DNA from: Lachnospiraceae bacterium
GTDB taxonomy: Bacteria > Bacillota > Clostridia > Lachnospirales > Lachnospiraceae
Direction of reading: 5' to 3'
DNA length: 64,000 nucleotides
Assembly: GCA_016282915.1 (NCBI GenBank)
Contig: JAEELW010000078.1
Coordinates: forward strand, 1 to 64,000
A program made the position numbers and the translations under genes. Positions 1-64,000 of the stretch are shown here, one piece after another. Position 1 is the stretch's first letter. Each line of letters opens with the position of its first letter. A model generated the notes under the pieces. It was not told where the DNA came from, did no database searches, and saw only the letters and a list, made by a program, of their open reading frames with translations.

Positions 1-423
1 ATGGTGGGCGAGCGTCTGGGCCTGCCCAAGGGCATGGTTTACCGTCAGCCCTTCCCGGGACCCGGACTGGGCGTACGCTGCCCCGGAGCCATCACCAGAG
101 ACCGTCTGGAAGCTGTGCGGGAATCGGATGCGATCCTTCGTGAGGAATTTGCGTCCGCCGGTCTGGCAGGAAAGGTATGGCAGTATTTCACCGTGGTTCC
201 CGATTTCAAATCCACCGGGATCCGTGACGGGGAGCGCAGCTTTGACTGGGTGGTGATCATCCGTGCGGTCAACACCACGGATGCGATGACGGCCGAAGTG
301 CAGGAGATTCCCTTCGATCTGATGCAGCGTCTCGTAAAGCGCATCACCTCCGAAGTGCCCGGCGTGAACCGTGTGCTCTACGATTTCACTCCGAAGCCCA
401 GCGCAACGATCGAGTACGAGTAA
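1..423 (+). CDS. guaA: GMP synthase (glutamine-hydrolysing), C-terminal part
   Basis: This is the C-terminal end of GMP synthase, the cytoplasmic enzyme that aminates XMP to GMP with glutamine and ATP in purine synthesis. The window begins inside the gene, so only the last 140 residues are present. They cover the end of the ATP-pyrophosphatase domain and the dimerisation domain, with the family signatures RQPFPGPGLGVR, AITRDRLE, VWQYFTVVPDFKS, VIIRAVNT and the terminal KPSATIEYE. The reading frame is open to the TAA at 421 and a good intrinsic terminator follows. The glutaminase domain lies outside the window. The assignment is from strong family motifs and is very secure; the true start is not visible. 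Confidence 0.96.
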   Translation: MVGERLGLPKGMVYRQPFPGPGLGVRCPGAITRDRLEAVRESDAILREEFASAGLAGKVWQYFTVVPDFKSTGIRDGERSFDWVVIIRAVNTTDAMTAEVQEIPFDLMQRLVKRITSEVPGVNRVLYDFTPKPSATIEYE

Positions 424-452
424 ATCGAACACTTAATTAATTTCAATCATTC

Positions 453-492
453 CCGATGCCCCGCTGTGGGGCATCGGAATTCTTCTTTTTCA
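453..492 (+). terminator. Intrinsic terminator of guaA
   Basis: A perfect 10-bp stem, CCGATGCCCC (453-462) with GGGGCATCGG (468-477), encloses a 5-nt loop and is followed by a T-rich tract. It lies 29 nt after the guaA stop codon. Confidence 0.85.
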
Positions 493-553
493 GATCCTCG
501 ATGTTTTTGCGGAAACCATTATCGGTTCCGGACATCAAAATTCCCGTTTTTTA

Positions 554-1237
554 CAAATCCCGCTGTCGCCCGGCAGGGTGGAGAGCGAAAGCAGGCAGCG
601 AGAAATCTAAAACAGCAAATCCCGCTGTCGCCGGGCAGACAAAAGAGCGAAAGCAGGCAGCGAGAAAGCTAAAATACCAAATCCCGCTGTCGCCGGGCAG
701 GCAGAGGAGCAAAAGCAGGCAGCGAGAAACCCTAAAACAGCAAATCCCGCTGTCGCCGGGCAGGGTGGAGAGCGAAAGCAGGCAGCGAGAAATCCAAAAC
801 AGCAAATCCCGCTGTCACCCAGCAGGAAAAAGAGCGAAAGCAGGCAGCGAGAAGCCCAAAACAGCAGATCCCGCTGTCACCCGGCAGACAAAAGAGCGAA
901 AGCAGGCAGCGAGAAACCCAAAACAGCAAATCCCGCTGTCGCCGGGCAGGCAAAAGAGCGAAAGCAGGCAGCGAGAAGCCCTAAAACAGCAAATCTCGCT
1001 GTCGCCCGGCAGGCGAAAGAGCGAAAGCAGGCAGCGAGAAATCCAAAACAGCAAATCCCGCTGTCGCCCGGCAGGGTGGAGAGCGAAAGCAGGCAGCGAG
1101 AAATCCAAAACAATAAATCCCGCTGTCACCGGGCAGGCGAAAGAGCGAAAGCAGGCAGCGAGAAATCCAAAACAGCAAATCCCGCTGTCGCCGGGCAGGC
1201 GAACGAGCCAAACTAGGCAAAAGAGCCAAATACGGCA
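554..1237. repeat. Tandem array of eleven 62-63 bp units
   Basis: Eleven units begin at 554, 616, 678, 741, 803, 865, 927, 990, 1052, 1114 and 1176; the last degenerates near 1237. Each unit holds AAATCCCGCTGTCGCC, a GGCAG box, GAGCGAAAGCAGGCAGCGAG, and an A-rich end. Variation concentrates in an 8-9 nt stretch after GGCAG and in the A-rich end. The quasi-palindrome CTGTCGCC(G/C)GGCAG recurs in each unit. Unit length is not a multiple of three, yet no frame has stops, which produces long spurious ORFs on both strands. I see no sign that it is translated. It fills almost the whole 840-nt gap between guaA and the next gene. Confidence 0.93.
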
Positions 1238-1274
1238 GAATACAAAGAAAAACCAAGACGAGGGGGGAATGAAT

Positions 1275-1301
1275 GTGAAAAAGCAAAAAAAGCTATGTTA
1301 A
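1275..1301 (+). CDS. Possible 8-residue leader peptide, coupled to the next gene
   Basis: A short frame starting GTG (1275), or ATG at 1269, encodes VKKQKKLC and ends in TAA at 1299-1301. A very strong Shine-Dalgarno AGGGGGG (1261-1267) sits 7 nt before the GTG. The stop overlaps the next gene's ATG as TAATG. The larger gene has no good ribosome site of its own, so ribosomes ending this peptide could restart on it. That it is translated is inference. Confidence 0.4.
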   Translation: MKKQKKLC

Positions 1302-2110
1302 TGACAGACTGCACGGACCTGTACTGCAAGGCAAAACGGCGGTACGACGAGCTCCTTCAGATCAAGAATTCAAAAGAGATGACACTTGAGAAGATGCCAC
1401 CTGGGAAGATACACGTAAGCAAGACACCGCATGGCGTTCAGTATTATTTGCGACAAGACAGTACGGATAAAACAGGGAAATACATTCCAAAATCCGAGAC
1501 TTCTACCATCAGACAATATCTGCAAAAAGCATATGATGAAAAAATCTTAAGGCTTGTTTCACAAGAAATTCAAAGTTTGAAAAGGCTTCTCGGAAATTCA
1601 GAAAATCCTGTAAACATAATCCGGCGTGCATATTCAGATTTTCCACAAGAAGTAAAAAATTACATAACGCCAATAGACGTCTCTGATGAGGATTTTATTC
1701 GCAGTTGGTTAAGCATTCCTTATAAAGGCAAGGCAATACCGGAGTATCTGCCGATCCTGGAGACAAACCAAAAGGAAAGAGTCCGTTCAAAGTCCGAGCT
1801 TAATATTGCCAATGCACTTGCTGAGCAGGGTATTCCATATAAATACGAATGCCCGCTGCAATTAAGTAATGGCATGATCATTTATCCGGATTTTACCGTA
1901 CTTGACGTTAAGCGGAGAAAAGTTTGGTATTGGGAACACAGGGGGATGATGGATGACAAAGATTATGCAAGGAATGCCGTACTGAAAATGAAAAGCTATC
2001 TGCAAAGCGGGATCTGTTTGGGGAAAGAATTGATTATCTCCGAGGAGACAGGCACTAACCCGCTGGGAACGAATGAAATTAATGAGATCATAAAGACGTA
2101 TTTTGGCTAG
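1301..2110 (+). CDS. PD-(D/E)XK nuclease-like protein of unknown role
   Basis: This is a soluble 269-residue protein with no signal peptide or membrane segment. I do not recognise a named family, but the C-terminal half has the spacing of a PD-(D/E)XK nuclease fold: RSKSE (about residue 166), IYPDFTVLD (about 195), and WYWEHRGM (about 210), which could supply the Asp, Glu and nearby catalytic positions. The N-terminal half is charged and helical (QEIQSLKRLL). The start at 1301 is chosen because TAATG couples it to the leader peptide; ATG 1295 is two codons upstream in frame. The gene is more AT-rich than its neighbours and stands between a tandem array and gene debris, which suggests acquired DNA. 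Function is unknown; DNA cleavage is inference from motifs only. Confidence 0.75.
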   Translation: MTDCTDLYCKAKRRYDELLQIKNSKEMTLEKMPPGKIHVSKTPHGVQYYLRQDSTDKTGKYIPKSETSTIRQYLQKAYDEKILRLVSQEIQSLKRLLGNSENPVNIIRRAYSDFPQEVKNYITPIDVSDEDFIRSWLSIPYKGKAIPEYLPILETNQKERVRSKSELNIANALAEQGIPYKYECPLQLSNGMIIYPDFTVLDVKRRKVWYWEHRGMMDDKDYARNAVLKMKSYLQSGICLGKELIISEETGTNPLGTNEINEIIKTYFG

Positions 2111-2147
2111 GGTAAATGAAGAAAAGCGCTTTGCTGACGTATAAACC

Positions 2148-2400
2148 TTGATGAAACATTGGCTTGATCAATATAATGAGATCAAAGGAACCATAAAGCA
2201 TTGCGAAAGATATGGACGAATAGATTGGCGGTATGTAATATTATGGAATAAAGGATTATATATTTGTGACCGGTGCCGGTGGTATCGGAAAAACAACGCC
2301 GGCTTGGAAGAAAATATTTACTTCTATTTACTATTTCGAAATTCGGCCGGGAGTGAATCAATATGGAGATAATCGTTCGAAACGAAAACAAAGGGGATCA
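2148..2400 (+). pseudogene. Remnant of a P-loop NTPase gene
   Basis: A short ORF (2148-2372) opens with MKHWLDQYNEIKG but loses sense after about 25 codons. In another frame around 2253-2300 the DNA encodes DYIFVTGAGGIGKTT, a clear Walker A P-loop after a hydrophobic strand, then runs into a TAG near 2400 after about 50 codons. The two frames and early stops indicate a broken, truncated NTPase gene. The rest of the gap to 2525 holds no other gene I can support. What the parent protein did cannot be told. Confidence 0.55.
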
Positions 2401-2525
2401 TAGAAGAGTTGTCTGAGGGAACGAGTCCTTAGTACGGATCATTAAGCGTATGATCATATCAGAGGATGAAGATAAGCGGAATGAAAAACAGATAAAACAT
2501 AATGACCGGGGAGATAGGAAACGAA

Positions 2526-3200
2526 ATGTTCAAAGCAGTGGTTTTCGATATGTATGAGACGCTCGTCACGTTATTCAACAGCAGGGTCTATAAAGGCAGG
2601 CAGATTGCCGAAGAGATGAATATCCCTGAGACGGTTTTCAGAGAGATCTGGGATCCGTCCGAAGATGCCAGGACGCTCGGGTATATGTCTTTTGAGGAAG
2701 TCATCGAAAAGATCCTGCGCGGGAACAATATTTATGACAGCGAACTTTACGGCAGGATAATCCGCAACAGAAAGGATTATTCATCCGAAGTATTCCATCA
2801 CAAGCATCCGGATATAATCCCCATGCTCAGGGCCTTGAGAGAAGGCGGCATTAAGACCGCTCTTATCACTAACTGCTATTTTGAGGAAAAGGAAGCTATA
2901 GTCAATTCGGATCTTTACGGCCTTTTTGATGTAATATGCATGTCTTGTGATATCAAAATCAAAAAGCCCGATATCAGGATATTCGAGTTGTGTGCAAAGG
3001 AACTTGATGTCATGCCCGAAGAATGCCTTTATGTCGGAGACGGCGGGAGCAATGAGCTGGATGCGGCACGGACTGCCGGGATGAAGCCTTTACAGGCAAC
3101 ATGGTATCTCAAAGACGGCCTTGGCCAGCCTTGCGGAAGAATGGATGAGTTTGATCAGGCAGCAGTTCCAATGGATGTATTGAAAGCGGTGCAGCCATAA
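2526..3200 (+). CDS. HAD-superfamily hydrolase
   Basis: This 224-residue cytoplasmic protein is a haloacid dehalogenase-type hydrolase, probably a small-molecule phosphatase. Motif I is VVFDMYETL near the N-terminus, giving the nucleophile Asp; the usual second Asp is replaced by Tyr, as in dehalogenase-like members. Motif II is ALITNC, the conserved Lys is in KIKKPD, and motif IV is YVGDGGSNELDAA. A helical cap separates motifs I and II. The start at 2526 is preferred over in-frame ATG 2502 because AGGAAACGAA precedes it, while 2502 has no ribosome site. It stands alone between a decayed gene and a small ORF. The substrate cannot be inferred. Confidence 0.85.
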   Translation: MFKAVVFDMYETLVTLFNSRVYKGRQIAEEMNIPETVFREIWDPSEDARTLGYMSFEEVIEKILRGNNIYDSELYGRIIRNRKDYSSEVFHHKHPDIIPMLRALREGGIKTALITNCYFEEKEAIVNSDLYGLFDVICMSCDIKIKKPDIRIFELCAKELDVMPEECLYVGDGGSNELDAARTAGMKPLQATWYLKDGLGQPCGRMDEFDQAAVPMDVLKAVQP

Positions 3201-3223
3201 GCATTCTGTCAGGAAAAAGATAT

Positions 3224-3388
3224 ATGAGGGAAAACAAAATGATATGGGTAAAGCGTGTTGAGGAGATAGATGACAGGATCGGAGAATTTATAAACCGTGA
3301 GTTCACCGTTTTTGGAAAAGAGAGCGAGTTTGTCCGCATGGATAAGGAACCCGAACTCAGCAAATACTTTTTTGTTAAGCCGATCTGA
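3224..3388 (+). CDS. Small hypothetical protein (54 residues)
   Basis: A 54-codon frame starts at ATG 3224 with AGGAAAAAG about 5 nt upstream and ends TGA at 3388. The product, beginning MRENKMIWVKRV, is charged, with no membrane segment or motif I recognise. Its short length and position between a HAD gene and a repeated RNA element leave open that it is the N-terminal stub of a longer lost gene. Coding status is moderate. Confidence 0.4.
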   Translation: MRENKMIWVKRVEEIDDRIGEFINREFTVFGKESEFVRMDKEPELSKYFFVKPI

Positions 3389-3421
3389 AAAGACTCAGCC
3401 GGCTCTTTAATGTGGTATACT

Positions 3422-3570
3422 AGTATAACGGTCGCAAAATATCCGGACGAATGCGATGAATGCCTGCCCGGGAGTGCGGATCTGAAAACGCATGCGTAGC
3501 GGGCTACGTCGAGGCTTTCAGATGCGTGCTATCGGGATAAGCAGGCAAGCATTTGGTCCGGGTATTTAAG
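3422..3570 (+). ncRNA. Dispersed structured RNA element, copy A
   Basis: This 149-nt intergenic element is closely related to the one at 23378-23520. Both begin AGTATAACGG(T/C)CGCAAAA and end GGTAT(T/C)TAAG. Predicted pairings here: closing stem ATATCCGGAC (3439-3448) with GTCCGGGTAT (3556-3565); TGCCTGC (3461-3467) with GCAGGCA (3541-3547); hairpin GTAGC (3496-3500) with GCTAC (3503-3507); and ATCTGAAA (3480-3487) with TTTCAGAT (3516-3523). ATCTGAAA could also lie in the loop of a TGCG/CGCA hairpin, making the last pairing a pseudoknot. Several stems show paired changes between the copies. It matches no RNA class I know; strand is inferred from orientation relative to neighbouring genes. Confidence 0.6.
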
Positions 3571-3582
3571 AAACGTTATAAT
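3553..3582 (+). promoter_or_regulatory. Possible sigma-70 promoter for the methyltransferase
   Basis: A perfect -10 TATAAT lies at 3577-3582, with a weak -35 TTGGTC at 3553-3558 and 18-bp spacing. The -35 overlaps the 3' strand of the closing stem of the RNA element. Confidence 0.45.
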
Positions 3583-3620
3583 AGCGGTATGCGGGAAGAG
3601 TGTATGAGGGGGAATGCATT

Positions 3621-4445
3621 ATGACAGATTTTGAGAGAGTTCGCAGTTATTACAAAAGATTTGATGAAAAGAACAGGCTGGCGGCTACAAACAGTGGAAA
3701 ACTTGAATACACCATGACAAAGCAGATCCTTGATAAATATCTCCCTGAAAGCGCAAGCGTTCTTGATCGTGGAGGTGGCACAGGAGCATATGCTTTTCCG
3801 CTGGCGGAAGAAGGCTATCAGGTAGTTCTTGCAGATCTGTCGGAAGATCTTATCAGACAGGCGAAACAAGAAAAAGAAGAAAGCGGCAATGATAACATTA
3901 TATCCTGTGACATAGTGAATGCGATAGATCTGAGCATCTATGCAGATGAGCGATTTGATGCGGTGCTGTTGCTCGGTCCTTTATATCATATGACAGAGGA
4001 ATGGGAGAGAAAAAAGTGTATCGCCGAGATCGAAAGGGTGTTAAAGCCGGGGGGAGTGATATTTGCCTCGTTTATCCCATATCTGTCCGGGAGCATCGCT
4101 ATCGTTGACAGATATTTTGGGCATCCCGATCAGGTTGATGCTGATCGATTAAAACAGGTTTTTCAATCCGGAAGATTTCATAATCTATCGGATGAAGGTT
4201 TTCAGGAAGGGTATTATGCGGCATCCGATGAAATTGAAAAGCTGTTTGAGATCCACGGGTTTCGTAAACTGGAGATAAGATCTTTGCGTGGTTTTGGTTA
4301 CGGAAAGGAAGATGATATTTTTAAGCTTTTGTCCCGGGATCGGGAAATGTTTGGTACTATAATTGATATGATCAACAAAACAGCAGGCGAGAAGGAAATT
4401 ATTGAGATGTGCGGTCATGCTATATATGCAGGCTATAAACAATAA
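3621..4445 (+). CDS. Class I SAM-dependent methyltransferase
   Basis: This 274-residue soluble enzyme has a Rossmann-fold methyltransferase core. Motif I is SVLDRGGGTGAYAF (about residue 47), with Arg where Ile or Val is usual. An acidic residue ends strand 2 (VVLADLS), motif IV is RFDAVLLLGPLYHM, and post-motif IV is VLKPGGVIFASF. The C-terminal third is variable and would set substrate choice. The start at 3621 is chosen because AGGGGG (3607-3612) sits 8 nt upstream; the in-frame GTG at 3600 lacks a site. A second, unrelated methyltransferase lies at 5820. The methyl acceptor is unknown and likely a small molecule. Confidence 0.85.
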   Translation: MTDFERVRSYYKRFDEKNRLAATNSGKLEYTMTKQILDKYLPESASVLDRGGGTGAYAFPLAEEGYQVVLADLSEDLIRQAKQEKEESGNDNIISCDIVNAIDLSIYADERFDAVLLLGPLYHMTEEWERKKCIAEIERVLKPGGVIFASFIPYLSGSIAIVDRYFGHPDQVDADRLKQVFQSGRFHNLSDEGFQEGYYAASDEIEKLFEIHGFRKLEIRSLRGFGYGKEDDIFKLLSRDREMFGTIIDMINKTAGEKEIIEMCGHAIYAGYKQ

Positions 4446-4520
4446 GTGACAGATCATATATGCTGCGGGGCATAGTTTCGCAGGATATATTGATGGGACA
4501 TGCAGAGGAATACTTAGCTG

Positions 4521-5117
4521 ATGAGCAGAAAGGATTTTTACTATCACGCATCTCCGGTAGAAGGACTGACACGGCTGGAACCCCGGATCTCCAATCACGG
4601 AGTGCCTTTGGTATATCTGTCTGGGAAGAGGGAGAATGTGCTGGTATACTTAAGCAATGCTGTAGAAAAATATTGTACGGATACCGGCTTTGCATATACG
4701 GGACAATGGCATAAATGGGGACCCTACGGTTTTGATAAGGATGGCCGTATCAGACTGGAAGAGTATTACCCGTATGCGCTGGAAAGTACATACAGAGGAG
4801 TTTCGGGATACATATACAGTGTTGATGACATTACCGATTCCGGGTACGAGCTGAGCATTCCGGATGCGGTGACAAGCAGTGTGGCCGTCTCCGTCTGCGG
4901 GACGGAATATGTACCGGATGCTTATGAGGAAATACTTAAGGCGGAAAAGAGCGGTCTGATATGCATCACAAGGTTTGATGAGCTGACGGATAATAAGAAG
5001 AGCTGGCTAAAGAAGGTAATAGCAGAGGAATATGATCGGGCAGGTGCGCATCCGGAATACAGGTATTTTCTGCGAAATAAGTTTCCGGAGTATACGTTTG
5101 ATGAGATACGGAATTGA
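4521..5117 (+). CDS. Hypothetical protein, possible ADP-ribosyltransferase-like fold
   Basis: This 198-residue soluble protein has no signal peptide. The N-terminus FYYHASPVEGLTRLEP followed by VYLSGKRENVLVYL resembles the start of small ADP-ribosyltransferase-like domains, where a His and a Tyr/Ser hold NAD; this is only a resemblance and the catalytic Glu cannot be placed. The rest holds aromatic-rich strands (WHKWGPYGF) and an acidic helical C-terminus. GAGGAA about 11 nt upstream supports the start. It lies in the accessory strip with the methyltransferases and the HD protein. Function is not known. Confidence 0.7.
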   Translation: MSRKDFYYHASPVEGLTRLEPRISNHGVPLVYLSGKRENVLVYLSNAVEKYCTDTGFAYTGQWHKWGPYGFDKDGRIRLEEYYPYALESTYRGVSGYIYSVDDITDSGYELSIPDAVTSSVAVSVCGTEYVPDAYEEILKAEKSGLICITRFDELTDNKKSWLKKVIAEEYDRAGAHPEYRYFLRNKFPEYTFDEIRN

Positions 5118-5351
5118 CAGGAAAGACAGGATCCGTCGGGACAGCTGCTGAATGATTGTTAACCCGGCGCCTGGCGGAATCAAAAATAGAGACTCTCACA
5201 AATGAATCTTAAAGAAGATCGAGCAGGTAAAAGGATCTGTTCCGGCGGCAGGGAGAAAGCATTGCTTTATGAGATATATGTATCCCATTGGCAGTTTAAC
5301 AAGGCATGTAAAATCAAGGATATTTGAAAATAAGAAAGCAGGGAGGAGAAA

Positions 5352-5816
5352 ATGAGCAGATTAAAAGAACTTCGAAAGTACGTCAATGAAGAGTTATACA
5401 GGATGGATGATGCAGAGGAGCGTACCGCTGCATTTGTGCATCTTTACGGAGTATCACTGGCGGCAACAATGATAGCCAAAAAGCGCGGGCTGGATCCCGA
5501 ACTGCTGTCGATGGCGGCCATGCTTCATGATCTGTATGCATATAAGTCAGGTTCGTATGAGGATCATGCGCATAAGGGTGCAGAGCTGGCAGGAGAGATC
5601 CTTAAAAAACTTGCGCTTACGGATGAGCATGAGACAGAAAAGATCTGTTCGGCTATTTATCATCATGATGATAAACTGGTCACGGATGGTGCAATGGAGG
5701 AGGCGCTTAAGGATGCGGATGTTATAAGCCATTGCCTGCATGATACTGCAAAGCCTGTCAAAGAAAAGGAACAGGAAAGGTATAAAAAACTCTGTGAAGA
5801 GTTTGGGATGCAGTGA
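5352..5816 (+). CDS. HD-domain phosphohydrolase
   Basis: A 154-residue single-domain HD protein. Metal ligands are visible as a first His in VHLYGVSLAA, the HD pair in MAAMLHDLYAYK, His-His-Asp in IYHHDDK and the final Asp in LKDADV. Members of this group cleave phosphate from nucleotides or similar small substrates in the cytoplasm; the exact substrate is unknown. A near-perfect ribosome site GGGAGGAG precedes the ATG. The stop codon is 3 nt from the start of the following methyltransferase, so the two are almost surely one transcript. The 234 nt before it hold no convincing gene. Confidence 0.88.
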   Translation: MSRLKELRKYVNEELYRMDDAEERTAAFVHLYGVSLAATMIAKKRGLDPELLSMAAMLHDLYAYKSGSYEDHAHKGAELAGEILKKLALTDEHETEKICSAIYHHDDKLVTDGAMEEALKDADVISHCLHDTAKPVKEKEQERYKKLCEEFGMQ

Positions 5817-5819
5817 GAA

Positions 5820-6500
5820 ATGGCTGAAACAGGCAGCAGACAAAAGTGGCAGCTTGCTTACGAAAAAGCCGGATTTTACAAAAGCGATACGAACAGCAGA
5901 GAGTATTGGGATAAAACGGCTGAAAGTGACGGCGGGAGCTTATCGGGGAGGAAGCATATAGAATGCATAAAGGATTACCTTCTTACCCATAAGCTGATCG
6001 GCGGACAGAGTACAGTCCTGGATATCGGATGCGGCTGTGGCGAATATGTCCGGGAGTTTGCGGAGATCTGTGCTCATATAACCGCATTGGACTACTCGGA
6101 AAAGATGCTTTCCGTCTGTAAAGAACGCTGTCTTGCTGCCGGGTTAGAAAATGTATCATATATCCTTGCGGATTTCATGGAATATGAGCTCACGGAAAAA
6201 TATGATCTTATAATGGCCTGTCTGAATCCGGCTACCTATCAGCCGGATGCACTTGATAAGATGCTGTCCTTATCGGCAGGCTCGGTCATTTATTTCAGTA
6301 TGGATACACCGATCGACGGTTCAGAAAAGGAGCCGGTTTATTGCGGCTGCAATTCTGTCAGATATGCGGAGGAATACTTAAAAGAAAAAGGAATTTATTA
6401 TCGGAAGATACCGTATACCTACGAGTATATCATGAATGACGGAAAGATTAGGAATATAGACTTTGCTTATCTTGTGATGATCAAAGGATGTTTTTCCTGA
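5820..6500 (+). CDS. Class I SAM-dependent methyltransferase
   Basis: This 226-residue soluble methyltransferase has motif I VLDIGCGCGEYV (about residue 67), strand-2 acidic residue in ITALDYSEKM, motif IV EKYDLIMACLNPA, and a cyclic C-terminal half rich in Tyr. The Asn-Pro-Ala after motif IV is unusual for small-molecule enzymes, recalling NPPY-type motifs, but the length fits a small-molecule methyltransferase. It starts 3 nt after the HD gene stop, with the upstream coding end GTTTGGGATGCAG giving a weak site, so translational coupling is likely. Substrate unknown. Confidence 0.85.
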   Translation: MAETGSRQKWQLAYEKAGFYKSDTNSREYWDKTAESDGGSLSGRKHIECIKDYLLTHKLIGGQSTVLDIGCGCGEYVREFAEICAHITALDYSEKMLSVCKERCLAAGLENVSYILADFMEYELTEKYDLIMACLNPATYQPDALDKMLSLSAGSVIYFSMDTPIDGSEKEPVYCGCNSVRYAEEYLKEKGIYYRKIPYTYEYIMNDGKIRNIDFAYLVMIKGCFS

Positions 6501-6661
6501 ACCGGAGTCTTTTCGCCGGAGGGCTTCATGATCCTTATGTGATTACCGGTATCGGACGGAAGAAAAGAAGAGAAGAAGAGCCGGCTGTCGGAGGAAGAGA
6601 AAAGAGCGATACGGAATACGGGATTTAAAGGAAAGCGGAATCACGGATGTGGGAATGATCG

Positions 6662-8080
6662 TTACAGGCGCAGGGCCTGATCGATCTGCTTATACACGTC
6701 CGCGGTTTCTTCCGCGGTCGAAGCGTTAATATAGTACGTGTCACTGTCTGTTACGATCTTTATATAATTCCCGGATCCTATCCGGAGGAATACCTTGCAG
6801 CCGGTCTCTCCGTTCACGGTAAAGCTGCCTTTCTGGATCGTTGCGGTCCCGATCCCGTGCGTCCGGATCAGGTTCAGCTCATCCGTATCCTCACCGTAGG
6901 AGATACTCCGGATATCATCAAGAGCGATTACATAATCATCGCTGATCTGATGACAGATCACACTTCCGTTTTCGATCTTAATGGTCATCGGCGTGGACTC
7001 GATCATTCCGATCCATACCAGAGACATTATTACGCCGACCAGGGCGAGTATGCTCAGTCCCAGGATGACTTTGCCGGCCGGATGTCCCACATTGACGGTT
7101 CCCCCCACACCCGCACGTTTCTCTACATTCAGTCTGCGGTCTTTGGGATTATAATACAAAAGCCCCAGTATCCAATGATCGTCGTCGTCCGCAAGGAGGT
7201 CCATTTCTTTTTCGTAGCGGGAGTCGATCTTTTTGCTTTTAATGACAAACGATGCAATGCCCGCAAAAATAAAGAGTATATAAACAGCGGACGAGATGAT
7301 GATCGTCAGGTCGGAGTAGGCCAGAATAAAGGTCAAAAGCCATGCGGCGAGCAGCAGCAGATTCCCCCATGCGCCCAGCACGAACATATCCGCGAAGTTT
7401 TTCTTCTTTGCGCGGTTATAATTTGCATTGATGCTGCTGTCATGTGAAATGACCTCATTTTTCATATTATCAAATATATGGGCAAACACCGCCATCATAA
7501 TGCTGACCAGCCAGAACACCCCGAGGGTGGTCGTCACCAGGAATGAACCCGCGCCCGGAACCATTCCGGGGAAAAGGATCTTCAGATCGATCAGAAGCGC
7601 AAGGACCACAGGTACCAGCCCCAGAAGCGCAGGCAGCCAGACCCGGAAAGGCTGCAGGGCGTGCACAGCGCCGGCGCTGCTCAGATCCACATAGGATACG
7701 CCCGTTTCCCTGCCGAGCCCCAGACTTTTTTTGAGCGCCTTCATTTCTCTGTTTCCGAGAATGTAGGGAATTTCCAGCAGGATGAGAGCAATGAAGATAA
7801 AGGCGGTCCAAACGGTAGTCTGCATGGGCATTCCGCGCATCAGAAGAAGAAGCCCCGCGATCACGCAGGTGCAGATCACGATGATCCCTGCCTGGGAGCG
7901 GCGCTTTTTTACGATCGCATCTACCTCATTTTCGCTTGTCCCTTCCCGGAACTCATCCCTGTTTTTCACTCCGAAGATCAGTTTCTTTTCCTTCCAGTTT
8001 TTCGGGTAGATCAGAAAAAACAGGATCAGGGTCGACGGAACAAGGCAAATGAACATGATCAAACCAAAGAAGAGTGACAT
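6662..8080 (-). CDS. Multi-pass membrane protein with DUF5808-like region
   Basis: A 472-residue integral membrane protein with about nine predicted hydrophobic segments (first at residues 1-24) and a C-terminal domain of about 110 residues outside or inside the membrane. The segment HWILGLLYYNPKDRR with the following AGVGGTVNVG matches the DUF5808 signature. The N-terminal hydrophobic half resembles DUF1648-type proteins, which occur with SdpR/YtrA-like regulators. An excellent GGAGGTAGTT site precedes the ATG, only 2 nt after the GntR gene, so the two are an operon. The likely role is a regulated envelope-stress or antimicrobial-response protein; that is inference from the partner. Confidence 0.8.
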   Translation of the reverse strand: MSLFFGLIMFICLVPSTLILFFLIYPKNWKEKKLIFGVKNRDEFREGTSENEVDAIVKKRRSQAGIIVICTCVIAGLLLLMRGMPMQTTVWTAFIFIALILLEIPYILGNREMKALKKSLGLGRETGVSYVDLSSAGAVHALQPFRVWLPALLGLVPVVLALLIDLKILFPGMVPGAGSFLVTTTLGVFWLVSIMMAVFAHIFDNMKNEVISHDSSINANYNRAKKKNFADMFVLGAWGNLLLLAAWLLTFILAYSDLTIIISSAVYILFIFAGIASFVIKSKKIDSRYEKEMDLLADDDDHWILGLLYYNPKDRRLNVEKRAGVGGTVNVGHPAGKVILGLSILALVGVIMSLVWIGMIESTPMTIKIENGSVICHQISDDYVIALDDIRSISYGEDTDELNLIRTHGIGTATIQKGSFTVNGETGCKVFLRIGSGNYIKIVTDSDTYYINASTAEETADVYKQIDQALRL

Positions 8081-8082
8081 AA

Positions 8083-8445
8083 CTACCTCCAGTATTCATC
8101 AACAAGTGCAATGATCTCGGCTTTTTCCACACCCGAGATCCGGGCCTCCGATACGATCCTCCTCAGTTCGGTCTTGTTTGATTCGGGGATGCTGCCCTTT
8201 TTCTGGATCTGCGTTCTGACCCTCGCTCCGTTTTTGCGGTCGGTCATGATATAGCCCTCGGTCTTGAGTAACTGGTAGGCCTTGCTCACAGTCATGGTAT
8301 TGATCCCGATCTCCATTGCCAGAGCACGCACCGTCGGGAGCTGTTCCCCGGCTGCCAGTTCGCCGCTTGATATCCCCATGACGATCTGATTTCGTATCTG
8401 CATATAGATCGGCACATCCGATAATTCGTCGATTCTGATTATCAT
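8083..8445 (-). CDS. GntR-family regulator, YtrA subfamily
   Basis: A 120-residue transcription factor with an N-terminal winged helix (YMQIRNQIVMGISSGEL, then LPTVRALAMEIGINTMTVSK) and a short helical C-terminus in place of a ligand domain, as in the YtrA group. These act as dimeric repressors of their own operon, which usually encodes membrane or ABC proteins. The start at 8445 is chosen because AAGGTGA lies directly upstream; the frame extends 41 codons further with no ribosome site and across a TATAAT box. The downstream membrane protein is its presumed target. Confidence 0.9.
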   Translation of the reverse strand: MIIRIDELSDVPIYMQIRNQIVMGISSGELAAGEQLPTVRALAMEIGINTMTVSKAYQLLKTEGYIMTDRKNGARVRTQIQKKGSIPESNKTELRRIVSEARISGVEKAEIIALVDEYWR

Positions 8446-8518
8446 TCGATCACCTTTTTCTTCATCTGTAAGCCGCAGTTTTCCGTTCGGGCTTTTACTG
8501 CAGGACATTACGCTTCTT

Positions 8519-8547
8519 ATTATATCACATACTGAAATATATTCCAT
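8519..8547 (-). promoter_or_regulatory. Promoter of the gntR operon
   Basis: On the minus strand a perfect TATAAT occupies 8524-8519, about 75 nt before the gntR start. The -35 region (around 8541-8547, TGGAAT) is weak, which fits a regulated promoter. Confidence 0.5.
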
Positions 8548-8679
8548 GCGCTTATGACAGCGCAGCATACATCATGGTGTCTGCCGGACAGTGATCAGCG
8601 GAATGAAAAAGGCTGTTTTTCGGTCAGGCATTATACCCTCACACCCGGACTGTATTTATGTATGCCGTGTATTGCGCGA

Positions 8680-8685
8680 TATAAT
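8680..8685 (+). promoter_or_regulatory. -10 box upstream of the 8.7-9.36 kb region
   Basis: TATAAT at 8680-8685 follows a poor -35 region. It would start transcripts about 250 nt before the gene at 8943. The gap 8446-8942 otherwise holds the divergent gntR promoter and a possible small broken gene. Confidence 0.35.
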
Positions 8686-8710
8686 ACAAAAGTAAGATAA
8701 AAAGTGCTTT

Positions 8711-8956
8711 TTGTCAAGACTCTTTTTTATTTCGCTTGTCGGATCCGGCAGGAGGGGGTATCATGGGCTGAAGAAAGAGCATTTTCCGGCCGGTCACAGG
8801 CACCCGCATCTGGTGATGTTGGTCCCAAGCGGCGTTGGGCTTACTGTTCAGCGGCCGGCAGGCTACAGAACAGTAACGCTTTGGAAAACGGCAGATACAG
8901 GGCAGGTTCCTTTATCCGGCGGCAGATCAGGAGGGGTGGATCATGGGATTGTTTGA
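8711..8956 (+). pseudogene. Possible small or broken ORF before 8943
   Basis: An 81-codon frame overlaps the start of the next gene by 14 nt. Only the part from about 8765 looks protein-like (KKEHFPAGHRHPHLV and SGVGLTVQRPAGY). A strong ribosome site AGGAGGGGG (8752-8760 region) leads to ATG-GGC-TGA, so ribosomes there would stop at once; a one-base change would join that ATG to this frame. The same context, AGGAGGGG then ATCATGGG, precedes the real gene at 8943, so this may be a broken relative. Support is weak. Confidence 0.25.
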
Positions 8957-9359
8957 CAGGAAAAGCGTAGACAGCTTCGACAGGATCTGCTGGAGGATCA
9001 GCGGGATGCGCTCGATCCGCGATTATGAGATCGTCCGGAAAGGAGAAAGTGCGGAGCTTGCCGAATACGAGAGATATTACCGGGAAGGGAAAGATGAGCG
9101 GCGGCTTTTGAGGCGGGGGAGCTGCCCTGCAGAGCAGATCCTGGAGCTTCTGAATGCCTGCGCGGTCCTGAAATGGGACGGATTTCACGGGAAACACCCC
9201 CGGGGCGTAAAGGACGGGGAGATGTTTTCCTTTGAAGCTGCGGTAAATGATGGAGTAACGATAAAAGCCTCGGGATCGGCAAATTTCCCGAAACATTTCG
9301 GTGATTTCCGGCGGGAGGTGAGCGGGCTGCTGAAGCCGGTGGAAGAGGATCGGCAATAA
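8943..9359 (+). CDS. Conserved hypothetical protein
   Basis: A 138-residue soluble, charged protein with a strong AGGAGGGG ribosome site. The sequence has well-formed segments that look conserved, such as ISGMRSIRDYEIVRKGE, WDGFHGKHPRGVKDG and ASGSANFPKHFGDFRREV, and no membrane segment. I do not recognise a characterised family. It lies alone between the gntR region and the tRNA gene. No function is proposed. Confidence 0.75.
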   Translation: MGLFDRKSVDSFDRICWRISGMRSIRDYEIVRKGESAELAEYERYYREGKDERRLLRRGSCPAEQILELLNACAVLKWDGFHGKHPRGVKDGEMFSFEAAVNDGVTIKASGSANFPKHFGDFRREVSGLLKPVEEDRQ

Positions 9360-9429
9360 GTTCCGGAGAAAGCCTGGAACGGAGCGGAGGAACGATCAGC
9401 TGCGGGAATCCGGCGGGTAAAAAATCCGC

Positions 9430-9458
9430 TTGCATTTTTTGAGGCCTTATAGTAGAAT
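9430..9458 (+). promoter_or_regulatory. tRNA-Val promoter
   Basis: TTGCAT (9430-9435), a 17-bp spacer and TAGAAT (9453-9458) form a good sigma-70 promoter 11 nt before the tRNA 5' end. Confidence 0.75.
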
Positions 9459-9469
9459 AGTTTGCGTAC

Positions 9470-9543
9470 GGGATCTTAGCACAGCTGGGATGTGCGTCCG
9501 CTTCACGTGCGGAAGGTCACAGGTTCGAGCCCTGTAGGTCCCA
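9470..9543 (+). tRNA. tRNA-Val (anticodon CAC)
   Basis: A 74-nt cloverleaf: acceptor GGGATCT with AGGTCCC (one G-U pair), D stem GCAC/GTGC, anticodon stem TCCGC/GCGGA around loop TTCACGT, five-base variable loop, and T stem ACAGG/CCTGT around TTCGAGC. Anticodon CAC reads the Val codon GUG. The discriminator is A and CCA is not encoded. It has its own promoter and terminator. Confidence 0.9.
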
Positions 9544-9548
9544 TAGAA

Positions 9549-9578
9549 AGCAGCCGGTGTTTCGCCGGCTGCTTTTTT
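9549..9578 (+). terminator. tRNA-Val terminator
   Basis: AGCAGCCGG (9549-9557) pairs with CCGGCTGCT (9565-9573), followed by six T residues, starting six nt after the tRNA. Confidence 0.9.
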
Positions 9579-9601
9579 CGTGTCTTTTTTCTTCCTATTT
9601 C

Positions 9602-9630
9602 TTTACTTATACGGGATGCTGTGATAAAAT
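9602..9630 (+). promoter_or_regulatory. Possible promoter of the TPR/repeat protein gene
   Basis: TTTACT (9602-9607), 17-bp spacer and TAAAAT (9625-9630). The roughly 90-nt leader contains a small hairpin, CCCGC/GCGGG (9696-9710), just before the ribosome site. Confidence 0.45.
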
Positions 9631-9725
9631 TATCAAGATATTGTGGTTTATTATGCGATCATACACAAATGATCCCGACGGGAGCAGTGTTTTATCCCGC
9701 GCAAAGCGGGGTTTTGGAGGGGAAA

Positions 9726-12700
9726 GTGGATAAGCAGGAATATAAGATTCTTTCGGAAGAGATCATGTCGCTCGCGGGGAACGAGCAGTTTCAGGAGGCG
9801 GCGCAGATCGCGGACAGGATCGACTGGAGAAAGGTACGCAGCTTCAGTATGCTGATGAAGATCAGCGAGCTGTATCAGCTCAACCGCCGTTATGACGATG
9901 CGCTGGAACTGATGCTGATGGCTTATGACCGCAACCCGCGGAGCCGCAGTATCGTTTACAGCCTGACGGAGCTGTACATCCAGGTAGAGAATCATGTAAA
10001 GGCGCTGGAATTCTTCGCCTTATACAAAAGGATGGCACCGAACGATTCCGGGGTCTATATCCTGCAATACAAGTTACAGGAGCTGGAGGGCGTTTCGCCC
10101 GAGGATCAGATCGCCCTTCTGGAGGAATTCAACCGTAAGGATTACCGCGAGGAATGGGCTTATCAGCTGGCTTACCTTTATCACCGCATCGGCCTCGGGA
10201 CGAAGTGCGTGGAGACCTGTAACGAGCTGATCACCTGGTTCGGAGAGGGACCTTTCGTGATCAAGGCCATGGAGCTGAAGATGCTCCATGCAAAGCTTTC
10301 GCCCGAACAGATGGAGATCTACCGCCGGCGGGATTCCATCGCCGACCAGATCCATGCGTATGAAAGTGATGAATATACGACCGAATCGCCGGAACCCGGA
10401 CTGAATCCCGAGATCGACGATATGGATTTTCATGTGAAGACCATCGATATGGGGAAGTTCAATACAATGAATCTTCAGAAAGCGCTGGCCGAGAGCATGC
10501 GTGAGCTGATGGGAGAGGAAGCGGGCGGATCAAAAAACGAGACGCCGGCGGCAAAACGTCCCGCGCCGGAGGAGGATTTTATGTCCACGGCGGAAATGGA
10601 GGAACGTATGAAGCATTATGAAACAGAGGGCCTGGAGGAGGATCCGGGGGATGCCTGGCAGCAGCAGGCTTATCCGGACGAGGCCTATAACGACGGAAGC
10701 TACGCGGATCCGGGCAGCGGGTATGGCGGCGGATCCTACGCTGATATGAACGGCGGCTATGCGGAAGGAAATTACAGTGACGGAAATTACGGAGACGTAA
10801 GCTACGCAGATGCGAACGGAGCTTACGGCGATGGAAATTATACGGACGGGAACTATGCGGACGGTAGCTACGCGGATGCGAACGGAGCCTATGGCGGCGG
10901 GAATTACGCGGACGGTAGCTATGCGGATGCGAACGGAGCCTACGGCGATGGAAGTTATACGGACGGTAGCTATGCGGATGCGAACGGAGCCTACGGCGAT
11001 GGAAATTATACGGACGGTAGCTATGCGGATGCGAACGGAGCCTATGGCGATGGAAATTATACGGACGGGAGCTACGCGGATGCAAACGGAGCTTATGGCA
11101 GCGGGAATTACGCGGACGGGAACTATGCGGATGCAAACGGAGCTTATGGCAGCGGGAATTACGCGGACGGGAACTATGCGGATGTAAACGGAGCATACGG
11201 AAATGGCTATGCGGGCGGGGATTACGCCGGTCCGGAAGCTGCTTACCCTAATGATGCCAATGCCGGAGCATTCGATATCAAGTCGGCGTTTGTCCAGCCT
11301 GCCGCACAGGAAGAAGATAAGGGAAAGAAAGCTTTTGATCTAAAGTCGGCCTTTGCGCCGTCGGCGCAGATCCAGGAGGATCCTTTCGAATCCGTTCCCG
11401 GCGAACTGGCCAGCGAACCGGAGGGCGTGGAGGACCAGACGATCTATTTCGAGCCGGTCCGTTCCGTCACGGGTTCCGCGGCGAAGGCTGTGGCAGCAGC
11501 TCCCGCGACGCCGAAGACGCCTGCACCGAAGCCTATAGTCAAGACGGAAAAGAAGCCCGGCGGAGGAACGGTCATCCGCGTGGTACAGCCTGCGGCGAGC
11601 GTGAAGGAGGGCGAGGTCTTTTTTGAGGACCACACCGAAGATATCGTGATCGACAATCTTCCTTCCGGAACCAATCCGGAATATGAAAGCATACAGCGCA
11701 GGGCAAGAGAGCTGCAGCAGCAGGAAGCCGACGCACGTCAGAACCGGATCCGGCGCACTGCGGGAACCGTGGAACAGCGTACACCCAGGCCCGAACATAA
11801 TGTGATGGATGAGATGCTTTATCAGGACGCCGACGGTCAGATCGGACTGGCGGTTCCCGACAGCGTACAGGTAGAGAAGCAGATCACCGGCCAGATCCAT
11901 ATCGATGAGTATCTTTCGGATTGGGAAAAGACCAAACAGCGCAGAAAAGAGGCGCAGGACAAAGATCTGCAGCGCAGCATCATCGAACGTACCGGCCAGA
12001 TCTTTAAGGATTACGATGCAAGAAAGAAAAACGGACTGATCGAGGAGATGGAGCGCGAGCAGAAGATCTTTTCGGAAAAGTATCAGGCCGATGATATCCG
12101 CCTGCGGAGTATGGAAGAGATGGAGGACGAGGCGGCAGGGGAGGCCGGTTCCGACGGAAGGTCCATCTGGGATGAGGTGCAGGAAGCCATCGACGCCGAT
12201 CACCAGGCAAAGGCGCATGTGGAGAAACGCGGACGCAGTACAGTCGGCTTTGTGGATGCTGCCGTGACGGGCAGCAGCGGGCTGGCTTTCGGCGGCAGGG
12301 AAGAAATGCGCGAGATCATGGCGGAGAACGAGCCGCAGCCTTCGATCTGGGATGAGGTGGACGCCGCACGCGAGGCGGAAGAAGCTGCTTTAGCGGCGGA
12401 AGAAAATACGGAAGAAGCTGTGGTACCTGCCGAAGAGGAACAGGATTATTCCGAACCCGGCTTGCTTGAAAAGACGCCGGAGGAAGTGTGGGAGACCGGA
12501 ACGGTAACGGAAGAAGAGGCACATGCGATCATTGAGGCGCAGACCGAAGCCGGGGAGGAAGCTTTGGAGCAGCCCGAAGCGGAGGCAGTGCCGGAAGCCG
12601 CGGAAGAAGGCGAAACGGAGCCTGCACCGGAGGAGGTTTCGGAATATACGGAAGAAGCAGGAGAGGAAAACGAGTGGTCCGAAGAAGGCTATCCGGAGGA

Positions 12701-13622
12701 AGGTGAATACTGGCCGGAGGAGGAAGCTCCCTATGAAGAGACCGGGGAGGAAGACGGTGAGCTGGATCAGATCAGCGGTGCGCTGGAGGCTGATGCCGAC
12801 CGCGTAGGTTCCGAGACCGTCGAGGAGATGAACGACGACTATGTACCCGAAGAGGAAAATGAGCTGACGACGGATGAACAGAAGCTCTTTTCCGATTTCC
12901 TCTATTCCAAGAAGATGCGGGCCCAGCTTCTGGCAGCCATCGATCAGATATCCCTTGCGCCGTATGTGGGCAATGCGATCATAACGGGCGATAATGAGGA
13001 AGCGATACTGGATCTCGGCAAGGCGCTGATCAAAGAGATCCAGATGATCGATAACAATTTTGTATCTTCACGCGTAGCCAAGATCAGCGGTACCAAGATG
13101 AACCGCAGGGATATCCCGACGATGTTCAACCAGCTGGCGGGCGGCGCCCTGCTCGTGGAACGCGCCTCCGACATCACGAAAGAAACGCTGGAGACCATGG
13201 CACATACGCTGGACGGTATGACGGAGGGCATTTTCGTGATCCTGATGGACAGCCGCCGCGATATGGACCGAATGATCGAGGAGTATGAACTGATCACGGG
13301 ATATTTCAATGCGCGTATCGATATCGCGCCGATGAACAATAACGCGCTGGTGGATTATGCAAAAAAATATGCCTATTCCATGGAGTACAAGATCGATGAG
13401 GAACGTGGCGTGCTGGCTCTGCACCAGTGTATCGCGGAACGGCAGATCGGGGAACACAATGTGACCCCGCGTGAGATCGAAGAGATCGTCGACGAGGCGA
13501 TCGAGTATTCAAGAAAGCCGCATCTGTCGACTTTCTTCCAGTTACTTGCAGGGAAACGTTACGATTACGAGGATATGATCGTACTCCGGGAAAAGGATTT
13601 CCTGCATAAAAGAAGGAAATAA
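9726..13622 (+). CDS. TPR protein with Tyr/Asn/Gly repeats and AAA-like C-terminal domain
   Basis: A 1298-residue cytoplasmic protein. Residues 1-190 form tetratricopeptide-like helical pairs (YDDALELMLMAYDRNP, then VKALEFFALYKRMAPND). About residues 330-495 are low-complexity repeats of the 17-residue unit YADANGAYGDGNYTDGS. Residues 500-1040 are charged, with long Glu-rich stretches. The last 250 residues (from about 1047) resemble an AAA+ module of the CbxX/CfxQ type without a visible Walker A lysine: NAIITGDNEEAILDLGKAL, GGALLVERASDI, GIFVILMDSRRDMDRMI and a lid helix. The GTG start at 9726 follows GGAGGGG; the frame extends into the tRNA but cannot start there. A scaffold role is likely; the function is unknown. 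Confidence 0.85.
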   Translation: MDKQEYKILSEEIMSLAGNEQFQEAAQIADRIDWRKVRSFSMLMKISELYQLNRRYDDALELMLMAYDRNPRSRSIVYSLTELYIQVENHVKALEFFALYKRMAPNDSGVYILQYKLQELEGVSPEDQIALLEEFNRKDYREEWAYQLAYLYHRIGLGTKCVETCNELITWFGEGPFVIKAMELKMLHAKLSPEQMEIYRRRDSIADQIHAYESDEYTTESPEPGLNPEIDDMDFHVKTIDMGKFNTMNLQKALAESMRELMGEEAGGSKNETPAAKRPAPEEDFMSTAEMEERMKHYETEGLEEDPGDAWQQQAYPDEAYNDGSYADPGSGYGGGSYADMNGGYAEGNYSDGNYGDVSYADANGAYGDGNYTDGNYADGSYADANGAYGGGNYADGSYADANGAYGDGSYTDGSYADANGAYGDGNYTDGSYADANGAYGDGNYTDGSYADANGAYGSGNYADGNYADANGAYGSGNYADGNYADVNGAYGNGYAGGDYAGPEAAYPNDANAGAFDIKSAFVQPAAQEEDKGKKAFDLKSAFAPSAQIQEDPFESVPGELASEPEGVEDQTIYFEPVRSVTGSAAKAVAAAPATPKTPAPKPIVKTEKKPGGGTVIRVVQPAASVKEGEVFFEDHTEDIVIDNLPSGTNPEYESIQRRARELQQQEADARQNRIRRTAGTVEQRTPRPEHNVMDEMLYQDADGQIGLAVPDSVQVEKQITGQIHIDEYLSDWEKTKQRRKEAQDKDLQRSIIERTGQIFKDYDARKKNGLIEEMEREQKIFSEKYQADDIRLRSMEEMEDEAAGEAGSDGRSIWDEVQEAIDADHQAKAHVEKRGRSTVGFVDAAVTGSSGLAFGGREEMREIMAENEPQPSIWDEVDAAREAEEAALAAEENTEEAVVPAEEEQDYSEPGLLEKTPEEVWETGTVTEEEAHAIIEAQTEAGEEALEQPEAEAVPEAAEEGETEPAPEEVSEYTEEAGEENEWSEEGYPEEGEYWPEEEAPYEETGEEDGELDQISGALEADADRVGSETVEEMNDDYVPEEENELTTDEQKLFSDFLYSKKMRAQLLAAIDQISLAPYVGNAIITGDNEEAILDLGKALIKEIQMIDNNFVSSRVAKISGTKMNRRDIPTMFNQLAGGALLVERASDITKETLETMAHTLDGMTEGIFVILMDSRRDMDRMIEEYELITGYFNARIDIAPMNNNALVDYAKKYAYSMEYKIDEERGVLALHQCIAERQIGEHNVTPREIEEIVDEAIEYSRKPHLSTFFQLLAGKRYDYEDMIVLREKDFLHKRRK
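10722..11210 (+). repeat. 51-bp coding tandem repeats (17-residue units)
   Basis: Near-identical 51-bp units encode variants of YADANGAYGDGNYTDGS; the phrase GCGGATGCGAACGGAGC recurs at 51-bp steps (for example near 10926, 10977 and 11028). The 5' edge is degenerate. High DNA identity points to recent copy-number change. Confidence 0.88.
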
Positions 13623-13626
13623 GCTC

Positions 13627-14562
13627 TTATTCCGGCATGGGCGGGAGTGCACGTGTGAAAGCCGTCATCTCGCGGCCGGCCAGCCGGAAAAGCTCGCGAA
13701 GCGCGTCATATTCGTCCTGCCCGTAAGCACTGAGACTGCGCAGACTGTCCTTGGCGATATAGCTCAGTCCGGAGCGGGCTACCGTGATGACCGGCGGGTT
13801 CGCACTGGATAATACCAGCGGACTGTACTGCTTCGAAATGGAAAGTCCCGGGATCGTGATGGGCGGAGCAGAGCCGAGCTTTGCGATCGCCGCGTCGGTC
13901 GCGGAAGGACTTGCGACAAAGCCTACAGGTCTTGCAGGCTCGGATATATGGCTCTGTATGGGAGCTGCAGGTGCCGGGGTGATCTCCCGTGCGGTACCTG
14001 CAGTTTTTGTTTCTGCCGGTTCCGCCAGCTCCCACTCATAATCATCCAGTGTAGTATCATGTTTATAGGGTACATCGGCTTCGGCAGCCGGTGCCGGAAC
14101 GGGAGCCGGTACAGGGATCGCCGGTGCTGCGGGACTTGCAGCGGGGATCGCTGCTGCAGGTATGGCAGGCATCGGAGCTGCTGCATATGCGGGTGCCGGC
14201 GGGGGCGTCAGCGCGGGTGCTGCGGGGATCGGAGCTGCTGCAGCTGCAGGAGCCGCCAGAGGCGTAGCAATAAAAGACGGAGCCTGCGTCGGAGCCTGTG
14301 CCGGGATGACCGGGTGATCCACAAAATCCAGTCCCGTGGGAGCCGCGTTTACCGGCTGCGCCGAGAAAACAGGAGCAGCGGGCGTATGATCGGGAACCGC
14401 AGAAAAGGGCGTATTTCCAGGGATCGCGGGAGCGGGGGCAGGCGGAAGCTCCTGAGCCGCAGCACGTTCTTTCAGGAAGTCAAGCTCCGGGAGCTCCTCC
14501 GCTGCGGGCGGAGTCGCGGGGGTAAGCGGGGTATATACATTTTTGTTTCCGAAAAGTGCCAT
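13627..14562 (-). CDS. Pro/Ala-rich protein of unknown function
   Basis: A 311-residue protein starting MALFGNKNVYTPLTP, with a central 130-residue stretch that is almost only Ala, Pro and short hydrophobics, then an acidic segment (DDYEWELAEPAE) and a folded-looking C-terminus (SGLSYIAKDSLRSLSAYG, DALRELFRLAGREM). It has no signal peptide or membrane segment. The GGAGAGGC site precedes the ATG. It converges on the TPR/AAA-like gene (4-nt gap) and lies downstream of the helicase gene, from which it may be co-transcribed. Function unknown. Confidence 0.7.
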   Translation of the reverse strand: MALFGNKNVYTPLTPATPPAAEELPELDFLKERAAAQELPPAPAPAIPGNTPFSAVPDHTPAAPVFSAQPVNAAPTGLDFVDHPVIPAQAPTQAPSFIATPLAAPAAAAAPIPAAPALTPPPAPAYAAAPMPAIPAAAIPAASPAAPAIPVPAPVPAPAAEADVPYKHDTTLDDYEWELAEPAETKTAGTAREITPAPAAPIQSHISEPARPVGFVASPSATDAAIAKLGSAPPITIPGLSISKQYSPLVLSSANPPVITVARSGLSYIAKDSLRSLSAYGQDEYDALRELFRLAGREMTAFTRALPPMPE

Positions 14563-14613
14563 AGCTGCCTCTCCTTTGCAATCGTAGATTTTACCGGGGA
14601 CGAGCCGGTAATG

Positions 14614-16725
14614 CTATTCTTCTCCGGCGGAAGCCGGATTTTTATTTGCTGCCTGCGAAGCCAGGGTCAGTCGTCTGATGATCTCGCCGGAGATCCTCTG
14701 CTTGTGGAACATGATCTCTTCCGAGTATTCCTCATGACTGAATTTGGTCGCAAAGTTGTAGAGCATGTCGCATATATGATAGGCGCGCTCCAGATGATCC
14801 AGCCGCTGGTCGGGATGGAGCAGGCGGCCGTGCAGGATATCCGGGATCATGGTATCGCCGTCATGTTCGGCCCATACCAGATCCAGCCACAGTTCCTGCA
14901 GATCGCGGTTGCGCTCATCAAAAGGAATGGTGATCGCCTTGTAAAGGAAGTATTTTTCATCTTCCAGTTCCTTGAGCAGTTCGCAGAGGGCGATCTCGCG
15001 TTCGATATCCGCTTTACGGTAGCCGGCGTTGACGGTAACGTCCTTCCAGCGGTGAAGGATGTCGATCATGGGAGCGTCAATGTCGATGATGGTCTCGGGG
15101 AACTGTATCGTTGCATAGTCAAGCTCCGGCATTTCCGCAGCCAGGCCTTCACGGATCAGTTCCTTGTCTTCCGGGGCGTTGACGAGTCCGCGGTCGTAGA
15201 TACCGAAGCGGCCTGCTCGGCCCGCGATCTGTTTGATCTCGGCCGGCTCCAGTTTACGGAGTTTATGACCGTCGAATTTCTCCGTACGCAGAAAGATGAT
15301 ACGCTTGATCGGAAGGTTGAGTCCGAGGCCGATGGCGTCGGTGGAGACCAGCAGCTCGGTCTCACCGTTGGTAAATTTCTCAGCTTCCCGGTGACGCACG
15401 TCGTAGGGAAGATTGCCGTAGATGATGCTGCAGCTGTGCCCCAGATCCTGCAGCTCTGCAGCCGTTGCATGTACATCGCGCCGGGAAAAAACGATCAGGG
15501 CATCGTGCGGTTCCACATCCTGCGGAAAACGGAAACGCCGTTCATCCATGAGCAGGGGGGTGTTTCGTTCGTGGGCGATGAGCTCGTAATCGTCTCCGCA
15601 GTCTCCGATCATGCGGCAGAGTATGGGAACGGCTTCGTCGGCGCAGCAGAGATGGATCTCGGCGGCTTTTACTCCGAGGATCACCCTGGTCCAGGAGCCG
15701 CCGCGGAACGGATCCGCCACCAGCTGCGCTTCGTCCACCACGACGATATCGTATTCTTCATTCAGGTTCACCATTTCCACCGTGGAAGAAGTGACGGTAT
15801 ATTCCGGCATGTCAATGTATTCCTCGCCGGTACGCAGGCGGCAGAAAACGCCTGCTTTGTTCAGACGGTCAAAGATCTCGTATGCAAGAAGCCTGAGAGG
15901 CCCGGCGTAGACGCCGTTTTTTGCTTCTTTCAGCCGCAGCACCGAACCGTAGGTCTTTCCGGAATTGGTGGGGCCATGATGTATGATGAAATGCCTGTGG
16001 ATCTGCCGGGCTTCCGGATAAAGATCCACATAGGAATCGGGTATGCGCTCCAGAAGGATACGACGGAGACGCAGGCCGCTTTCTTCCCGCCCGGAAATGA
16101 GCTGGAAGAGATTGTGGTTCGGATTGTATTTTAAAAGCGAATAGATCCGCTCCAGAGTAAAGTGACGCTCCAGGGCACGGTTGATCTGTCTTTCCACATG
16201 CAGTCCGCAGCGCGAGAGAAAAGACTTCACACGCAGGGAACAGGCGTGATATTTGGCGCAGTCCATCGCCAGGGCAAGCTGTTCGTCCTTTTCGGAAAAA
16301 CGCTTAAGGAAGAGCTGGAGATAGCTGCTCTCGCCACACCAGGAACAGACACGGGCTTCCGTGAAATACTGACGGTCCGAGACCATACGGACAAACTCAT
16401 CAAAATTCTGCTCGCTGATGTTGCGCCGTTTTCCGCCGCTTTTGATCGGAGGAAGACTTACGGTATCCTTGGCCAGCCGCTTCGTAACGGTACTGATCAC
16501 CTTTTTGGTCAGCTGGTCCTGCGTATACTGGGCCGCGCGTTTGCTGCCATCCTGTTTCAGGTGGACGTCCAGCATGCGCAGTACGATATTCGCATAGCTT
16601 TCATGACGGCCGGGGCGCGGCAGAAAACCCGCCACCAGACGGTATTCTTCCGCGATCCAGGGTATTGAAAAGGGATCCTCCGAGCACAGGTCCTCGTAAC
16701 GTTTCGAGCGGTGTCTGCGCTCCAT
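14614..16725 (-). CDS. SUV3-like ATP-dependent RNA helicase
   Basis: A 703-residue helicase of the SUV3 (SUPV3L1) group, best known as a mitochondrial RNA-turnover helicase. The motor core shows motif I GPTNSGKTYGS, a GPLRLLAYE stretch, motif II VVVDEAQLV (DEAQ), motif V STDAIGLGLNLPI and motif VI QIAGRAGRFG. About 240 residues precede the motor; they contain CSWCGESSYL and a CAKYHAC segment with cysteines that could bind metal. The C-terminal 150 residues are helical. The start at 16725 has an ACGGAAG site. ATG 16770 is in frame but would be almost leaderless from the promoter at 16780-16808. Likely roles are RNA unwinding or decay. Confidence 0.85.
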   Translation of the reverse strand: MERRHRSKRYEDLCSEDPFSIPWIAEEYRLVAGFLPRPGRHESYANIVLRMLDVHLKQDGSKRAAQYTQDQLTKKVISTVTKRLAKDTVSLPPIKSGGKRRNISEQNFDEFVRMVSDRQYFTEARVCSWCGESSYLQLFLKRFSEKDEQLALAMDCAKYHACSLRVKSFLSRCGLHVERQINRALERHFTLERIYSLLKYNPNHNLFQLISGREESGLRLRRILLERIPDSYVDLYPEARQIHRHFIIHHGPTNSGKTYGSVLRLKEAKNGVYAGPLRLLAYEIFDRLNKAGVFCRLRTGEEYIDMPEYTVTSSTVEMVNLNEEYDIVVVDEAQLVADPFRGGSWTRVILGVKAAEIHLCCADEAVPILCRMIGDCGDDYELIAHERNTPLLMDERRFRFPQDVEPHDALIVFSRRDVHATAAELQDLGHSCSIIYGNLPYDVRHREAEKFTNGETELLVSTDAIGLGLNLPIKRIIFLRTEKFDGHKLRKLEPAEIKQIAGRAGRFGIYDRGLVNAPEDKELIREGLAAEMPELDYATIQFPETIIDIDAPMIDILHRWKDVTVNAGYRKADIEREIALCELLKELEDEKYFLYKAITIPFDERNRDLQELWLDLVWAEHDGDTMIPDILHGRLLHPDQRLDHLERAYHICDMLYNFATKFSHEEYSEEIMFHKQRISGEIIRRLTLASQAANKNPASAGEE

Positions 16726-16779
16726 GCTCTGCTTCCGTATCGTGATGAATTGCGACTGTGTTTTATCCATAGCGCTATC

Positions 16780-16808
16780 ATTATATCATAAGAACAGCGA
16801 TCTCAAAA
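16780..16808 (-). promoter_or_regulatory. Promoter of the SUV3-like helicase gene
   Basis: On the minus strand TTTTGA (16808-16803), 17-bp spacer and perfect TATAAT (16785-16780). The expected start of transcription is near 16773. Confidence 0.6.
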
Positions 16809-16914
16809 GGGAATATTTACGGCGCTTTCGTCAGCTCTTCGCCGGATACCGGTCTTCTGCATGCAGATACAGTCCGTGGCGCCCGATCCCGTCGCTAAGC
16901 CGCTCTGTGGATAA

Positions 16915-16944
16915 TTGACCCCCGCGACAGGTTTATGGTATACT
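16915..16944 (+). promoter_or_regulatory. Promoter of the glycosidase-ackA pair
   Basis: TTGACC (16915-16920), 18-bp spacer and TATACT (16939-16944), about 78 nt before the start codon at 17022. Confidence 0.65.
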
Positions 16945-17021
16945 TTTCATCAGTGCATCCGCCCGGCAGCCGGACGGATGTGAATGCAAATAATATCTTT
17001 TTATCTGACCCGGGGGTTTTT

Positions 17022-18452
17022 ATGTACGATAAGATTTACAGGATCCATATGGGAAAAGCGCCGCTGGCACTCGATCTTTCCGACGGGAGCGAGCGCGGCG
17101 AATATGTGAGTCAGGATTATATCCTGCACAGTCTCGGGCGGCCCCACCGCAACATCAATCTGATGTATACCTATTATCCAAAGGATAAGGACTGGCCCGC
17201 GCGCATGTCGGAGAAATTCAAAGGCAAGGAGATCGATTCGGTCTGGGATTATCCTTATGACGACTATTTCCCTTTTGATATCGAAAAAGGCGATGCCTTC
17301 GAGTGCATGAAGGATGTGCGGCGCCACGGGCAGGACGTGACGCTCACGCTGACGGCGGACTGCTCACTGGAGGATGAGGAGCTGCGGAAGATAGCGCGGC
17401 TGCTGCGTCCTTACGGGCGTATGCGTCTGCGCATCAATCATGAGTGCATGGGAGGCTGGTTTACCCACAACAAACGTTTTTCCTACCGGGAGGTGGGGGA
17501 TTTTCACGCACGTTTTTCACGTATCATCCATGAGGAAGCGCCGAACGTAAAGACCATTTTCTGCGCCGGTTTTGCGACGGAGGACGGAGGCCCCGTGGAT
17601 AAGGAGGAAGAACTGCTGGCCGGCTATAAGGAAGCCGATATCTGGAGCGCGGACCGCTATATCGCGCTGCATTACGGCTGGCCGCTGGATACCGCGGAAA
17701 AGGGAAAGGAAGACCACAGCTTTAATTACCAGAGCGTGACGAAGACCTGGGAGCATTTTCTTTATACTTACCGGCGGCTTAAAGAGATCACCGGGCAGGA
17801 TAAGCCGGTGGTGATGAGCGAGTTTAACGCCGACGGCGACGTGGTGGGCGCGCTGCATCAGGGCTCTGCGGTGAAACGCTTCATCGACCGCATCCGTGAT
17901 GAAAAGGCCGCCTGGTTTGACGGCGTGACCATGTATATGTTCCGCGACCGCGGGCGTCTCGGACTTGAGGTCGAAGATCCCAACAATCCTGAGGTGGGGA
18001 TACCCCAGCCGATGCTTAAGGAGTACCGCGAGCTTCTTGCGGATCCATATTACAATCCGGAGATGAAGGAAGGCGGGGAGGTACAGCTGCCCTTTACCTT
18101 CCGCTGGGGCGGTGCGGAGGATGCTGACGGTCTGGCGGTCCCGATCCGTTTTGAGCATAATCCGGAATTCTGCGAACTTACTTTTGATGAAGATATCGCA
18201 TTGATGATGGAACTGAACGGACGCTGGTTCTACAAGGCGCCGGCGACCCGTTTCGTGGATCTGATGGAAGCATTTTTCGATAAGCCCGTAGCGGACGGGA
18301 CAGAGCTTACGCTGAAGCTTTTTGCCACGCCGGGCGAGGGTGTGAATACGGATGACGGAAATGCGGACTGGATGGAAAATTACAGGGTGACCATGCAGCA
18401 TCTGCCGGAGCTTCGTGTACGTTACGAGCCGGCAGGCGTTGTGGAAGATTAA
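17022..18452 (+). CDS. GH26-like (clan GH-A) glycoside hydrolase
   Basis: A 476-residue protein with the two catalytic glutamates of clan GH-A enzymes: acid/base Glu141 in RINHECMGGWF, which closely resembles the beta-mannanase GH26 motif HE.xGGWF, and nucleophile Glu267 in VVMSEFNADGD. Trp and Asp-rich segments (IWSADRYIALHYGW) line the putative barrel. A C-terminal domain of about 100 residues follows. It has no signal peptide, so it would act in the cytoplasm on imported oligosaccharides. The start ATG 17022 follows a GGGGG tract. ackA starts 18 nt after its stop. The family is probable; substrate is inference. Confidence 0.65.
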   Translation: MYDKIYRIHMGKAPLALDLSDGSERGEYVSQDYILHSLGRPHRNINLMYTYYPKDKDWPARMSEKFKGKEIDSVWDYPYDDYFPFDIEKGDAFECMKDVRRHGQDVTLTLTADCSLEDEELRKIARLLRPYGRMRLRINHECMGGWFTHNKRFSYREVGDFHARFSRIIHEEAPNVKTIFCAGFATEDGGPVDKEEELLAGYKEADIWSADRYIALHYGWPLDTAEKGKEDHSFNYQSVTKTWEHFLYTYRRLKEITGQDKPVVMSEFNADGDVVGALHQGSAVKRFIDRIRDEKAAWFDGVTMYMFRDRGRLGLEVEDPNNPEVGIPQPMLKEYRELLADPYYNPEMKEGGEVQLPFTFRWGGAEDADGLAVPIRFEHNPEFCELTFDEDIALMMELNGRWFYKAPATRFVDLMEAFFDKPVADGTELTLKLFATPGEGVNTDDGNADWMENYRVTMQHLPELRVRYEPAGVVED

Positions 18453-18470
18453 AATACGGAGGATGACAGT

Positions 18471-19667
18471 ATGAATATTCTTGTGATCAATTGCGGCAGT
18501 TCATCGCTGAAGTACCAGCTGATCGATTCTGCCAGTGAAAAACTCCTGGCAAAGGGGCTGGCGGAGAGGATCGGTATCGAAGGCAGTGTGCTGACCCACA
18601 GTGCGGAAGGAAAGGAAAAACTGGTACGTCAGGAGCCGATGAAGGATCATTCCGTTGCGGTTAAGATGGTGATCGAGGCCCTTACGGATAAGGAATACGG
18701 CGTGATCAATTCCCTTTCCGAGATCGGTGCCGTAGGACACCGTGTGGTTCACGGCGGTGAGAAGTTTGACCGGGCAGTGAAGATCGATGATTCCGTGATC
18801 GCGGACATCGAAGCACTGAGTTCCCTGGCGCCGCTTCACAATCCGGCCAACCTGATCGGGATCCGCGCCTGTGCGGAAAACATGCCCGGCGTGCCGCAGG
18901 TGGCGGTCTTTGACACGGCTTTCCACCAGACCATGCCGAAGAAGGCATATATGTATGGTCTGCCTTATGAATATTATGAGAAATACCGCCTGCGCCGCTA
19001 CGGCTTCCACGGCACGAGCCATGATTATGTTTCGAAGCGTGCGGCCGAGATCCTCGGGAAGGACCGGAAGGATCTGAAGATCATCGTCTGCCACCTGGGC
19101 AACGGTGCCAGCATTTCCGCCGTGGATCACGGACGCTGTGTGGATACTTCCATGGGACTGACGCCGCTGGAAGGCCTGATCATGGGCACGCGGAGCGGTG
19201 ACATGGATCCCGCGATCTTTTCCTTTATCTGTGAAAAGGAAGGCCTCACACCCGAGCAGATGAACCAGGTACTGAACAAAAAGAGCGGTGTACTGGGCCT
19301 TTCCGGCGGACTTTCCAGCGATTTCCGCGATCTGTGCGATGCGGCGGACAACGGTAACGAGCTGGCGCAGATGACGCTGGATACTTACGCCTATCATGTG
19401 GCGAAGTATATCGGAGGCTACGCGATGGCCATGCAGGGCGTGGATGTGATCGCCTTTACCGCAGGCATCGGCGAGAACAGCTACGGCGTGCGCAGCCGTG
19501 TCTGCCCGTATCTGGCATGGCTGGGAGCAGAAGTGGAGGATGAAAAGCTGAAGATCCGCGGCGAAGAGATGATCGTGAGCAAGCCCGGAAGCCGCCTCAC
19601 AGTGATGATCGTTCCCACGAATGAGGAACTGATGATCGCACGCCAGACCATGGAAGTACTGGGATAA
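18471..19667 (+). CDS. ackA: Acetate kinase
   Basis: A 398-residue acetate kinase, converting acetyl phosphate and ADP to acetate and ATP, the main substrate-level ATP step in fermentation. Family signatures run in order: NCGSSSLKYQL at the N-terminus, GHRVVHGGEKF, FDTAFHQTMP, RYGFHGTSH, VCHLGNGASI, GLIMGTRSGDMDPA and AFTAGIGENS. The length is typical. GGAGGATGACAG precedes the ATG and an intrinsic terminator follows. Its usual partner pta is not next to it; it is instead in a likely operon with the glycosidase-like gene. Confidence 0.98.
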   Translation: MNILVINCGSSSLKYQLIDSASEKLLAKGLAERIGIEGSVLTHSAEGKEKLVRQEPMKDHSVAVKMVIEALTDKEYGVINSLSEIGAVGHRVVHGGEKFDRAVKIDDSVIADIEALSSLAPLHNPANLIGIRACAENMPGVPQVAVFDTAFHQTMPKKAYMYGLPYEYYEKYRLRRYGFHGTSHDYVSKRAAEILGKDRKDLKIIVCHLGNGASISAVDHGRCVDTSMGLTPLEGLIMGTRSGDMDPAIFSFICEKEGLTPEQMNQVLNKKSGVLGLSGGLSSDFRDLCDAADNGNELAQMTLDTYAYHVAKYIGGYAMAMQGVDVIAFTAGIGENSYGVRSRVCPYLAWLGAEVEDEKLKIRGEEMIVSKPGSRLTVMIVPTNEELMIARQTMEVLG

Positions 19668-19713
19668 GGATCATTTACATAAGACTTTAGATCAAAAAAA
19701 TATTTTCGGATGA

Positions 19714-19741
19714 AAAGCCCTGTTAACGCAGGGCTTTTTTC
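19714..19741 (+). terminator. ackA terminator
   Basis: AAAGCCCTG (19714-19722) pairs with CAGGGCTTT (19729-19737), followed by a T tract. Confidence 0.9.
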
Positions 19742-19783
19742 ATTATATTCCCGGTTACATTTTGATTATGCTAAAAAAGATAG

Positions 19784-19813
19784 TTGACAGACAACAGCTA
19801 TCTGTGCTATCAT
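19784..19813 (+). promoter_or_regulatory. Tad operon promoter
   Basis: Perfect TTGACA (19784-19789), 18-bp spacer and TATCAT (19808-19813). It leaves a leader of about 148 nt before the first gene; I see no known riboswitch in it. Confidence 0.7.
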
Positions 19814-19967
19814 GCGTATCAAAGTCAAGGCGGATTCATCCGCGACGATCTGTTGATCCTCCGGAACCATTGGTTTTGGGGACAGTTCGATCAGCAGGAT
19901 TCCTGAACACTTTGTGTATCGCTTCGAAAGGGCTTTATTTGTGCATCTATTTTTTGGAGGAAGACGG

Positions 19968-20372
19968 ATGGTTGTTGGATTGATCGTGTGTCTGCTCGTG
20001 CTGACGGTAACGGCGGACCTGATGACGGACAGGATACCGAACGCTTTGACTTTGACAGGACTGGTGGCCGGCCTGTGGCATGCTTACGTTCGGGCCGGCC
20101 CATCGGGACTTGTTTCCGCCATGATGGCTGCGGCTCTGATGTTTCTGCTTGGGCTGCTGCTCTTCTTCTTAAAAGCACTGAGGGGCGGAGATGGAAAGCT
20201 TATGACGGCGCTGGCTCCGATGCTGGGACTGAGCCTGAGCGGAAAGGTGCTTCTGCTGGCGATGGTTCTCACAGCCGCATGGGGCATCCCCCGGCTGATA
20301 AAGGAAAAAAAGAGCGTCAGCGTTCATTTCAGCGTACCGGTCATGATGGCGACGCTGATGTTCATGATCTGA
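19968..20372 (+). CDS. Prepilin peptidase, CpaA/TadV type
   Basis: A 134-residue, four-helix membrane aspartyl protease of the A24 family that trims the leader of Flp-type prepilins at the membrane. The two catalytic aspartates are in VTADLMTDRIPNALTL near the N-terminus and in LRGGDGKLM (GxGD-type) at about residue 75. The short form lacks the methylase domain, as in Tad systems. The start at 19968 is set by GGAGG seven nt upstream. It is the first gene of the Tad operon. Confidence 0.88.
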   Translation: MVVGLIVCLLVLTVTADLMTDRIPNALTLTGLVAGLWHAYVRAGPSGLVSAMMAAALMFLLGLLLFFLKALRGGDGKLMTALAPMLGLSLSGKVLLLAMVLTAAWGIPRLIKEKKSVSVHFSVPVMMATLMFMI

Positions 20373-20460
20373 AGAAACGGGACGGCAGGGCAAACTGCCG
20401 GGATCGTATCCGGCGGAGAGAGCTTGTAAGCATAAATACGATGAAGCAGATGGGAGAAAG
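20373..20460 (+). promoter_or_regulatory. Structured spacer before tadZ
   Basis: CGGCAG (20383-20388) pairs with CTGCCG (20395-20400) around a GGCAAA loop, and ATCGTAT (20403-20409) with ATACGAT (20436-20442). It is the longest spacer early in an otherwise tight operon. A regulatory role is speculative. Confidence 0.3.
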
Positions 20461-21447
20461 ATGATGAGAAGAAATATCCTTGCTTTGTGCGACACGGATG
20501 AAGCATATATCTACAGACTGCGGGAACTCTTATTGAGCCGCGGCTCCTTTCCTCTGACGGTCAGCTGTTTTACGGAGGAAAAAGCTTTTCTTGAAAAACT
20601 GAAAAAGACGGAACCCGCCCTGATCCTTGCGGGAGAAAGCTTTTACCGGCTGGCGGAGACCCTGCCGGATCATCCGCCCCTGCTGCTCCTGAAGGAGACG
20701 GCCGGGGAAAGTACGGGAAAAGACCATATCTGGAAATACCAGTCCGGAGAAAAGATCCGCCGTCAGCTCATGGAACACTGCGCGGCGGAGACCACTCCGG
20801 CTCCGGGAAAAGGGGGGAGCAAAAAGACCGAGCTGGTCGCGGTATTCTCTCCGGTCTGCCGTTCGATCCAGACCAGCTTTTCCCTGCTGATGGGGCAGTT
20901 CCTTGCAAAAAACGGCAGCGTTCTTTATCTGAATTTTGAGCCTTTTTCGGGACTGTCACAGCTTTTGAAAAATCCGGGGGACAGGGATCTGACGGATCTT
21001 ATCTATTATATGGAAGGGGGAAAGGAACGGCTGGTCTATAAGCTGGAGAGCATGGTGAGCAATGTGAACGGTCTGGATTATATCTCGCCCGCTTTCTCCT
21101 TTGTGGATCTGGGTGAGGTGCAGGAGGAGTCCTGGCTGATGCTGATCCGGACGCTGAAGGAAATGGGAAGCTACGACCATGTGATCCTGGATCTGTCCGA
21201 AATGGTACACGGACTGCTGAACGTGCTGAGGGAATGTGACCGGATCTATACTCTGGCGGACCGGGAAGGTCTGGAGCTGGCTCGCATGGAGCAGTATGAG
21301 GAACTCATGCGCAGCCTGGATTACGGCGACATCCTGGAAAGGGCGAAACGCTGCGAGATCCCGCGCTTTAAGAAGCTGCCTTCCGGGCTGGAAGAGCTGC
21401 CTTATAGCGATCTGGCTGCTTTTGTAAGGAAGGTGATGGAAACATGA
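20461..21447 (+). CDS. TadZ/CpaE-like pilus localisation ATPase
   Basis: A 328-residue protein with an atypical receiver-like N-terminus (NILALCDTDEAYIYRLRELL) and a MinD/ParA-like C-terminal domain from about residue 122. The place of the deviant Walker A is occupied by AVFSPVCRSIQTSFSLLMG, which lacks the GK(T/S) signature, so nucleotide binding may be weak or lost. Later strands (VLYLNFEPFSG, YDHVILDLSEMVH) match MinD-type motifs. TadZ positions the pilus machine at the inner face of the membrane. GGGAGAAAG precedes the ATG and its stop overlaps the cpaF start by four bases. Confidence 0.82.
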   Translation: MMRRNILALCDTDEAYIYRLRELLLSRGSFPLTVSCFTEEKAFLEKLKKTEPALILAGESFYRLAETLPDHPPLLLLKETAGESTGKDHIWKYQSGEKIRRQLMEHCAAETTPAPGKGGSKKTELVAVFSPVCRSIQTSFSLLMGQFLAKNGSVLYLNFEPFSGLSQLLKNPGDRDLTDLIYYMEGGKERLVYKLESMVSNVNGLDYISPAFSFVDLGEVQEESWLMLIRTLKEMGSYDHVILDLSEMVHGLLNVLRECDRIYTLADREGLELARMEQYEELMRSLDYGDILERAKRCEIPRFKKLPSGLEELPYSDLAAFVRKVMET

Positions 21448-22652
21448 CGGACGTGCGAAATCTGCTGAAGGAAAGGATCATGGAACGGATCCCGATGGAG
21501 CGGGAACTGAGCGATGAGGAAGTGCGTGAGATCATCGACAGCACCATCATGGAAAGCGGGAGAGAGCTGAAGCTGAGCCTTCCCGAGAAACAGAAACTTT
21601 CCCGTGAGCTTTTTTATACCATACGCCGTCTGGATATCCTGCAGGAACTGACGGACGACCCGAAGGTGACCGAGATCATGATCAACGGAAAGGATCATAT
21701 CTTTGTTGAAAGGGAAGGGCGTCTGTACCGCTGGGAAAAATGTTTTTCTTCCAATGAAAAGCTGGAGGATGTGATACAGCAGATCGTGGCCCGCTGCAAC
21801 CGCAGCGTGAACGAGGCTTCCCCCATTGTGGATGCCCGTCTCGAAAACGGCTCCCGTGTTAATGTCGTGCTGGCGCCGGTAGCTTTAAACGGCCCGATCG
21901 TGACGATAAGGCGTTTTCCGGAGAAACCGATACGGATGGAGGACCTGAAGCGCTTCGGCGCCATCAATGACGAGCTCATCGCCTTTCTCCGGCAGCTGGT
22001 GATCGCCGGCTACAATATCTTCATCTCGGGCGGTACCGGTTCCGGAAAAACGACCTTTCTGAATGCGCTTTCCAACTTTATCCCGAAGGACGAACGCATC
22101 ATTACGATCGAAGACAGCGCCGAGCTGCAGATCATGGGAGTTCCGAACCTGGTACGTCTGGAGACACGGAATGCCAATGTGGAAGGCTGTAAGGAGATCA
22201 CGATGCGGGATCTGATCAAATCCTCACTCCGTATGCGCCCGGACCGCATCGTGGTCGGGGAAGTGCGCGGTCCGGAGGCGCTGGATATGATACAGGCTAT
22301 GAATACGGGACATGACGGCAGTCTTTCCACCGGTCATGCAAACAGCGCGGAGGATATGCTCTCGCGGCTGGAGACCATGATACTGATGGGAATGGATCTG
22401 CCGCTGACAGCGATCCGGGGGCAGCTGGCCGGCGGGATCGATATCATCGTACATCTCGGGCGTCTCAGGGACAAGAGCAGGAAGGTGCTGCAGGTAGTGG
22501 AGATCCTGGGATACGAGGCCGGGGAGATCCGTACACAGGTTCTTTATGAGTTTGCAGAGGAGGGCGAGGATGAAAAAGGGCATATCGTTGGAACACTTAA
22601 AAAAAGAAACGCTCTGGAGCACGGGGAAAAACTCGCTGCCGCAGGATTATGA
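21444..22652 (+). CDS. cpaF: CpaF/TadA secretion ATPase
   Basis: A 402-residue type II/IV secretion ATPase that powers Flp pilus assembly and retraction at the membrane. The N-terminal domain includes DPKVTEIMINGKDHIFVE; the motor shows Walker A SGGTGSGKTTFLNAL (about residue 195), the Asp box IITIEDSAELQI, Walker B RIVVGEVRGPEALDM and the His box SLSTGHANSAEDML. Length fits the family. It overlaps tadZ by ATGA at its start and overlaps the next gene by 83 nt at its end. Confidence 0.96.
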   Translation: MTDVRNLLKERIMERIPMERELSDEEVREIIDSTIMESGRELKLSLPEKQKLSRELFYTIRRLDILQELTDDPKVTEIMINGKDHIFVEREGRLYRWEKCFSSNEKLEDVIQQIVARCNRSVNEASPIVDARLENGSRVNVVLAPVALNGPIVTIRRFPEKPIRMEDLKRFGAINDELIAFLRQLVIAGYNIFISGGTGSGKTTFLNALSNFIPKDERIITIEDSAELQIMGVPNLVRLETRNANVEGCKEITMRDLIKSSLRMRPDRIVVGEVRGPEALDMIQAMNTGHDGSLSTGHANSAEDMLSRLETMILMGMDLPLTAIRGQLAGGIDIIVHLGRLRDKSRKVLQVVEILGYEAGEIRTQVLYEFAEEGEDEKGHIVGTLKKRNALEHGEKLAAAGL

Positions 22653-23379
22653 CACGATACGTTTAAGCTTTGCGGAGTGGATCTGCGCGCTGGTCAAAGG
22701 CGCTGCACTGCTGGCGCTGGCGGCCTATGTGTTCTACCGTTCCGCTCTGGCCTTTATCCTCTGCAGTCCGGCGCTGCTGCTGTATCTGAAAAGGGAAAGA
22801 AAAAAGCGGGCGGAGCATCATAAGGAAGAGCTCGTGATACAGTTCCGGGAGATGATGCATGCGCTGATCGCGGGTCTTCAGGCCGGTTATTCCATTGAGA
22901 ATGCCTTTCTGCATGCTACAGAGGATATGCGGCTTTTATTCGGGAAGAACGCGCTGATCACGAGGGAGCTGATGCACATCAACCGGGAACTGAGGAATAA
23001 TGTGAATCTGGAGGATGTACTGGAAAACTGGGCCGGGCGTGCGAAGGTGCCGGACATCCGGGATTTTGCGGAAGTGTTCCGCATCGCAAAGCGCAGCGGA
23101 GGCGACCTGCCGGGGATCCTGCATAATACCGCGGAACTCATCTCGGACCGGATCGAAGTGCAGCGTGAGATCGGCACGCAGATCGCTGCAAAAAAGATGG
23201 AGCAGGGGATCATGGACCTGGTCCCCTTCGGCATCATCCTTTATATCGATGCGACATCCCCGGGTTTTTTTGACAGCCTGTACGGAAATCCCTTCGGGAT
23301 CATACTGATGTCGGTTCTTCTGGGAGTGTATCTGGCGGCTTATCTGCTGGCGGAGAAGATATTGAAGATCGCATATTAG
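22570..23379 (+). CDS. TadB-like pilus assembly membrane protein
   Basis: A 269-residue T2SSF-domain protein, the membrane platform of the Tad pilus. A hydrophobic N-terminus (residues 35-65, LVKGAALLALAAYVFY) precedes the cytoplasmic helical bundle (MMHALIAGLQAGYSIENAF, VLENWAGRAKVPDIRDFAEVF, AKRSGGDLPGIL) and two C-terminal membrane helices. The start at 22570 is chosen for its GGAGGGCGAGG site and lies inside cpaF, an 83-nt overlap; ATG 22546 is eight codons upstream. Its stop codon TAA is part of the RNA element that follows. Confidence 0.88.
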   Translation: MKKGISLEHLKKETLWSTGKNSLPQDYDTIRLSFAEWICALVKGAALLALAAYVFYRSALAFILCSPALLLYLKRERKKRAEHHKEELVIQFREMMHALIAGLQAGYSIENAFLHATEDMRLLFGKNALITRELMHINRELRNNVNLEDVLENWAGRAKVPDIRDFAEVFRIAKRSGGDLPGILHNTAELISDRIEVQREIGTQIAAKKMEQGIMDLVPFGIILYIDATSPGFFDSLYGNPFGIILMSVLLGVYLAAYLLAEKILKIAY

Positions 23380-23520
23380 TATAACGGCCGCAAAATATCC
23401 GGATCAGGCGATGAAGGATTACCCGGGAGTGCGTATCCGAAAACGCAGGCACAGTGGCCTGTGCCGGGGCTTTCGGATGCATGCGACCGGGATAAGAAGG
23501 CATTTGATCCAGGTATCTAA
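23378..23520 (+). ncRNA. Dispersed structured RNA element, copy B
   Basis: Related to 3422-3570 with the same boundaries. Its first bases overlap the tadB stop codon. Predicted stems: ATATCCGGATCA (23395-23406) with TGATCCAGGTAT near the 3' end (one mismatch); ATCCGAAA with TTTCGGAT; CCCGG with CCGGG; and hairpin GGCACAG with CTGTGCC. Relative to copy A, ATCTGAAA/TTTCAGAT became ATCCGAAA/TTTCGGAT and the inner hairpin changed on both arms while pairing was kept. The stem TGCCTGC/GCAGGCA of copy A is not kept. It sits inside the Tad operon between tadB and tadC. Confidence 0.6.
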
Positions 23521-23566
23521 GGATCGGTGTATGGATCTTCAGAGAAATGATCGGAGGAGGACAGGA

Positions 23567-25006
23567 ATGGAATATCTGGTTTATGGGATATTTGGGATCA
23601 TACTGCTGCTGGCTCTCGCGGCACGAAAGGAGAAGGTTCCGGAGGAATGCCGGGCCTCAAAAGCAACAGCGCCTTTTTTCAGGATCGGTGCATTGCTGGA
23701 GAGAAAGCTCCGGAACGGGCCGGAAGGGCTGAAAATACGCATTTTCCGAAAAAATGAGGAAAAGCTGCGTATCCTGGAGCCGGCCGGGGACATCGGAAAA
23801 AGTTCACGGATCCGCTTTGTGAGCACTGTCGGGCTGACGCTGCTCTTCCTGACTGTAGGACTGGTCTTTGCACTGATCATAGGAAAACAGGAAGAAGAGG
23901 AGACAGTCTTTAATCCGGACGGAACGTTGCCGCGGCGCGAATACGGAGAAGGAAACTATCATGTGGAGCTGGATGCGAGGACCGGGGAGGAAAGCCGGAG
24001 CGTGGAGCTGATCGTGGAGCAGCGGGCCTATACGGAAGAGGAACTGAAAGCAATGCTTCCCGCCTATCATGAGGCATTGGAAAAGGCGGTACTCGCGGAG
24101 AATACGGATGCGGATTCCGTATGCAGAGATATCGATCCGGTGGAGGAACTGCCGCCCTATCCATTCACCATCGAATGGGAGATCAGTGACCGCAGCGTTC
24201 TCGGAGGAAACGGGAAGATCCGGGAGCCTTCCGGGGAGGGCAGTCTGGTCACTCTTACCGCACATTCGAAATATGGGGAGTTTGAGGAACTCTACAGTTT
24301 TTCCCTGCGTGTCTGCCCGCGGATCGAGGAAGGGGATCCTGTGGAAAAGCGTCTGTACGAGGCTTTGCTCAGCGCAGCGGAAGAAAGCCGTACCGAAAGC
24401 TCACTCACCCTGCCCGGGGAAGTGGACGGGATCGCAGTGGTCTGGGAAGAACGGAAAGCGGGTAATATGGCGATCCTGATCATCCTTGTGCTGGCGGCAG
24501 CCGGAGCGATCCTTTGGGGACGCGGCAATGAACTGGAAAAAAAGCTGAAGGAACGGGATCTGCAGCTGTCCATGGATTACCCGGACATGATCAGCAGGCT
24601 TTCCCTCTATATCGGGGCAGGAATGAGCACGCGCAGCGCCTGGAAGAAGATAACGGAAGAATATGAAAAGAAGGACCTTAAGCGTTATGTATACGAAGAA
24701 ATGCTCCTGGCCCGGAGGGAAATGGAGAGCGGCGTGAGCGAACTGACAGCGTACCGGCATTTTGCAAAACGCTGCCGTCTGCAGAAGTATGTCAAGCTGG
24801 TATCTCTGCTGGAACAGAATACAAAGCTTGGGGCAGCAGGTTTTCTTGGAAGTCTCAGGGCGGAATGCAGGGAAGCTTTGCAGGAGCGCAGGACGACGGC
24901 CCGGCGTCTCGGAGAGAAGGCAGGGACAAAGCTCCTGCTGCCCATGCTCATGATGCTGGCTATCGTCATGGTGGTGATCATTGTCCCGGCTTTTGTGTCC
25001 GTATAG
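23567..25006 (+). CDS. TadC-like protein with large extracytoplasmic insertion
   Basis: A 479-residue protein whose C-terminal 170 residues form a T2SSF domain (MDYPDMISRLSLYIGAGMS, then a final helix LLLPMLMMLAIVMVVIIVP), as in TadC. Unusually the N-terminal part carries a helix at residues 1-20, a second at about 85-105, then about 190 residues predicted outside the cell, and a third helix at about 297-318. The outer region holds beta-rich repeats (YPFTIEWEISDRSVLG, VDGIAVVWEERKAG) that look like Ig-like or SHIRT-type surface domains. GGAGGAGGACAGGA precedes the ATG at 23567. A normal TadC is about 300 residues, so this is a fused or expanded form. Confidence 0.8.
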   Translation: MEYLVYGIFGIILLLALAARKEKVPEECRASKATAPFFRIGALLERKLRNGPEGLKIRIFRKNEEKLRILEPAGDIGKSSRIRFVSTVGLTLLFLTVGLVFALIIGKQEEEETVFNPDGTLPRREYGEGNYHVELDARTGEESRSVELIVEQRAYTEEELKAMLPAYHEALEKAVLAENTDADSVCRDIDPVEELPPYPFTIEWEISDRSVLGGNGKIREPSGEGSLVTLTAHSKYGEFEELYSFSLRVCPRIEEGDPVEKRLYEALLSAAEESRTESSLTLPGEVDGIAVVWEERKAGNMAILIILVLAAAGAILWGRGNELEKKLKERDLQLSMDYPDMISRLSLYIGAGMSTRSAWKKITEEYEKKDLKRYVYEEMLLARREMESGVSELTAYRHFAKRCRLQKYVKLVSLLEQNTKLGAAGFLGSLRAECREALQERRTTARRLGEKAGTKLLLPMLMMLAIVMVVIIVPAFVSV

Positions 25007-25050
25007 GGTGGGAGCCGGAAAAAATACAGCGGGGAAAGGAGGAAGGGATC

Positions 25051-25233
25051 ATGGCATTTTGGAAAGGGATGAAAGCATATGCAAAAGATGACGCCGGCAT
25101 GGGTACGGTGGAGATCATTCTGATCATCGTGGTGCTCGTCGGTCTGGTGCTGATCTTCAAGAAACAGATCACGACCATCGTCAATGAACTGTTCGACAGT
25201 ATTACCACAAAATCCGCCGATGTGGCGAGGTAA
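25051..25233 (+). CDS. flp: Flp-type pilin
   Basis: A 60-residue pilin of the Flp1-like Gram-positive group. A short charged leader ends in DDAG, followed by MGTVEIILIIVVLVGLVLI: cleavage after Gly leaves Glu at position 5, the hallmark of class III prepilins, followed by the hydrophobic assembly helix. The short tail after the helix is typical. A strong AAAGGAGGAAGG site suggests high expression. It is the likely main pilus subunit processed by the peptidase at 19968. Confidence 0.92.
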   Translation: MAFWKGMKAYAKDDAGMGTVEIILIIVVLVGLVLIFKKQITTIVNELFDSITTKSADVAR

Positions 25234-25290
25234 GTCCTTTTGGGGACAGTGTGAAGGGACAAAGAAGTGTAATGAAAGGAGTCCGTGCAG

Positions 25291-26730
25291 ATGAAAGGAA
25301 AAGACAGAGGAGCCGTGAGCGTATATCTGGCATTGATGATGGCGGTAATGATCCCGCTGATCCTGACAATGATGGAGGCCGCCCGCGTAAATGCGATCAA
25401 GCTGAGGATGGAGTGCGCGGCCGATCTGTCTATGGACTCCGTTCTGGCGGAGTATAACCGTGCCCTGATGGACCGTTATGACTTATTGTTCATCGATACG
25501 GCCTATGACGGAGGGAACGGGTCCGTTGATAAACTGACCGAGCATCTGGAGAAGTATCTGGAATACAATATCCGGCCTTCAAAGGGGAATATCTTTGCCG
25601 GAAAGGATCTGACCGGACTTAAACTGGAATCGGCGGAACTGGTCCGCGTCTCCAGAGCAACGGACTGCGGCGGAGAAGTATTCCGTTATATGGCGCTGAG
25701 TTACATGCTGGAAAAGTACGGTCTGTCCTATGTGGAGGGCATTAAGGACATGGTGGAGAGTTCGTCTTCCGAGGAGCTGTTTTCCACCGACGTGAGTGAG
25801 GAACTGAATAATGCCCAGGGGGCGGTTGATGCTTTTCCTGTGCCGGAACCTCCCGAAGAACAGGAGGAGGGGACGGAATGGGAAGAACCGCCCTCAAAGG
25901 ACGATCCGGCAGGTGCCGTGAGATCCGCTGCGGGCAAGGGCTTTCTGGTTGGACAGGCTGTGAAGGATGAGATCTCCGGCGCGGCCGTGGATACGGGAGT
26001 CTATGCGTCCCATCGTTCCCTGGTAAAAGGAGACGGTATGCCGGAGGACTGGGAAGACAGGAATTCCATTCTCGAGTATCTGCTGTTTAACGAGTATATC
26101 ATGGAAAAATGCGCGAATTACTGCGAACCGAAGGAAGGCTGCCGGCTGCAGTACCAGACGGAATACGTACTCTGCGGGAATAACAGTGATAAGGACAATC
26201 TGGAGGGAACGGCATTTAAGCTGATGCTGATCCGCGGAGGTTCCAACTTTATCTATTTCTTTTCCGATGAGGAACTGAAATCGGAAGCAAAAACCCTTGC
26301 TACGGCGCTTTCTTTCGTATGTTTCTGTCCGCAGGCAGCGCAGGTCTTTGAGCTTCTGATCGATATCGCGTGGATCTACGCAGAGACGATCAATGATCTG
26401 AAGATCCTCTTTAAAGGAGGGAAGGTTCCGGTATTTAAGTCAAAACAGGACTGGAAGCTGTCACTTACCAATGCTCTGGGGATGGGTTCGGATGACGAAG
26501 GAGAAGGTAACGGTCAGGATTACGGGGATTATCTGCGGATATTTCTCTTTCTTACACCGATAGAAGACCGCACTGCACGCTGTATGGATATTGTGGAAAT
26601 GGATGTGCGTGAGGCAGGCTATGAGGATTTCCGGCTGGACAACTGTGTGGCCGGTGCAACGGTACAGCTGGTTTTTCGCAGCAGATACGGCTACAGCTTC
26701 CTGATGGAAAGGAGATTCCGTTATGCATAG
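25291..26730 (+). CDS. DUF5702-like pilus-associated protein
   Basis: A 479-residue protein with an N-terminal pseudopilin-like helix (GAVSVYLALMMAVMIPLIL then EAARVNAIKLRMECAADLS), followed by a large extracytoplasmic part. It matches what I recall of DUF5702 proteins found beside Tad genes in Lachnospiraceae. The region about residues 160-215 is acidic and Pro-rich; cysteines occur in NYCEPKEGCRL and FVCFCPQAAQ. The start ATG 25291 has AAGGAG nine nt upstream, better placed than GTG 25285. It overlaps the next gene by 8 nt. A minor pilin or pilus-base role is likely. Confidence 0.75.
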   Translation: MKGKDRGAVSVYLALMMAVMIPLILTMMEAARVNAIKLRMECAADLSMDSVLAEYNRALMDRYDLLFIDTAYDGGNGSVDKLTEHLEKYLEYNIRPSKGNIFAGKDLTGLKLESAELVRVSRATDCGGEVFRYMALSYMLEKYGLSYVEGIKDMVESSSSEELFSTDVSEELNNAQGAVDAFPVPEPPEEQEEGTEWEEPPSKDDPAGAVRSAAGKGFLVGQAVKDEISGAAVDTGVYASHRSLVKGDGMPEDWEDRNSILEYLLFNEYIMEKCANYCEPKEGCRLQYQTEYVLCGNNSDKDNLEGTAFKLMLIRGGSNFIYFFSDEELKSEAKTLATALSFVCFCPQAAQVFELLIDIAWIYAETINDLKILFKGGKVPVFKSKQDWKLSLTNALGMGSDDEGEGNGQDYGDYLRIFLFLTPIEDRTARCMDIVEMDVREAGYEDFRLDNCVAGATVQLVFRSRYGYSFLMERRFRYA

Positions 26731-27358
26731 GAAAATCCGGGGCAGCCTTACGCTGGAAGCCGCGCTGGCACTGCCTTTCTTTCTTTTCTTTTTCCTTGCG
26801 CTATTAAGCAGCATCGAAATGCTTCAACACAATATGAAGGCCGACCATGAGATCACAAGGAGCGTAAAGAAGCTAGCGGTATATGCGGCCGTGACCGGAC
26901 CGGATATCATACAGCTTTCAAAAACCGAAAACTACGAACCCCACGGGAATGTTTTCGGGATCCCGGCACAGCGCCTTCTGAGCAGGGGCTACGCCCATGC
27001 CTGGAACGGATATAAAAAGGGGACGGGCAGCGGGGGAAGCGGAAAAGAAGGGGAGAGGATGGTATACATTACCGAGACGGGGACCGTATATCATCTGAGC
27101 AGGAGCTGCACGCATCTGGATCTGAAGATTTATCCCATCGACAGTTCGGCTGTGGGAGATGCAAGAAATGCCGGGGGTGGGAAGTACAGACGCTGTGAGA
27201 TCTGCGGCGGCGGAAGCGGTCTGGTCTATATCACGGCGGAAGGAGACCGCTACCATGCTTCTTTGGGATGCAGCGGACTGAAGAGGACGATCTATGAGGT
27301 GCCGATCTCACAGGTGGGAGGACGGAGAGCCTGCAGCCGCTGCGGAGGGAGTCTTTGA
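26723..27358 (+). CDS. TadE-like pseudopilin with duplicated Cys-rich C-terminal motif
   Basis: A 211-residue protein. Residues 5-30 (RGSLTLEAALALPFFLFFF) are a pseudopilin leader and helix: cleavage after Gly would put Glu at position 5. The C-terminal half has two copies of a Cys motif: VYITETGTVYHLSRSCTHL...CEICGG and VYITAEGDRYHASLGCSGL...CSRCGG, which could bind metal or form disulfides. It overlaps the preceding gene by 8 nt and the next start by TGATG. Such pseudopilins cap or prime Flp pili. The paired Cys motifs are distinctive. Confidence 0.78.
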   Translation: MHRKIRGSLTLEAALALPFFLFFFLALLSSIEMLQHNMKADHEITRSVKKLAVYAAVTGPDIIQLSKTENYEPHGNVFGIPAQRLLSRGYAHAWNGYKKGTGSGGSGKEGERMVYITETGTVYHLSRSCTHLDLKIYPIDSSAVGDARNAGGGKYRRCEICGGGSGLVYITAEGDRYHASLGCSGLKRTIYEVPISQVGGRRACSRCGGSL

Positions 27359-27792
27359 TGAGAGAATACTTTACTTTTGCGATGCTGTTTTGCGGCAGTG
27401 TGATGGATATACGGAAAAAGGAACTGCCACGCGTTTTTCTGCTGGTCTGCGCTCTGATCTGCGCGCTGCTCGTGCTTCCGGGAAAGTCGGAATGGTCAGA
27501 GCTGCTGTTCGGACTGCTTCCGGGCCTTGTCATGTGGATCGCGGGAAAACTGAGCGGCTGCATCGGCGCAGCGGATGCGGTGCTGGTGCTGTGTCTGGGA
27601 GCGATGTACGGACTTTCCGGCAGCGGGGAACAGCTGATGTACGCTTTGCTGCTTGCTGCGGTCGCAGCCATCCTGCTGATCAGTCTGAAACATGCAAAGA
27701 AAGAGACGACCCTGCCTTTTGTACCGTTTCTTTTTGCCGGTTTTCTGTTTTTCTGTCTGCGGGGATACTTTAACGGAGGAACGGGCGGATGA
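27358..27792 (+). CDS. Second A24-type prepilin peptidase-like protein
   Basis: A 144-residue protein with four hydrophobic segments. The first catalytic Asp fits in CGSVMDIRKKELPRVF. The second motif, normally GxGD, reads CIGAADAVLVLCLGAM, so the Asp is present but the preceding Gly is Ala. It may still be active or be a degenerate partner. The operon also holds a standard peptidase at 19968. The ATG start at 27358 overlaps the previous stop as TGATG and has GGAGGGAG upstream. Confidence 0.75.
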   Translation: MREYFTFAMLFCGSVMDIRKKELPRVFLLVCALICALLVLPGKSEWSELLFGLLPGLVMWIAGKLSGCIGAADAVLVLCLGAMYGLSGSGEQLMYALLLAAVAAILLISLKHAKKETTLPFVPFLFAGFLFFCLRGYFNGGTGG

Positions 27793-28280
27793 AGAAAAAA
27801 GAAAAACGGAAAAAAGCGCCGGAACAGGGCGGGACAGGGACGGGAAAAGTCAGCGCGTCCGGGGGACTCCCGGCCATGATGACGCTGGAAGCTGTGGTGA
27901 TCCTGCCGTTCTGTCTTATCGTATCGATCGCGATCATCTGGATCGGGATGCTTCTTTACAACCGTACGGCCGTAGATTACGCGCTGTCGGTCGCGGTGAT
28001 ACAGGGAGGGCGTCAGGCGGAAAAGGAGAATGACGAGATCGTGAGCCTGGTGCAGAAGAAAGCGGAAGAACTTCTGCAGGGACGTCTGGTATTGATGGAC
28101 GCGCCTTCGCTTACGGTATCGGTGGATATGTTTGAGGTAAAAGCGGAGCTGCATGGGCGGATGAAAGCGCCTCCGCTTCCGCTGATCGGAAACATGAGTA
28201 TCACGGCGGACTGGAGCGTGGAGTCGGAAAAGACGAGTCCGAGACTGAAGGAATCCATGATCGTGCGTACACTGAAATGA
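27789..28280 (+). CDS. TadE-like pseudopilin
   Basis: A 163-residue protein with a basic N-terminus of about 30 residues, a pseudopilin helix (MMTLEAVVILPFCLIVSIAI) with Glu five residues into the mature form, and a small extracytoplasmic domain. It overlaps its neighbours by four bases at each end (ATGA), so expression is tightly coupled. Likely a minor pilin of the Tad pilus. The leader before the helix is longer than usual and the exact cleavage site (after Ala or Gly) is unclear. Confidence 0.78.
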   Translation: MKKKEKRKKAPEQGGTGTGKVSASGGLPAMMTLEAVVILPFCLIVSIAIIWIGMLLYNRTAVDYALSVAVIQGGRQAEKENDEIVSLVQKKAEELLQGRLVLMDAPSLTVSVDMFEVKAELHGRMKAPPLPLIGNMSITADWSVESEKTSPRLKESMIVRTLK

Positions 28281-28321
28281 AGCATGGGAAGAGGACGGGG
28301 CTGGGAAAAAGGAGGAGAAAG

Positions 28322-29647
28322 ATGGAAGGTCTGGAGTACAGAAAAAACATGAAACATAATTATCTGGCAGCAAAGCGGCCGGAGCAGGCGGATTACCAGC
28401 TGGAGATGCTTTTGGAAAATGAGATCCCGGGACTGCTTAGGGCGGAATCCAGGTGGGATGAAGGCAGGGAGGAGATCTATTATGAGATCAGTTCCCTGCA
28501 GCCTTTAAGCCGTGTTTACGAACACCGGGAGATACGGCAGGAGGAGGCAAAAAGTCTCCTGAGAGGCGTGCTTTCGGCATATGATTCTCTGGGTGAATAT
28601 ATGCTGACGGAGGACGGTCTGGTCCTGGAGGCGGACCTTCTGTACGTCGATCCCGAAAGTTTAAGCTGCCGGCTGCTGTTTCTTCCCTGGCGGCCGCAGC
28701 CGTTCAGGACGCAGCTTCTGGAGCTTGCGGAATATCTGATGGAGCATGCAGAGCAGGGAGATGCGGAAGCGGCCATGTGGAGCTACCGCCTGTACCGGCG
28801 CCTGAGAAATGAAAACTTTGTTCTGAGCGAGCTGCGGGAGCTGCTGGAAGAAGAGAGACCGGCGGCAGAGACACGAGATGAACCGGAAAGCCGGCATACA
28901 GAGTTTCCCGAGGACAGGGAGGAGTTTTTGAGCAGCCTGTATGAGGAAGAGGAGACGGCCGATACGGAAAAAATGCCCTGGTGGAAACAACTCTTTTCGG
29001 GGAGAAAAAAAGCGCTTTTGAAAAAAGAGGGCGGAAAGGAAAAAAGTATCAGGACCGGGAGAAACGGCGGACAGGAGCATGAGAACAGGGCAGAGAGAAG
29101 AAGCAGGAAGCCGCAGGCAGGCGTTTCCGACAGAAGCGTTAAGGAGGAGCGGGATCACGGAGAAGAGGCGGAAAGCCGGAAGGAACGGGGAAAGAAGATA
29201 TTCCGGGACAGGGAGGATGGAGGCTTTTGTGTTGATGAAGCGGAAGCCGCGGAGAACTTTGATATTTCCGCCGCATTTTCGGATCTGGAACCGCTGAAGG
29301 AGCAGTCCTCAAAGGAGGATTACGGAAAGACCGTTTTTATCGGGGATGCGGATCTGCCTGCGGAAAACGTGCTCCTGGAAAAGGGAAAAGGAAAGCGCTA
29401 TCCCATGGAACGCTTTCCCTTTACGATCGGCAAGGTAAAGAACAAGGTGGATCTGCCGCTGAACGACAACTCCGTCTCCCGTATCCACGCCCGCATCCTG
29501 ATGCAGAACGGGAGGGCTTATCTGCAGGACTGCCATTCCACCAACGGCACCTTTATCAATGGCATACAGCTGGAAGCCGAGGAACAGGTGCTGCTGGAAA
29601 AAGAGGACGAGATCCGCATCGGACGGGTACGTTTTTCTTACCTTTAA
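28322..29647 (+). CDS. DUF6382-FHA domain protein
   Basis: A 441-residue cytoplasmic protein. The first 170 residues fit DUF6382 (YQLEMLLENEIPGLLRAE, then SRVYEHREIRQEEAKSLL). A charged, disordered linker of about 190 residues follows. The last 80 residues are an FHA phosphothreonine-binding domain with the signature FTIGKVKNKVDLPL, SVSRIHARI and STNGTFINGI. The start 28322 has GGAGGAG; ATG 28277 is an alternative. It closes the Tad operon and faces the Ser/Thr kinase gene, its likely phosphorylation partner. FHA proteins couple kinase signals to machines in the membrane; the target here is inferred. Confidence 0.88.
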   Translation: MEGLEYRKNMKHNYLAAKRPEQADYQLEMLLENEIPGLLRAESRWDEGREEIYYEISSLQPLSRVYEHREIRQEEAKSLLRGVLSAYDSLGEYMLTEDGLVLEADLLYVDPESLSCRLLFLPWRPQPFRTQLLELAEYLMEHAEQGDAEAAMWSYRLYRRLRNENFVLSELRELLEEERPAAETRDEPESRHTEFPEDREEFLSSLYEEEETADTEKMPWWKQLFSGRKKALLKKEGGKEKSIRTGRNGGQEHENRAERRSRKPQAGVSDRSVKEERDHGEEAESRKERGKKIFRDREDGGFCVDEAEAAENFDISAAFSDLEPLKEQSSKEDYGKTVFIGDADLPAENVLLEKGKGKRYPMERFPFTIGKVKNKVDLPLNDNSVSRIHARILMQNGRAYLQDCHSTNGTFINGIQLEAEEQVLLEKEDEIRIGRVRFSYL

Positions 29648-29685
29648 GGCGCCCGGGGCGTGGGATCGAAAACGGTCCGGCCTTT

Positions 29686-32082
29686 TCAGTCTCCCAGTCC
29701 GTACCGGTCGACATCGGCCTGTGTGATCGTTCTGGCATCAAAGCCTCTGTCTTCCAGGATAATGGTCTTGGAGGAGGGCGTTCTGCCGGTCCTGATCAGC
29801 TCGTCGATGACAGGGGCGTGGAATGGTGAGCACTGGACATCGTAGTTCCAATAGCCGGCCAGAAGCTCTCTTAATGCCCATTTATTGCAGTCGAAACTTA
29901 TGATGATGACTTCACCGTTTATACCGTGGGTGATACCGGCTTCATCCAGCGCTGCCACGGCGCCTTTGGCCATGCCGTCGTTTTCCGCATAGATCACGTT
30001 GAAGCTCTGTCCGCCGGAGATCACGCTTTCGACGATCTTTTTTGCCTCCGATTCATCCCAGGTGGCAGTCTGCTGCCGGACGCTGTTCATCCTTCCTGCG
30101 GCGAACTGGGCGTCCAGTGCCGCGGTACGTCCGGACTGGGCTTCGGATCCCATGGCGCCCTGGAGATGGATCACATTGTATTCGGGAAGGTTCAGGGATA
30201 AGAGCCAGTTCACAGCGGTCTCGCCTTCCTTTTCCATATCGGAGACGATGAGCGCTTCATAGAGGCTCTCATCCACGCTAAGGCTGCGATCGAAGAGATA
30301 TACTTTTATACCGGATTCCTTTGCTTTCCTAAGGACCTCATCCCAGCCGCCGTCATCGGCAGCGGAGATCAGAAGATAATCCACTCCATCCTTGATGAAA
30401 GACAGGGCGGCCTGCTGCTGATCCTCCGCTCTTAAACTGTAACAGGTTTTTGTTTCATAGCCGTTTTTCAGGGAAAATACTTCTTCAAGGTCGCGGACGT
30501 TTGCAGCGCGATAGCCGGATTCCGCGGGCGGATTGTTGATGATCCCGACTTTTACGAGATGGTCGGAGTCCTCTCGCCTGTCCTCCGTGGGGGTGGGGCT
30601 TGGATCATCCGGCAGGAGTACATGCAGATCCGGGCTTTTTTGGGACGAAGGACTGTTGCCGTTATCATTAGCATAATAGTCCTGTTCCGCGCTTGTACCG
30701 CTTTCTCCGCGCCCGCGTCTGCCGCTGTCTGTGGTACTTTCTCCGGAGGAAAAGATGCCGGAGGCAAAGAGACCGCCCACGACCAGAAGCGGCAGCAGTA
30801 TAGCGGCAGCGATAAGGGTATAAAAGCCGGCGCCGCGTTTTCTCTTTTTGGGGATATCCCCGGAGGGAACAGAGACCGCCGGAGCATAGGGCTGCGCATA
30901 TACGGGAGCTGCCTCAGCTATGGGGGCTTGCGGTATAGCCTCAAAGGGGACCTGCGGTATGGCCTCCACGGGCGGCTGCGGCTGAAGCCCGTTCTCATAT
31001 ATAGCTGCCACCGGGGCAGAGAAAGCGGATGAAGGATCCGCCGGAGCGCCGGAGGTGTAAGGATCTGCAGGGGTAAAAGCGTTATCCGGAGCGCCGGAGG
31101 TGTAAGGATCTGTGGGAGTAAAAGCATTATCCGGGACAGCTGCTGCGTAAGGCACTGCGGGATCTGCAGGAGCCGCCTGCGGACGGTTGGCCATCCCGGC
31201 ATCCAGCAGGGCCTGTTTGAATGCGGTCATGGACTGATAACGGTCCTGGGACCGGAGCTCAAGAGCCTGGAGCAGCGCTTCCTCCGCGACGGGGCCGATA
31301 TCGGCTCCCAGTGCGGAAGGCCTGGCCAGATCGTCTTCTTCCAGGCGGTCGATGGAACTGAGAGGCTTCTTGCCGGTGAGGGCAAAATAGAAAGTGGCGG
31401 CCAGGGCATAGACGTCGGTAAAGGGACCCTGCCTGCCACGTCTCGTATACTGCTCCTTCGGTGCATAGCCGGGTTTTAGTACTACGTCGAGGCTGCAGCT
31501 GCGGTCTCCCAGGCTGTAGCGGGCAGCTCCGAAATCCAGGAGCCGTATATTTCCGTCGGCGGTGATATAGATATTGTCGGGACTGATATCACGGTGAATG
31601 ATCCCTTTTTCATGGACGGTGTTCAGTGCGTCCATGATCGGAAAGAGGATACGGCAGACTTCATCATAGGGGAGTTTTCCGCCGTGTTCGCTGATATACC
31701 GGTCGAAGCTTGTCCCCTCCACATATTCCATCGCAAAATAGGCTGTGCCGTTTTCTTCAAAATACGTGAATATGCGGACGATGTTTTCATTCCCTATGAA
31801 TTCGGCCAGGGTCCGGGCTTCCTGAAGGAAACATTCCTTACCGTATTCAAAGTTTTCGCCGCGGTCGCCGGAATAAGGGGTGACGCGGCTGTGATCGAGG
31901 CGGGTCGCCATGGAATCCGGAAAATACTCCTTTACCGCTACACGCTCTTTTGTTTTATGATCCAGAGCTGCATAGGTGATACCGAAGCCGCCCTCCCCCA
32001 GGACACTTTCTATGATAAATTCCCCTGCAAGGATCGTTCCTTCCGGAAGAGCATGAGGATGTTTTTCGTGATCGATGGCCAT
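29686..32082 (-). CDS. Transmembrane Ser/Thr kinase with extracellular sugar-binding-like domain
   Basis: A 798-residue receptor kinase. The N-terminal Hanks-type kinase has the glycine loop LGEGGFGITY (residues 29-38), Lys51 in VAVKEYFP, the catalytic HRDISPDN (163-170) and LLDFGAAR (181-188). A Pro/Ala linker with near-repeats (DNAFTPTDPYTSGA) leads to one membrane helix at about 415-440. The outer 290 residues are a type 1 periplasmic-binding domain like ribose/galactose-binding proteins: VGIINNPPAESG, DYLLISAADDGGW, VIHLQGAMGSEAQSGRT, NVIYAENDGMAKGAVAAL, IIISFDCN. This would sense a sugar outside and phosphorylate inside. GGAGGTC precedes the ATG. It faces the FHA gene and stands back to back with a sugar importer operon. 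Confidence 0.9.
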   Translation of the reverse strand: MAIDHEKHPHALPEGTILAGEFIIESVLGEGGFGITYAALDHKTKERVAVKEYFPDSMATRLDHSRVTPYSGDRGENFEYGKECFLQEARTLAEFIGNENIVRIFTYFEENGTAYFAMEYVEGTSFDRYISEHGGKLPYDEVCRILFPIMDALNTVHEKGIIHRDISPDNIYITADGNIRLLDFGAARYSLGDRSCSLDVVLKPGYAPKEQYTRRGRQGPFTDVYALAATFYFALTGKKPLSSIDRLEEDDLARPSALGADIGPVAEEALLQALELRSQDRYQSMTAFKQALLDAGMANRPQAAPADPAVPYAAAVPDNAFTPTDPYTSGAPDNAFTPADPYTSGAPADPSSAFSAPVAAIYENGLQPQPPVEAIPQVPFEAIPQAPIAEAAPVYAQPYAPAVSVPSGDIPKKRKRGAGFYTLIAAAILLPLLVVGGLFASGIFSSGESTTDSGRRGRGESGTSAEQDYYANDNGNSPSSQKSPDLHVLLPDDPSPTPTEDRREDSDHLVKVGIINNPPAESGYRAANVRDLEEVFSLKNGYETKTCYSLRAEDQQQAALSFIKDGVDYLLISAADDGGWDEVLRKAKESGIKVYLFDRSLSVDESLYEALIVSDMEKEGETAVNWLLSLNLPEYNVIHLQGAMGSEAQSGRTAALDAQFAAGRMNSVRQQTATWDESEAKKIVESVISGGQSFNVIYAENDGMAKGAVAALDEAGITHGINGEVIIISFDCNKWALRELLAGYWNYDVQCSPFHAPVIDELIRTGRTPSSKTIILEDRGFDARTITQADVDRYGLGD

Positions 32083-32269
32083 CTGAGAGACCTCCTTTGA
32101 AGTTTAAAGAGTTCTATTCGAAAATATCATTATTTGCGCAAAAAAACAACATTTGAGCAATATGATGAAGGAATATGAACAAAATATGAACGGAGTGTGA
32201 AGATTTATAATTTGCATGAGCAAAATTTAGCAATATTTAACAAGATTCTGATATTATTTGAAAAATTGC

Positions 32270-32298
32270 TTGCATATGTTTTTTCTCTGTGCTACACT
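32270..32298 (+). promoter_or_regulatory. Promoter of the sugar ABC importer
   Basis: TTGCAT (32270-32275), 17-bp spacer and TACACT (32293-32298), 63 nt before the start codon. The upstream DNA is very AT-rich. The 279-nt gap holds only the divergent control regions. Confidence 0.6.
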
Positions 32299-32361
32299 TC
32301 AAAAAGCAAACGGCATAGGGCCGATTGTGCAAATCATATTTTTATGGGAGGTAATAGCAAC

Positions 32362-33831
32362 ATGAAAAAGAGATTGTTGGCATTAAGCATGGCAATGATC
32401 ATGGCTGTAGGTTCTCTTGCAGGCTGCGGCGACGACAAGCCCGCCGGTGGTGACCCCACTCAGGCTCCGGCAGACAACAAGACCGAGGCAACTCCGACCG
32501 AGAAGCCCGTTCTGAATGAGGACGTAGAAGTTGTTGACATCAGCGAAGAGGAAGAGGGCAAGGTTCTCAACATCTATTGCTGGAACGAAGAGTTCAAGAG
32601 CCGTCTTGAAGATCATTATCCCGGATACAGCAAGACCGATGCTACTCATGGTAAGATCGGTGATATCGAGGTAGTATGGAACATCACAGCTAACCAGGAT
32701 AATGCTTATCAGAACAACCTGGATGAGACACTGCTGAAGCAGGCAGATGCAGCTGCTGATGACAAGATCGACCTGTTCCTGGTTGAGGCTGACTATGCTC
32801 TGAAGTATGTTGATACCGAGTACACTATGCCTGTGACCGATCTTGGTATCGACCTTAAAGAGCTGAGCACGCAGTACAAGTACACTCAGGACGTTATGAC
32901 CAGCTCCGACGGAACCCTGAAGGGTGTGTCATGGCAGGGCTGCCCGGGTGTTCTGATCTACAGCCGTGCGATCGCTAAGGAAGTTCTTGGATCCGACGAT
33001 CCCGCAGATGTTCAGGCAGCTGTTAAGGATTGGGATACCTACAAGGCTACTGCAGCTGATATGAAGAAAGCCGGTTACTTCATGACCGCAACCACTAACG
33101 ATACTTTCCGTACTTTCTCTAACAACGTTTCCATTCCTTGGGTAAACGCTGATAAGAAGGTTCAGATCGATGACAATATCAAGAAGTGGGTTGATGATAC
33201 CAAGGAAATGTTTGATGCCGGTGAGATCAAGAGCAGCGCAGATCTTTGGTCGGCAGACTGGAACTCCGGTTTCCAGAGAGACGGTAAGGTATTCTGCTAC
33301 TTTGGGCCTGCCTGGATGATCAACTTCTCCATGGGTAATGCTCCCGGTTCTGTTGATGAGGATGGAAATCCCAAGCCCGATGACGGAACCATCACCTTTG
33401 AAGGTGGCTGGGGCGCAACCGAAGGACCTCAGGGCTTCTTCTGGGGCGGCACCTGGATCTGTGCAGCTACCGGTACCGACAACAAGGCTACTGTTGCTGA
33501 TATCATGAGAAAGCTTACTGTTGATAAGGACATCATGCTTGACATCGTTGCTAAGGATAGCGACTTCGTTAACAACCAGCCGGCTATGGAAGAGGCTGCA
33601 ACGAATGACGCATATGCGTTCCCTGTACTTGGTGGACAGAATCCTCTTGCAATGTTTGCAAACGGCGCTAAGAACATCGCTCTTGACAAGATCACCGCTT
33701 ATGATCAGGGGTGTAACGAAGAGTTCCAGAAAGCTATGAAGGATTACTTCGATGGCAATGCAGATTATGAGACTGCTCTGGAGAACTTCTACGCCAAGAT
33801 CACTGCAAAGTATCCTGCACTGAGCAAATAA
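32362..33831 (+). CDS. Sugar ABC importer, substrate-binding lipoprotein
   Basis: A 489-residue extracellular binding protein of the family 1 (MalE/UgpB-like) group. The lipoprotein leader MKKRLLALSMAMIMAVGSLAGCGDD places the lipid-bearing Cys in LAGC, followed by an acidic, Thr/Pro-rich linker and the binding domain (ILNIYCWNEEFKSRLEDHYP-type start; GGWGATEGPQGFFWGGTWI ligand wall). The start 32362 has GGGAGG upstream; the frame extends 55 codons further without support. Codon use is shifted to GCT/GTT/GGT relative to neighbours, as in highly expressed genes. Two permeases follow; the ligand is probably an oligosaccharide. Confidence 0.93.
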   Translation: MKKRLLALSMAMIMAVGSLAGCGDDKPAGGDPTQAPADNKTEATPTEKPVLNEDVEVVDISEEEEGKVLNIYCWNEEFKSRLEDHYPGYSKTDATHGKIGDIEVVWNITANQDNAYQNNLDETLLKQADAAADDKIDLFLVEADYALKYVDTEYTMPVTDLGIDLKELSTQYKYTQDVMTSSDGTLKGVSWQGCPGVLIYSRAIAKEVLGSDDPADVQAAVKDWDTYKATAADMKKAGYFMTATTNDTFRTFSNNVSIPWVNADKKVQIDDNIKKWVDDTKEMFDAGEIKSSADLWSADWNSGFQRDGKVFCYFGPAWMINFSMGNAPGSVDEDGNPKPDDGTITFEGGWGATEGPQGFFWGGTWICAATGTDNKATVADIMRKLTVDKDIMLDIVAKDSDFVNNQPAMEEAATNDAYAFPVLGGQNPLAMFANGAKNIALDKITAYDQGCNEEFQKAMKDYFDGNADYETALENFYAKITAKYPALSK

Positions 33832-33868
33832 GCAGCATACGACTTAGGCTGTAATTAAGTTGACCAGG

Positions 33869-33903
33869 ACGTGCCTGTCCGATTCGGGCAGGCACGTTTA
33901 TGT
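33869..33903 (+). terminator. Intra-operon hairpin, partial terminator
   Basis: ACGTGCCTG (33869-33877) pairs with CAGGCACGT (33889-33897), with an inner CCG/CGG pair, followed by a short mixed T tract (TTTATG). It would stop or stabilise most transcripts after the binding-protein gene and lower permease output. Confidence 0.6.
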
Positions 33904-33948
33904 AAAAAAATACGCCGGTATGAATCTATAAGCCTGGAGGGTTGTAGC

Positions 33949-34893
33949 ATGAAAAAAAAGAACAGGTCAGTTGTTTCTTATAATAAGTGGGGTTATATTT
34001 TCCTGATTCCTTTTACGGTAACTTTCATTATATTTCAGCTGATACCGTTAGTCAGTACTGTGGTCAACAGTTTCTATATCAACTATCGTGACGGACTTGA
34101 GACCGTTGTCAAATTTAATGGTGTACAGAATTATGTCAAGATCTTTACGGAAGATCATGTTTTGAGAAATTTCGGAAATACCATGATCATGTGGATCATG
34201 GGCTTTATACCGCAGATCGTGATCTCGCTTCTTTTTGCCGCATGGTTTTCGGATCCCAGCCTGAGGCTCAAGGGGCAGAGGTTTTTTAAGACAGTTATAT
34301 ATTTGCCCAACCTGATTATGGCGGCAGCATTTTCAATGTTATTCTTCACGCTGTTCGCACAGGAGGGTCCTGTCAATAATATTATGGAAAGTATCCAGCG
34401 CCTTTTCGGTGTCTTAAAGGAAGGCGAAGCGTACACACCCTACGATTTCATGGCCCACACCGGAAGCGTACGTGGTCTGGTAGCATTGATGAACTGCCTT
34501 ATGTGGTTTGGTAATACCACGATATTGCTGCTGGCAGGTATGATGGGTATTGATACATCACTCTTTGAGGCGGCAGAAGTGGATGGAGCTACTTCAAACC
34601 AGATCTTCTGGAGGATAACTCTTCCTATATTAAGACCGATACTTATATACGTTATGATCACATCCCTGATCGGTGGTCTGCAGATGTTCGATGTTCCTCA
34701 GATCCTGACAAACGGCAGCGGCCAGCCGAACAATACGTCCATGACGCTGATCATGCAGCTCAAAGCGCATCTCTACAGCAAGAACTACGGAGTAGGCGGC
34801 GCGCTGTCAGTGATACTCTTCTTCATCACCGGTATTCTGAGCCTGATCGTATTTAAGTTCAACGGCAGGACAGATGAGTATGGAAAGGCATAA
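33949..34893 (+). CDS. Sugar ABC importer, permease 1 (UgpA/MalF-like)
   Basis: A 314-residue inner permease with six membrane helices. The cytoplasmic loop that meets the ATPase has the EAA motif EAAEVDGATSNQIFWRITLP. GGAGGG is seven nt before the ATG at 33949; the ORF could extend 26 codons upstream through the hairpin but has no site there. It forms a heterodimer with the next gene product. No ATPase gene is in the operon, so a shared MsiK-type ATPase encoded elsewhere is expected. Confidence 0.93.
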   Translation: MKKKNRSVVSYNKWGYIFLIPFTVTFIIFQLIPLVSTVVNSFYINYRDGLETVVKFNGVQNYVKIFTEDHVLRNFGNTMIMWIMGFIPQIVISLLFAAWFSDPSLRLKGQRFFKTVIYLPNLIMAAAFSMLFFTLFAQEGPVNNIMESIQRLFGVLKEGEAYTPYDFMAHTGSVRGLVALMNCLMWFGNTTILLLAGMMGIDTSLFEAAEVDGATSNQIFWRITLPILRPILIYVMITSLIGGLQMFDVPQILTNGSGQPNNTSMTLIMQLKAHLYSKNYGVGGALSVILFFITGILSLIVFKFNGRTDEYGKA

Positions 34894-34906
34894 GGAGGGG
34901 GATATC

Positions 34907-35785
34907 ATGGCTAAGAATATTCAGGTTAATATAGTAGAAGAAAAAACAAAAGGGGGCGTAAAGAGCAGACGCCTTGTGGCTTATATCGTATTGGGCATAA
35001 CCTGCTTTTTCTGCCTGATCTGGTTTTATGTACTGCTGATAAATGCTACCAGATATCATGGTGAGATCAAGAGCGGTTTCTCGGCCCTGCCCAGTTCATA
35101 CCTGTTCTATAACCTCAAGAACGCTCTGACCGGGACAAAGCCCATACTGCAGGGCATGATCAACAGTGTCATTATTTCGACATGTACCGCAGTGCTCTGC
35201 GTATACTTTTCGGCAATGACGGCATATGCGATCCATGCGTATAATTTCAGACTTAAGAAGCTGATCTTCACTTTTATCCTGGCCATCATGATGATACCTA
35301 CCCAGGTTACGGCTCTTGGTTTCCTGCAGCTGGTCGATAATATGAAACTGAATGACAGCTTTATCCCGCTGATCGTTCCTTCCATTGCATCACCTATAGT
35401 ATTCTTCTACATCAAGCAGTACATGGAGAGCTCGCTTCCTCATGAACTCCTGGAAGCTGCCCGTATCGACGGAGCGGGTGAGATCAGGATCTATAACACC
35501 ATAGTCCTTCCGCTTATGGTACCGGCTATGGCAGTACAGGCGATCTTCTCCTTCGTATCAAGCTGGAACAATTACTTCATTCCCGCACTTGTACTGACAA
35601 AGGACGACAAGAAGAAGACCCTTCCCATACTGATCGCGGAGCTGCGTAATACCGACTATGCGAACAATGATCTGGGTAAGGTCTATGCGACCATAGCATT
35701 TTCCATCTTCCCTGTTATCGTGATCTACCTGATCCTCTCGAAGTATATCGTGGGTGGTCTGGCAGCCGGCTCGGTAAAGGGTTGA
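34907..35785 (+). CDS. Sugar ABC importer, permease 2 (UgpE/MalG-like)
   Basis: A 292-residue permease with six helices and the EAA loop EAARIDGAGEIRIYNTIVLP, typical of MalG-type subunits of carbohydrate importers. AGGAGGGGG lies directly before the ATG at 34907, 13 nt after the first permease. A strong terminator follows at 35815. Confidence 0.93.
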   Translation: MAKNIQVNIVEEKTKGGVKSRRLVAYIVLGITCFFCLIWFYVLLINATRYHGEIKSGFSALPSSYLFYNLKNALTGTKPILQGMINSVIISTCTAVLCVYFSAMTAYAIHAYNFRLKKLIFTFILAIMMIPTQVTALGFLQLVDNMKLNDSFIPLIVPSIASPIVFFYIKQYMESSLPHELLEAARIDGAGEIRIYNTIVLPLMVPAMAVQAIFSFVSSWNNYFIPALVLTKDDKKKTLPILIAELRNTDYANNDLGKVYATIAFSIFPVIVIYLILSKYIVGGLAAGSVKG

Positions 35786-35814
35786 ATTGGCAGAATGATG
35801 ATTGTATAATGCAT

Positions 35815-35849
35815 AAAAGAGAGACAGAGTTTTTCTCTGTCTCTTTTTT
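35815..35849 (+). terminator. Sugar importer terminator
   Basis: AGAGACAGAG (35820-35829) pairs with CTCTGTCTCT (35835-35844) around a T5 loop, followed by more T residues and preceded by matching A residues. Confidence 0.92.
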
Positions 35850-35884
35850 GAACCTGTTGTACGGATACTTAAAAGGATCATTAT

Positions 35885-36574
35885 ATGAACAGCATGTTTT
35901 CAACGGACAGAGGAATAGGCAGGGCGCTTACCAAGATCGGGGAGCTGGTCATTCTGAGCATACTCTGGTTTGTAACCTCTCTTCCTATTATAACGATAGG
36001 GGTTTCAACCACTGCACTTTATTATTCGACGGTAAAAAGTCTGCGCAGGGAAAGGGGATATTTCGTTAAAGAGTATTTCAGGGCCTGGAAGGAAAACTTT
36101 TTGCGATCCTCATTTCTTATGGTGTTCTTTATACTGTGTATCCTGGGTTTGCTGACCGTATTGGTAATGAATGGCTTTACGATCGAGGATGCGCTCACGG
36201 ACGATATCAAAAGCATCTTTTCGGATAAGCCGGACGGGGCGGTGAGAGTTTTTATCATAGTCGGAGTGGTCTTATTTATTCTCCTTGCGCTGTTTTCGTA
36301 TGTATTTCCGCTGGTATCACGTCTGGAGCAGAAAGGGGCTTTTCTTCTGCTGCTCGGATTTACCATGATGGTCCGATTTTTCTATTACAGCATAGCAATA
36401 GCGGTGATACTGATTGCACTTGCGGGAGCTGTCATTCAGGTTCCGATGGCGATTATGTTTGCTCCCGGTCTATGGGCGCTCCTGTCGTCATTCCTGCTGG
36501 AAAAGGCTTTTCGCAAATATGTGCCGGCACCTGAAGCGGATCCGGATGTGGATGCCTGGTGGACGGAGCTGTGA
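35885..36574 (+). CDS. YesL-like (DUF624) membrane protein
   Basis: A 229-residue membrane protein with about five helices and the YesL/DUF624 signature near its start: ILWFVTSLPIITIGVSTTALY followed by SLRRERGY. Proteins of this family sit beside carbohydrate ABC importers and glycan-utilisation genes, and their function is not well defined. AAAGGA precedes the ATG. It lies 35 nt after the importer terminator and may be expressed by read-through or from a TATAAT at about 35804. Confidence 0.85.
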   Translation: MNSMFSTDRGIGRALTKIGELVILSILWFVTSLPIITIGVSTTALYYSTVKSLRRERGYFVKEYFRAWKENFLRSSFLMVFFILCILGLLTVLVMNGFTIEDALTDDIKSIFSDKPDGAVRVFIIVGVVLFILLALFSYVFPLVSRLEQKGAFLLLLGFTMMVRFFYYSIAIAVILIALAGAVIQVPMAIMFAPGLWALLSSFLLEKAFRKYVPAPEADPDVDAWWTEL

Positions 36575-36626
36575 GTCGGTGGAAAATACCATATTTAGTT
36601 ACAATAAAAAAATTATGGTAAACCGG

Positions 36627-36650
36627 TCACAACATCTGGTGATTTTTTTT
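36627..36650 (+). terminator. Weak terminator after the YesL-like gene
   Basis: TCAC (36627-36630) and GTGA (36639-36642) form a short stem followed by eight T residues. Confidence 0.4.
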
Positions 36651-36670
36651 CTGCTTTTCGTGCATAGTGA

Positions 36671-36699
36671 TTCATATAATTCCATTTTTATGGTATGAT
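36671..36699 (+). promoter_or_regulatory. Promoter of the LytTR regulator
   Basis: TTCATA (36671-36676), 17-bp spacer and TATGAT (36694-36699), 86 nt before the start codon at 36786. Confidence 0.5.
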
Positions 36700-36785
36700 A
36701 TCTTCATATTGGCAAATTGGGCTTTTTTGTCATGGAAAAAGCTGTGGCTTGCAGCTTTAACACGATAAAGGAAGGAACCGGATCA

Positions 36786-37481
36786 ATGCGGATAGCGATA
36801 TGCGACGACAAACAAACGGACGCGAACAAGATCGAATTCGCCCTGATGGATGTAAGTCCCAATCTGGATATTGAATATTTTGATACCGGCAGTATGCTTC
36901 TTGATGCTGCCGCGTCTGAGCCACACTTTGATATGGCTTTTCTCGATAGATATCTGAATAAGGAAAACGGTATGGACACCGCACGGAAACTCCGCGAGAT
37001 CTCGCCCAGGACCGAACTGGTCTTCTGCACCAGCAGTAAAGATCACGCCGTGGATGCATTCCGCATCCGCGCGGTGGATTATCTCTTAAAGCCGTATTCC
37101 GAGCTGGACATTGTACGCGCTTTCGCCAGAGCGAAAGTCGCGGGCCGCGAGAACAATGACAGTCAGATCCTTTTAAAGAGCGGGAACGAATTCCTCGTTT
37201 TCCGTTCCGAAGATGTGATCAAGATCGAAAGCGAACGGCATTATACCAGGATCGTTACGAAAGATAACGGCGTGAGCCGTATACATATGGGCTTTTCCAA
37301 TGTACGGGAAAAGTTTCCGGAAGGCTTTTTGAATGTAAAGCGCGGGCTGGCCGTGCGGATGGATTGTATTGAAAGGATCAAAGGGGATACGATCTATATC
37401 TCGGACGGCTCCAGCGTTGTGATGAGCCGCGCAAAAAAAGACGAACTTGTGGCGGAATACACAAAGTATATCTCGGGCTGA
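36786..37481 (+). CDS. LytTR-type response regulator
   Basis: A 231-residue AgrA/LytR-type regulator. The receiver domain has the acidic pair in IAICDDKQ, phospho-acceptor Asp54 in MAFLDRYL, a Ser/Thr switch in VFCTSSKDH and Lys in YLLKPY. The C-terminal LytTR DNA-binding domain runs from about residue 130 (LLKSGNEFLVFRSEDVIKIE to the end). The start at 36786 has AAGGAAGGA upstream. No histidine kinase gene is adjacent. It is the last gene before the CIS locus and in the same direction, so it is a candidate CIS regulator. Confidence 0.92.
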   Translation: MRIAICDDKQTDANKIEFALMDVSPNLDIEYFDTGSMLLDAAASEPHFDMAFLDRYLNKENGMDTARKLREISPRTELVFCTSSKDHAVDAFRIRAVDYLLKPYSELDIVRAFARAKVAGRENNDSQILLKSGNEFLVFRSEDVIKIESERHYTRIVTKDNGVSRIHMGFSNVREKFPEGFLNVKRGLAVRMDCIERIKGDTIYISDGSSVVMSRAKKDELVAEYTKYISG

Positions 37482-37596
37482 GGAAAGAGGGGGGGCTTCG
37501 GCAGTTTTTGTGTTCCGGAAGAAATTCGTGTAAGTTCGTGTCCTCAACAGTGCATCTGGTGCATAAAGCCGCACAGGCAGGTAATGAAATGGTATG

Positions 37597-37625
37597 TTAA
37601 AAACTGAAATGGAATCAATTATATT
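37597..37625 (+). promoter_or_regulatory. Candidate promoter of the CIS locus
   Basis: TTAAAA (37597-37602), 17-bp spacer and TATATT (37620-37625), 21 nt before the first CIS gene. Further upstream, TTCGTGTAAGTTCGTGT (about 37526-37542) is a 10-bp-spaced direct repeat that could bind a regulator. Confidence 0.4.
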
Positions 37626-37646
37626 GAGTCCGGGAAGGAGCTGTTA

Positions 37647-39500
37647 ATGAACAATCAACTGTATCCCTTTGAGCGTAACCGTTATTATCCGGGAAAGATG
37701 CTGACGACAGCGGACTTTCAGGCGGAGCAGGATTACCTCATCAACAAGACGCGTTTTATGAACAGTCTGATGTATGGTGCGGGAATCGTCTGCGGGCTGG
37801 GGGTCTTCAGTCTGGATGATCTTTCGATCCTGGTGGAGAGCGGTGTGGCTATCGACGGGACCGGCCGCGAGATCGTGGTGGATTCCTCGGTAGTGCGTAA
37901 ACTATCCGCTGTTGAAGGCTTTGACAGCCTGAAGGGAGATACGGCGACGCTCTGCGTGCGCTTTAAGGAAGAACCTGTACATACGGTGTATTCCGTGGGC
38001 CACGGGGATTCGGATAAAGAATATGAGTACAACCGCATCAGTGAGGGTTATGAGCTGTTCCTCACCGAAAAGAAGGGCCGCGTCAAGGATTATGAGATGC
38101 AGACGGAATTCCTTCTGCGGCAGACGGTATTTAAGAGCGAGAATTATCTGGCCGAGGTGATCATCCCCGCTATCGTGAGCAAAGGCAGGAACGTACGTAT
38201 CGTACTTTCCGTGAAAAAGCTCTCCGATGACGATGTGCGTCTTTCCACCCGCGGTGTGTTGGAGATCCCCGTATTCTCCACGCCCGACGGCGGACAGCTT
38301 CTCGAGATCGGAGCAGAGGATCTGCGCCTGAGCCGCGGCGAGATCTGGAGAAAGGATTTCTGGGTAACGGTACAGGATGTGCCTGCAGATGAGACCAATG
38401 TGATCCTTAAGAGCGGCTCCATGACGGCTTTTGAAAATGACAGTGCCATCACGGCTGTTCAGAGCTTTACCCAGAAGGTGCGTCTCACAAAGAATTCGCC
38501 GCTGGAACTGGTCAATGACGAGATCGGACGTATGAATCTGGAAATGCGCAGCATGGGCGGCGAGAAGAATCTGATCCGTCTGGCGGAGATCAAGATCGCA
38601 CGGACCGATTCCAGCTATCTGATCGAAGAGATCAAAGAGAGCAGCGCACGCAAGCATATCGCGGCGCCCGCGCAGGAACTGCTGCGCAGCCATTATATCG
38701 AATACTTTGAAAAAGGCGTGGAACTGCGCAGGAGCAGTGAAACGGTCGGTGCTGCGGCTTCCACCGATCCCCTTCGCAACTCCGAATCCGGAACGCCCGA
38801 GATCGCGACCGGCGTGCTGGAGATCCCTCTGGGACGCAATGTACGCCCCGGCGATATCCGTTATTCCGGCGAGATCGCTCACGGCCTTGGCAAGGGCAAT
38901 GTCTATGTGGATGTAGGTCTGGAGAATATCAGCGAAGACCGCACTCTGGGCGGCAGCGCAAAGAGCACTGTATACGGAAATCCCGAGCTCTTTGCGACCA
39001 AGAACGACGAACTGCTGAAGGTGGAGACCGCCGTACGCGTCCTGAATGACAAAGGCACCTTTGTGGTGGCTGCAAGGCTTCTCGGAAATGTGGATCATCT
39101 GGTGCTGAGCTATCGCTGGGTGGCGATGCGCTTCCCTACCGGAAACGATCTGGAGATGCTGGACGATTTCTACGACCGCAGTATTTCCGCAGAGACGCCT
39201 ACGGTGACCATGGGTACGAAGGAGAGCCACTTCTTCGGCGTACAGTTCAACAATATGAAGGCCTGCAGCATCACATACGAGCTCACCGCTCCCGGAAGCG
39301 GCGAGATCAGTGCGGACGGCATCTACACCGCGCCCGCCAAAGAAGGCGTATACGAGATCCATATCTATTGCACGGATATGCCGGTGATCTGCACCTATGC
39401 ATATGCGATCGTAAAGAAGCGCGAACACCTGGATGACGACGCAAACGGCGGAAAGCCGGCCGTCTCCGTCACAGTACCGAATGCGGGTAGCAAGAGCTGA
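37647..39500 (+). CDS. CIS-associated protein with conserved N-terminal domain
   Basis: A 617-residue soluble protein and the first gene of the CIS locus. Its N-terminus, RYYPGKMLTTADFQAEQDY followed by YGAGIVCGLGV, matches a motif I recall from proteins in many extracellular CIS clusters. The middle is beta-rich; the last 90 residues (VTMGTKESHFFGVQF, SGEISADGIYTAPA) look like a bacterial Ig-like domain. No signal peptide is seen. Gene 39500 starts on its stop codon (TGATG), so the two are coupled. It could be a fibre, a baseplate accessory or an assembly factor; the role is unproven. Confidence 0.8.
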   Translation: MNNQLYPFERNRYYPGKMLTTADFQAEQDYLINKTRFMNSLMYGAGIVCGLGVFSLDDLSILVESGVAIDGTGREIVVDSSVVRKLSAVEGFDSLKGDTATLCVRFKEEPVHTVYSVGHGDSDKEYEYNRISEGYELFLTEKKGRVKDYEMQTEFLLRQTVFKSENYLAEVIIPAIVSKGRNVRIVLSVKKLSDDDVRLSTRGVLEIPVFSTPDGGQLLEIGAEDLRLSRGEIWRKDFWVTVQDVPADETNVILKSGSMTAFENDSAITAVQSFTQKVRLTKNSPLELVNDEIGRMNLEMRSMGGEKNLIRLAEIKIARTDSSYLIEEIKESSARKHIAAPAQELLRSHYIEYFEKGVELRRSSETVGAAASTDPLRNSESGTPEIATGVLEIPLGRNVRPGDIRYSGEIAHGLGKGNVYVDVGLENISEDRTLGGSAKSTVYGNPELFATKNDELLKVETAVRVLNDKGTFVVAARLLGNVDHLVLSYRWVAMRFPTGNDLEMLDDFYDRSISAETPTVTMGTKESHFFGVQFNNMKACSITYELTAPGSGEISADGIYTAPAKEGVYEIHIYCTDMPVICTYAYAIVKKREHLDDDANGGKPAVSVTVPNAGSKS

Positions 39501-40342
39501 TGATATTTGAATCAGATAAACTGAAACTGGAAGAGGTGGGGACCGTCTATCTTTCGGCGGCCTGCGACTGCTTGATCTGCCGGGATCTGAACATGGGCGG
39601 CAGCACGATGTATACGGTGCTGCGCGTGTCGGATCATGAGATCGTAAAGAAGCTCATCTCGATCTTTGACGAGAACCGGGGCAGCGAAAAAGTCCTGGTG
39701 GAGAGTTTTTCGACAGACGGCGTCCATATCTTTGTATTTCCCTACCGTCGTGAGCGTGCCCTGGACGAGTTCTACATGGGCGATACGATGCCGCTCACGC
39801 GCTGTGAGGATATCTGCATCAACCTGATCCTGGCCTGTATGACCAGCGGTCTGCCCTGGCCCTATCTGTATCTGGTGCTGGAGCAGCACAAACTCAATAT
39901 CAACCGGGATGATTCGATCTTTCTGAACTATGGAGTGGAACTGAAGGATCTGGATCCCGAAAAGAAGGAGAAGGACTGCGTAGTCGCCTGTGCTAGAGTA
40001 CTGCTGAAGCTTCTGGAGAGCAAGGCGGATCAGAAGGCCGACAGCTACACGCTGCTGAGCAAAAAGATCGAGAACCAGAGCTACAACAAGTTTACGGAGC
40101 TCTACAGGGATGTGCGTATCGCGGCAGTATCCAAAGGAAAACAGGGGATCCTGACCCGTATACGCCGCTGGCTGTCAGCAAGGAAGGACCGCTTCCTGGG
40201 ACTGATCTTCTGGCTCAGCCTGATCCTCGTGATCATCGCACTGGCAATGCTGCTTTCCAACCTGGTGCTGGGAGATATACCCTGGCTCAGACTGTTTGTG
40301 AACAATTTCAAGAATATAGGGACTGAGTCCCTGCTGCAATAG
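39500..40342 (+). CDS. Single-pass membrane protein with possible pseudokinase fold
   Basis: A 280-residue protein: about 230 cytoplasmic residues, one membrane helix (FLGLIFWLSLILVIIALAML) and a 25-residue outer tail. The cytoplasmic part has RCEDICINLILACMTSG and HKLNINRDDSIFLNYGVEL, which recall the C-lobe of kinase-like folds (catalytic loop replaced by LNINRDDS), similar in layout to EssB/YukC of type VII secretion. The similarity is weak and is inference. It starts on the stop codon of the preceding gene and is 14 nt from the next. Confidence 0.7.
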   Translation: MIFESDKLKLEEVGTVYLSAACDCLICRDLNMGGSTMYTVLRVSDHEIVKKLISIFDENRGSEKVLVESFSTDGVHIFVFPYRRERALDEFYMGDTMPLTRCEDICINLILACMTSGLPWPYLYLVLEQHKLNINRDDSIFLNYGVELKDLDPEKKEKDCVVACARVLLKLLESKADQKADSYTLLSKKIENQSYNKFTELYRDVRIAAVSKGKQGILTRIRRWLSARKDRFLGLIFWLSLILVIIALAMLLSNLVLGDIPWLRLFVNNFKNIGTESLLQ

Positions 40343-40356
40343 GAGAGGGAGATCCG

Positions 40357-42825
40357 ATGTATAAGAAATCGGCTGTCATTATATGTTTGCTGTTTCTGCT
40401 TATTTCGGGAGCACTGTTCGTGTATGTGCTCACCACCGGCGTACAGAAGCCTTCCTTTGACGGTTTCGGCTGCGGGATGGAGCATAAGGGAGATTACTAC
40501 TACGTGGACGGCGGGAATGACGGAATGCGTTTCTTCGTCCTTGATAAGTTCGGGAATGTGCTGTCGATGTATACGGCAGCAGGCATAAAGACCGTGGATC
40601 TGTGTGATGACGGAGAACGCATCTTTGTGCTGCAGGAGGATGAGCTGCGCGTTGATGAAACGGGGCGCTACCGCTCCTACCGCCTGCGCGAGTTCACCGA
40701 GAAACTGCTCCCGGTGGGGACTACGGCGGCTTTTGAACTGCACGATTCGGAGCAGGCCGTGGACGTGAACATTGAAAACGGATTGATCAACATCTCGGCC
40801 ATTTCCACAGACGGAAAGACCGCCGAGGTCTACAGTCTAGAACTGGAAGAGCTCATGGCGCTGGGAGATGCGGAGAGAGAGGCGAAAAACGCCGCACTGG
40901 AAGCCGGTGATCCGGAACCGCAGACCGAGGCAGTGAGCGCGGACAGCATCCTGCTGGTCAACAGCGATAAGGGCCGGATCTTTGTGGATGCGGCATATCG
41001 TGAAGGCACCCTTTACAAGCGCTGCGATGAAGACGAGCCCAGAGGCATCTTCCTGATGAGCGAAGATCTGAAGAAAGCGGTGGAGAATGTGCAGCTGAGC
41101 TTCGGCCAGTCCGTTGCACTCTCCGGTTCCCTGACCATTTACTGGGTAGCCGGAACGGCCCTGATCCTTGTCTTTTTCATCCTTTCCTTCCTGGCCTTTG
41201 CAAACCGCAGACGCCTGGTATATACGGGCCTTCTGGTGGAAGTGATCTTTGTGGCGATGCTCCTGGTCTTCTTTGTGGGCTATTCGCGGCAGAGCACCGA
41301 AGTGAAAAAACAGGCGAGACGCGATTATGCGGACAACGCCATGAGCTGGCTCTCCTCACAGATGGGGACCATCGACAGCTGGGCGAAGGGAAGTACCGGC
41401 AAAGGCTGGTTTGACAGTATCGCCTACCGCGGGGCCCAGGGAACGATGCATGATTTTGTGCTGCAGGACGGAAACCGTTCCATTTTCTATAATGTATTCG
41501 TACTGCGCGTAAAAGACGGGATCATCATCTGCAGCGCCGACGGCCGTGCAAGAGAAAAAGTATCCGATCTTTACGGCGAAAATGAGATGTGGGACAGCTT
41601 AAGGACGGGCAGCAGCAGTATGAGCACCGCCGAGCTGGGAGTGACCGGACGCGGCTTTGCCGCAAAGGCGCTGAAACAGGGCGGCTCCCGCAGTGATTAT
41701 GCGCTGGTGGGCATCATCAACGACAGCACCACCGGAGCTCCCCTGTATGAGCAGGCCGGCCTTTTAAGAAACCTTCTGCTGATCTTCATTGTGGGAAGTG
41801 CCGTGCTCTTCCTGATCCTCTGGCTGCAGGCTGCGGATATGCGGCGCTTTGAGAGCGCTCTGGCGGCGGTAGCTACCCGGGGAGGAAAGAGCAGTAAAAA
41901 GCGCGGCAAGATCACCGGCCACGACCTGGACCACATGTGGAACAGTCTCGGCGAGATCAATAAACAGATCGAAAAGATCGATTACAGCCGTTTTCAGATC
42001 TATGAGGCATACTACCGTTTTGCCCCGAGGAACATTGAAAAGATACTGCAGAAGAATTCCATCTTCGAAGTACAGAGCGGCGATACCGCAACGGTCAGCG
42101 GCACACTGGCTTATGTGGGATCGAGCCGCACGGTGCAGGCCGATCAGAGGATCGCGCAGCTCAACCGTCTGCTGGATTTCCTTACCGCAGACAGGGAGCG
42201 CGAAGCCATCATCGTAGGCGAGAGCGACGGTCTGGCAGTGACGGAGCTGCTCTTCCTGGAAGACGCAGACTATACCCAGGATTTCGCCGTGAACCTGATC
42301 CGCAGCGAGCAGGAAAAGAACCGGCAGAAGACTGATATGAGCGTGCTGCTCTATTACGGCTCCTACACCTACGGTATCGCGGGAACGGATTCGCAGAGCA
42401 TGCCTTTCCTCCTTGCAACGGAATCCCGTGAGCTGTCCCGACTGGCGGAATGGTTCTACACTCTGAACCTGTACGCGGTGATCACCGCTGAAGTAAAGGA
42501 TCGTGAGCCGGCAGCCTATGATACGCGCTATATCGGCTTTGTAAGGCTGGCGGGCAGCGGCAGGGAACTGAAGCTCTTTGAAGTGCTCGACGCCTGCCCG
42601 AAGAGAGAGCGTCAGGCCAAGCTGGACGACCGGGAGCGTTTCTCGGAAGCCCTGGCCCTCTTCTATCAGAAAGACTATTATATCGCGCGGAATGCGTTTT
42701 CGGATATCCTGAAGCGGAATCCCACGGACGAGATCGCGCGCTGGTATCTGTTCGAGAGCGAGCGGCTTCTGGATAAGGGAGCTGCCGCAGGGGAGCATGC
42801 AGGAGCGCTTTATGCGGATAATTAA
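40357..42825 (+). CDS. Membrane receptor with degenerate class III nucleotide-cyclase domain
   Basis: An 822-residue membrane protein. Helices lie at about residues 5-27, 261-280, 288-308 and 470-490. Residues 30-255 are beta-rich (YYYVDGGNDGMRFFVLDKFG, VLQEDEL), propeller-like and outside; residues 310-468 are a second outer sensor. After a HAMP-like linker, residues 544-765 resemble class III adenylate cyclases: FAPRNIEKILQKNSIFEV matches the entry segment. The metal-binding Asp of FSDIRGFT is missing (LAYVGSSRTV), so catalysis is unlikely. A TPR-like tail (LFYQKDYYIARNAFSDILK) ends it, as in adenylate cyclases. It probably senses an outside signal and relays it by binding. Confidence 0.75.
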   Translation: MYKKSAVIICLLFLLISGALFVYVLTTGVQKPSFDGFGCGMEHKGDYYYVDGGNDGMRFFVLDKFGNVLSMYTAAGIKTVDLCDDGERIFVLQEDELRVDETGRYRSYRLREFTEKLLPVGTTAAFELHDSEQAVDVNIENGLINISAISTDGKTAEVYSLELEELMALGDAEREAKNAALEAGDPEPQTEAVSADSILLVNSDKGRIFVDAAYREGTLYKRCDEDEPRGIFLMSEDLKKAVENVQLSFGQSVALSGSLTIYWVAGTALILVFFILSFLAFANRRRLVYTGLLVEVIFVAMLLVFFVGYSRQSTEVKKQARRDYADNAMSWLSSQMGTIDSWAKGSTGKGWFDSIAYRGAQGTMHDFVLQDGNRSIFYNVFVLRVKDGIIICSADGRAREKVSDLYGENEMWDSLRTGSSSMSTAELGVTGRGFAAKALKQGGSRSDYALVGIINDSTTGAPLYEQAGLLRNLLLIFIVGSAVLFLILWLQAADMRRFESALAAVATRGGKSSKKRGKITGHDLDHMWNSLGEINKQIEKIDYSRFQIYEAYYRFAPRNIEKILQKNSIFEVQSGDTATVSGTLAYVGSSRTVQADQRIAQLNRLLDFLTADREREAIIVGESDGLAVTELLFLEDADYTQDFAVNLIRSEQEKNRQKTDMSVLLYYGSYTYGIAGTDSQSMPFLLATESRELSRLAEWFYTLNLYAVITAEVKDREPAAYDTRYIGFVRLAGSGRELKLFEVLDACPKRERQAKLDDRERFSEALALFYQKDYYIARNAFSDILKRNPTDEIARWYLFESERLLDKGAAAGEHAGALYADN

Positions 42826-42840
42826 CGGAGGTAGGAAGCC

Positions 42841-44079
42841 TTGAACGGTGGAAATCTCTTTTCGGTACTGCTTTCGACGATAAGATCGCGTTTTTCCGCG
42901 ATCACGTCCAAAGTCAGGCTGTGGACAAGCTGGAACTTCATACAGTCGCGTATCATCACCAGGATACGTCAGTTCTTTACAAAGCTCTTTGACGTAAAAC
43001 CGAAGAACAAGGACGATTATTATACCTTCTTCGGCTGGATGGTCAGCAAAAAGCTGGCCAGATCCATCATCATCCTGCTGGGCGTGGTGAGCATCTGGTA
43101 TATCGTTTCCGTCAAGCAGGTCTTTGCGGGAATGGGCAGCAACGGCGGGATCCGTACCTACAGCTACGATTCGCTGCAGCTTCGGCTGGCAAAGGATCAG
43201 GTGCGCATCCTCGGAAAGAGCGGTTATCTGGCTTATGAAGGACAGGTGGCCAAAGGCTATGTGACCGGCGTGGGCACGCTTTATACGCCGGACGGCGCGG
43301 TACTTTACAACGGCAACTTTACAAAGAATCTGTTCGAAGGCGCCGGAAAGCTTTATTTCCCCTCCGGGGCGGTGCATTACGAAGGGAACTTTCACAATAA
43401 CCTGTATGACGGAGCCGGGAAGCTCTACCGCGAAAGCGGCAGCATCCTCTACGACGGCAATTTCGTCCGGGGGCAGAAGAGCGGCGAGGGCAAGCTTTTC
43501 GGAGAGAACAGCAGCCTGGTCTACGAAGGACAGTTTGCAGCCGACGATATCGTGTACGCATCCTTCCTGGGCAAGAGCACCGCGGAAGCAAGGGACAGCT
43601 ATCAGGGCGGCCGCAGGGTGTGGCAGGGTACGGATATGTACTGCGTATACATGAACGATATCGGCGCCATGTATACCGGCAAAGCGGACGCCAATAACTT
43701 AAACGACGAAGTGATGATCGACAGTGTGTACGTGATCTCCGACAGTTTCCCTCTGGGAGTGGGGAGGACGGACGAGCTGAAGGATATCCGGAGCTTTTTC
43801 GGAGATCCGATCTACGAAGGCAATTCCGCGGCGATCCTTCCGGAAGCGGTGGTGATCAACATCTTAAACGAGACCCACCCTTCGTTTAACGGCAAAGTGG
43901 AGATGAGGAGCAGCAAGCCCTTCTCCGACGTGACCATCGTGGACGCCGTGGATGAGAACTACAGCGTATACCTTACCAGTTTTGTAAACAACGGCCTGAT
44001 CTATACCTTTGTATCCGAAGGAAGAGACGGCAAATTCGAGTTTTACTGTATCAGCGCAGCGGGAGACAGCGTCGGGTGA
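42841..44079 (+). CDS. MORN-repeat membrane protein
   Basis: A 412-residue protein: a basic N-terminal part of 70 residues, one membrane helix at about 75-93 (SIIILLGVVSIWYIVSVKQ), then an outer domain with at least five MORN-like repeats from about residue 130 to 245 (YEGQVAKGYVTGVGTLY, YNGNFTKNLFEGAGKLY, YEGNFHNNLYDGAGKLY, YDGNFVRGQKSGEGKLF). A beta-rich tail follows. The start is TTG with a near-perfect GGAGGTAGGAAG site. It overlaps the next gene by four bases. MORN repeats bind membranes, wall glycans or proteins; here a surface scaffold is likely. Confidence 0.8.
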   Translation: MNGGNLFSVLLSTIRSRFSAITSKVRLWTSWNFIQSRIITRIRQFFTKLFDVKPKNKDDYYTFFGWMVSKKLARSIIILLGVVSIWYIVSVKQVFAGMGSNGGIRTYSYDSLQLRLAKDQVRILGKSGYLAYEGQVAKGYVTGVGTLYTPDGAVLYNGNFTKNLFEGAGKLYFPSGAVHYEGNFHNNLYDGAGKLYRESGSILYDGNFVRGQKSGEGKLFGENSSLVYEGQFAADDIVYASFLGKSTAEARDSYQGGRRVWQGTDMYCVYMNDIGAMYTGKADANNLNDEVMIDSVYVISDSFPLGVGRTDELKDIRSFFGDPIYEGNSAAILPEAVVINILNETHPSFNGKVEMRSSKPFSDVTIVDAVDENYSVYLTSFVNNGLIYTFVSEGRDGKFEFYCISAAGDSVG

Positions 44080-46151
44080 AAAAGAACAGACGGAAAAAAA
44101 GCATATTGCTCTTTGCGGCATCACTGATCCTCTGCCTCAGTGCCTTTCTCGGCAGCGGACAGGAGGGCAGGGCGTTTACCCTTCCGTTCATGAAGAAGCC
44201 GGAAGTGCCGCTGACCATGAAAGCGGCAAGGGCTCTTGCGGTGGAAGAGAGCACCGAGCTCTTCCAGGTGGAGCAGACCATCTCCTCCAAGCAGGCGGCT
44301 TTGAAGAGCGCGCAGAAATCCATCAAGCTCAAGCAGAAGAACATGTCCACCTTCCGCTGGTCGCCGCTTCTGAACTTTCAGTTTCCAACCAGGCCCAATG
44401 AGGCAGAGGCTTTCGAGTTTGAGAACAAGCCGGCTTCGATCCAGTTCGAGATCGATGAAGCGAACCACAAGCTGACGGATGTGAAGCTCGGGATCTATGA
44501 AGAGATCAACAAGCTCTATGTAGATATCGTGGTACTGCAGAAGACGATCGAATTCAACGAATACCGCATCTCGGTGCTGGAAGAAGGGCTGGCAAGGAAT
44601 AAGGCCCGCCTTGTGACCGGCGAAGCCACCCAGGCGGATGTGGACAGCATCAGCAAAAAGCTGGATGCTACAAAGGAAACCGTGGCAAATAAAAAGCGCA
44701 GTCTGGCGGCGGATCTCCGGAAGCTTTCGGACAAGGTCGGGACGGATGTGAGCACCGGTTATTCCTTCGAGACTCCGTTCATCGAGGCGTCCATTCCGCG
44801 TAAGCAGCTGCCCGGGCTGATCCAGTACACCCTGGACCATGATCAGACCTATTACAAGGCCTGCCTGGACGAGACAGCGGCCAGACTGACACTGAATACC
44901 AACTACAGCCTGATGAGGAATCATTACGGCGGTGATATCAACCGGATCTCCGGATATGTGGCACAGTCGCTGGCCGGTCAGAAGCTGAAGGGCAGTGCGC
45001 TGAAGGGCTTTAAGAAAGATTACGACGCTTTCATTGAACAGATCGACAGCTACTGGCAGGGTAAAAAGAGGATCGTGTTCGTAAAGATCCCCAGGTTATG
45101 GTTCAAAGGAGCCCAGGACGGTGCACGTTATATCGAGGATGACCCTTATGTGCTTTATCAGGCGACCCTGGATTACAGCAGCGCCGCAACGGATAAACTG
45201 GCGGCCGAGTCCGATCTGGAAGAGCAGGTCATCGACACCTTTGAAAATTATGTATCTGTTCGGAATTCCTATATAAAGATGGCCAAGGATATCGAGCAGG
45301 CCGAAGCCGATCTGGAAGCCGACCTGACCAGAAACCGTCTGGGCGAGCTGACATTTGAGGAATACAGCTCCGAGATGGACGACTACGAAGAGCTTCAGAA
45401 CAGCTTCTTTGAACTGATGAAGACCTTTTCCGAGACGCTCTACGGCTTTGACCGTCTCACCTGCGGAGGCATCAGCGCTTTTCTTGCAGGAGACGATGCG
45501 AGCCTGAACGCCGGCCAGGTAGGCACCAGCTATGTGGAAAAGGAAATCGCGGACGGAGCCAGCTATTATATCCGCCAGCTCATTCAGAATGAGGCATTTG
45601 AACTGTCGGTCTATATTCCCGAGGATTTCGATGTTGAGATCACGCATTTCGAGCTCTGGTGCGATAACGTACAGGTCGGAAAGCGGACCGAGGTCGCACG
45701 GGGACTCAGGCATCTGGCACTTACAACAAGCGGCATCAGGACGGCAAAGATCCGTCTTTACAACGGAGAGGAATTCGTAGACGATGTGGTGATCGATCCC
45801 AGCGAATCCAGCGGCCCCCTGCCCATCACGAAGGACCGGCGCATCGTCAAGAACAATCCGGACGAGATCGGGCTCGTAGAAATCTCTACCAGCCCCGTAA
45901 CGGGACTCATGAACATCCGTGTGGAGATCACGGAGGATTCGGCAGCAGCGTTCTATCAGGTAAAAGATGCGGAAGGTGTGATCTTTTCCGGAAAGACACC
46001 GGTGGAGAACGGTAAGGAATTCCGTCATCTGGCACTGGTGGAAGACGGGCTGGAGGAAGCAGTGATTGATGTGATGGATAAAGATAAGAACGTATTGTAT
46101 CAGGCGCGTTTTGACATGAAGAACCACAGGGTAAGAAAGGTGGAACCGTAA
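44076..46151 (+). CDS. Secreted TolC-fold (outer-membrane-efflux-like) protein
   Basis: A 691-residue secreted protein. A signal peptide (KKSILLFAASLILCLSAFLG) precedes about 440 residues of long heptad helices typical of TolC/OEP proteins: MKAARALAVEESTELFQVEQ, ISSKQAALKSAQKSIK, KLGIYEEINKLYVDIVVLQ, LARNKARLVTGEATQADVDS. Two beta-rich C-terminal domains (residues 500-590 and 600-690) share the motif R-LRHLAL/FRHLALVEDG. The start is GTG overlapping the upstream stop as GTGA. A TolC fold in a cell with no outer membrane is unusual; it may span the cell wall. Function is inference. Confidence 0.78.
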   Translation: MKKNRRKKSILLFAASLILCLSAFLGSGQEGRAFTLPFMKKPEVPLTMKAARALAVEESTELFQVEQTISSKQAALKSAQKSIKLKQKNMSTFRWSPLLNFQFPTRPNEAEAFEFENKPASIQFEIDEANHKLTDVKLGIYEEINKLYVDIVVLQKTIEFNEYRISVLEEGLARNKARLVTGEATQADVDSISKKLDATKETVANKKRSLAADLRKLSDKVGTDVSTGYSFETPFIEASIPRKQLPGLIQYTLDHDQTYYKACLDETAARLTLNTNYSLMRNHYGGDINRISGYVAQSLAGQKLKGSALKGFKKDYDAFIEQIDSYWQGKKRIVFVKIPRLWFKGAQDGARYIEDDPYVLYQATLDYSSAATDKLAAESDLEEQVIDTFENYVSVRNSYIKMAKDIEQAEADLEADLTRNRLGELTFEEYSSEMDDYEELQNSFFELMKTFSETLYGFDRLTCGGISAFLAGDDASLNAGQVGTSYVEKEIADGASYYIRQLIQNEAFELSVYIPEDFDVEITHFELWCDNVQVGKRTEVARGLRHLALTTSGIRTAKIRLYNGEEFVDDVVIDPSESSGPLPITKDRRIVKNNPDEIGLVEISTSPVTGLMNIRVEITEDSAAAFYQVKDAEGVIFSGKTPVENGKEFRHLALVEDGLEEAVIDVMDKDKNVLYQARFDMKNHRVRKVEP

Positions 46152-46155
46152 GTTG

Positions 46156-49098
46156 ATGACGAAGCGGAATGAGAAAAAAAGAGCGTTTCCGAAACGCGGC
46201 ATAATAGCGCTTCTCCTGGTGGCGGAAATGCTGGTGGGACTGTTTCTCAGCAGCGACGGCGTGCGCGCCGTGGGCAATGAATCCCAGGCCATGCTTTTCG
46301 GAACATACCGTGCAAACCATGAGATCGAGGATGGAGTGCTCTTTATCGGTACCTATCTGATCAATAAGGATGCGATCACCGACGAGCTGTACGAACAGGC
46401 GCAGGATTCGGCCAGTGAATGGGGCCAGCAGGATCTGTATTACAAGTCGGAGTTCAATAACGGGAACTGGTTCAAGATCAGCGAGCTGGGATCCTTTGCC
46501 GAGATCGGCAAGAGCGGTACTCCGGCAGAGGATGAAGAGATCAACGCCCTGTATGTACAGTATTACATGGGAAGCGACGGTATACTGATCGACGTGATGA
46601 CCGGTGAGGAAAAGAATCCCTTTGACCTGATCGACCCGTACGACCTGTCCCACCTTCCCGAGCTGGACCCCCTGCGCCAGCAGTATACCTATAATGCGGA
46701 GCTTTACGATATCGACCTGAAGACTTACCTGACCAATCACAATTCCTGGGATAAAAAGACCCTCCGGGCAGATGTGTATTACTACCGCATCATGAACGTG
46801 TTCATGCATCTGGATATGCGGGATGAAGTGACGACCATGTGCGATACCCAGCTTGCACGGCTTTACAGCTGCTACAAGACGCTGAAGCGGCAGGAGAACG
46901 ACAGCGAAGCCGAGCTGGTCTATTCCCTGATGGGAAAGGTGGATGCGGCGCGCCGGGCAGTGGTCTTCGAAAAGCTTTCCCAGCTGGATCAGAGCGCTCT
47001 CGGAGAGCTCTACAACCTGGCGCTGGGCAGCTACTATACTTCCATCGGCAATTTCAAATACGCCGGCTGGGATGATCCTGAGACGCCGGGCTGGCTTCTG
47101 GATATCCTGAACGCGGTCTATCATAATTTTGATGATGACGGTATCTTCGAGCGGATCAGGAGGGATATGGGGATATATGACGACTGGTGGATCCCCATCG
47201 TGCCCGATGTGTACGAGGAGGATGATGAGGATGCCGAGGAACCCGAAAGGGATGCCCTCACACCGGATGATGCCATCATAACGGCGATCTCCACCTGCAT
47301 GGAAAACTGTCAGACAAGCTACAGCAAGCATGCCAATAACCGTCTGCAGGATATCGACAATGTGATCGGTCACGCGGAATACGAATACAGCATCGCCGTG
47401 ATCAACGGTGCGAGCGAGGCGGGCCTCAGCGCGGAAACCACTTCTTTGAAAAATATCATCAATATCAAAGAAGGTATCATCCGTGATGCCGACGGAGAGC
47501 TGGCTCTGATCGATACCATACTGCTGCCCAGGGCTACGGACCGTTATTCCGGGGATGCAAAGGCAGGAGCTTCCGCCGAATACCGGGCCGCAGCGGCCAA
47601 CGGAAAAGGCGATTCCGCCATGGAAAGCGCTCTCAACGACCAGAAGGACAGTCTGGAAGCAAGACGTAACGAGCTGCAGTATCTGATCGATCAGAAGAAG
47701 CAGCGTACGGACGCGGAAACGGCCCTGGCGGATGTCTACGGACGGATCACCGCGACGACGGGATGGAAGGATGCGGTGCCTGCGGATGCCTTTTCCGTAA
47801 GAGCGAAGCAGTCACTCGAGGATCATATCATCTGGCTGAAGGAAACGGCCAGAAGCATCAAGAATGAAGACGACAGCCTTGCTTCGAAGCTGGACGAGCT
47901 GAAGGAGAAGAAAGAGGATCTGCAGACGGAACTGCAGGCAGCGTTGGACGATAACGACCTGGCAAAGGCCGCGGATCTGGAAGCCCAGATCGCAGCGATC
48001 GATCAGGATATCGCGGATGAAGAACAGAGACTTGCGGAAGAACGCAGTAATGCGGACAATGCCGGCGATGCGGCAGCGGCCCTGGTGGATATGGGCGATT
48101 CCATGGAAGCCCTGACCGACCGCCTGCTGGATAAGGCAAAGGGCCGCATCAGTGACGGCGACTACGACGGCCTGCAGAACTCGGTCGACGCCCTGGCAGC
48201 CATCGGCGCTACCGATGCACTGAAGGAGATCGAGGGTCTGCTGGAGGGTACCGATGCTCCGGCCTCCGTAAAGAATGCTGTGAAGGACGCCATCAGTGAG
48301 AGCAGCGGAAACGGTTCGGGAAGCGGTTCGGGAGACGGATCGGGAGACGGAAGCGGAGACGGCTCGGGCAGCGGTTCCGGCGATGGCAGCGGTTCAGGAA
48401 GCGGAAGCGGTTCCGGCGATGGCAGCGGTTCAGGAAGCGGAAGCGGTTCCGGCAGCGGCAGCGGCTCAGGAGGCGGAAGCGGTTCCGGCAGCGGCAGCGG
48501 TTCAGGAGGCGGAAGCGGCTCGGGCAGCGGCGGAGACGGCACCGAAGGCATCGATATCGGAAGCCTTACGGCGGACGACATCAAAGCGGTGATCGCAGCG
48601 CTCTTCGGAGATGCCGATTCCATGGATAACGAAACCATGGCGGGCGTGCTCACGGGACTTTCCCGCCTGTCCGATAAGGGATGCTCGCCGGCAAAGAAGA
48701 TGGCTCTGGATTATATGAGCCTGGCGGCGGCACTTGGAAATAAGTATATCTATACAAAGTATACGGGAAGCTCCGTAAACGAATATGTACTGGTCAGTAC
48801 CATTGCCGATGTGACGCCTTACCGTTATCTGTACGACGATCCGAAGCAGAAGGCTAAGCTGACAAGCGGTTCCAGCGTATACGAGTTTACCGCGGGCGTG
48901 AATAAGGCGTATCAGGGAGGCGAAAGCTTTGACCTTGCATCGCCGCCGGTACTGGGCGGAGGCTTCTACCTGATGGAGAATGACACTGACAGCTGCTTCG
49001 ATATCACGGCTCAGTATGTGAACGGCAGCGACCGTGCGGTATGCGTGACCGAAGCTGTGGAAGAGATCACCCGGAAGCTTCTGGACGCAATGAAATAG
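46156..49098 (+). CDS. Large secreted or anchored coiled-coil protein with Gly-Ser linker
   Basis: A 980-residue protein with an N-terminal membrane helix or signal ([19 protein letters not shown]). Residues 40-380 are mixed, with acidic ends ([16 protein letters not shown]); about 400-660 is coiled coil ([19 protein letters not shown] and [15 protein letters not shown]). Residues 715-795 are a Gly/Ser/Asp linker. The last 180 residues are a folded domain with [19 protein letters not shown] and [17 protein letters not shown], recalling copper-amine-oxidase N-like surface domains. The ATG 46156 is one codon after TTG 46153. It is the last gene of the membrane module, directly before CIS structural genes. 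Confidence 0.75.
48301..48540 (+). repeat. Gly-Ser(-Asp) coding repeat
   Basis: About 80 codons of simple [11 protein letters not shown]-type sequence, with hexanucleotide-scale repeats of GGCAGCGGTTCAGGAAGC type. It makes a flexible linker and is likely length-variable. Confidence 0.85.
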
Positions 49099-49113
49099 GA
49101 GAGGAGATCAGGT

Positions 49114-49710
49114 ATGGCGGATTATTCGATCATATCGGACGTAAGTGCTTATATCGTAAAGACCCTGCGGGATAAGATGTGCCCCGAGCCCATCCCGTCC
49201 CCCAACAATATCGAGATATCTTCACCGGCGTCGCAGGACGTGGACTATATCGTAGGTCTGTATCTCTACGATATCCGTGAAGATGTGGAAGTCACCCAGC
49301 CCAATTATATCCGGCACGGGCGGGTGCAGCTCCAAAAAGCTCCGAGACCATATGCACTTTATTATATGGTTTTCATAAACGGAGGAGGCCAGATGGGTCT
49401 GAAAGACCCTGATGTTCAGAAAATTATCGGTAAGGTGGCGCAGATCGTCAATGACAACAACGCCGTCGATCCCGGTAGCCTGCAGTCGTGGCTCACCACC
49501 GAAGAACCTCCGATCGTGCTGTCTCAGGCGAGGATAAGCCTGGAGGAGAAGGTGCGGGTATGGCAGGCCATCAACAAGCCATACCAGGTCAGCCTGTTTT
49601 ACCGGGCTGCACCCGTCTTCCTCTCGAGCGCCGATATCATTACGACGCCTCGCGTGGTGGATGCAGAGTTCTCGCTGCGATTATCTGGAGAAAGGAGGGA
49701 TGATGAGTAA
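49114..49710 (+). CDS. CIS tube terminator, Pvc16/Afp16-like (DUF4255)
   Basis: A 198-residue protein with the DUF4255 pattern: YSIISDVSAYIVKTLRD at the start, DYIVGLYLYDIREDVE, and YALYYMVFINGG, ending in RVWQAINKPYQVSLFYRAAP and a short beta tail. In Afp and PVC systems the homologous protein caps the tube and sheath at the distal end and sets the finished length. GGAGAGGAGATC precedes the ATG. It opens the structural half of the CIS locus. Confidence 0.9.
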   Translation: MADYSIISDVSAYIVKTLRDKMCPEPIPSPNNIEISSPASQDVDYIVGLYLYDIREDVEVTQPNYIRHGRVQLQKAPRPYALYYMVFINGGGQMGLKDPDVQKIIGKVAQIVNDNNAVDPGSLQSWLTTEEPPIVLSQARISLEEKVRVWQAINKPYQVSLFYRAAPVFLSSADIITTPRVVDAEFSLRLSGERRDDE

Positions 49711-50526
49711 GTGAAAGCTTCTGTGATCCGTGCACAGCTGGGGTTGCTGATCCGGCTGATCGACACTACAACGGGAGCTGCGGTCGAAGAAAACAATGTA
49801 CGTTTCTTTGTAAACGGACAGAGTGCGCGACCGGCCCCGCGTGGAGACGGCTGCTTCGTGTTTATCAACATAGAGCGTGTGGATTTCCGTCTGGACGTGG
49901 AGACGTTCGGCTACGAAAGAGCAGGCATTGATGTTCGTTACGAAGAACTGGACGACAGGATCCCAACCTGCGACATCTTCCTGATACCGTCAGAGAAGCA
50001 TGCAAAAGGGGATACAGTCATCGGCATTTTCGGAAACCTTCCTTTTTTGGAAGCCATAGAGGCCGTTGACCGTAAAAGGCCGGTGTGCCGTATCAGCGAT
50101 TTTACAGAAAAGACCTGTAAAATGAAAGTGATCCGACAGGCTGGACGCACGCTGGATCTCGACTATGGTCATTATGGCCTGCTACAGGCGGACGGTAACA
50201 GTTACGAAAAAATCCTTGTGTCCGAAACCGATGCAGTGCAGATGATCAAATTGAAAAACGCATTGCAGATGCCGTATACCGTGAATGCGCCGATCGCGAG
50301 GATCGTGTTTGGCAGCGTAGACGAGAAGGGCAATTACCTTCTCCGCATACGCGACGACAGCGACAGTCATGACTATCTGCTGCGCTATGTTGTAAAAGGC
50401 GAGGTCTGTTATCAGCAGACAGACTTTCGTGATCCGGAGAACTTCAAACTGACAGCGCACGTGAAGAAGAAAGAAAAAGCGAAGCCCGTGCAGAAGAAAG
50501 AAGAGAGCGAAGAGGAAAATGAGTGA
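49711..50526 (+). CDS. CIS-locus protein of unknown function
   Basis: A 271-residue soluble protein. The N-terminal 100 residues look like a small beta-sandwich (LLIRLIDTTTGAAVEEN, GDGCFVFINIERVDFRLDVE), similar to carboxypeptidase-regulatory-type domains; a further beta domain follows (ARIVFGSVDEKGNYLLRI), then a Lys/Glu tail. The start is GTG after AAAGGAGGG. It directly follows the terminator gene and overlaps the PAAR-like gene by 8 nt, which ties it to particle assembly. I do not recognise a named family. Confidence 0.7.
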   Translation: MKASVIRAQLGLLIRLIDTTTGAAVEENNVRFFVNGQSARPAPRGDGCFVFINIERVDFRLDVETFGYERAGIDVRYEELDDRIPTCDIFLIPSEKHAKGDTVIGIFGNLPFLEAIEAVDRKRPVCRISDFTEKTCKMKVIRQAGRTLDLDYGHYGLLQADGNSYEKILVSETDAVQMIKLKNALQMPYTVNAPIARIVFGSVDEKGNYLLRIRDDSDSHDYLLRYVVKGEVCYQQTDFRDPENFKLTAHVKKKEKAKPVQKKEESEEENE

Positions 50527-50908
50527 ACTGGTAGCAATGGGAGCCCAGTGTGTATGCACGATGGGACAGGCACCCGCCCCGATCAAGGTCACCTCTCAGC
50601 AGGTGGTGCTCACGGAGGGGAAGCCGACAGCAACGATCACGGACTGTGCAGGAATGTCCAATGTGGGACCTTTCGGACTGTGCACGTCCCTTGCCAATCC
50701 GGCAGTAGCGGCAGCGACCGCGGCAGCGCTGGGTGTACTTACACCGCAGCCCTGTACACCTGTTCCGGCAGGCACATGGATCCCCACGAAACCAAAGATC
50801 CTTGTTTCCGGGAAACCGGTACTCTGCTCCGACTGCAAGATGATGTGTGCTTACGCAGGATCGATCAGTATCGTGAACCCCGGTCAGTTTAAGGTAACGG
50901 CAAGTTAA
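50519..50908 (+). CDS. PAAR-like spike-tip protein (DUF4280)
   Basis: A 129-residue protein with the DUF4280 features: LVAMGAQCVCTMGQAPAPIKV at the start, a middle stretch with ITDCAGMSNVGPFGLCTS, and VLCSDCKMMCAYAGSISIVNPGQ at the end. The conserved Cys and His-poor set would hold a metal at the sharp tip of the spike. DUF4280 proteins cap the spike in several CIS clusters and can carry cargo, though here there is no extension. Its gene precedes the sheath gene rather than following the spike gene. Confidence 0.9.
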   Translation: MSELVAMGAQCVCTMGQAPAPIKVTSQQVVLTEGKPTATITDCAGMSNVGPFGLCTSLANPAVAAATAAALGVLTPQPCTPVPAGTWIPTKPKILVSGKPVLCSDCKMMCAYAGSISIVNPGQFKVTAS

Positions 50909-50954
50909 CAGGTACATCAAGGGAAACAAGACAGAAAAATAAAAGGAGGCTAAG

Positions 50955-52652
50955 ATGGCTGAATATTTTTCACCCGGAGTGTATGTGGAGGAATATGATA
51001 ATTCTCCGCGTAGTATTGAAGGCGTAGGAACCAGTACCGCAGGTTTTGTCGGACTGGCAGAAAAAGGCCCCGTGAAGGGAGCGCCTTCGCTTGTAACAAG
51101 TTATAAGAGCTTTACGCAGCAGTTCGGCGGATATCTTTCCGAGTTTGAATACGGCGAGTACCGTTATCTGGCACCCAGCGTAGAGCAGTTCTTCGCCAAC
51201 GGCGGCACCCGCTGCTATGTGTCACGTGTGGCTCCCTCCGATGCGGAATGCGCATCGATGGAAAGCGGCATCCTGACCGTAAAGGCAAAGAACCCCGGTA
51301 AGTGGGGCAACCGTATCCAGGTGGTGGTAGCACCGGTGAGAAAGCAGAAGATGCAGATCCTGGAAGAGACCGAGACCGGATACAAGGCCAAGAACACCGA
51401 AGGTTTCCGTGAAGGCGATATCGTAGAGTTTAACGGAGCTTTCTTCATGATCATGACCATCATGGACAACATCGTGACCTTTGACGAAGATCTGCCCAAG
51501 GATGCGATCGACAAGGCCATGGTTCCGAAGAATGTGCTGTTTTTGGCAAACTTCGACCTGTCTGTCCGCTACGGCGACCAGGTTGAGAATTATACCGATC
51601 TGTCCCTGAACATTTCTTCACCCCGTTTCATCGGCGCACGCATGAACAACAGCGAGCTGGTGGACATCGAGGTGGCTCCCATCGAGGAGGCCGTTGATCC
51701 CGTGGACGCGATCCTGGACAATGGCGGAGAAACAGGTTCCTTCCTGCTGGAAGGCGGCACGAACGGTAATGTTGAGAAGATCTCTGCCGGTGATTTCATC
51801 GGTGTGGACGACGGCCCCGGAAACCGTACCGGTATCCAGGCATTCATGGAGAACACGAATGTCAGCATGATGGCCGTTCCCGGCGTGACCATTCCCGAGG
51901 TGATCGTATCCCTGATCGCACACTGTGAGAACCTTCACAGCCGTTTCGCGGTACTGGATATGCCGAAGGATATGTACAAGACCAAGGATCTGATCGACTA
52001 TCGCAGCATGGTGGATTCCACTTATGCGGCTATGTATCATCCCTGGGTGCAGGTATTTGACCGCGCAGCAAACAAAGCGGCATTTATCCCGCCTTCAGGC
52101 GCTGTGATGGGTGTTTATTCCAGAACGGATATCGCCCGCGGCGTACATAAAGCACCCGCCAACGAGACCGTGATGTGCACCGGCCTGTCCATCAACTTTA
52201 CGAAGGCAGAGCAGGACATCCTGAATCCCGAAGGCATCAACCTGATCCGTTCACTGCCCGGCCAGGGTATCAGGATCTGGGGTGCAAGAACGGCATCCAG
52301 CAACTCTTCTTTCAAGTATGTCAACGTAAGAAGACTCTTCATCTTTGTGGAAGAGAGCATCAAGGCAAACACCAACTGGGTTGTGTTCGAGCCCAACGAT
52401 GCGACTCTCTGGCAGCGTGTGGCTCTCACGGTTTCGTCCTTCCTGGATGGCCTGTGGAGAAACGGCATGCTGGCAGGCAGCTCTGCAGGAGAGAGCTACT
52501 TCGTCGAGATCGGCCCTTCAACGATGTCGCGTGATGATATCATGAACGGCAGATTGATCTGTAACATCGGCATCGCACCGTCCAGACCGGCTGAATTCGT
52601 GATCTTCCGTGTGACACAGCATACGGCAGAAGCTGGCGGCGGTGAAGAGTAA
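50955..52652 (+). CDS. CIS/phage-type contractile tail sheath protein
   Basis: A 565-residue sheath protein. The start MAEYFSPGVYVEEYDNSPRS followed by TSTAGFVGLAEKGPV and QFFANGGTRCYV is diagnostic for contractile sheaths. The C-terminal third holds the inner conserved core: GINLIRSLPGQGIRIWGART, VNVRRLFIFVEESIK, and WVVFEPNDATLW. The contraction of this outer tube drives the inner tube through a target membrane. One sheath gene is present, where Afp-like systems often have two or three. AAAGGAGGCT precedes the ATG. Confidence 0.97.
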   Translation: MAEYFSPGVYVEEYDNSPRSIEGVGTSTAGFVGLAEKGPVKGAPSLVTSYKSFTQQFGGYLSEFEYGEYRYLAPSVEQFFANGGTRCYVSRVAPSDAECASMESGILTVKAKNPGKWGNRIQVVVAPVRKQKMQILEETETGYKAKNTEGFREGDIVEFNGAFFMIMTIMDNIVTFDEDLPKDAIDKAMVPKNVLFLANFDLSVRYGDQVENYTDLSLNISSPRFIGARMNNSELVDIEVAPIEEAVDPVDAILDNGGETGSFLLEGGTNGNVEKISAGDFIGVDDGPGNRTGIQAFMENTNVSMMAVPGVTIPEVIVSLIAHCENLHSRFAVLDMPKDMYKTKDLIDYRSMVDSTYAAMYHPWVQVFDRAANKAAFIPPSGAVMGVYSRTDIARGVHKAPANETVMCTGLSINFTKAEQDILNPEGINLIRSLPGQGIRIWGARTASSNSSFKYVNVRRLFIFVEESIKANTNWVVFEPNDATLWQRVALTVSSFLDGLWRNGMLAGSSAGESYFVEIGPSTMSRDDIMNGRLICNIGIAPSRPAEFVIFRVTQHTAEAGGGEE

Positions 52653-52672
52653 AAAGAACGGAGGGTTGACAG

Positions 52673-53173
52673 ATGGCAGCAACAGCATATGATAACGGAA
52701 AAGGTTCCGCTTATCCGTTGACAAAAATGAACTTCCTCGTCACGGTTGCATCCGTGGCGGGAACAGCGGCTTTCAGCGAAGTGTCCGGCGTGGAAGCATC
52801 GGTCGATGTGATCGAGTTCCGTCAGGGTAACTCCGGAAGCCTGGCACCGGTTAAGCTTCCCGGCCTCGTGAAGCACGGGAACATCACGTTGAAGATGGGT
52901 TACATTCTTGACAGCGCGTTCAAGACCTGGATCCAGGAGTGCGTATCCGAGATCCGTGGCCAGATCCCCAGAAACGACGTGACGATCGAGCTGATCGACA
53001 TCAACGCAGGCGCTCCCACCGCTACGGTGACGAGCTCCGTCGGCAGCCGTCAGTGGACGCTGACCAATGCCTGGGTCACAAAGTACAATGCTCCGGATCT
53101 GGATGCAAAGACGAGCGACGTGGCGATCGAGTCTGTCGAGATCGCTTACGAAGAGCTGGTGATCCCGAACTGA
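52673..53173 (+). CDS. CIS inner tube protein (gp19-like)
   Basis: A 166-residue tube subunit. Signatures are YPLTKMNFLVTV, FSEVSGVEASVDVIEFRQG, KLPGLVKHGNITLKMG and the C-terminal ASIE-type strand VAIESVEIAYEELVIP. Hexamer rings stack to form the inner tube within the sheath. It follows the sheath with a 20-nt gap and an ACGGAGGG site. A second, modified tube protein is at 53913. Confidence 0.96.
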   Translation: MAATAYDNGKGSAYPLTKMNFLVTVASVAGTAAFSEVSGVEASVDVIEFRQGNSGSLAPVKLPGLVKHGNITLKMGYILDSAFKTWIQECVSEIRGQIPRNDVTIELIDINAGAPTATVTSSVGSRQWTLTNAWVTKYNAPDLDAKTSDVAIESVEIAYEELVIPN

Positions 53174-53251
53174 TCAATGCCAGGGGACAAAGCTGCATAA
53201 AGCAGTCATGCTTGCAGGGGTTGCCCGGGGTATTATCAAAAAGATCGGCTG

Positions 53252-53311
53252 CCTTTACCGGCAGTCAGGGTGTATGGGCGAAAGCCCATGCACCTCAGAG
53301 TACCGGTAAGG
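53252..53311 (+). promoter_or_regulatory. Stable hairpin between tube and chaperone genes
   Basis: A long hairpin: outer stem CTTTACCGG (53253-53261) with CCGGTAAGG (53303-53311) and inner stem GGTGTATGGGC with GCCCATGCACC closed by a GAAA tetraloop (53280-53283). No T tract follows, so it is not an intrinsic terminator. It could stabilise the sheath/tube mRNA end or act as a processing site that lowers downstream expression. Confidence 0.55.
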
Positions 53312-53329
53312 AATTAAAGGAGAGACAAA

Positions 53330-53683
53330 ATGGATACAGTTTATGAATTCACATTACCGAAGGGCTATATGGACAGCACGGGCGAGCTGCACCGCCGCGG
53401 AAAGATGCGTCTGGCCACGGCCGGCGACGAGATCAGCGCCACGCATGACCCCCGTGTCCTTTCCAATCCCTCCTATCTGACTATCGTGGTGCTGAGCCGC
53501 GTGATCACGGAGCTGGAAGGCGTGGAGGGTATCACCGCCACCCTGATCGAAAAGCTTTTTACCGCGGATCTGGCTTATCTGCAGGATATGTACCAGCGGA
53601 TCAACGATATTGAGCCTCCGGTGATGCAGGTGACCTGCCCCGACTGCGGACAGACCTTTGAGGTACCGCTAAATTTTACTTAA
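53330..53683 (+). CDS. CIS tail assembly chaperone-like protein
   Basis: A 117-residue protein. The N-terminus (YEFTLPKGYMDSTGELHRRG, then MRLATAGDEISATHDPRV) and helical middle (LTIVVLSRVITELEGVEG, LFTADLAYLQDMYQRIND) fit the phage tail assembly chaperone type found in CIS clusters. A C-terminal CPDCGQTFEVPL zinc-ribbon-like half motif ends it. AAAGGAGAG precedes the ATG. Near its stop codon is a slippery heptamer that could extend it into the next ORF to make a 189-residue product, like lambda gpG and gpGT. Confidence 0.85.
   Translation: MDTVYEFTLPKGYMDSTGELHRRGKMRLATAGDEISATHDPRVLSNPSYLTIVVLSRVITELEGVEGITATLIEKLFTADLAYLQDMYQRINDIEPPVMQVTCPDCGQTFEVPLNFT
53671..53677 (+). other. Candidate programmed -1 ribosomal frameshift site (AAATTTT)
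   Basis: In the chaperone frame the codons are CTA AAT TTT ACT TAA; the bases A AAT TTT (53671-53677) fit the canonical X XXY YYZ heptamer. A -1 shift here reads TAC TTA AGA and stays open through the ATG at 53713 to the stop at 53898. The zero-frame stop is only two codons on. A possible downstream stem TCCCG/CGGGA (about 53700-53725) is weak. Confidence 0.65.
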
Positions 53684-53712
53684 GAGGGCTGAAGCTCTAT
53701 CCCGAGGATGAG

Positions 53713-53898
53713 ATGTACCGGGAGATGGCGTTTATCTCGTACTATTTCCACTGGAGCGAGGGAGAGGTGCTGGCCATCGATCACCGGAGCCGCAGGCGCT
53801 GGTGCAGGGAGATCTCGGGGATCAATGAGAAGCTGAATCCCTCAAAGGAAAAGAAAGAAAAGAGCATTTTTGATATGAAGGCCACCAGAACAATGTAA
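53713..53898 (+). CDS. DUF6760-like CIS protein, or frameshift extension of the chaperone
   Basis: A 61-residue frame starting at ATG 53713 with GAGG just upstream. The core AFISYYFHWSEGEVLAIDHR and RRRWCREISGINEKLN matches what I recall of DUF6760, a short protein in CIS clusters. The conserved block appears to begin upstream of the ATG (LKLYPEDEMYREMAF in the same frame), which favours synthesis as a -1 frameshift extension of the 53330 gene. It may be made both ways. The pair would act in tube/tape-measure assembly. Confidence 0.75.
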   Translation: MYREMAFISYYFHWSEGEVLAIDHRSRRRWCREISGINEKLNPSKEKKEKSIFDMKATRTM

Positions 53899-53912
53899 AG
53901 GCGGATGGATCA

Positions 53913-56684
53913 ATGGCAGTAGAAGAATTAACGGAAGCCGAACAGGAAGAGCAGCGGCGTCTGAGAGAACAGAATGACGGTATGGGCAAACCGCTCAACG
54001 ATCAGGATAAGAACTGGCTGGTATACAATACCGGCCGGAATGTTTCTCCTGCGTTCAATTTCATGCTCCGTGTGGAGGGGCTTTTTGATCTGCCCTGCCG
54101 CAGGGTTCACAGCTTTACCAAGGCCAATGAATATGAATATATCCAGGAAGGCGGCCTGAATGACTACGTGCATATGCGCCGCAAACCGGTCTCCCAGCCC
54201 TTCACCTTCCAGGTGGAGCGTTATGTGGGCGTGGATTATCTGGATCCCCTGCAGCCCGGGACGGATCTGATCCTTCCTGTGGTACTCATTGTCTGCCGTC
54301 TGCCGATCACTGCGCATTTCGTGCCCTTCCGTGTTTATACATTTACCGGCTGCACCGTTATGAGTAAGGAATACGGGGAACTGAACGCGGAACAGAGCGG
54401 TCTTCATACCGAGACCACGACCATCGGCTATCGCGAGATGATGCGCATTACCGTGCCGGACGGCCTGTGGGATGGTCCTCAGTTCGAGATGGCACAGGTC
54501 AAGGCTACTTCGGAAGAACTGAAAGACAGCAAGGGACGCACGATCACGGATGAGAACGGAAATCCCATCATGAAGAACACCGTGGATCTGGTGAACAATA
54601 ACCGTTTCGCGAGGGAACCGATCTTTGATAAAGTGCATGCGGATGCTGTGAGATGGAAGGGGTTGGATGATCCGCAGAATCCTTCCACTGAAAATCTCAG
54701 GGCACAGAATTCGATCATAAACAGGGGAACGAATAAAGGGCAGAAATCAGATCCGTTCCGTGCGGAAGTGATCAGCTGGGGAGGAACCGATGCGAATACG
54801 GTATCGGCCAGAGGCACTGTAAAACGTGCCCAGGGTCATGTGGCAAGATCCGAAACGGATAAGGGCCTTGCGATCGTAGACGGAACAGACCGTGATACCG
54901 CGAAGCCGGAGGTCGTACAATGGGGAGGCGCGCCTGCCGGCACTGATTCGGCCAGAAAGACCGTGAAACGTGCGATGGGTCATGTGGGCCGGAGTGAGGA
55001 TGATAAGGGACTGGCGATAAGTAACGGAACGGATCGTGATGAAGCAAAGCCGACGGTGGAGCTTTGGAACGGTATAGAGGGTGGAAAGACTCCTTCCACA
55101 GTCAATAAGCGTGCGAAGTATCCTGTAAATGATAAAGATCGTGCAGAGACCGTACAGTGGGGAGGAGCGCCCGACGGTACAGCTTCGGCAAGAGCAACGG
55201 TTACCCGTGCCCAGGGTCATGTGGGTGCCGATGCCATCGCAAAGGCAGGCGGTACGGATCGTGATGACGCGAAACCCGTTCCGGAGCTTTGGGAAGGTCT
55301 GGCGGAAGGACAGACTCCTTCTACGGATAATAAGCGTGCGAACGTACCGGCCAAGGATAAAGACCGTGCAGCGGCTGTCCAGTGGGAAGGTTTTGCCGGA
55401 GACAGCGCATCCACGGAGAATACGCGCGCCACGATCCCTGCCAAGGATAAGGATCGTGCGGAAGCCGTAAAGTGGGAAGGTTTCGAGGGAGGCAAAGGCT
55501 CGACGGCGAATAAGCGCGCAAACCTTCCGGAAAAGGATAAGGACCGTGCGGAAGCCGTAAAGTGGGAAGGCTTCGAGGGAGGTAAAGGCTCGACGGCGAA
55601 TAAGCGTGCAAACCTTCCGGAAAAGGATAAGGACCGTGCGGAAGCCGTAAAGTGGGAAGGCTTCGAGGGAGGTAAAGGCTCGACGGCGAATAAGCGCGCG
55701 AACTTCCCGGAGAAGGATAAGGACCGTGCGGAAGCTGTGCAATGGGAAGGCTTTGCGGGCGGAAGCGGCTCAACGGAAAACAAACGTGCAAATATTCCTG
55801 CCAATGATAAGGACCGTGCGGAAGGAGTGCAGTGGGAAGGCTTCGAGGGAGGCAGCGGCTCTACAGCCAATAAGCGTGCTCTCTTCCCGGAGAAGGATAA
55901 GGACCGTGCGGAGGCCGTGAAGTGGGAAGGTTTCGAGGGAGGCAGCGGCTCTACAGCCAATAAGCGTGCCATCGCTCCGGCCAAGGATAAAGACCGTGCG
56001 GAAGGCGTGATGTGGGAAGGGATCAAGGCAGGTCAGGATCCTTCCACAGCCAATACCCGTGCCATTGCTCCGGCTAAGGATAAGGACCGTGCGGAAGGCG
56101 TACAGTGGGAAGGCTTTGCAGGCGGAAGCGGAAGCACGGAGAATAAGCGTGCCATTGCGCCGGGCAATGATAAGGACCGTGCGGAAGGTGTGATGTGGGA
56201 AGGCTTTGCAGGCGGAAGCGGAAGCACGGCGAACACCCGCGCCATCGCCCCGGGTAATGATAAGGACCGTGCGGAAGGCGTGATGTGGGAAGGCTTCGCA
56301 GGCGGAAGCGGAAGCACGGCGAATACCCGTGCCATCGCCCCGGCTAATGATAAGGACCGTGCTCAGGGCGTGATGTGGACGGGGATGTCGAGCGGAAGCA
56401 CGGCGAATACCCGCGCCATCGTACCCGGCAATGATAAGGACCGCGCCCAGGGCGTGATGTGGGAAGGAATGGCGAGTGGATCTACGGCGAATACCCGCGC
56501 CATCATCCCGGGTAATAACAGCGACCGTGCGGAAGGCGTGATGTGGGAAGGAATGGCGAGCGGATCTACGGCGAATACCCGTGCCATTGCCCCGGCCAAG
56601 GATAAGGAGCGTGCCACTCCCGTGCTCTGGCCTAAGGATTCCAGAGCCATGATGGCCAGCATGCTGAAGGGCGGAGGAGAGTGA
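53913..56684 (+). CDS. Second CIS tube-type protein with 30-residue tandem repeats
   Basis: A 923-residue protein. Residues 40-200 fit a gp19-like tube domain (FNFMLRVEGLFDLPCRRVHS, YIQEGGLNDYVHMRRKP, FTFQVERYVGVDYLDPL). After a charged stretch, residues 250-480 hold longer, older repeats (RAQGHVARSETDKGLAI, WGGAPAGTDSARKTV). Residues 482-896 are 14 tandem units of consensus DKDRAEAVKWEGFEGGKGST plus ANKRANLPEK. The short end (KDSRAMMASMLKGGGE) has no unit. No other tube protein I know has such a tail. A role in length control, cargo display or tube interaction is open. Confidence 0.75.
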   Translation: MAVEELTEAEQEEQRRLREQNDGMGKPLNDQDKNWLVYNTGRNVSPAFNFMLRVEGLFDLPCRRVHSFTKANEYEYIQEGGLNDYVHMRRKPVSQPFTFQVERYVGVDYLDPLQPGTDLILPVVLIVCRLPITAHFVPFRVYTFTGCTVMSKEYGELNAEQSGLHTETTTIGYREMMRITVPDGLWDGPQFEMAQVKATSEELKDSKGRTITDENGNPIMKNTVDLVNNNRFAREPIFDKVHADAVRWKGLDDPQNPSTENLRAQNSIINRGTNKGQKSDPFRAEVISWGGTDANTVSARGTVKRAQGHVARSETDKGLAIVDGTDRDTAKPEVVQWGGAPAGTDSARKTVKRAMGHVGRSEDDKGLAISNGTDRDEAKPTVELWNGIEGGKTPSTVNKRAKYPVNDKDRAETVQWGGAPDGTASARATVTRAQGHVGADAIAKAGGTDRDDAKPVPELWEGLAEGQTPSTDNKRANVPAKDKDRAAAVQWEGFAGDSASTENTRATIPAKDKDRAEAVKWEGFEGGKGSTANKRANLPEKDKDRAEAVKWEGFEGGKGSTANKRANLPEKDKDRAEAVKWEGFEGGKGSTANKRANFPEKDKDRAEAVQWEGFAGGSGSTENKRANIPANDKDRAEGVQWEGFEGGSGSTANKRALFPEKDKDRAEAVKWEGFEGGSGSTANKRAIAPAKDKDRAEGVMWEGIKAGQDPSTANTRAIAPAKDKDRAEGVQWEGFAGGSGSTENKRAIAPGNDKDRAEGVMWEGFAGGSGSTANTRAIAPGNDKDRAEGVMWEGFAGGSGSTANTRAIAPANDKDRAQGVMWTGMSSGSTANTRAIVPGNDKDRAQGVMWEGMASGSTANTRAIIPGNNSDRAEGVMWEGMASGSTANTRAIAPAKDKERATPVLWPKDSRAMMASMLKGGGE
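55356..56600 (+). repeat. Fourteen 84-93 bp coding tandem repeats
   Basis: Fourteen units, ten of 30 residues, one of 31 and three of 28, account exactly for the 415 residues between 55356 and 56600. Each starts DKDRA (NSDRA in the last) and has a WEG or WTG core, a GST box, and a basic NKRA or NTRA box. Units 2 and 3 are identical in protein and nearly so in DNA, which indicates recent expansion. Confidence 0.9.
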
Positions 56685-56685
56685 T

Positions 56686-59130
56686 TTGCTCACAATCAAA
56701 GCCCCTGTCGAACTGAAGAGTGTTTCTTTCAGCCTGGAAAACAACGGCTTTGCGGATCGAATCCGCGATAACTATTCCGTGATGGGCGCGCATGTGAGCA
56801 GCCAGAGCCTGACGCACATGCTGCACACACCGCCCCAGCTTCTGATCGCGGAAGGCGGGGAAAACTATACAGGCATACAGAACAATGTCTATGCCTTTAC
56901 CGAAGTGCAGCAGACCCTGATCAGCAATGCGGTGAACCGCATCCTCATGAGCAGTCAGGTAGCGCTGAACTATCAGGACCGCATTTATATCAGCAATGTG
57001 CTGCGCAGCCTGGGGATAAAGGATGAGCGGCGTTTCATGGAGGAGGCGAAAAGCTTCCTTACGGAAAGCGAAAACAGCACGGAGCTGACCAAGCTTTACA
57101 TGGAAAATATGGCCGGGCTGCAGGAACTGATCTATTCCTGGCAGGAACGGCAGCAGCAGGAGGAAGAGGAGCGCGGCGAAGAGCAGGAACTGCCTGCCCG
57201 TTCCGTCAACCGCCTGTATATGAGCATCATGAACCGCCTGCAGACCGGCATGATCTACCAGATCGTGCAGAATCTCCAGCACAGCAATGTATCCAACGAG
57301 CTGAACGAGCTGGAGGTGACCACCTCGGAGCAGAGCTATATCGCGAGACAGCTGCTTCTGAAGCAGTTCCGCAGTATTGCGGCCGGAGAGACGGCCCCCC
57401 TGATCTACCGGGTGGAAAACAGCTTTGAGGAAGAGACTCTTGTGGAGGCGGAAGGCGAGGAGAGGATGCGGGAGCGCATCAATTCCGCACTGTTGCTGGA
57501 AGTGATCCGCAGTTTCGACCACGCCATCGCCGTACGGACCGAGCATGAGAAGCGGCAGTGGATGGAACTGCGCAACAGCTTTTACCGCAGCGCGGATCAC
57601 AGCTTAAGCCGCATCCTGATCGAGGCCAGAGAAGGCCGCAGTCCCGTAAATATTGAAAACAACACCATGGAAGTGGTGAATATGGCGGAGCGGCGCGAGC
57701 TGGATATCCTGCAGGAGCTCTTTGAAGAGACCGAAGAATGGACTTCGGAGCTGCAGTGGGAGCGGGAACGGTATTTTGAAAATATGCGAGAGGAATTCCT
57801 CCGCGAGCATACGGATTACGAAAGTGCGCTGCTCCGTGAAAGAGAGCGTATGAGCGAGAGCTTTTCGGAGCGCGATTTTGAGCAGACGGAGCTTCTCTAT
57901 CGGGAAAACGAGACGAACGAAACTCTGGAGCAGCAGATGGAGCGCATCAACGAGCGGAATACGCAGAATCTGGAGCGCTATCGGGAGATCCGCCGCATAC
58001 TGCTGACGCAGAAGGAAAAGACGAACCGTACCAGTGACCGGGAGCGCACCATAAGGGAGAGTCTCCGCAGCCTGGAGGACAGGGAGCATGTGATCGAGCT
58101 TCTGAAAGAGGACGACGGAAATGAGCCTACGGTTGTCGAGCGCAGGCTGGAGCAGATCTATAAGCTGCTTCCGCCGGATACGGTGCAGATATTGAAGCAG
58201 ATGGAAGCGCCGCAGGGGCGCGATGCTGCGAGAACGATGCAGGAAACCGAAGTGATGCGCATGGAGGCGGAGCTGCAGCAGGCCGTGACGGAACGGCTTC
58301 CGGAAGAGGAAACGGCACGGGAAGAGCAGCTGATGATCTACCGGCAGGAGGAAGAGGCGCGTGCGCAGGAGGCGGAGCGCGTCTATCGTGAGCGAAGCCG
58401 CGAACTGCTGACGGAGCTGGTGGATGAGAGCCGTACCACGGAGGTGCTGAGGCGTTACGAGGATCTGATCACCCGGCAGCTGCGGGTGGAAAACGGCCTC
58501 ATCGAGGAGAAGGAACGGATCTCCCGCATCGTGAACAGCATGGCGGAAACAACTCTGCTGCGCCTGGAAGAAGAAGGAAGCGAAAGCAGCCGGGAGTTTC
58601 TGACGGAGCTTTTAAAGGAAAGCCGTACCGCGGACGAGCTGCGGTATTATGAAGAAATGATCCTGGATCAGCTGCGGGTGGAAAAAGGGCTGATCGAAGA
58701 GAAGGAACGTACCACGCGTATCGAGAACAGTCCGGCCGAGACGATACTTCTGAAAATGAAGCTCGGAGGCAGCGGCGGGGAAAGGGAAGTCCGTGCGCGC
58801 CGGGAGTTTGTAAGCTCGGCGGATATGGTCTACCGTGTGGAAGAGCAGCTCAGCGAGGAAGATGTGCTGGCCACGCTGGAGGAATACCGCAGAAACGAGA
58901 CGCAGACGCGCAGAGTAGTGGAGGAAACGCCGCAGATCACGGAGTACCGGCAGGTAGAAGCACCCAGGGTGATCGAGAACGCGGTCCGTCCTCCCGAGAT
59001 CGATTACCGGCGCGAAGTGGCGGAGATGGTGGAGCAGGGCGTACGGCGCCAGCTGGGGCTCATCTCCAATGAAGTATACACCCGTCTGGAAAAGCGGCTC
59101 AGGAGTGAAAAGGCGAGGAGAGGTATCTGA
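56686..59130 (+). CDS. Long coiled-coil protein, candidate tape measure
   Basis: An 814-residue, Glu/Arg-rich, nearly all-helical protein with no signal peptide. The N-terminus (MLTIKAPVELKSVSFSLENN) is beta-like; residues 140-780 are long helices with heptads (ELQWERERYFENMREEFL, ERINERNTQNLERYREIR). A duplicated block appears near residues 565-620 and 635-690 (ELVDESRTTEVLRRYEDL against ELLKESRTADELRYYEEM). It lies after the chaperone pair, the position of tape measures in phages. The start is TTG with GGAGGAG six nt upstream. If it is a ruler at about 1.5 angstrom per residue, the tube would be about 120 nm. Confidence 0.65.
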   Translation: MLTIKAPVELKSVSFSLENNGFADRIRDNYSVMGAHVSSQSLTHMLHTPPQLLIAEGGENYTGIQNNVYAFTEVQQTLISNAVNRILMSSQVALNYQDRIYISNVLRSLGIKDERRFMEEAKSFLTESENSTELTKLYMENMAGLQELIYSWQERQQQEEEERGEEQELPARSVNRLYMSIMNRLQTGMIYQIVQNLQHSNVSNELNELEVTTSEQSYIARQLLLKQFRSIAAGETAPLIYRVENSFEEETLVEAEGEERMRERINSALLLEVIRSFDHAIAVRTEHEKRQWMELRNSFYRSADHSLSRILIEAREGRSPVNIENNTMEVVNMAERRELDILQELFEETEEWTSELQWERERYFENMREEFLREHTDYESALLRERERMSESFSERDFEQTELLYRENETNETLEQQMERINERNTQNLERYREIRRILLTQKEKTNRTSDRERTIRESLRSLEDREHVIELLKEDDGNEPTVVERRLEQIYKLLPPDTVQILKQMEAPQGRDAARTMQETEVMRMEAELQQAVTERLPEEETAREEQLMIYRQEEEARAQEAERVYRERSRELLTELVDESRTTEVLRRYEDLITRQLRVENGLIEEKERISRIVNSMAETTLLRLEEEGSESSREFLTELLKESRTADELRYYEEMILDQLRVEKGLIEEKERTTRIENSPAETILLKMKLGGSGGEREVRARREFVSSADMVYRVEEQLSEEDVLATLEEYRRNETQTRRVVEETPQITEYRQVEAPRVIENAVRPPEIDYRREVAEMVEQGVRRQLGLISNEVYTRLEKRLRSEKARRGI

Positions 59131-60119
59131 TGGGTTTGGCTGATGTTGGAAAATCGATAGCCGGCGGTATGGCATCTTTGGCAGGGGATCTGCCGAAGGC
59201 GGTGCTTTTTATGCGCAAGTATAAGCAGGATATGCTGGCCTCTCAGGAAGAACTGAATAAACTCAAACAAAATGCCATCGATCAAGCTATTCAAAACGGA
59301 GATTATGATCTGGGAGGTTTTTTTGAGACCGGACAGGAACAATTTGATATGCAGACTTCAGGTCCCATAAATTCTCTTTTGCAGTCGAGAATGGGTTCTG
59401 CGTTTGCTGCTGACACTCGGAAATTGAATGCTGCACAGGACCGTCTGGAGGGTAATTCCGTTTCAGGAAACGGTAGCACATCGTTTGATAACTACAAAAG
59501 TATCGCCCAAGAAAATGGGTTCTGTGCGATGGAGGTACAGTACAATCCGTCTACCATCTATCTTCAGAGTGCCCAGGGTGAAAGGGAGATCAATGACGGC
59601 AGTTTGGATAATATGGCCAATACCCAGATCCGGCAGTTCCGCAGTCCTCCGGTGACCAACCTGTCTTTCCAGCTGGTCTTTGATGCCATGAACCAGATGG
59701 ACGCCTTTATGTTGGATGCCTCCATGCTGAGCGCAGGAGGGGTATTGTCCGAGGCGATGAATCTGAAAAAAAACTGGGCTGATGATTCGGAAGGATTTAC
59801 CGTGCGTACCCAGGTGGAGGGACTGATCGCTTCCCTCTTTTCGCCTCTGACGCGGCGGGCGATCTTCTGCTGGGCCGGGATGGTCTTTGCGGGTAGTATA
59901 ATTCAGGTGACCGGCAAGTATACGATGTTCAACAAGATCGGAAACCCCATACGGGCCACGGTGGATGTCACAATGCAGCAACTGCTGGAAACCCAAGCCA
60001 CCGAGATAAACAGCGTATGGTACAAGTCTTACAAAAAGGTGTTTGCCACCGGCGTAGCAGGGGCGGCCAGCAAGTGGGATCAGGCGAAGAACAATGCATT
60101 GCTGAATTTCAGCATATAA
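59130..60119 (+). CDS. CIS tube/baseplate hub adaptor (FNP-type)
   Basis: A 329-residue protein with an N-terminal helical part of about 130 residues and a C-terminal CIS-tube domain: EVQYNPSTIYLQSAQGEREI, then RQFRSPPVTNLSFQLVFDAM, AIFCWAGMVFAGSIIQVTGKYTM-type strand (about residue 250) and a terminal helical tail. The NP motif after a strand fits Afp7-like adaptors that join tube and spike hub. It starts on the previous stop (TGATG). Its first half is more AT-rich than the surrounding genes. Confidence 0.8.
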   Translation: MGLADVGKSIAGGMASLAGDLPKAVLFMRKYKQDMLASQEELNKLKQNAIDQAIQNGDYDLGGFFETGQEQFDMQTSGPINSLLQSRMGSAFAADTRKLNAAQDRLEGNSVSGNGSTSFDNYKSIAQENGFCAMEVQYNPSTIYLQSAQGEREINDGSLDNMANTQIRQFRSPPVTNLSFQLVFDAMNQMDAFMLDASMLSAGGVLSEAMNLKKNWADDSEGFTVRTQVEGLIASLFSPLTRRAIFCWAGMVFAGSIIQVTGKYTMFNKIGNPIRATVDVTMQQLLETQATEINSVWYKSYKKVFATGVAGAASKWDQAKNNALLNFSI

Positions 60120-60130
60120 GGTGAATGATT

Positions 60131-60916
60131 ATGAATGCAACCAAGCTTGGAAATGCAGCACTTACAAATCTTGGGATCATCGAAAAAGCGGTGGTCGAGA
60201 TCCATGAAGTCCAAGAAGTGAGTGTTCAGGAACAGGATGCCGTAGAAGCTGAAGGCGGAGGACCGGGTGGAGCATTGGGCGGAGCTGTCGGTGCGGCCAA
60301 AAAGCTCGTACAAAGCGTATTACCTGAGCCGAACAAAAAGAAATATGTGGTACAGTTCAATCCATCTTCCCTGCAGATTGAGGCCCGCGGACCGGGGCAG
60401 ATGAATATCATGACCTTTGATACAGGTGAGGCAGTACAGCCCGGAAAACAGCGGGTACGTATTTTTTTCAGGGTGCAGCTGGTGATCGATCAGGAGAATA
60501 ATTTTGATGCCTTTCTGGAGGATAAGATGAATCTCTCTCCCACCCAGCTGACTCAGAATGCCATCAGAGGGGGGATGGAGCTGGCCGGGAAGGGAAAGGA
60601 ACCTACGGTAAGGGAAACGGTGGAGGCCTTTATGGGGGCCATACGCAGTCCTCGTACCAGAAAGATTACTTTTGCCTGGGGACAAATGCGGTATTCGGGG
60701 GAACTGAATGATGTCAGTGCCCAGTATGTGATGTTTAACCGTAAAGGACAGCCGGTGCGGGCTAATGTCAGTTTGTCGATCCAGTGCTTTAACGAGGATC
60801 CCTATCCCAACAGTTTGGGAGAATGGGAAGCAGCCTATAAAAAGGCGTTTAGTGGCGATGGAGAGCGCGGTGTCGGTGTGAGTCAGACGCTCGGCAGCGT
60901 GCTCAATCTCGGATAA
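60131..60916 (+). CDS. CIS tube/baseplate hub adaptor (FNP-type), second copy
   Basis: A 261-residue protein with the same C-terminal domain as the gene before: YVVQFNPSSLQIEARGPG, FFRVQLVIDQENNFDAFL, ITFAWGQMRYSGELNDVSAQ and FNRKGQPVRANVSLSIQCF. The N-terminal 60 residues are Gly/Glu-rich. The start 60131 is chosen because AAGGTGA is six nt upstream, whereas ATG 60125 would abut the site. Paired FNP-type genes before the hub are common in Afp-like clusters. Confidence 0.82.
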   Translation: MNATKLGNAALTNLGIIEKAVVEIHEVQEVSVQEQDAVEAEGGGPGGALGGAVGAAKKLVQSVLPEPNKKKYVVQFNPSSLQIEARGPGQMNIMTFDTGEAVQPGKQRVRIFFRVQLVIDQENNFDAFLEDKMNLSPTQLTQNAIRGGMELAGKGKEPTVRETVEAFMGAIRSPRTRKITFAWGQMRYSGELNDVSAQYVMFNRKGQPVRANVSLSIQCFNEDPYPNSLGEWEAAYKKAFSGDGERGVGVSQTLGSVLNLG

Positions 60917-60924
60917 GGAATATC

Positions 60925-62067
60925 ATGTTTGAATTTCGGGATCTACAAAAACAATATGGGAATTTTAACAATCCCCTGGTGATCGTTAAGGTCGGTGGGA
61001 AGGAAATCTCCAAGGATAAGGGCCAATTCAACGTAAGCGATATTTTTGTTGATCTTTCCTGTGGTTTTGAGGCCTCCGTAGCGGAGTTCAAGATCTATAA
61101 TACCTATGATGTGTATATCCATGAATTTCGCTTTGAAGCTGTGAAAAAGCTGATCGCATTGGGGTCTTCGGTGGAGATCAGCATGGGCTATGGCTCGAGT
61201 GTCAGGGATGTGTTCCGGGGCTTTATCAGCCAGGTGAATTTTGTCTATCGCAGGGACGAGATCCCGGCGGTGGAGGTGCACGCCATGGATATCAAGGGTA
61301 TCATGATGGCCAACAGTTATGCCAAGCAGCTTACGGCCCAATCCTATTCGGAGGCGGTAAAGCTCCTTCTGGACCAGCCTTTTTACCAGAAGCTGAAGGG
61401 GGATAAGGGCCTGTTCAACGATATCAATATTGCGGATACCCCGGATGCGCAGCAGAGCGGCAATAATAATGAGACCACGGATAAGACCATTGAGATGGTG
61501 AATGAGAGTGATTATGAATTCGTGGTACGGGCGGCCAAGCGTTTCAATTATGAGTTCTTCCAGAGTAACGATACGATACTCTTCCGCAAGGCCAAATCGG
61601 ATGATAAGGATCTGATCACCATCGGGCCTTATGACGGAATGATGACTTTCGAGATCGGCTATGATGTGACGGGACTGGTGGGAAAAGTGGAAGTGCGTAA
61701 CGTGGATGCCGCCAAAGGAAAGGTGTTTTCCTCCAAAAAGAAGCTGGAGGGCAAGATGTCGGAGGGAAATATAGCCAAGCAGCTGGTCAGCAAACAGACC
61801 AAGGTATATATCGATCCCACGGCGGCCACCCAGACGGATGCGGAATACCGGGCGAATTACCTGATGGAACAGATGAGCTACCGTTTCGGTACGCTGGAGG
61901 CAGACGTTGTGGGACTGCCCGAGATCGTACCGGGGAAATTCCTTCAGGTGCAGGGACTGGGGAAAGGCGCTTCCAACCGCTTTTATATCAGCAGCGTGAC
62001 CCACAGCATGGAAGGGCAGGGTATTTACTCCACCCATATCAGCGGCCGGGCCGCCACATTGCAGTAA
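60925..62067 (+). CDS. CIS baseplate hub protein (gp27/GpD-like)
   Basis: A 380-residue hub protein, the N-terminal half of a split VgrG. Signatures include VEISMGYGSSVRDVFRGFIS, VEVHAMDIKGIMM, ANSYAKQLTAQSYSEAV and the C-terminal LPEIVPGKFLQVQGLGKGA with FYISSVTHSMEGQG. In the phage T4 tail and Afp, a trimer of this protein holds the central spike. AAGGAATATC precedes the ATG. The gp5-like spike follows at 12 nt. Confidence 0.93.
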   Translation: MFEFRDLQKQYGNFNNPLVIVKVGGKEISKDKGQFNVSDIFVDLSCGFEASVAEFKIYNTYDVYIHEFRFEAVKKLIALGSSVEISMGYGSSVRDVFRGFISQVNFVYRRDEIPAVEVHAMDIKGIMMANSYAKQLTAQSYSEAVKLLLDQPFYQKLKGDKGLFNDINIADTPDAQQSGNNNETTDKTIEMVNESDYEFVVRAAKRFNYEFFQSNDTILFRKAKSDDKDLITIGPYDGMMTFEIGYDVTGLVGKVEVRNVDAAKGKVFSSKKKLEGKMSEGNIAKQLVSKQTKVYIDPTAATQTDAEYRANYLMEQMSYRFGTLEADVVGLPEIVPGKFLQVQGLGKGASNRFYISSVTHSMEGQGIYSTHISGRAATLQ

Positions 62068-62079
62068 CCGAGGTGAAAA

Positions 62080-62901
62080 ATGGCGTTATTTGAGATCGTA
62101 GACGAGATCGCACAGAAGCAGGTGGAAAAGACCGAGATCGGGGATAACCGTATCTTCGGTGTAGTCATCGGGCAGGTGACGAATAATTATGACCAGAATA
62201 TGCCCGGACGTGTCTGCGTCAGTATACTGACCCGGGACGATAAGGCCAACCAGCTGCTCTGGGCCAGGGTGGCACAGCCCTCCAGCGGGAAAAGCTGGGG
62301 GCACTATTTTCTCCCGGAGGTCGGGGATTTTGTGCTGGTAGTTTTTGAGCAGGGCAATATCGAACGGCCCTATGTCATCGGCTGCATCCCGCTGATAAAT
62401 GACAGTTTCCTTAAGGGCTCCGTTGATGAAAAGAACAAGAACAAGCGCATCGTGACCAAACACGGCAGCACGATCTATTTTGAAGACAATCCCGACGACG
62501 ATGACGGCGGTAAGGACAAGATCTTCATACGTACCGCCAAGGAAGAGCACAGGATCGAGATGGATAATGAAAAGGACTGCATCACCATTTCGGATAAGGA
62601 CGCCAAGAACATCATCAAGATCAATACGCCGGACGGGAAAGGCAATATCGAAGTAAAAACGGATCAGAAGCTTACCGTCAAGGTAGGAGACAAGATCACC
62701 CTCACCATGAACGGCAGCAACGGTACGGTGGAGCTGAACGCATCCAAGATCAACTTAAAGGCCACGGACAGCATCAAGGAAGAGGCCAACGGACGCGTGG
62801 AGATCACGGGTGCCAATATGCAGATCAAGGGCAATTCCATGACAAAGCTGGAAAGCGGCGGGCCGGTTACGGTTTCGGGCACGCCGATCAAACTGGGATA
62901 A
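62080..62901 (+). CDS. CIS central spike protein (gp5/GpV-like)
   Basis: A 273-residue spike. The N-terminal OB-fold is shown by IFGVVIGQVTNNYDQNMPGR, LLWARVAQPSSGKSWG, LPEVGDFVLVVFEQGNIERP and YVIGCIP. From about residue 120 the protein becomes a beta-helix-like needle with repeating short strands (TLTMNGSNGTVELNASKINL). There is no lysozyme domain. GAGGTGAAAA precedes the ATG. With the PAAR-like tip at 50519 it forms the piercing device. Confidence 0.95.
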   Translation: MALFEIVDEIAQKQVEKTEIGDNRIFGVVIGQVTNNYDQNMPGRVCVSILTRDDKANQLLWARVAQPSSGKSWGHYFLPEVGDFVLVVFEQGNIERPYVIGCIPLINDSFLKGSVDEKNKNKRIVTKHGSTIYFEDNPDDDDGGKDKIFIRTAKEEHRIEMDNEKDCITISDKDAKNIIKINTPDGKGNIEVKTDQKLTVKVGDKITLTMNGSNGTVELNASKINLKATDSIKEEANGRVEITGANMQIKGNSMTKLESGGPVTVSGTPIKLG

Positions 62902-62913
62902 AGAGGAGGCAGC

Positions 62914-63363
62914 ATGGCAGGTACATTTTTGGGAACGGGGATGAAGTTTCCCCCGCAGATCGATCCCACCACGGGAAGGATCGCCACGGTATCCGATGCA
63001 CAGAGCGTGAAGGAGTCCGTCTACCTGATCCTGATGACCACGAGGTCCGAGCGTTTCATGCGCCCGGATTTCGGCAGCGAGCTTTTAAGCTACACCTTTA
63101 TGGACCTGAGCAGCACCTCGGTGAGCATGCTGGTCCATACGCTGACACAGACGCTGCTGAAACAGGAGCCGCGGATCGGGGAGGTCAATATCACTACGGA
63201 GGAGCGGGAACGGAAGGGGATACTCTTCATCAATGTGGATTATACGATCCGCAGGACCAACGTAAGGGACAATCTGGTATTTCCTTTTTATCTGAACGCA
63301 GCACAAGAGGAAGAAGAGGCGGGAACGGACTATTATGAACCGGAAGATGTGGAAGACGTATAA
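62914..63363 (+). CDS. CIS baseplate wedge protein (gp25-like)
   Basis: A 149-residue gp25-family wedge protein. Signatures are SVKESVYLILMTTRSERFMR, PDFGSELLSYTFMDLS and the EPR motif in KQEPRIGEVNITTEE. In phages this protein starts sheath assembly at the baseplate. The last 15 residues are acidic. GAGGAGGCAGC precedes the ATG; the next gene overlaps its end by 29 nt. Confidence 0.95.
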   Translation: MAGTFLGTGMKFPPQIDPTTGRIATVSDAQSVKESVYLILMTTRSERFMRPDFGSELLSYTFMDLSSTSVSMLVHTLTQTLLKQEPRIGEVNITTEERERKGILFINVDYTIRRTNVRDNLVFPFYLNAAQEEEEAGTDYYEPEDVEDV

Positions 63364-64000
63364 AAGCGATCAAAGGACAACCGAAGATATCGAGGAGCAG
63401 ATCCGGAAGCTGTCGCTTTCCTATACGCCGGAATGGCACTGCAATATCCAGGATCCCGATATCGGCGCTACCATCGCACGCATTTACGCGCGGCAGATGC
63501 AGGATAATATCCGCAGCATCAATAATGTGACCGAGATCTATCACGCGGCTTTTATCAACCTTCTGGATCTGACGCTGAAGCGCGCGCTGCCGGCCAGGAG
63601 TATCGTGACTTTTCATCTGGTGGACAGCTCCATCAGCGGAGCCCAGGTACCGAAGGGGACCCAGATCACCACGGATGATACTCCTGTTCCGGGTATGCTG
63701 CCGCCGGTCTTTGAAACGGAGAGAGATCTGTATGTGACTTCATCACGGCTCCGGGATATCTTTATGACAGACCGCGAGGAGGGGACGGTGATCCCCCTGC
63801 TGGGTGAATTCATTCCGCCGCAGCTGTATACGAAGAATCCGGTGGAGACTCCGGAAGCGGAGGAAGAAGAGGAAGAGGAAAAGAGCGCTTTCTCCGGCGG
63901 AGCTTCGGGGATCACGCCGTTTATCCTTTTCGGGGAGAAGGGCGGTATCGGCCGTCATGCTCTGGCGATCCTGCATCCCCGTGTCTTTGATGTGGAAAAC
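63335..64000 (+). CDS. CIS baseplate J-like wedge protein (Afp11-like), 5' part
   Basis: The frame from ATG 63335 stays open to the end of the window (222 codons) and is cut off. It encodes DIEEQIRKLSLSYTPEWHCN, DPDIGATIARIYARQMQDN, HAAFINLLDLTLKRALPAR and QVPKGTQITTDDT, the order seen at the start of large J-like/Afp11 wedge proteins, which link hub to sheath. An acidic insert (TPEAEEEEEEEK) follows. The start codon lies inside the gp25 gene; ATG 63347 is an alternative. Confidence 0.88.
   Translation, partial: MNRKMWKTYKSDQRTTEDIEEQIRKLSLSYTPEWHCNIQDPDIGATIARIYARQMQDNIRSINNVTEIYHAAFINLLDLTLKRALPARSIVTFHLVDSSISGAQVPKGTQITTDDTPVPGMLPPVFETERDLYVTSSRLRDIFMTDREEGTVIPLLGEFIPPQLYTKNPVETPEAEEEEEEEKSAFSGGASGITPFILFGEKGGIGRHALAILHPRVFDVEN

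What the first reader, a model, noticed from the sequence alone, without database searches (positions are those of the whole stretch)
37647..49098. Six-gene membrane and surface module fused upstream of the CIS genes
The six genes before the tube terminator encode a CIS-type N-domain protein and five membrane or secreted proteins: pseudokinase-like, degenerate cyclase receptor, MORN protein, TolC-fold protein and a 980-residue coiled-coil protein. They are tightly spaced, with overlaps or gaps below 20 nt, and run straight into the CIS. Freely released CIS do not need such parts. This suggests a wall-spanning platform that anchors and triggers the particle in a one-membrane cell.
Basis: inference. 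Interest (0 to 1): 0.88.

Follow-up and report, generated by a model that had tools for sequence, protein, structure and literature searches.

The report
Envelope-docking module of a contractile injector
Gut and rumen bacteria with a single membrane carry a spring-loaded protein syringe encoded together with a conserved set of membrane and cell-wall proteins that probably hold the syringe at the cell surface, which suggests that Gram-positive bacteria have their own membrane-mounted injector.

Summary
Six tightly packed genes (37647-49098) run into a contractile injection system (CIS), most likely in a Lachnospiraceae genome.

Gene 1 carries a Cis13-type baseplate-binding N-domain (NCBIfam CIS13_fam, N-domain only, below that model's cut-off). 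Gene 2 is a kinase-fold protein with a C-terminal membrane helix. Gene 3 is a four-segment receptor with a degenerate cyclase-like domain. Gene 4 is a membrane MORN protein. Gene 5 is secreted with a TolC fold whose beta-hairpins are too short for an outer-membrane barrel. Gene 6 is a secreted coiled-coil protein.

In 299 family genomes, 27 have the sheath. Three of these gave no baseplate hit; the other 24 all have genes 1 and 2. Among sheath-less genomes gene 2 gave one weak hit and gene 1 two. Gene 5 (whole or contig-cut) marks 14 of the 24. In 59 of 59 named-record loci with enough sequence, genes 1-5 are in order.

So this is a CIS-dedicated envelope module, but not a fixed six: genes 1-2-4 are shared with a second CIS subtype; genes 5-6 belong mainly to one.

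Most likely gene 1 links the baseplate to a membrane complex (2-4) and a wall collar (5-6): a membrane-docked CIS in a monoderm. Docking, direction and trigger are inferred. New variant of a known kind.

The parts
36717..37481 (+). LytTR response regulator, upstream neighbour (possible local regulator, not a constant part)
   Evidence: Response_reg 3.6e-13 and LytTR 3.4e-9; a same-strand LytTR ORF within 1.2 kb upstream of gene 1 in 23 of 98 relatives' loci examined, a few of them the same genome twice
37647..39500 (+). Gene 1: Cis13-type baseplate-binding N-domain plus beta-rich C-part; soluble adaptor
   Evidence: CIS13_fam E=1.2e-26 over residues 7-144, below model cut-off; weak top hit to Cis19 crown of the thylakoid CIS, E=0.06/0.023; alignments A1, A6
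39500..40342 (+). Gene 2: kinase-fold (pseudokinase) cytosolic domain plus C-terminal TM helix
   Evidence: AF2 pLDDT 85.2; the 50 Foldseek hits listed are all kinase-fold; TM 233-251
40357..42825 (+). Gene 3: receptor with four hydrophobic segments, degenerate class III cyclase-like domain and C-terminal TPR-like segment
   Evidence: relatives with HAMP and, in one partial relative, Guanylate_cyc
42841..44079 (+). Gene 4: single TM region then MORN repeats, probably outside (weak charge signal)
   Evidence: MORN 2.5e-12; hydropathy, flank charges +1 against 0; alignment A7
44076..46151 (+). Gene 5: secreted TolC-fold protein with very short beta-hairpins and a C-terminal beta region
   Evidence: OEP 4e-6; TIGR01844 1e-4, below cut-off; AF2 pLDDT 81.2; Foldseek ranks 1-43 TolC/OMF
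46153..49098 (+). Gene 6: secreted coiled-coil protein with Gly/Ser linker
   Evidence: signal-like N-terminus; repeats 48304-48531; fused to gene 5 in G242
49114..49710 (+). Tube terminator / cap (Pvc16_N)
   Evidence: E=8.9e-27
49711..50526 (+). CIS gene of unknown role, conserved between terminator and PAAR-like gene
   Evidence: synteny
50519..50908 (+). PAAR-like DUF4280 spike tip
   Evidence: DUF4280 5.6e-31
50955..52652 (+). Contractile sheath
   Evidence: Phage_sheath_1 4.6e-17; best solved relative by sequence is 9ezm, E=4.4e-114
52673..53173 (+). Inner tube
   Evidence: Phage_T4_gp19 9.4e-31
53330..53683 (+). Small conserved CIS protein with Zn-ribbon-like end
   Evidence: 52% identical to the Haloferax larsenii homologue over 112 aa
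53913..56684 (+). Conserved CIS N-domain plus lineage-specific 30-aa repeats
   Evidence: 14 D-x-D-R-A motifs spaced mostly 30 aa; 90-nt tandem array
56686..59130 (+). Charged CIS protein, coiled coil by reading
   Evidence: synteny; no Pfam hit at E<=0.1
59130..60916 (+). Two CIS_tube-family (tube-baseplate adaptor) genes
   Evidence: PF19266 1.9e-13 and 2.3e-12
60925..63363 (+). Hub, spike (Phage_base_V) and gp25 baseplate genes
   Evidence: Phage_base_V 3.1e-20, GPW_gp25 4e-17, hub weak (YQBQ 0.00067, Phage_GPD 0.0017)
63335..64000 (+). Start of first Baseplate_J gene; cluster goes on beyond the window to a second Baseplate_J, Tail_P2_I, STAS, ABC ATPase, membrane HATPase, SH3 and two AAA+ genes
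   Evidence: contig is 77,023 bp

Best explanation
The six genes are the envelope-side module of a membrane-docked contractile injection system in a single-membrane bacterium. Gene 1 binds the baseplate through its Cis13-type N-domain and, instead of carrying its own membrane helix as the thylakoid CIS Cis13 does, hands the particle to a cytoplasmic-membrane complex: gene 2 (kinase-fold domain in the cytosol, one C-terminal helix), gene 3 (receptor with an outside sensor part and a dead cyclase-like signalling domain inside) and gene 4 (helix plus outside MORN repeats). Genes 5 and 6 are exported and build a long helical collar or strut in the cell wall around the docking site. A signal sensed outside is relayed through gene 3 to the baseplate and releases sheath contraction, driving the tube outward through membrane and wall. 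Shown: linkage, conservation, folds of genes 2 and 5 (predicted), predicted topology, and that gene 1 carries a CIS baseplate-type domain. Inferred: physical contacts, docking, wall collar, direction of firing, trigger.
For: Co-occurrence: sheath 27 of 299 family genomes; gene 1 in 26 of 299, 24 of them among the 27; gene 2 in 25 of 299 at E<=1e-3, of which 23 at E<=4e-8 plus one contig-end fragment (G006), all 24 in genomes with both sheath and gene 1; gene 5 in 19 of 299 at E<=1e-3, of which 14 whole or contig-cut (E<=6.1e-86), all with sheath and gene 1. The three sheath genomes without genes 1 and 2 gave no Baseplate_J-type hit, four control genomes did. Order: 59 of 59 assessable loci. 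In the sheath tree the window's clade (16 rows, SH-aLRT 100) has gene 5 in 14; the two exceptions are G046 and G233 (quick tree). Gene 1 N-domain: CIS13_fam E=1.2e-26. In the thylakoid CIS the Cis13 N-domain binds the baseplate and its C-terminal helix enters the membrane; with Cis13 truncated 9 of 14 particles seen were free-floating, never seen in wild type (PMC8894136, passages). Best solved sheath relative is 9ezm, the sheath of a haloarchaeal CIS seen bound to the cytoplasmic membrane (PMC11566945). Folds. Genes 5 and 6 fused in one 1558-aa ORF in G242, suggesting that they act together; its end matches Cu_amine_oxidN1. A 287-aa OEP-type protein with a signal-like start (by eye) sits at the gene 5 position in another family (L184). 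Host without an Omp85 match.
Against: No localisation or structure of a particle. No complex prediction could be run. The CIS13_fam match is below that model's whole-protein cut-off and covers only the N-domain; the Cis19 match is not significant alone. Gene 3 is missing in 3 of 10 complete stretches of the window's own subtype. Gene 5 was found in only 1 of the 12 second-subtype or intermediate sheath genomes (G242), so a wall collar is not needed for CIS function in general. A trimeric TolC barrel is too narrow for a CIS tube (recalled). The outside placing of gene 4 rests on a weak charge signal. Proteins with this kind of N-domain are catalogued elsewhere as target-binding tail fibres (PMC12923769; the equation with its eBAP3 class is my inference). 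Genes 3, 4 and 6 were not searched family-wide.
Confidence: 0.6

Rival explanations
1. A stress- or envelope-sensing self-lysis device: particles assemble in the cytoplasm and are recruited to the membrane by genes 1-4 only when gene 3 senses damage, firing to kill or open the own cell, as proposed for Streptomyces and Anabaena CIS; genes 5-6 shape the wall at the site.
For: A Streptomyces CIS needs the single-pass membrane protein CisA for function and firing (PMC12237407, title, start of abstract and passages). Anabaena CIS firing only ever occurred upon lysis (PMC8894136, passages). The cluster also carries STAS and a membrane HATPase and, in G104, a Cache-HAMP-SpoIIE-HATPase gene, parts of the kind used in stress-type partner switching (recalled).
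Against: CisA is one protein with a different domain; here a multi-protein set with two exported proteins is conserved. Exported rod-like proteins are easier to explain for outward firing. Neither point is decisive.
Confidence: 0.25
2. An extracellular CIS: gene 1 is an ordinary target-binding tail fibre, particles are released by lysis, and genes 2-6 serve display, release or immunity.
For: Fibre genes lie downstream of Tail_P2_I and baseplate genes in about 90% of cases (PMC12923769, passage) and gene 1 does so in the second subtype; L193 has a gene 1 whose C-part looks fibre-like (my reading). eCIS_core (PF13699) proteins occur in 7 of 16 CIS genomes searched, the host included.
Against: In the family genomes searched every genome with sheath and gene 1 also has gene 2, and in the window's subtype gene 1 aligns over its whole length (39-58% identity), unlike fast-changing receptor-binding parts.
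Confidence: 0.1
3. An unrelated secretion or efflux operon that happens to sit next to the CIS.
For: TolC-fold, MORN and receptor proteins occur in many contexts (general knowledge; no call).
Against: Co-occurrence and synteny across genera; genes 1-2-4 sit at the other end of the cluster, before the terminator, in the second subtype.
Confidence: 0.02

Closest known systems
Haloarchaeal membrane-bound CIS ('archaeal T6SS', Halogeometricum borinquense; PMC11566945)
   Same: Best solved sheath relative by sequence (9ezm). The Haloferax larsenii CIS has a gene 1-type N-domain protein directly upstream of the sheath, a sheath 50% identical over a 288-column stretch and a 52%-identical small protein. 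In the paper a separate putative membrane anchor gene is linked to the clade that holds the docked system. Single-membrane cell.
   Different: Its putative anchor is one six-helix protein; here several different membrane or exported proteins, including a TolC fold, in a walled bacterium.
Thylakoid-anchored CIS (tCIS) of Anabaena, Cis13 and Cis19 (PMC8894136)
   Same: Gene 1 N-domain matches CIS13_fam and weakly hits Cis19; baseplate-to-membrane adaptor logic. Whether NCBI's CIS13_fam covers the Anabaena Cis13 itself was not tested.
   Different: Gene 1 has no membrane helix in its C-part; anchoring would be passed to separate proteins; cytoplasmic rather than thylakoid membrane.
Streptomyces CIS with CisA (PMC12237407)
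   Same: Monoderm; dedicated membrane protein needed for firing; related sheath (8bky, E=3.3e-96; named as the S. coelicolor sheath in PMC11566945).
   Different: One bitopic protein with a binding-protein-like end; no TolC-fold, MORN or pseudokinase partners described in the passages seen.
Canonical T6SS membrane complex TssJLM and TssK adaptor (recalled)
   Same: Proposed role: baseplate adaptor plus trans-envelope complex; eBAP3 fibres are said to resemble TssK (PMC12923769, passage).
   Different: No TssJ, TssL or TssM match in the six proteins.
TolC / outer-membrane factor family
   Same: Fold of gene 5.
   Different: Beta-hairpins of 3-4 residues per strand in the model, no Omp85 in the host, extra C-terminal beta region.

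Membership tests
Contractile injection system (eCIS-type cluster) | Sheath, tube, spike, gp25, Baseplate_J, Tail_P2_I, Pvc16 terminator, PAAR-like tip, AAA+ ATPase in one cluster | tested here: met
Cis13 family | CIS13_fam model over its curated whole-protein cut-off | tested here: not met
   93.9 bits against cut-off 370; N-domain 3-139 of 392 only; 0 of 8 genomes searched over the cut-off
Cis13 family | Homologous N-domain | tested here: met
   E=1.2e-26; same domain in CIS clusters of Haloferax and Nostoc and beside baseplate-like ORFs in Paenibacillus
Thylakoid-type (tCIS) anchoring | Transmembrane helix in the Cis13 C-terminus | tested here: not met
   hydropathy peaks in gene 1 and homologues lie almost only in the N-domain and none reaches 2.2
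Canonical T6SS | TssJ/TssL/TssM membrane complex | tested here: not met
   no such Pfam match up to E=1 among the six proteins; rest of the genome not searched
[quoted passage not shown]
   needs cryo-tomography
Haloarchaeal CIS anchor (Hbor_38620-like) | Six-TM protein with about 150-residue cytoplasmic domain | not tested
   sequence not fetched; none of the six window proteins shows six TM segments
CisA | Bitopic protein with periplasmic-binding-like C-terminal domain | tested here: inconclusive
   genes 2 and 4 are bitopic by hydropathy but carry kinase-fold and MORN domains; CisA itself was not compared
TolC / outer-membrane factor | Duplicated helical hairpin fold | tested here: met
   Foldseek ranks 1-43, TMt 0.47-0.63; OEP 27.2 bits over cut-off 22
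TolC / outer-membrane factor | Membrane-spanning beta strands in an outer membrane | tested here: not met
   3-4-residue strands at 94-102 and 330-339 in the model; no Omp85 in host, 7 of 14 controls ring
Protein kinase | Kinase fold | tested here: met
   Foldseek E to 5e-7, TM-scores 0.3-0.5 in the 50 listed
Protein kinase | Conserved catalytic residues | tested here: not met
   by eye on alignment and model: no HRD-type loop, DFG position reads NYG in the window, no conserved beta-3 lysine
Class III adenylate/guanylate cyclase (gene 3) | Metal-binding aspartates | tested here: not met
   by eye on the alignment of ten homologues, one of them partial: no Asp at the first motif position

The most novel reading that the evidence does not exclude
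Monoderm Firmicutes have a true trans-envelope contractile secretion machine: a Cis13-type baseplate adaptor, a pseudokinase-receptor-MORN membrane complex and a wall-spanning collar built from a TolC fold that has lost its outer-membrane barrel, firing outward through the cell's own wall, with the TolC fold reused as a peptidoglycan strut.
Probability: 0.4. Interest if true: 0.87.

Novelty: new variant of a known kind. Interest (0 to 1): 0.72.

Why it matters
Membrane-docked CIS are known from diderm bacteria (T6SS), cyanobacterial thylakoids and haloarchaea, and a membrane protein needed for firing is known in Streptomyces. How a walled Gram-positive cell could use a contractile machine across its own envelope is open. 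This module is a concrete, conserved candidate for that platform in rumen and gut Lachnospiraceae. Carriers whose record titles do not say MAG and so read as isolates (Butyrivibrio sp. Su6, Butyrivibrio sp. AE3009, Lachnospiraceae bacteria XBB2008 and AD3010) make it testable by cryo-tomography. It also shows a TolC fold apparently recruited for a new role in a cell without an outer membrane, and suggests that some proteins classed as CIS tail fibres are internal adaptors.

Tried and rejected
Fixed six-gene unit: rejected. In the second subtype genes 1-2-4 follow the Tail_P2_I gene in 6 of 6 clusters examined (L065, L066, L067, L068, L198, L194/L195; gene 2 in L068 is only a weak hit, E=0.0036); in 5 of 6 the terminator follows, in L065 the stretch ended first; gene 3 was seen in 4 of 6, and the L065 and L067 stretches ended before it could be judged. 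In the window's subtype 10 complete stretches (9 fetched plus the window) all have genes 1, 2, 4, 5 and 6; 7 of 10 have gene 3 (not G176, G104, G085), and in G104 and G085 the terminator lies behind the baseplate genes instead. L150 lacks gene 6. G086 (L055) has genes 1-4 but not 5-6, with two very large surface-type proteins upstream.

Sheath without module as a counter-example: G046, G233 and G253 gave no hit with the first Baseplate_J protein, four positive controls did. G046: no other CIS gene in 17-20 kb on either side. G253: a tube gene beside the sheath, nothing else recognised in the stretches read. G233: sheath, tube and three more CIS genes on a contig of only 3.8 kb, so incomplete assembly or contamination is as likely as decay. 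An earlier search without controls was not relied on. Gene 1 without sheath: G146 (gene 1 at a contig end, genome 68% complete) and G163 (gene 1 cut short beside AAA+ and PAAR genes).

LytTR regulator as a constant part: rejected, 23 of 98. Long gene 5 forms (1019-1322 aa in 9 loci) as gene 5-6 fusions: rejected, no gene 6 match up to E=10; only G242 is a fusion. Phage origin: no gene 1 match in 50,697 phage records. Gene 1 had no Pfam match and genes 1 and 5 none in PHROGs at E<=0.01; single-sequence searches of the PDB gave nothing better than E=0.67 for gene 1 and nothing up to E=1 for gene 5. Gene 5 gave no match in the plasmid records. Promoter and terminator scan uninformative: promoters 9 against 11.1 (sd 3.4), terminators 19 against 14.9 (sd 3.8) in shuffles. 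A second hydropathy peak in many gene 2 homologues (62 of 88 have two) lies inside the kinase domain and is weak, so not read as a TM helix. EssB-like secretion pseudokinase: recalled as an analogue of gene 2, not among the 50 listed Foldseek hits, not tested further. An alignment of gene 4 was made but not searched with.

Literature: ten searches listed no paper on a membrane module for a CIS of Lachnospiraceae or other Clostridia; the library lacks most subscription papers and all preprints, and listings were capped. Papers: PMC11566945 abstract, sections 12 and 13, passages; PMC8894136, PMC12237407, PMC12923769, PMC10066040, PMC8213781 passages; PMC12998442 abstract; PMC12210884 (no hit for the terms) and PMC10266427 (one hit, in its reference list) term searches only.

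Full report
What is there. The window is the first 64,000 bases of a 77,023-bp contig of a 3.85-Mb, 98% complete genome in 181 contigs. Its closest named relatives by gene 1 are Lachnospiraceae, largely rumen MAGs; that the host is of this family is inferred from them. The six ORFs lie exactly as reported and run with gaps of -1, 14, 15, -4, 1 and 15 nt into the Pvc16-type terminator. The CIS continues through PAAR-like tip, sheath, tube, two CIS_tube genes, hub, spike, gp25, two Baseplate_J genes and Tail_P2_I, then STAS, an ABC ATPase, a membrane HATPase, an SH3 protein and two AAA+ ATPases.

Gene 1. No signal-like start and no convincing TM helix. Its first about 140 residues match NCBIfam CIS13_fam at E=1.2e-26, below that model's whole-protein cut-off. 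tblastn finds relatives in 9 plasmid records, all under 60% identical and none covering 80% of the query; I looked at three: Haloferax larsenii (directly upstream of the sheath), Nostoc (directly downstream of a phage tail protein gene) and Paenibacillus (after three large ORFs that read as baseplate genes). A profile gives Cis19 (All3314) of the Anabaena thylakoid CIS as best PDB hit, not significant alone (E=0.06 and 0.023). In that system the Cis13 N-domain binds the baseplate and its C-terminal helix enters the membrane; with Cis13 truncated 9 of 14 particles were free-floating (PMC8894136, passages). A 2026 survey describes an about 200-aa fibre N-domain, eBAP3, common in Bacillota and with TssK-like structure (PMC12923769, passages). 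That gene 1 carries eBAP3 is my inference from size, taxon and gene position.

Gene 2. An AF2 model from 60 homologues (pLDDT 85.2) has a kinase fold followed by a C-terminal helix (233-251) with a positive N-side flank (+5 against 0), so the kinase-like domain should be cytosolic. The helix is strong in 85 of 88 homologues. By eye the catalytic loop is missing and the DFG position reads NYG.

Gene 3. Four hydrophobic segments in the window protein and in 53 of 70 homologues counted. The best Pfam match of the window protein is only E=0.03, and two relatives of its subtype that were scanned match nothing convincing, but relatives in G106, G086 and G663 have HAMP domains, and the partial G022 relative HAMP and Guanylate_cyc. 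The cyclase-like domain lacks the first metal-binding Asp in the ten sequences aligned (by eye). Gene 4 has one TM region and then MORN repeats, placed outside only by a weak charge difference.

Gene 5. Signal-like N-terminus, Pfam OEP over cut-off. The AF2 model from 43 homologues (pLDDT 81.2, pTM 0.56) matches TolC and outer-membrane factors in Foldseek ranks 1-43. Helices of 73 and 36 residues in series would give a rod of about 16 nm (my estimate), while the two beta-hairpins that would form an outer-membrane barrel have strands of only 3-4 residues. The host has no Omp85 match while 7 of 14 control genomes do. So the TolC fold is there, the outer-membrane part is not.

Gene 6. Signal-like N-terminus, a Gly/Ser-rich linker (48304-48531) and coiled coil by reading. 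In G242 one 1558-aa ORF contains gene 5 (residues 5-657, E=2.9e-86) and gene 6 (704-1208, E=1e-42), and ends in a Cu_amine_oxidN1 domain.

Co-occurrence. In the same 299-genome draw of the family: sheath 27; gene 1 26; gene 2 25 at E<=1e-3, of which 23 strong, one contig-end fragment (G006) and one weak (G120); gene 5 19, of which 14 whole or contig-cut and 5 weak partial. Of the 27 sheath genomes 24 have gene 1, and the same 24 have gene 2. The three without (G046, G233, G253) gave no Baseplate_J-type hit while four control genomes did; G253 keeps a tube gene, and G233 has sheath, tube and three more CIS genes on one 3.8-kb contig. Two genomes have gene 1 without sheath, one at a contig end and one cut short. 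All 14 gene 5 genomes have sheath and gene 1. Genes 3, 4 and 6 were not searched family-wide.

Order. In 80 named-record loci 59 have at least 7.7 kb downstream of gene 1; all 59 show genes 1-5 in order and 57 a gene 6 match (by the other two are L143, which ends soon after gene 5, and L150, which goes straight to the terminator). Median gaps are -4 to 18 nt, but some are larger, up to 785 nt between genes 4 and 5.

Two subtypes. The window's subtype (sheath at least 62% identical in the draw) forms a clade of 16 rows with SH-aLRT 100, 14 with gene 5; the two without are G046 and G233 (quick tree). Of its 10 complete stretches (window included) all have genes 1, 2, 4, 5, 6 and 7 have gene 3. 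In the second subtype (53-59%) genes 1-2-4 follow the Tail_P2_I gene in 6 of 6 clusters examined. G086 is intermediate: genes 1-4 in the window's order, no gene 5 or 6.

Beyond the family. Of 398 phylum genomes 17 matched the gene 1 profile: 2 are in the family, 4 match only a C-terminal stretch, and 11 are other families with the N-domain. Four of these 11 (G663, G647, G504, G641) have genes 2 and 4 beside gene 1; in G604 and G444 a gene 4 relative lies within about 6 kb on the other strand; in G381 the contig ends at gene 1; four (G678, G483, G395, G607) have gene 1 beside the baseplate without genes 2 or 4 in the stretch read. At the gene 5 position G504 has a 287-aa OEP-type protein (E=7.2e-9) with a signal-like start by eye, below the hydropathy threshold used. 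So gene 1 is the CIS part, genes 2-4 are an older membrane set, and gene 5-type proteins recur.

How it may work. The pieces fit a docking scheme: baseplate, gene 1, membrane complex 2-4, exported collar 5-6. The nearest solved sheath by sequence is that of a haloarchaeal CIS seen bound to the cytoplasmic membrane (9ezm; PMC11566945), where a putative membrane-anchor gene marks the clade that holds the docked system. The Streptomyces CIS needs CisA (PMC12237407). Docking by dedicated membrane proteins is thus an established idea; the multi-protein module with a barrel-less TolC fold in a walled monoderm is what is new here, as far as ten library searches show. The dimensions of a TolC trimer (recalled) speak against the tube passing through gene 5, so I read it as a strut or collar.

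What stays open. No particle has been seen, no interaction predicted or measured. Whether the CIS fires outward at neighbours or serves lysis of its own cell is not decided by sequence. PF13699 cargo-type proteins occur in the host (contig C116) and in 7 of 16 CIS genomes searched (host counted), and in none of the 6 genomes without CIS that were searched, which says the system may carry effectors but not to whom.

Noticed in passing
53913-56684: CIS gene whose conserved N-domain is followed by an array of about 30-aa repeats (90-nt tandem units, 14 D-x-D-R-A motifs); relatives have shorter forms, 143 to 613 aa.
   Followed up: partly
L030:6721-9111 (contig positions 69721-72114): STAS protein, ABC ATPase, membrane HATPase and SH3 protein directly after the baseplate; STAS follows Tail_P2_I in 6 of 7 relatives read (L056-L059, L061, L062; not L063); G104 adds a Cache-HAMP-SpoIIE-HATPase gene: looks like a partner-switching control circuit.
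   Followed up: partly
G000 contig C116:9853-10074: eCIS_core (PF13699) domain in a 531-aa frame elsewhere in the host genome, a candidate CIS cargo.
   Followed up: no
29686-32082 (-): Protein that reads as a Ser/Thr kinase domain joined through a membrane segment to a sugar-binding-protein-like domain, next to a sugar ABC transporter set (32197-35785); read from sequence only.
   Followed up: no
L055:10959-19901 (-): Two very large surface-type proteins with C-terminal TM segments (one scanned, with repeated chitobiase/Fn3-associated domains) lie upstream of genes 1-4 where genes 5-6 are missing.
   Followed up: partly
L093, L124, L136-L138, L142-L144, L146: Gene 5 with a C-terminal extension of roughly 300-600 aa of unknown kind, without a gene 6 match.
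   Followed up: partly
G046, G233, G253: CIS-type sheath genes without module or detectable Baseplate_J gene: alone (G046), with a tube gene (G253), or with four other CIS genes on a 3.8-kb contig (G233): remnants, contamination or reuse.
   Followed up: partly
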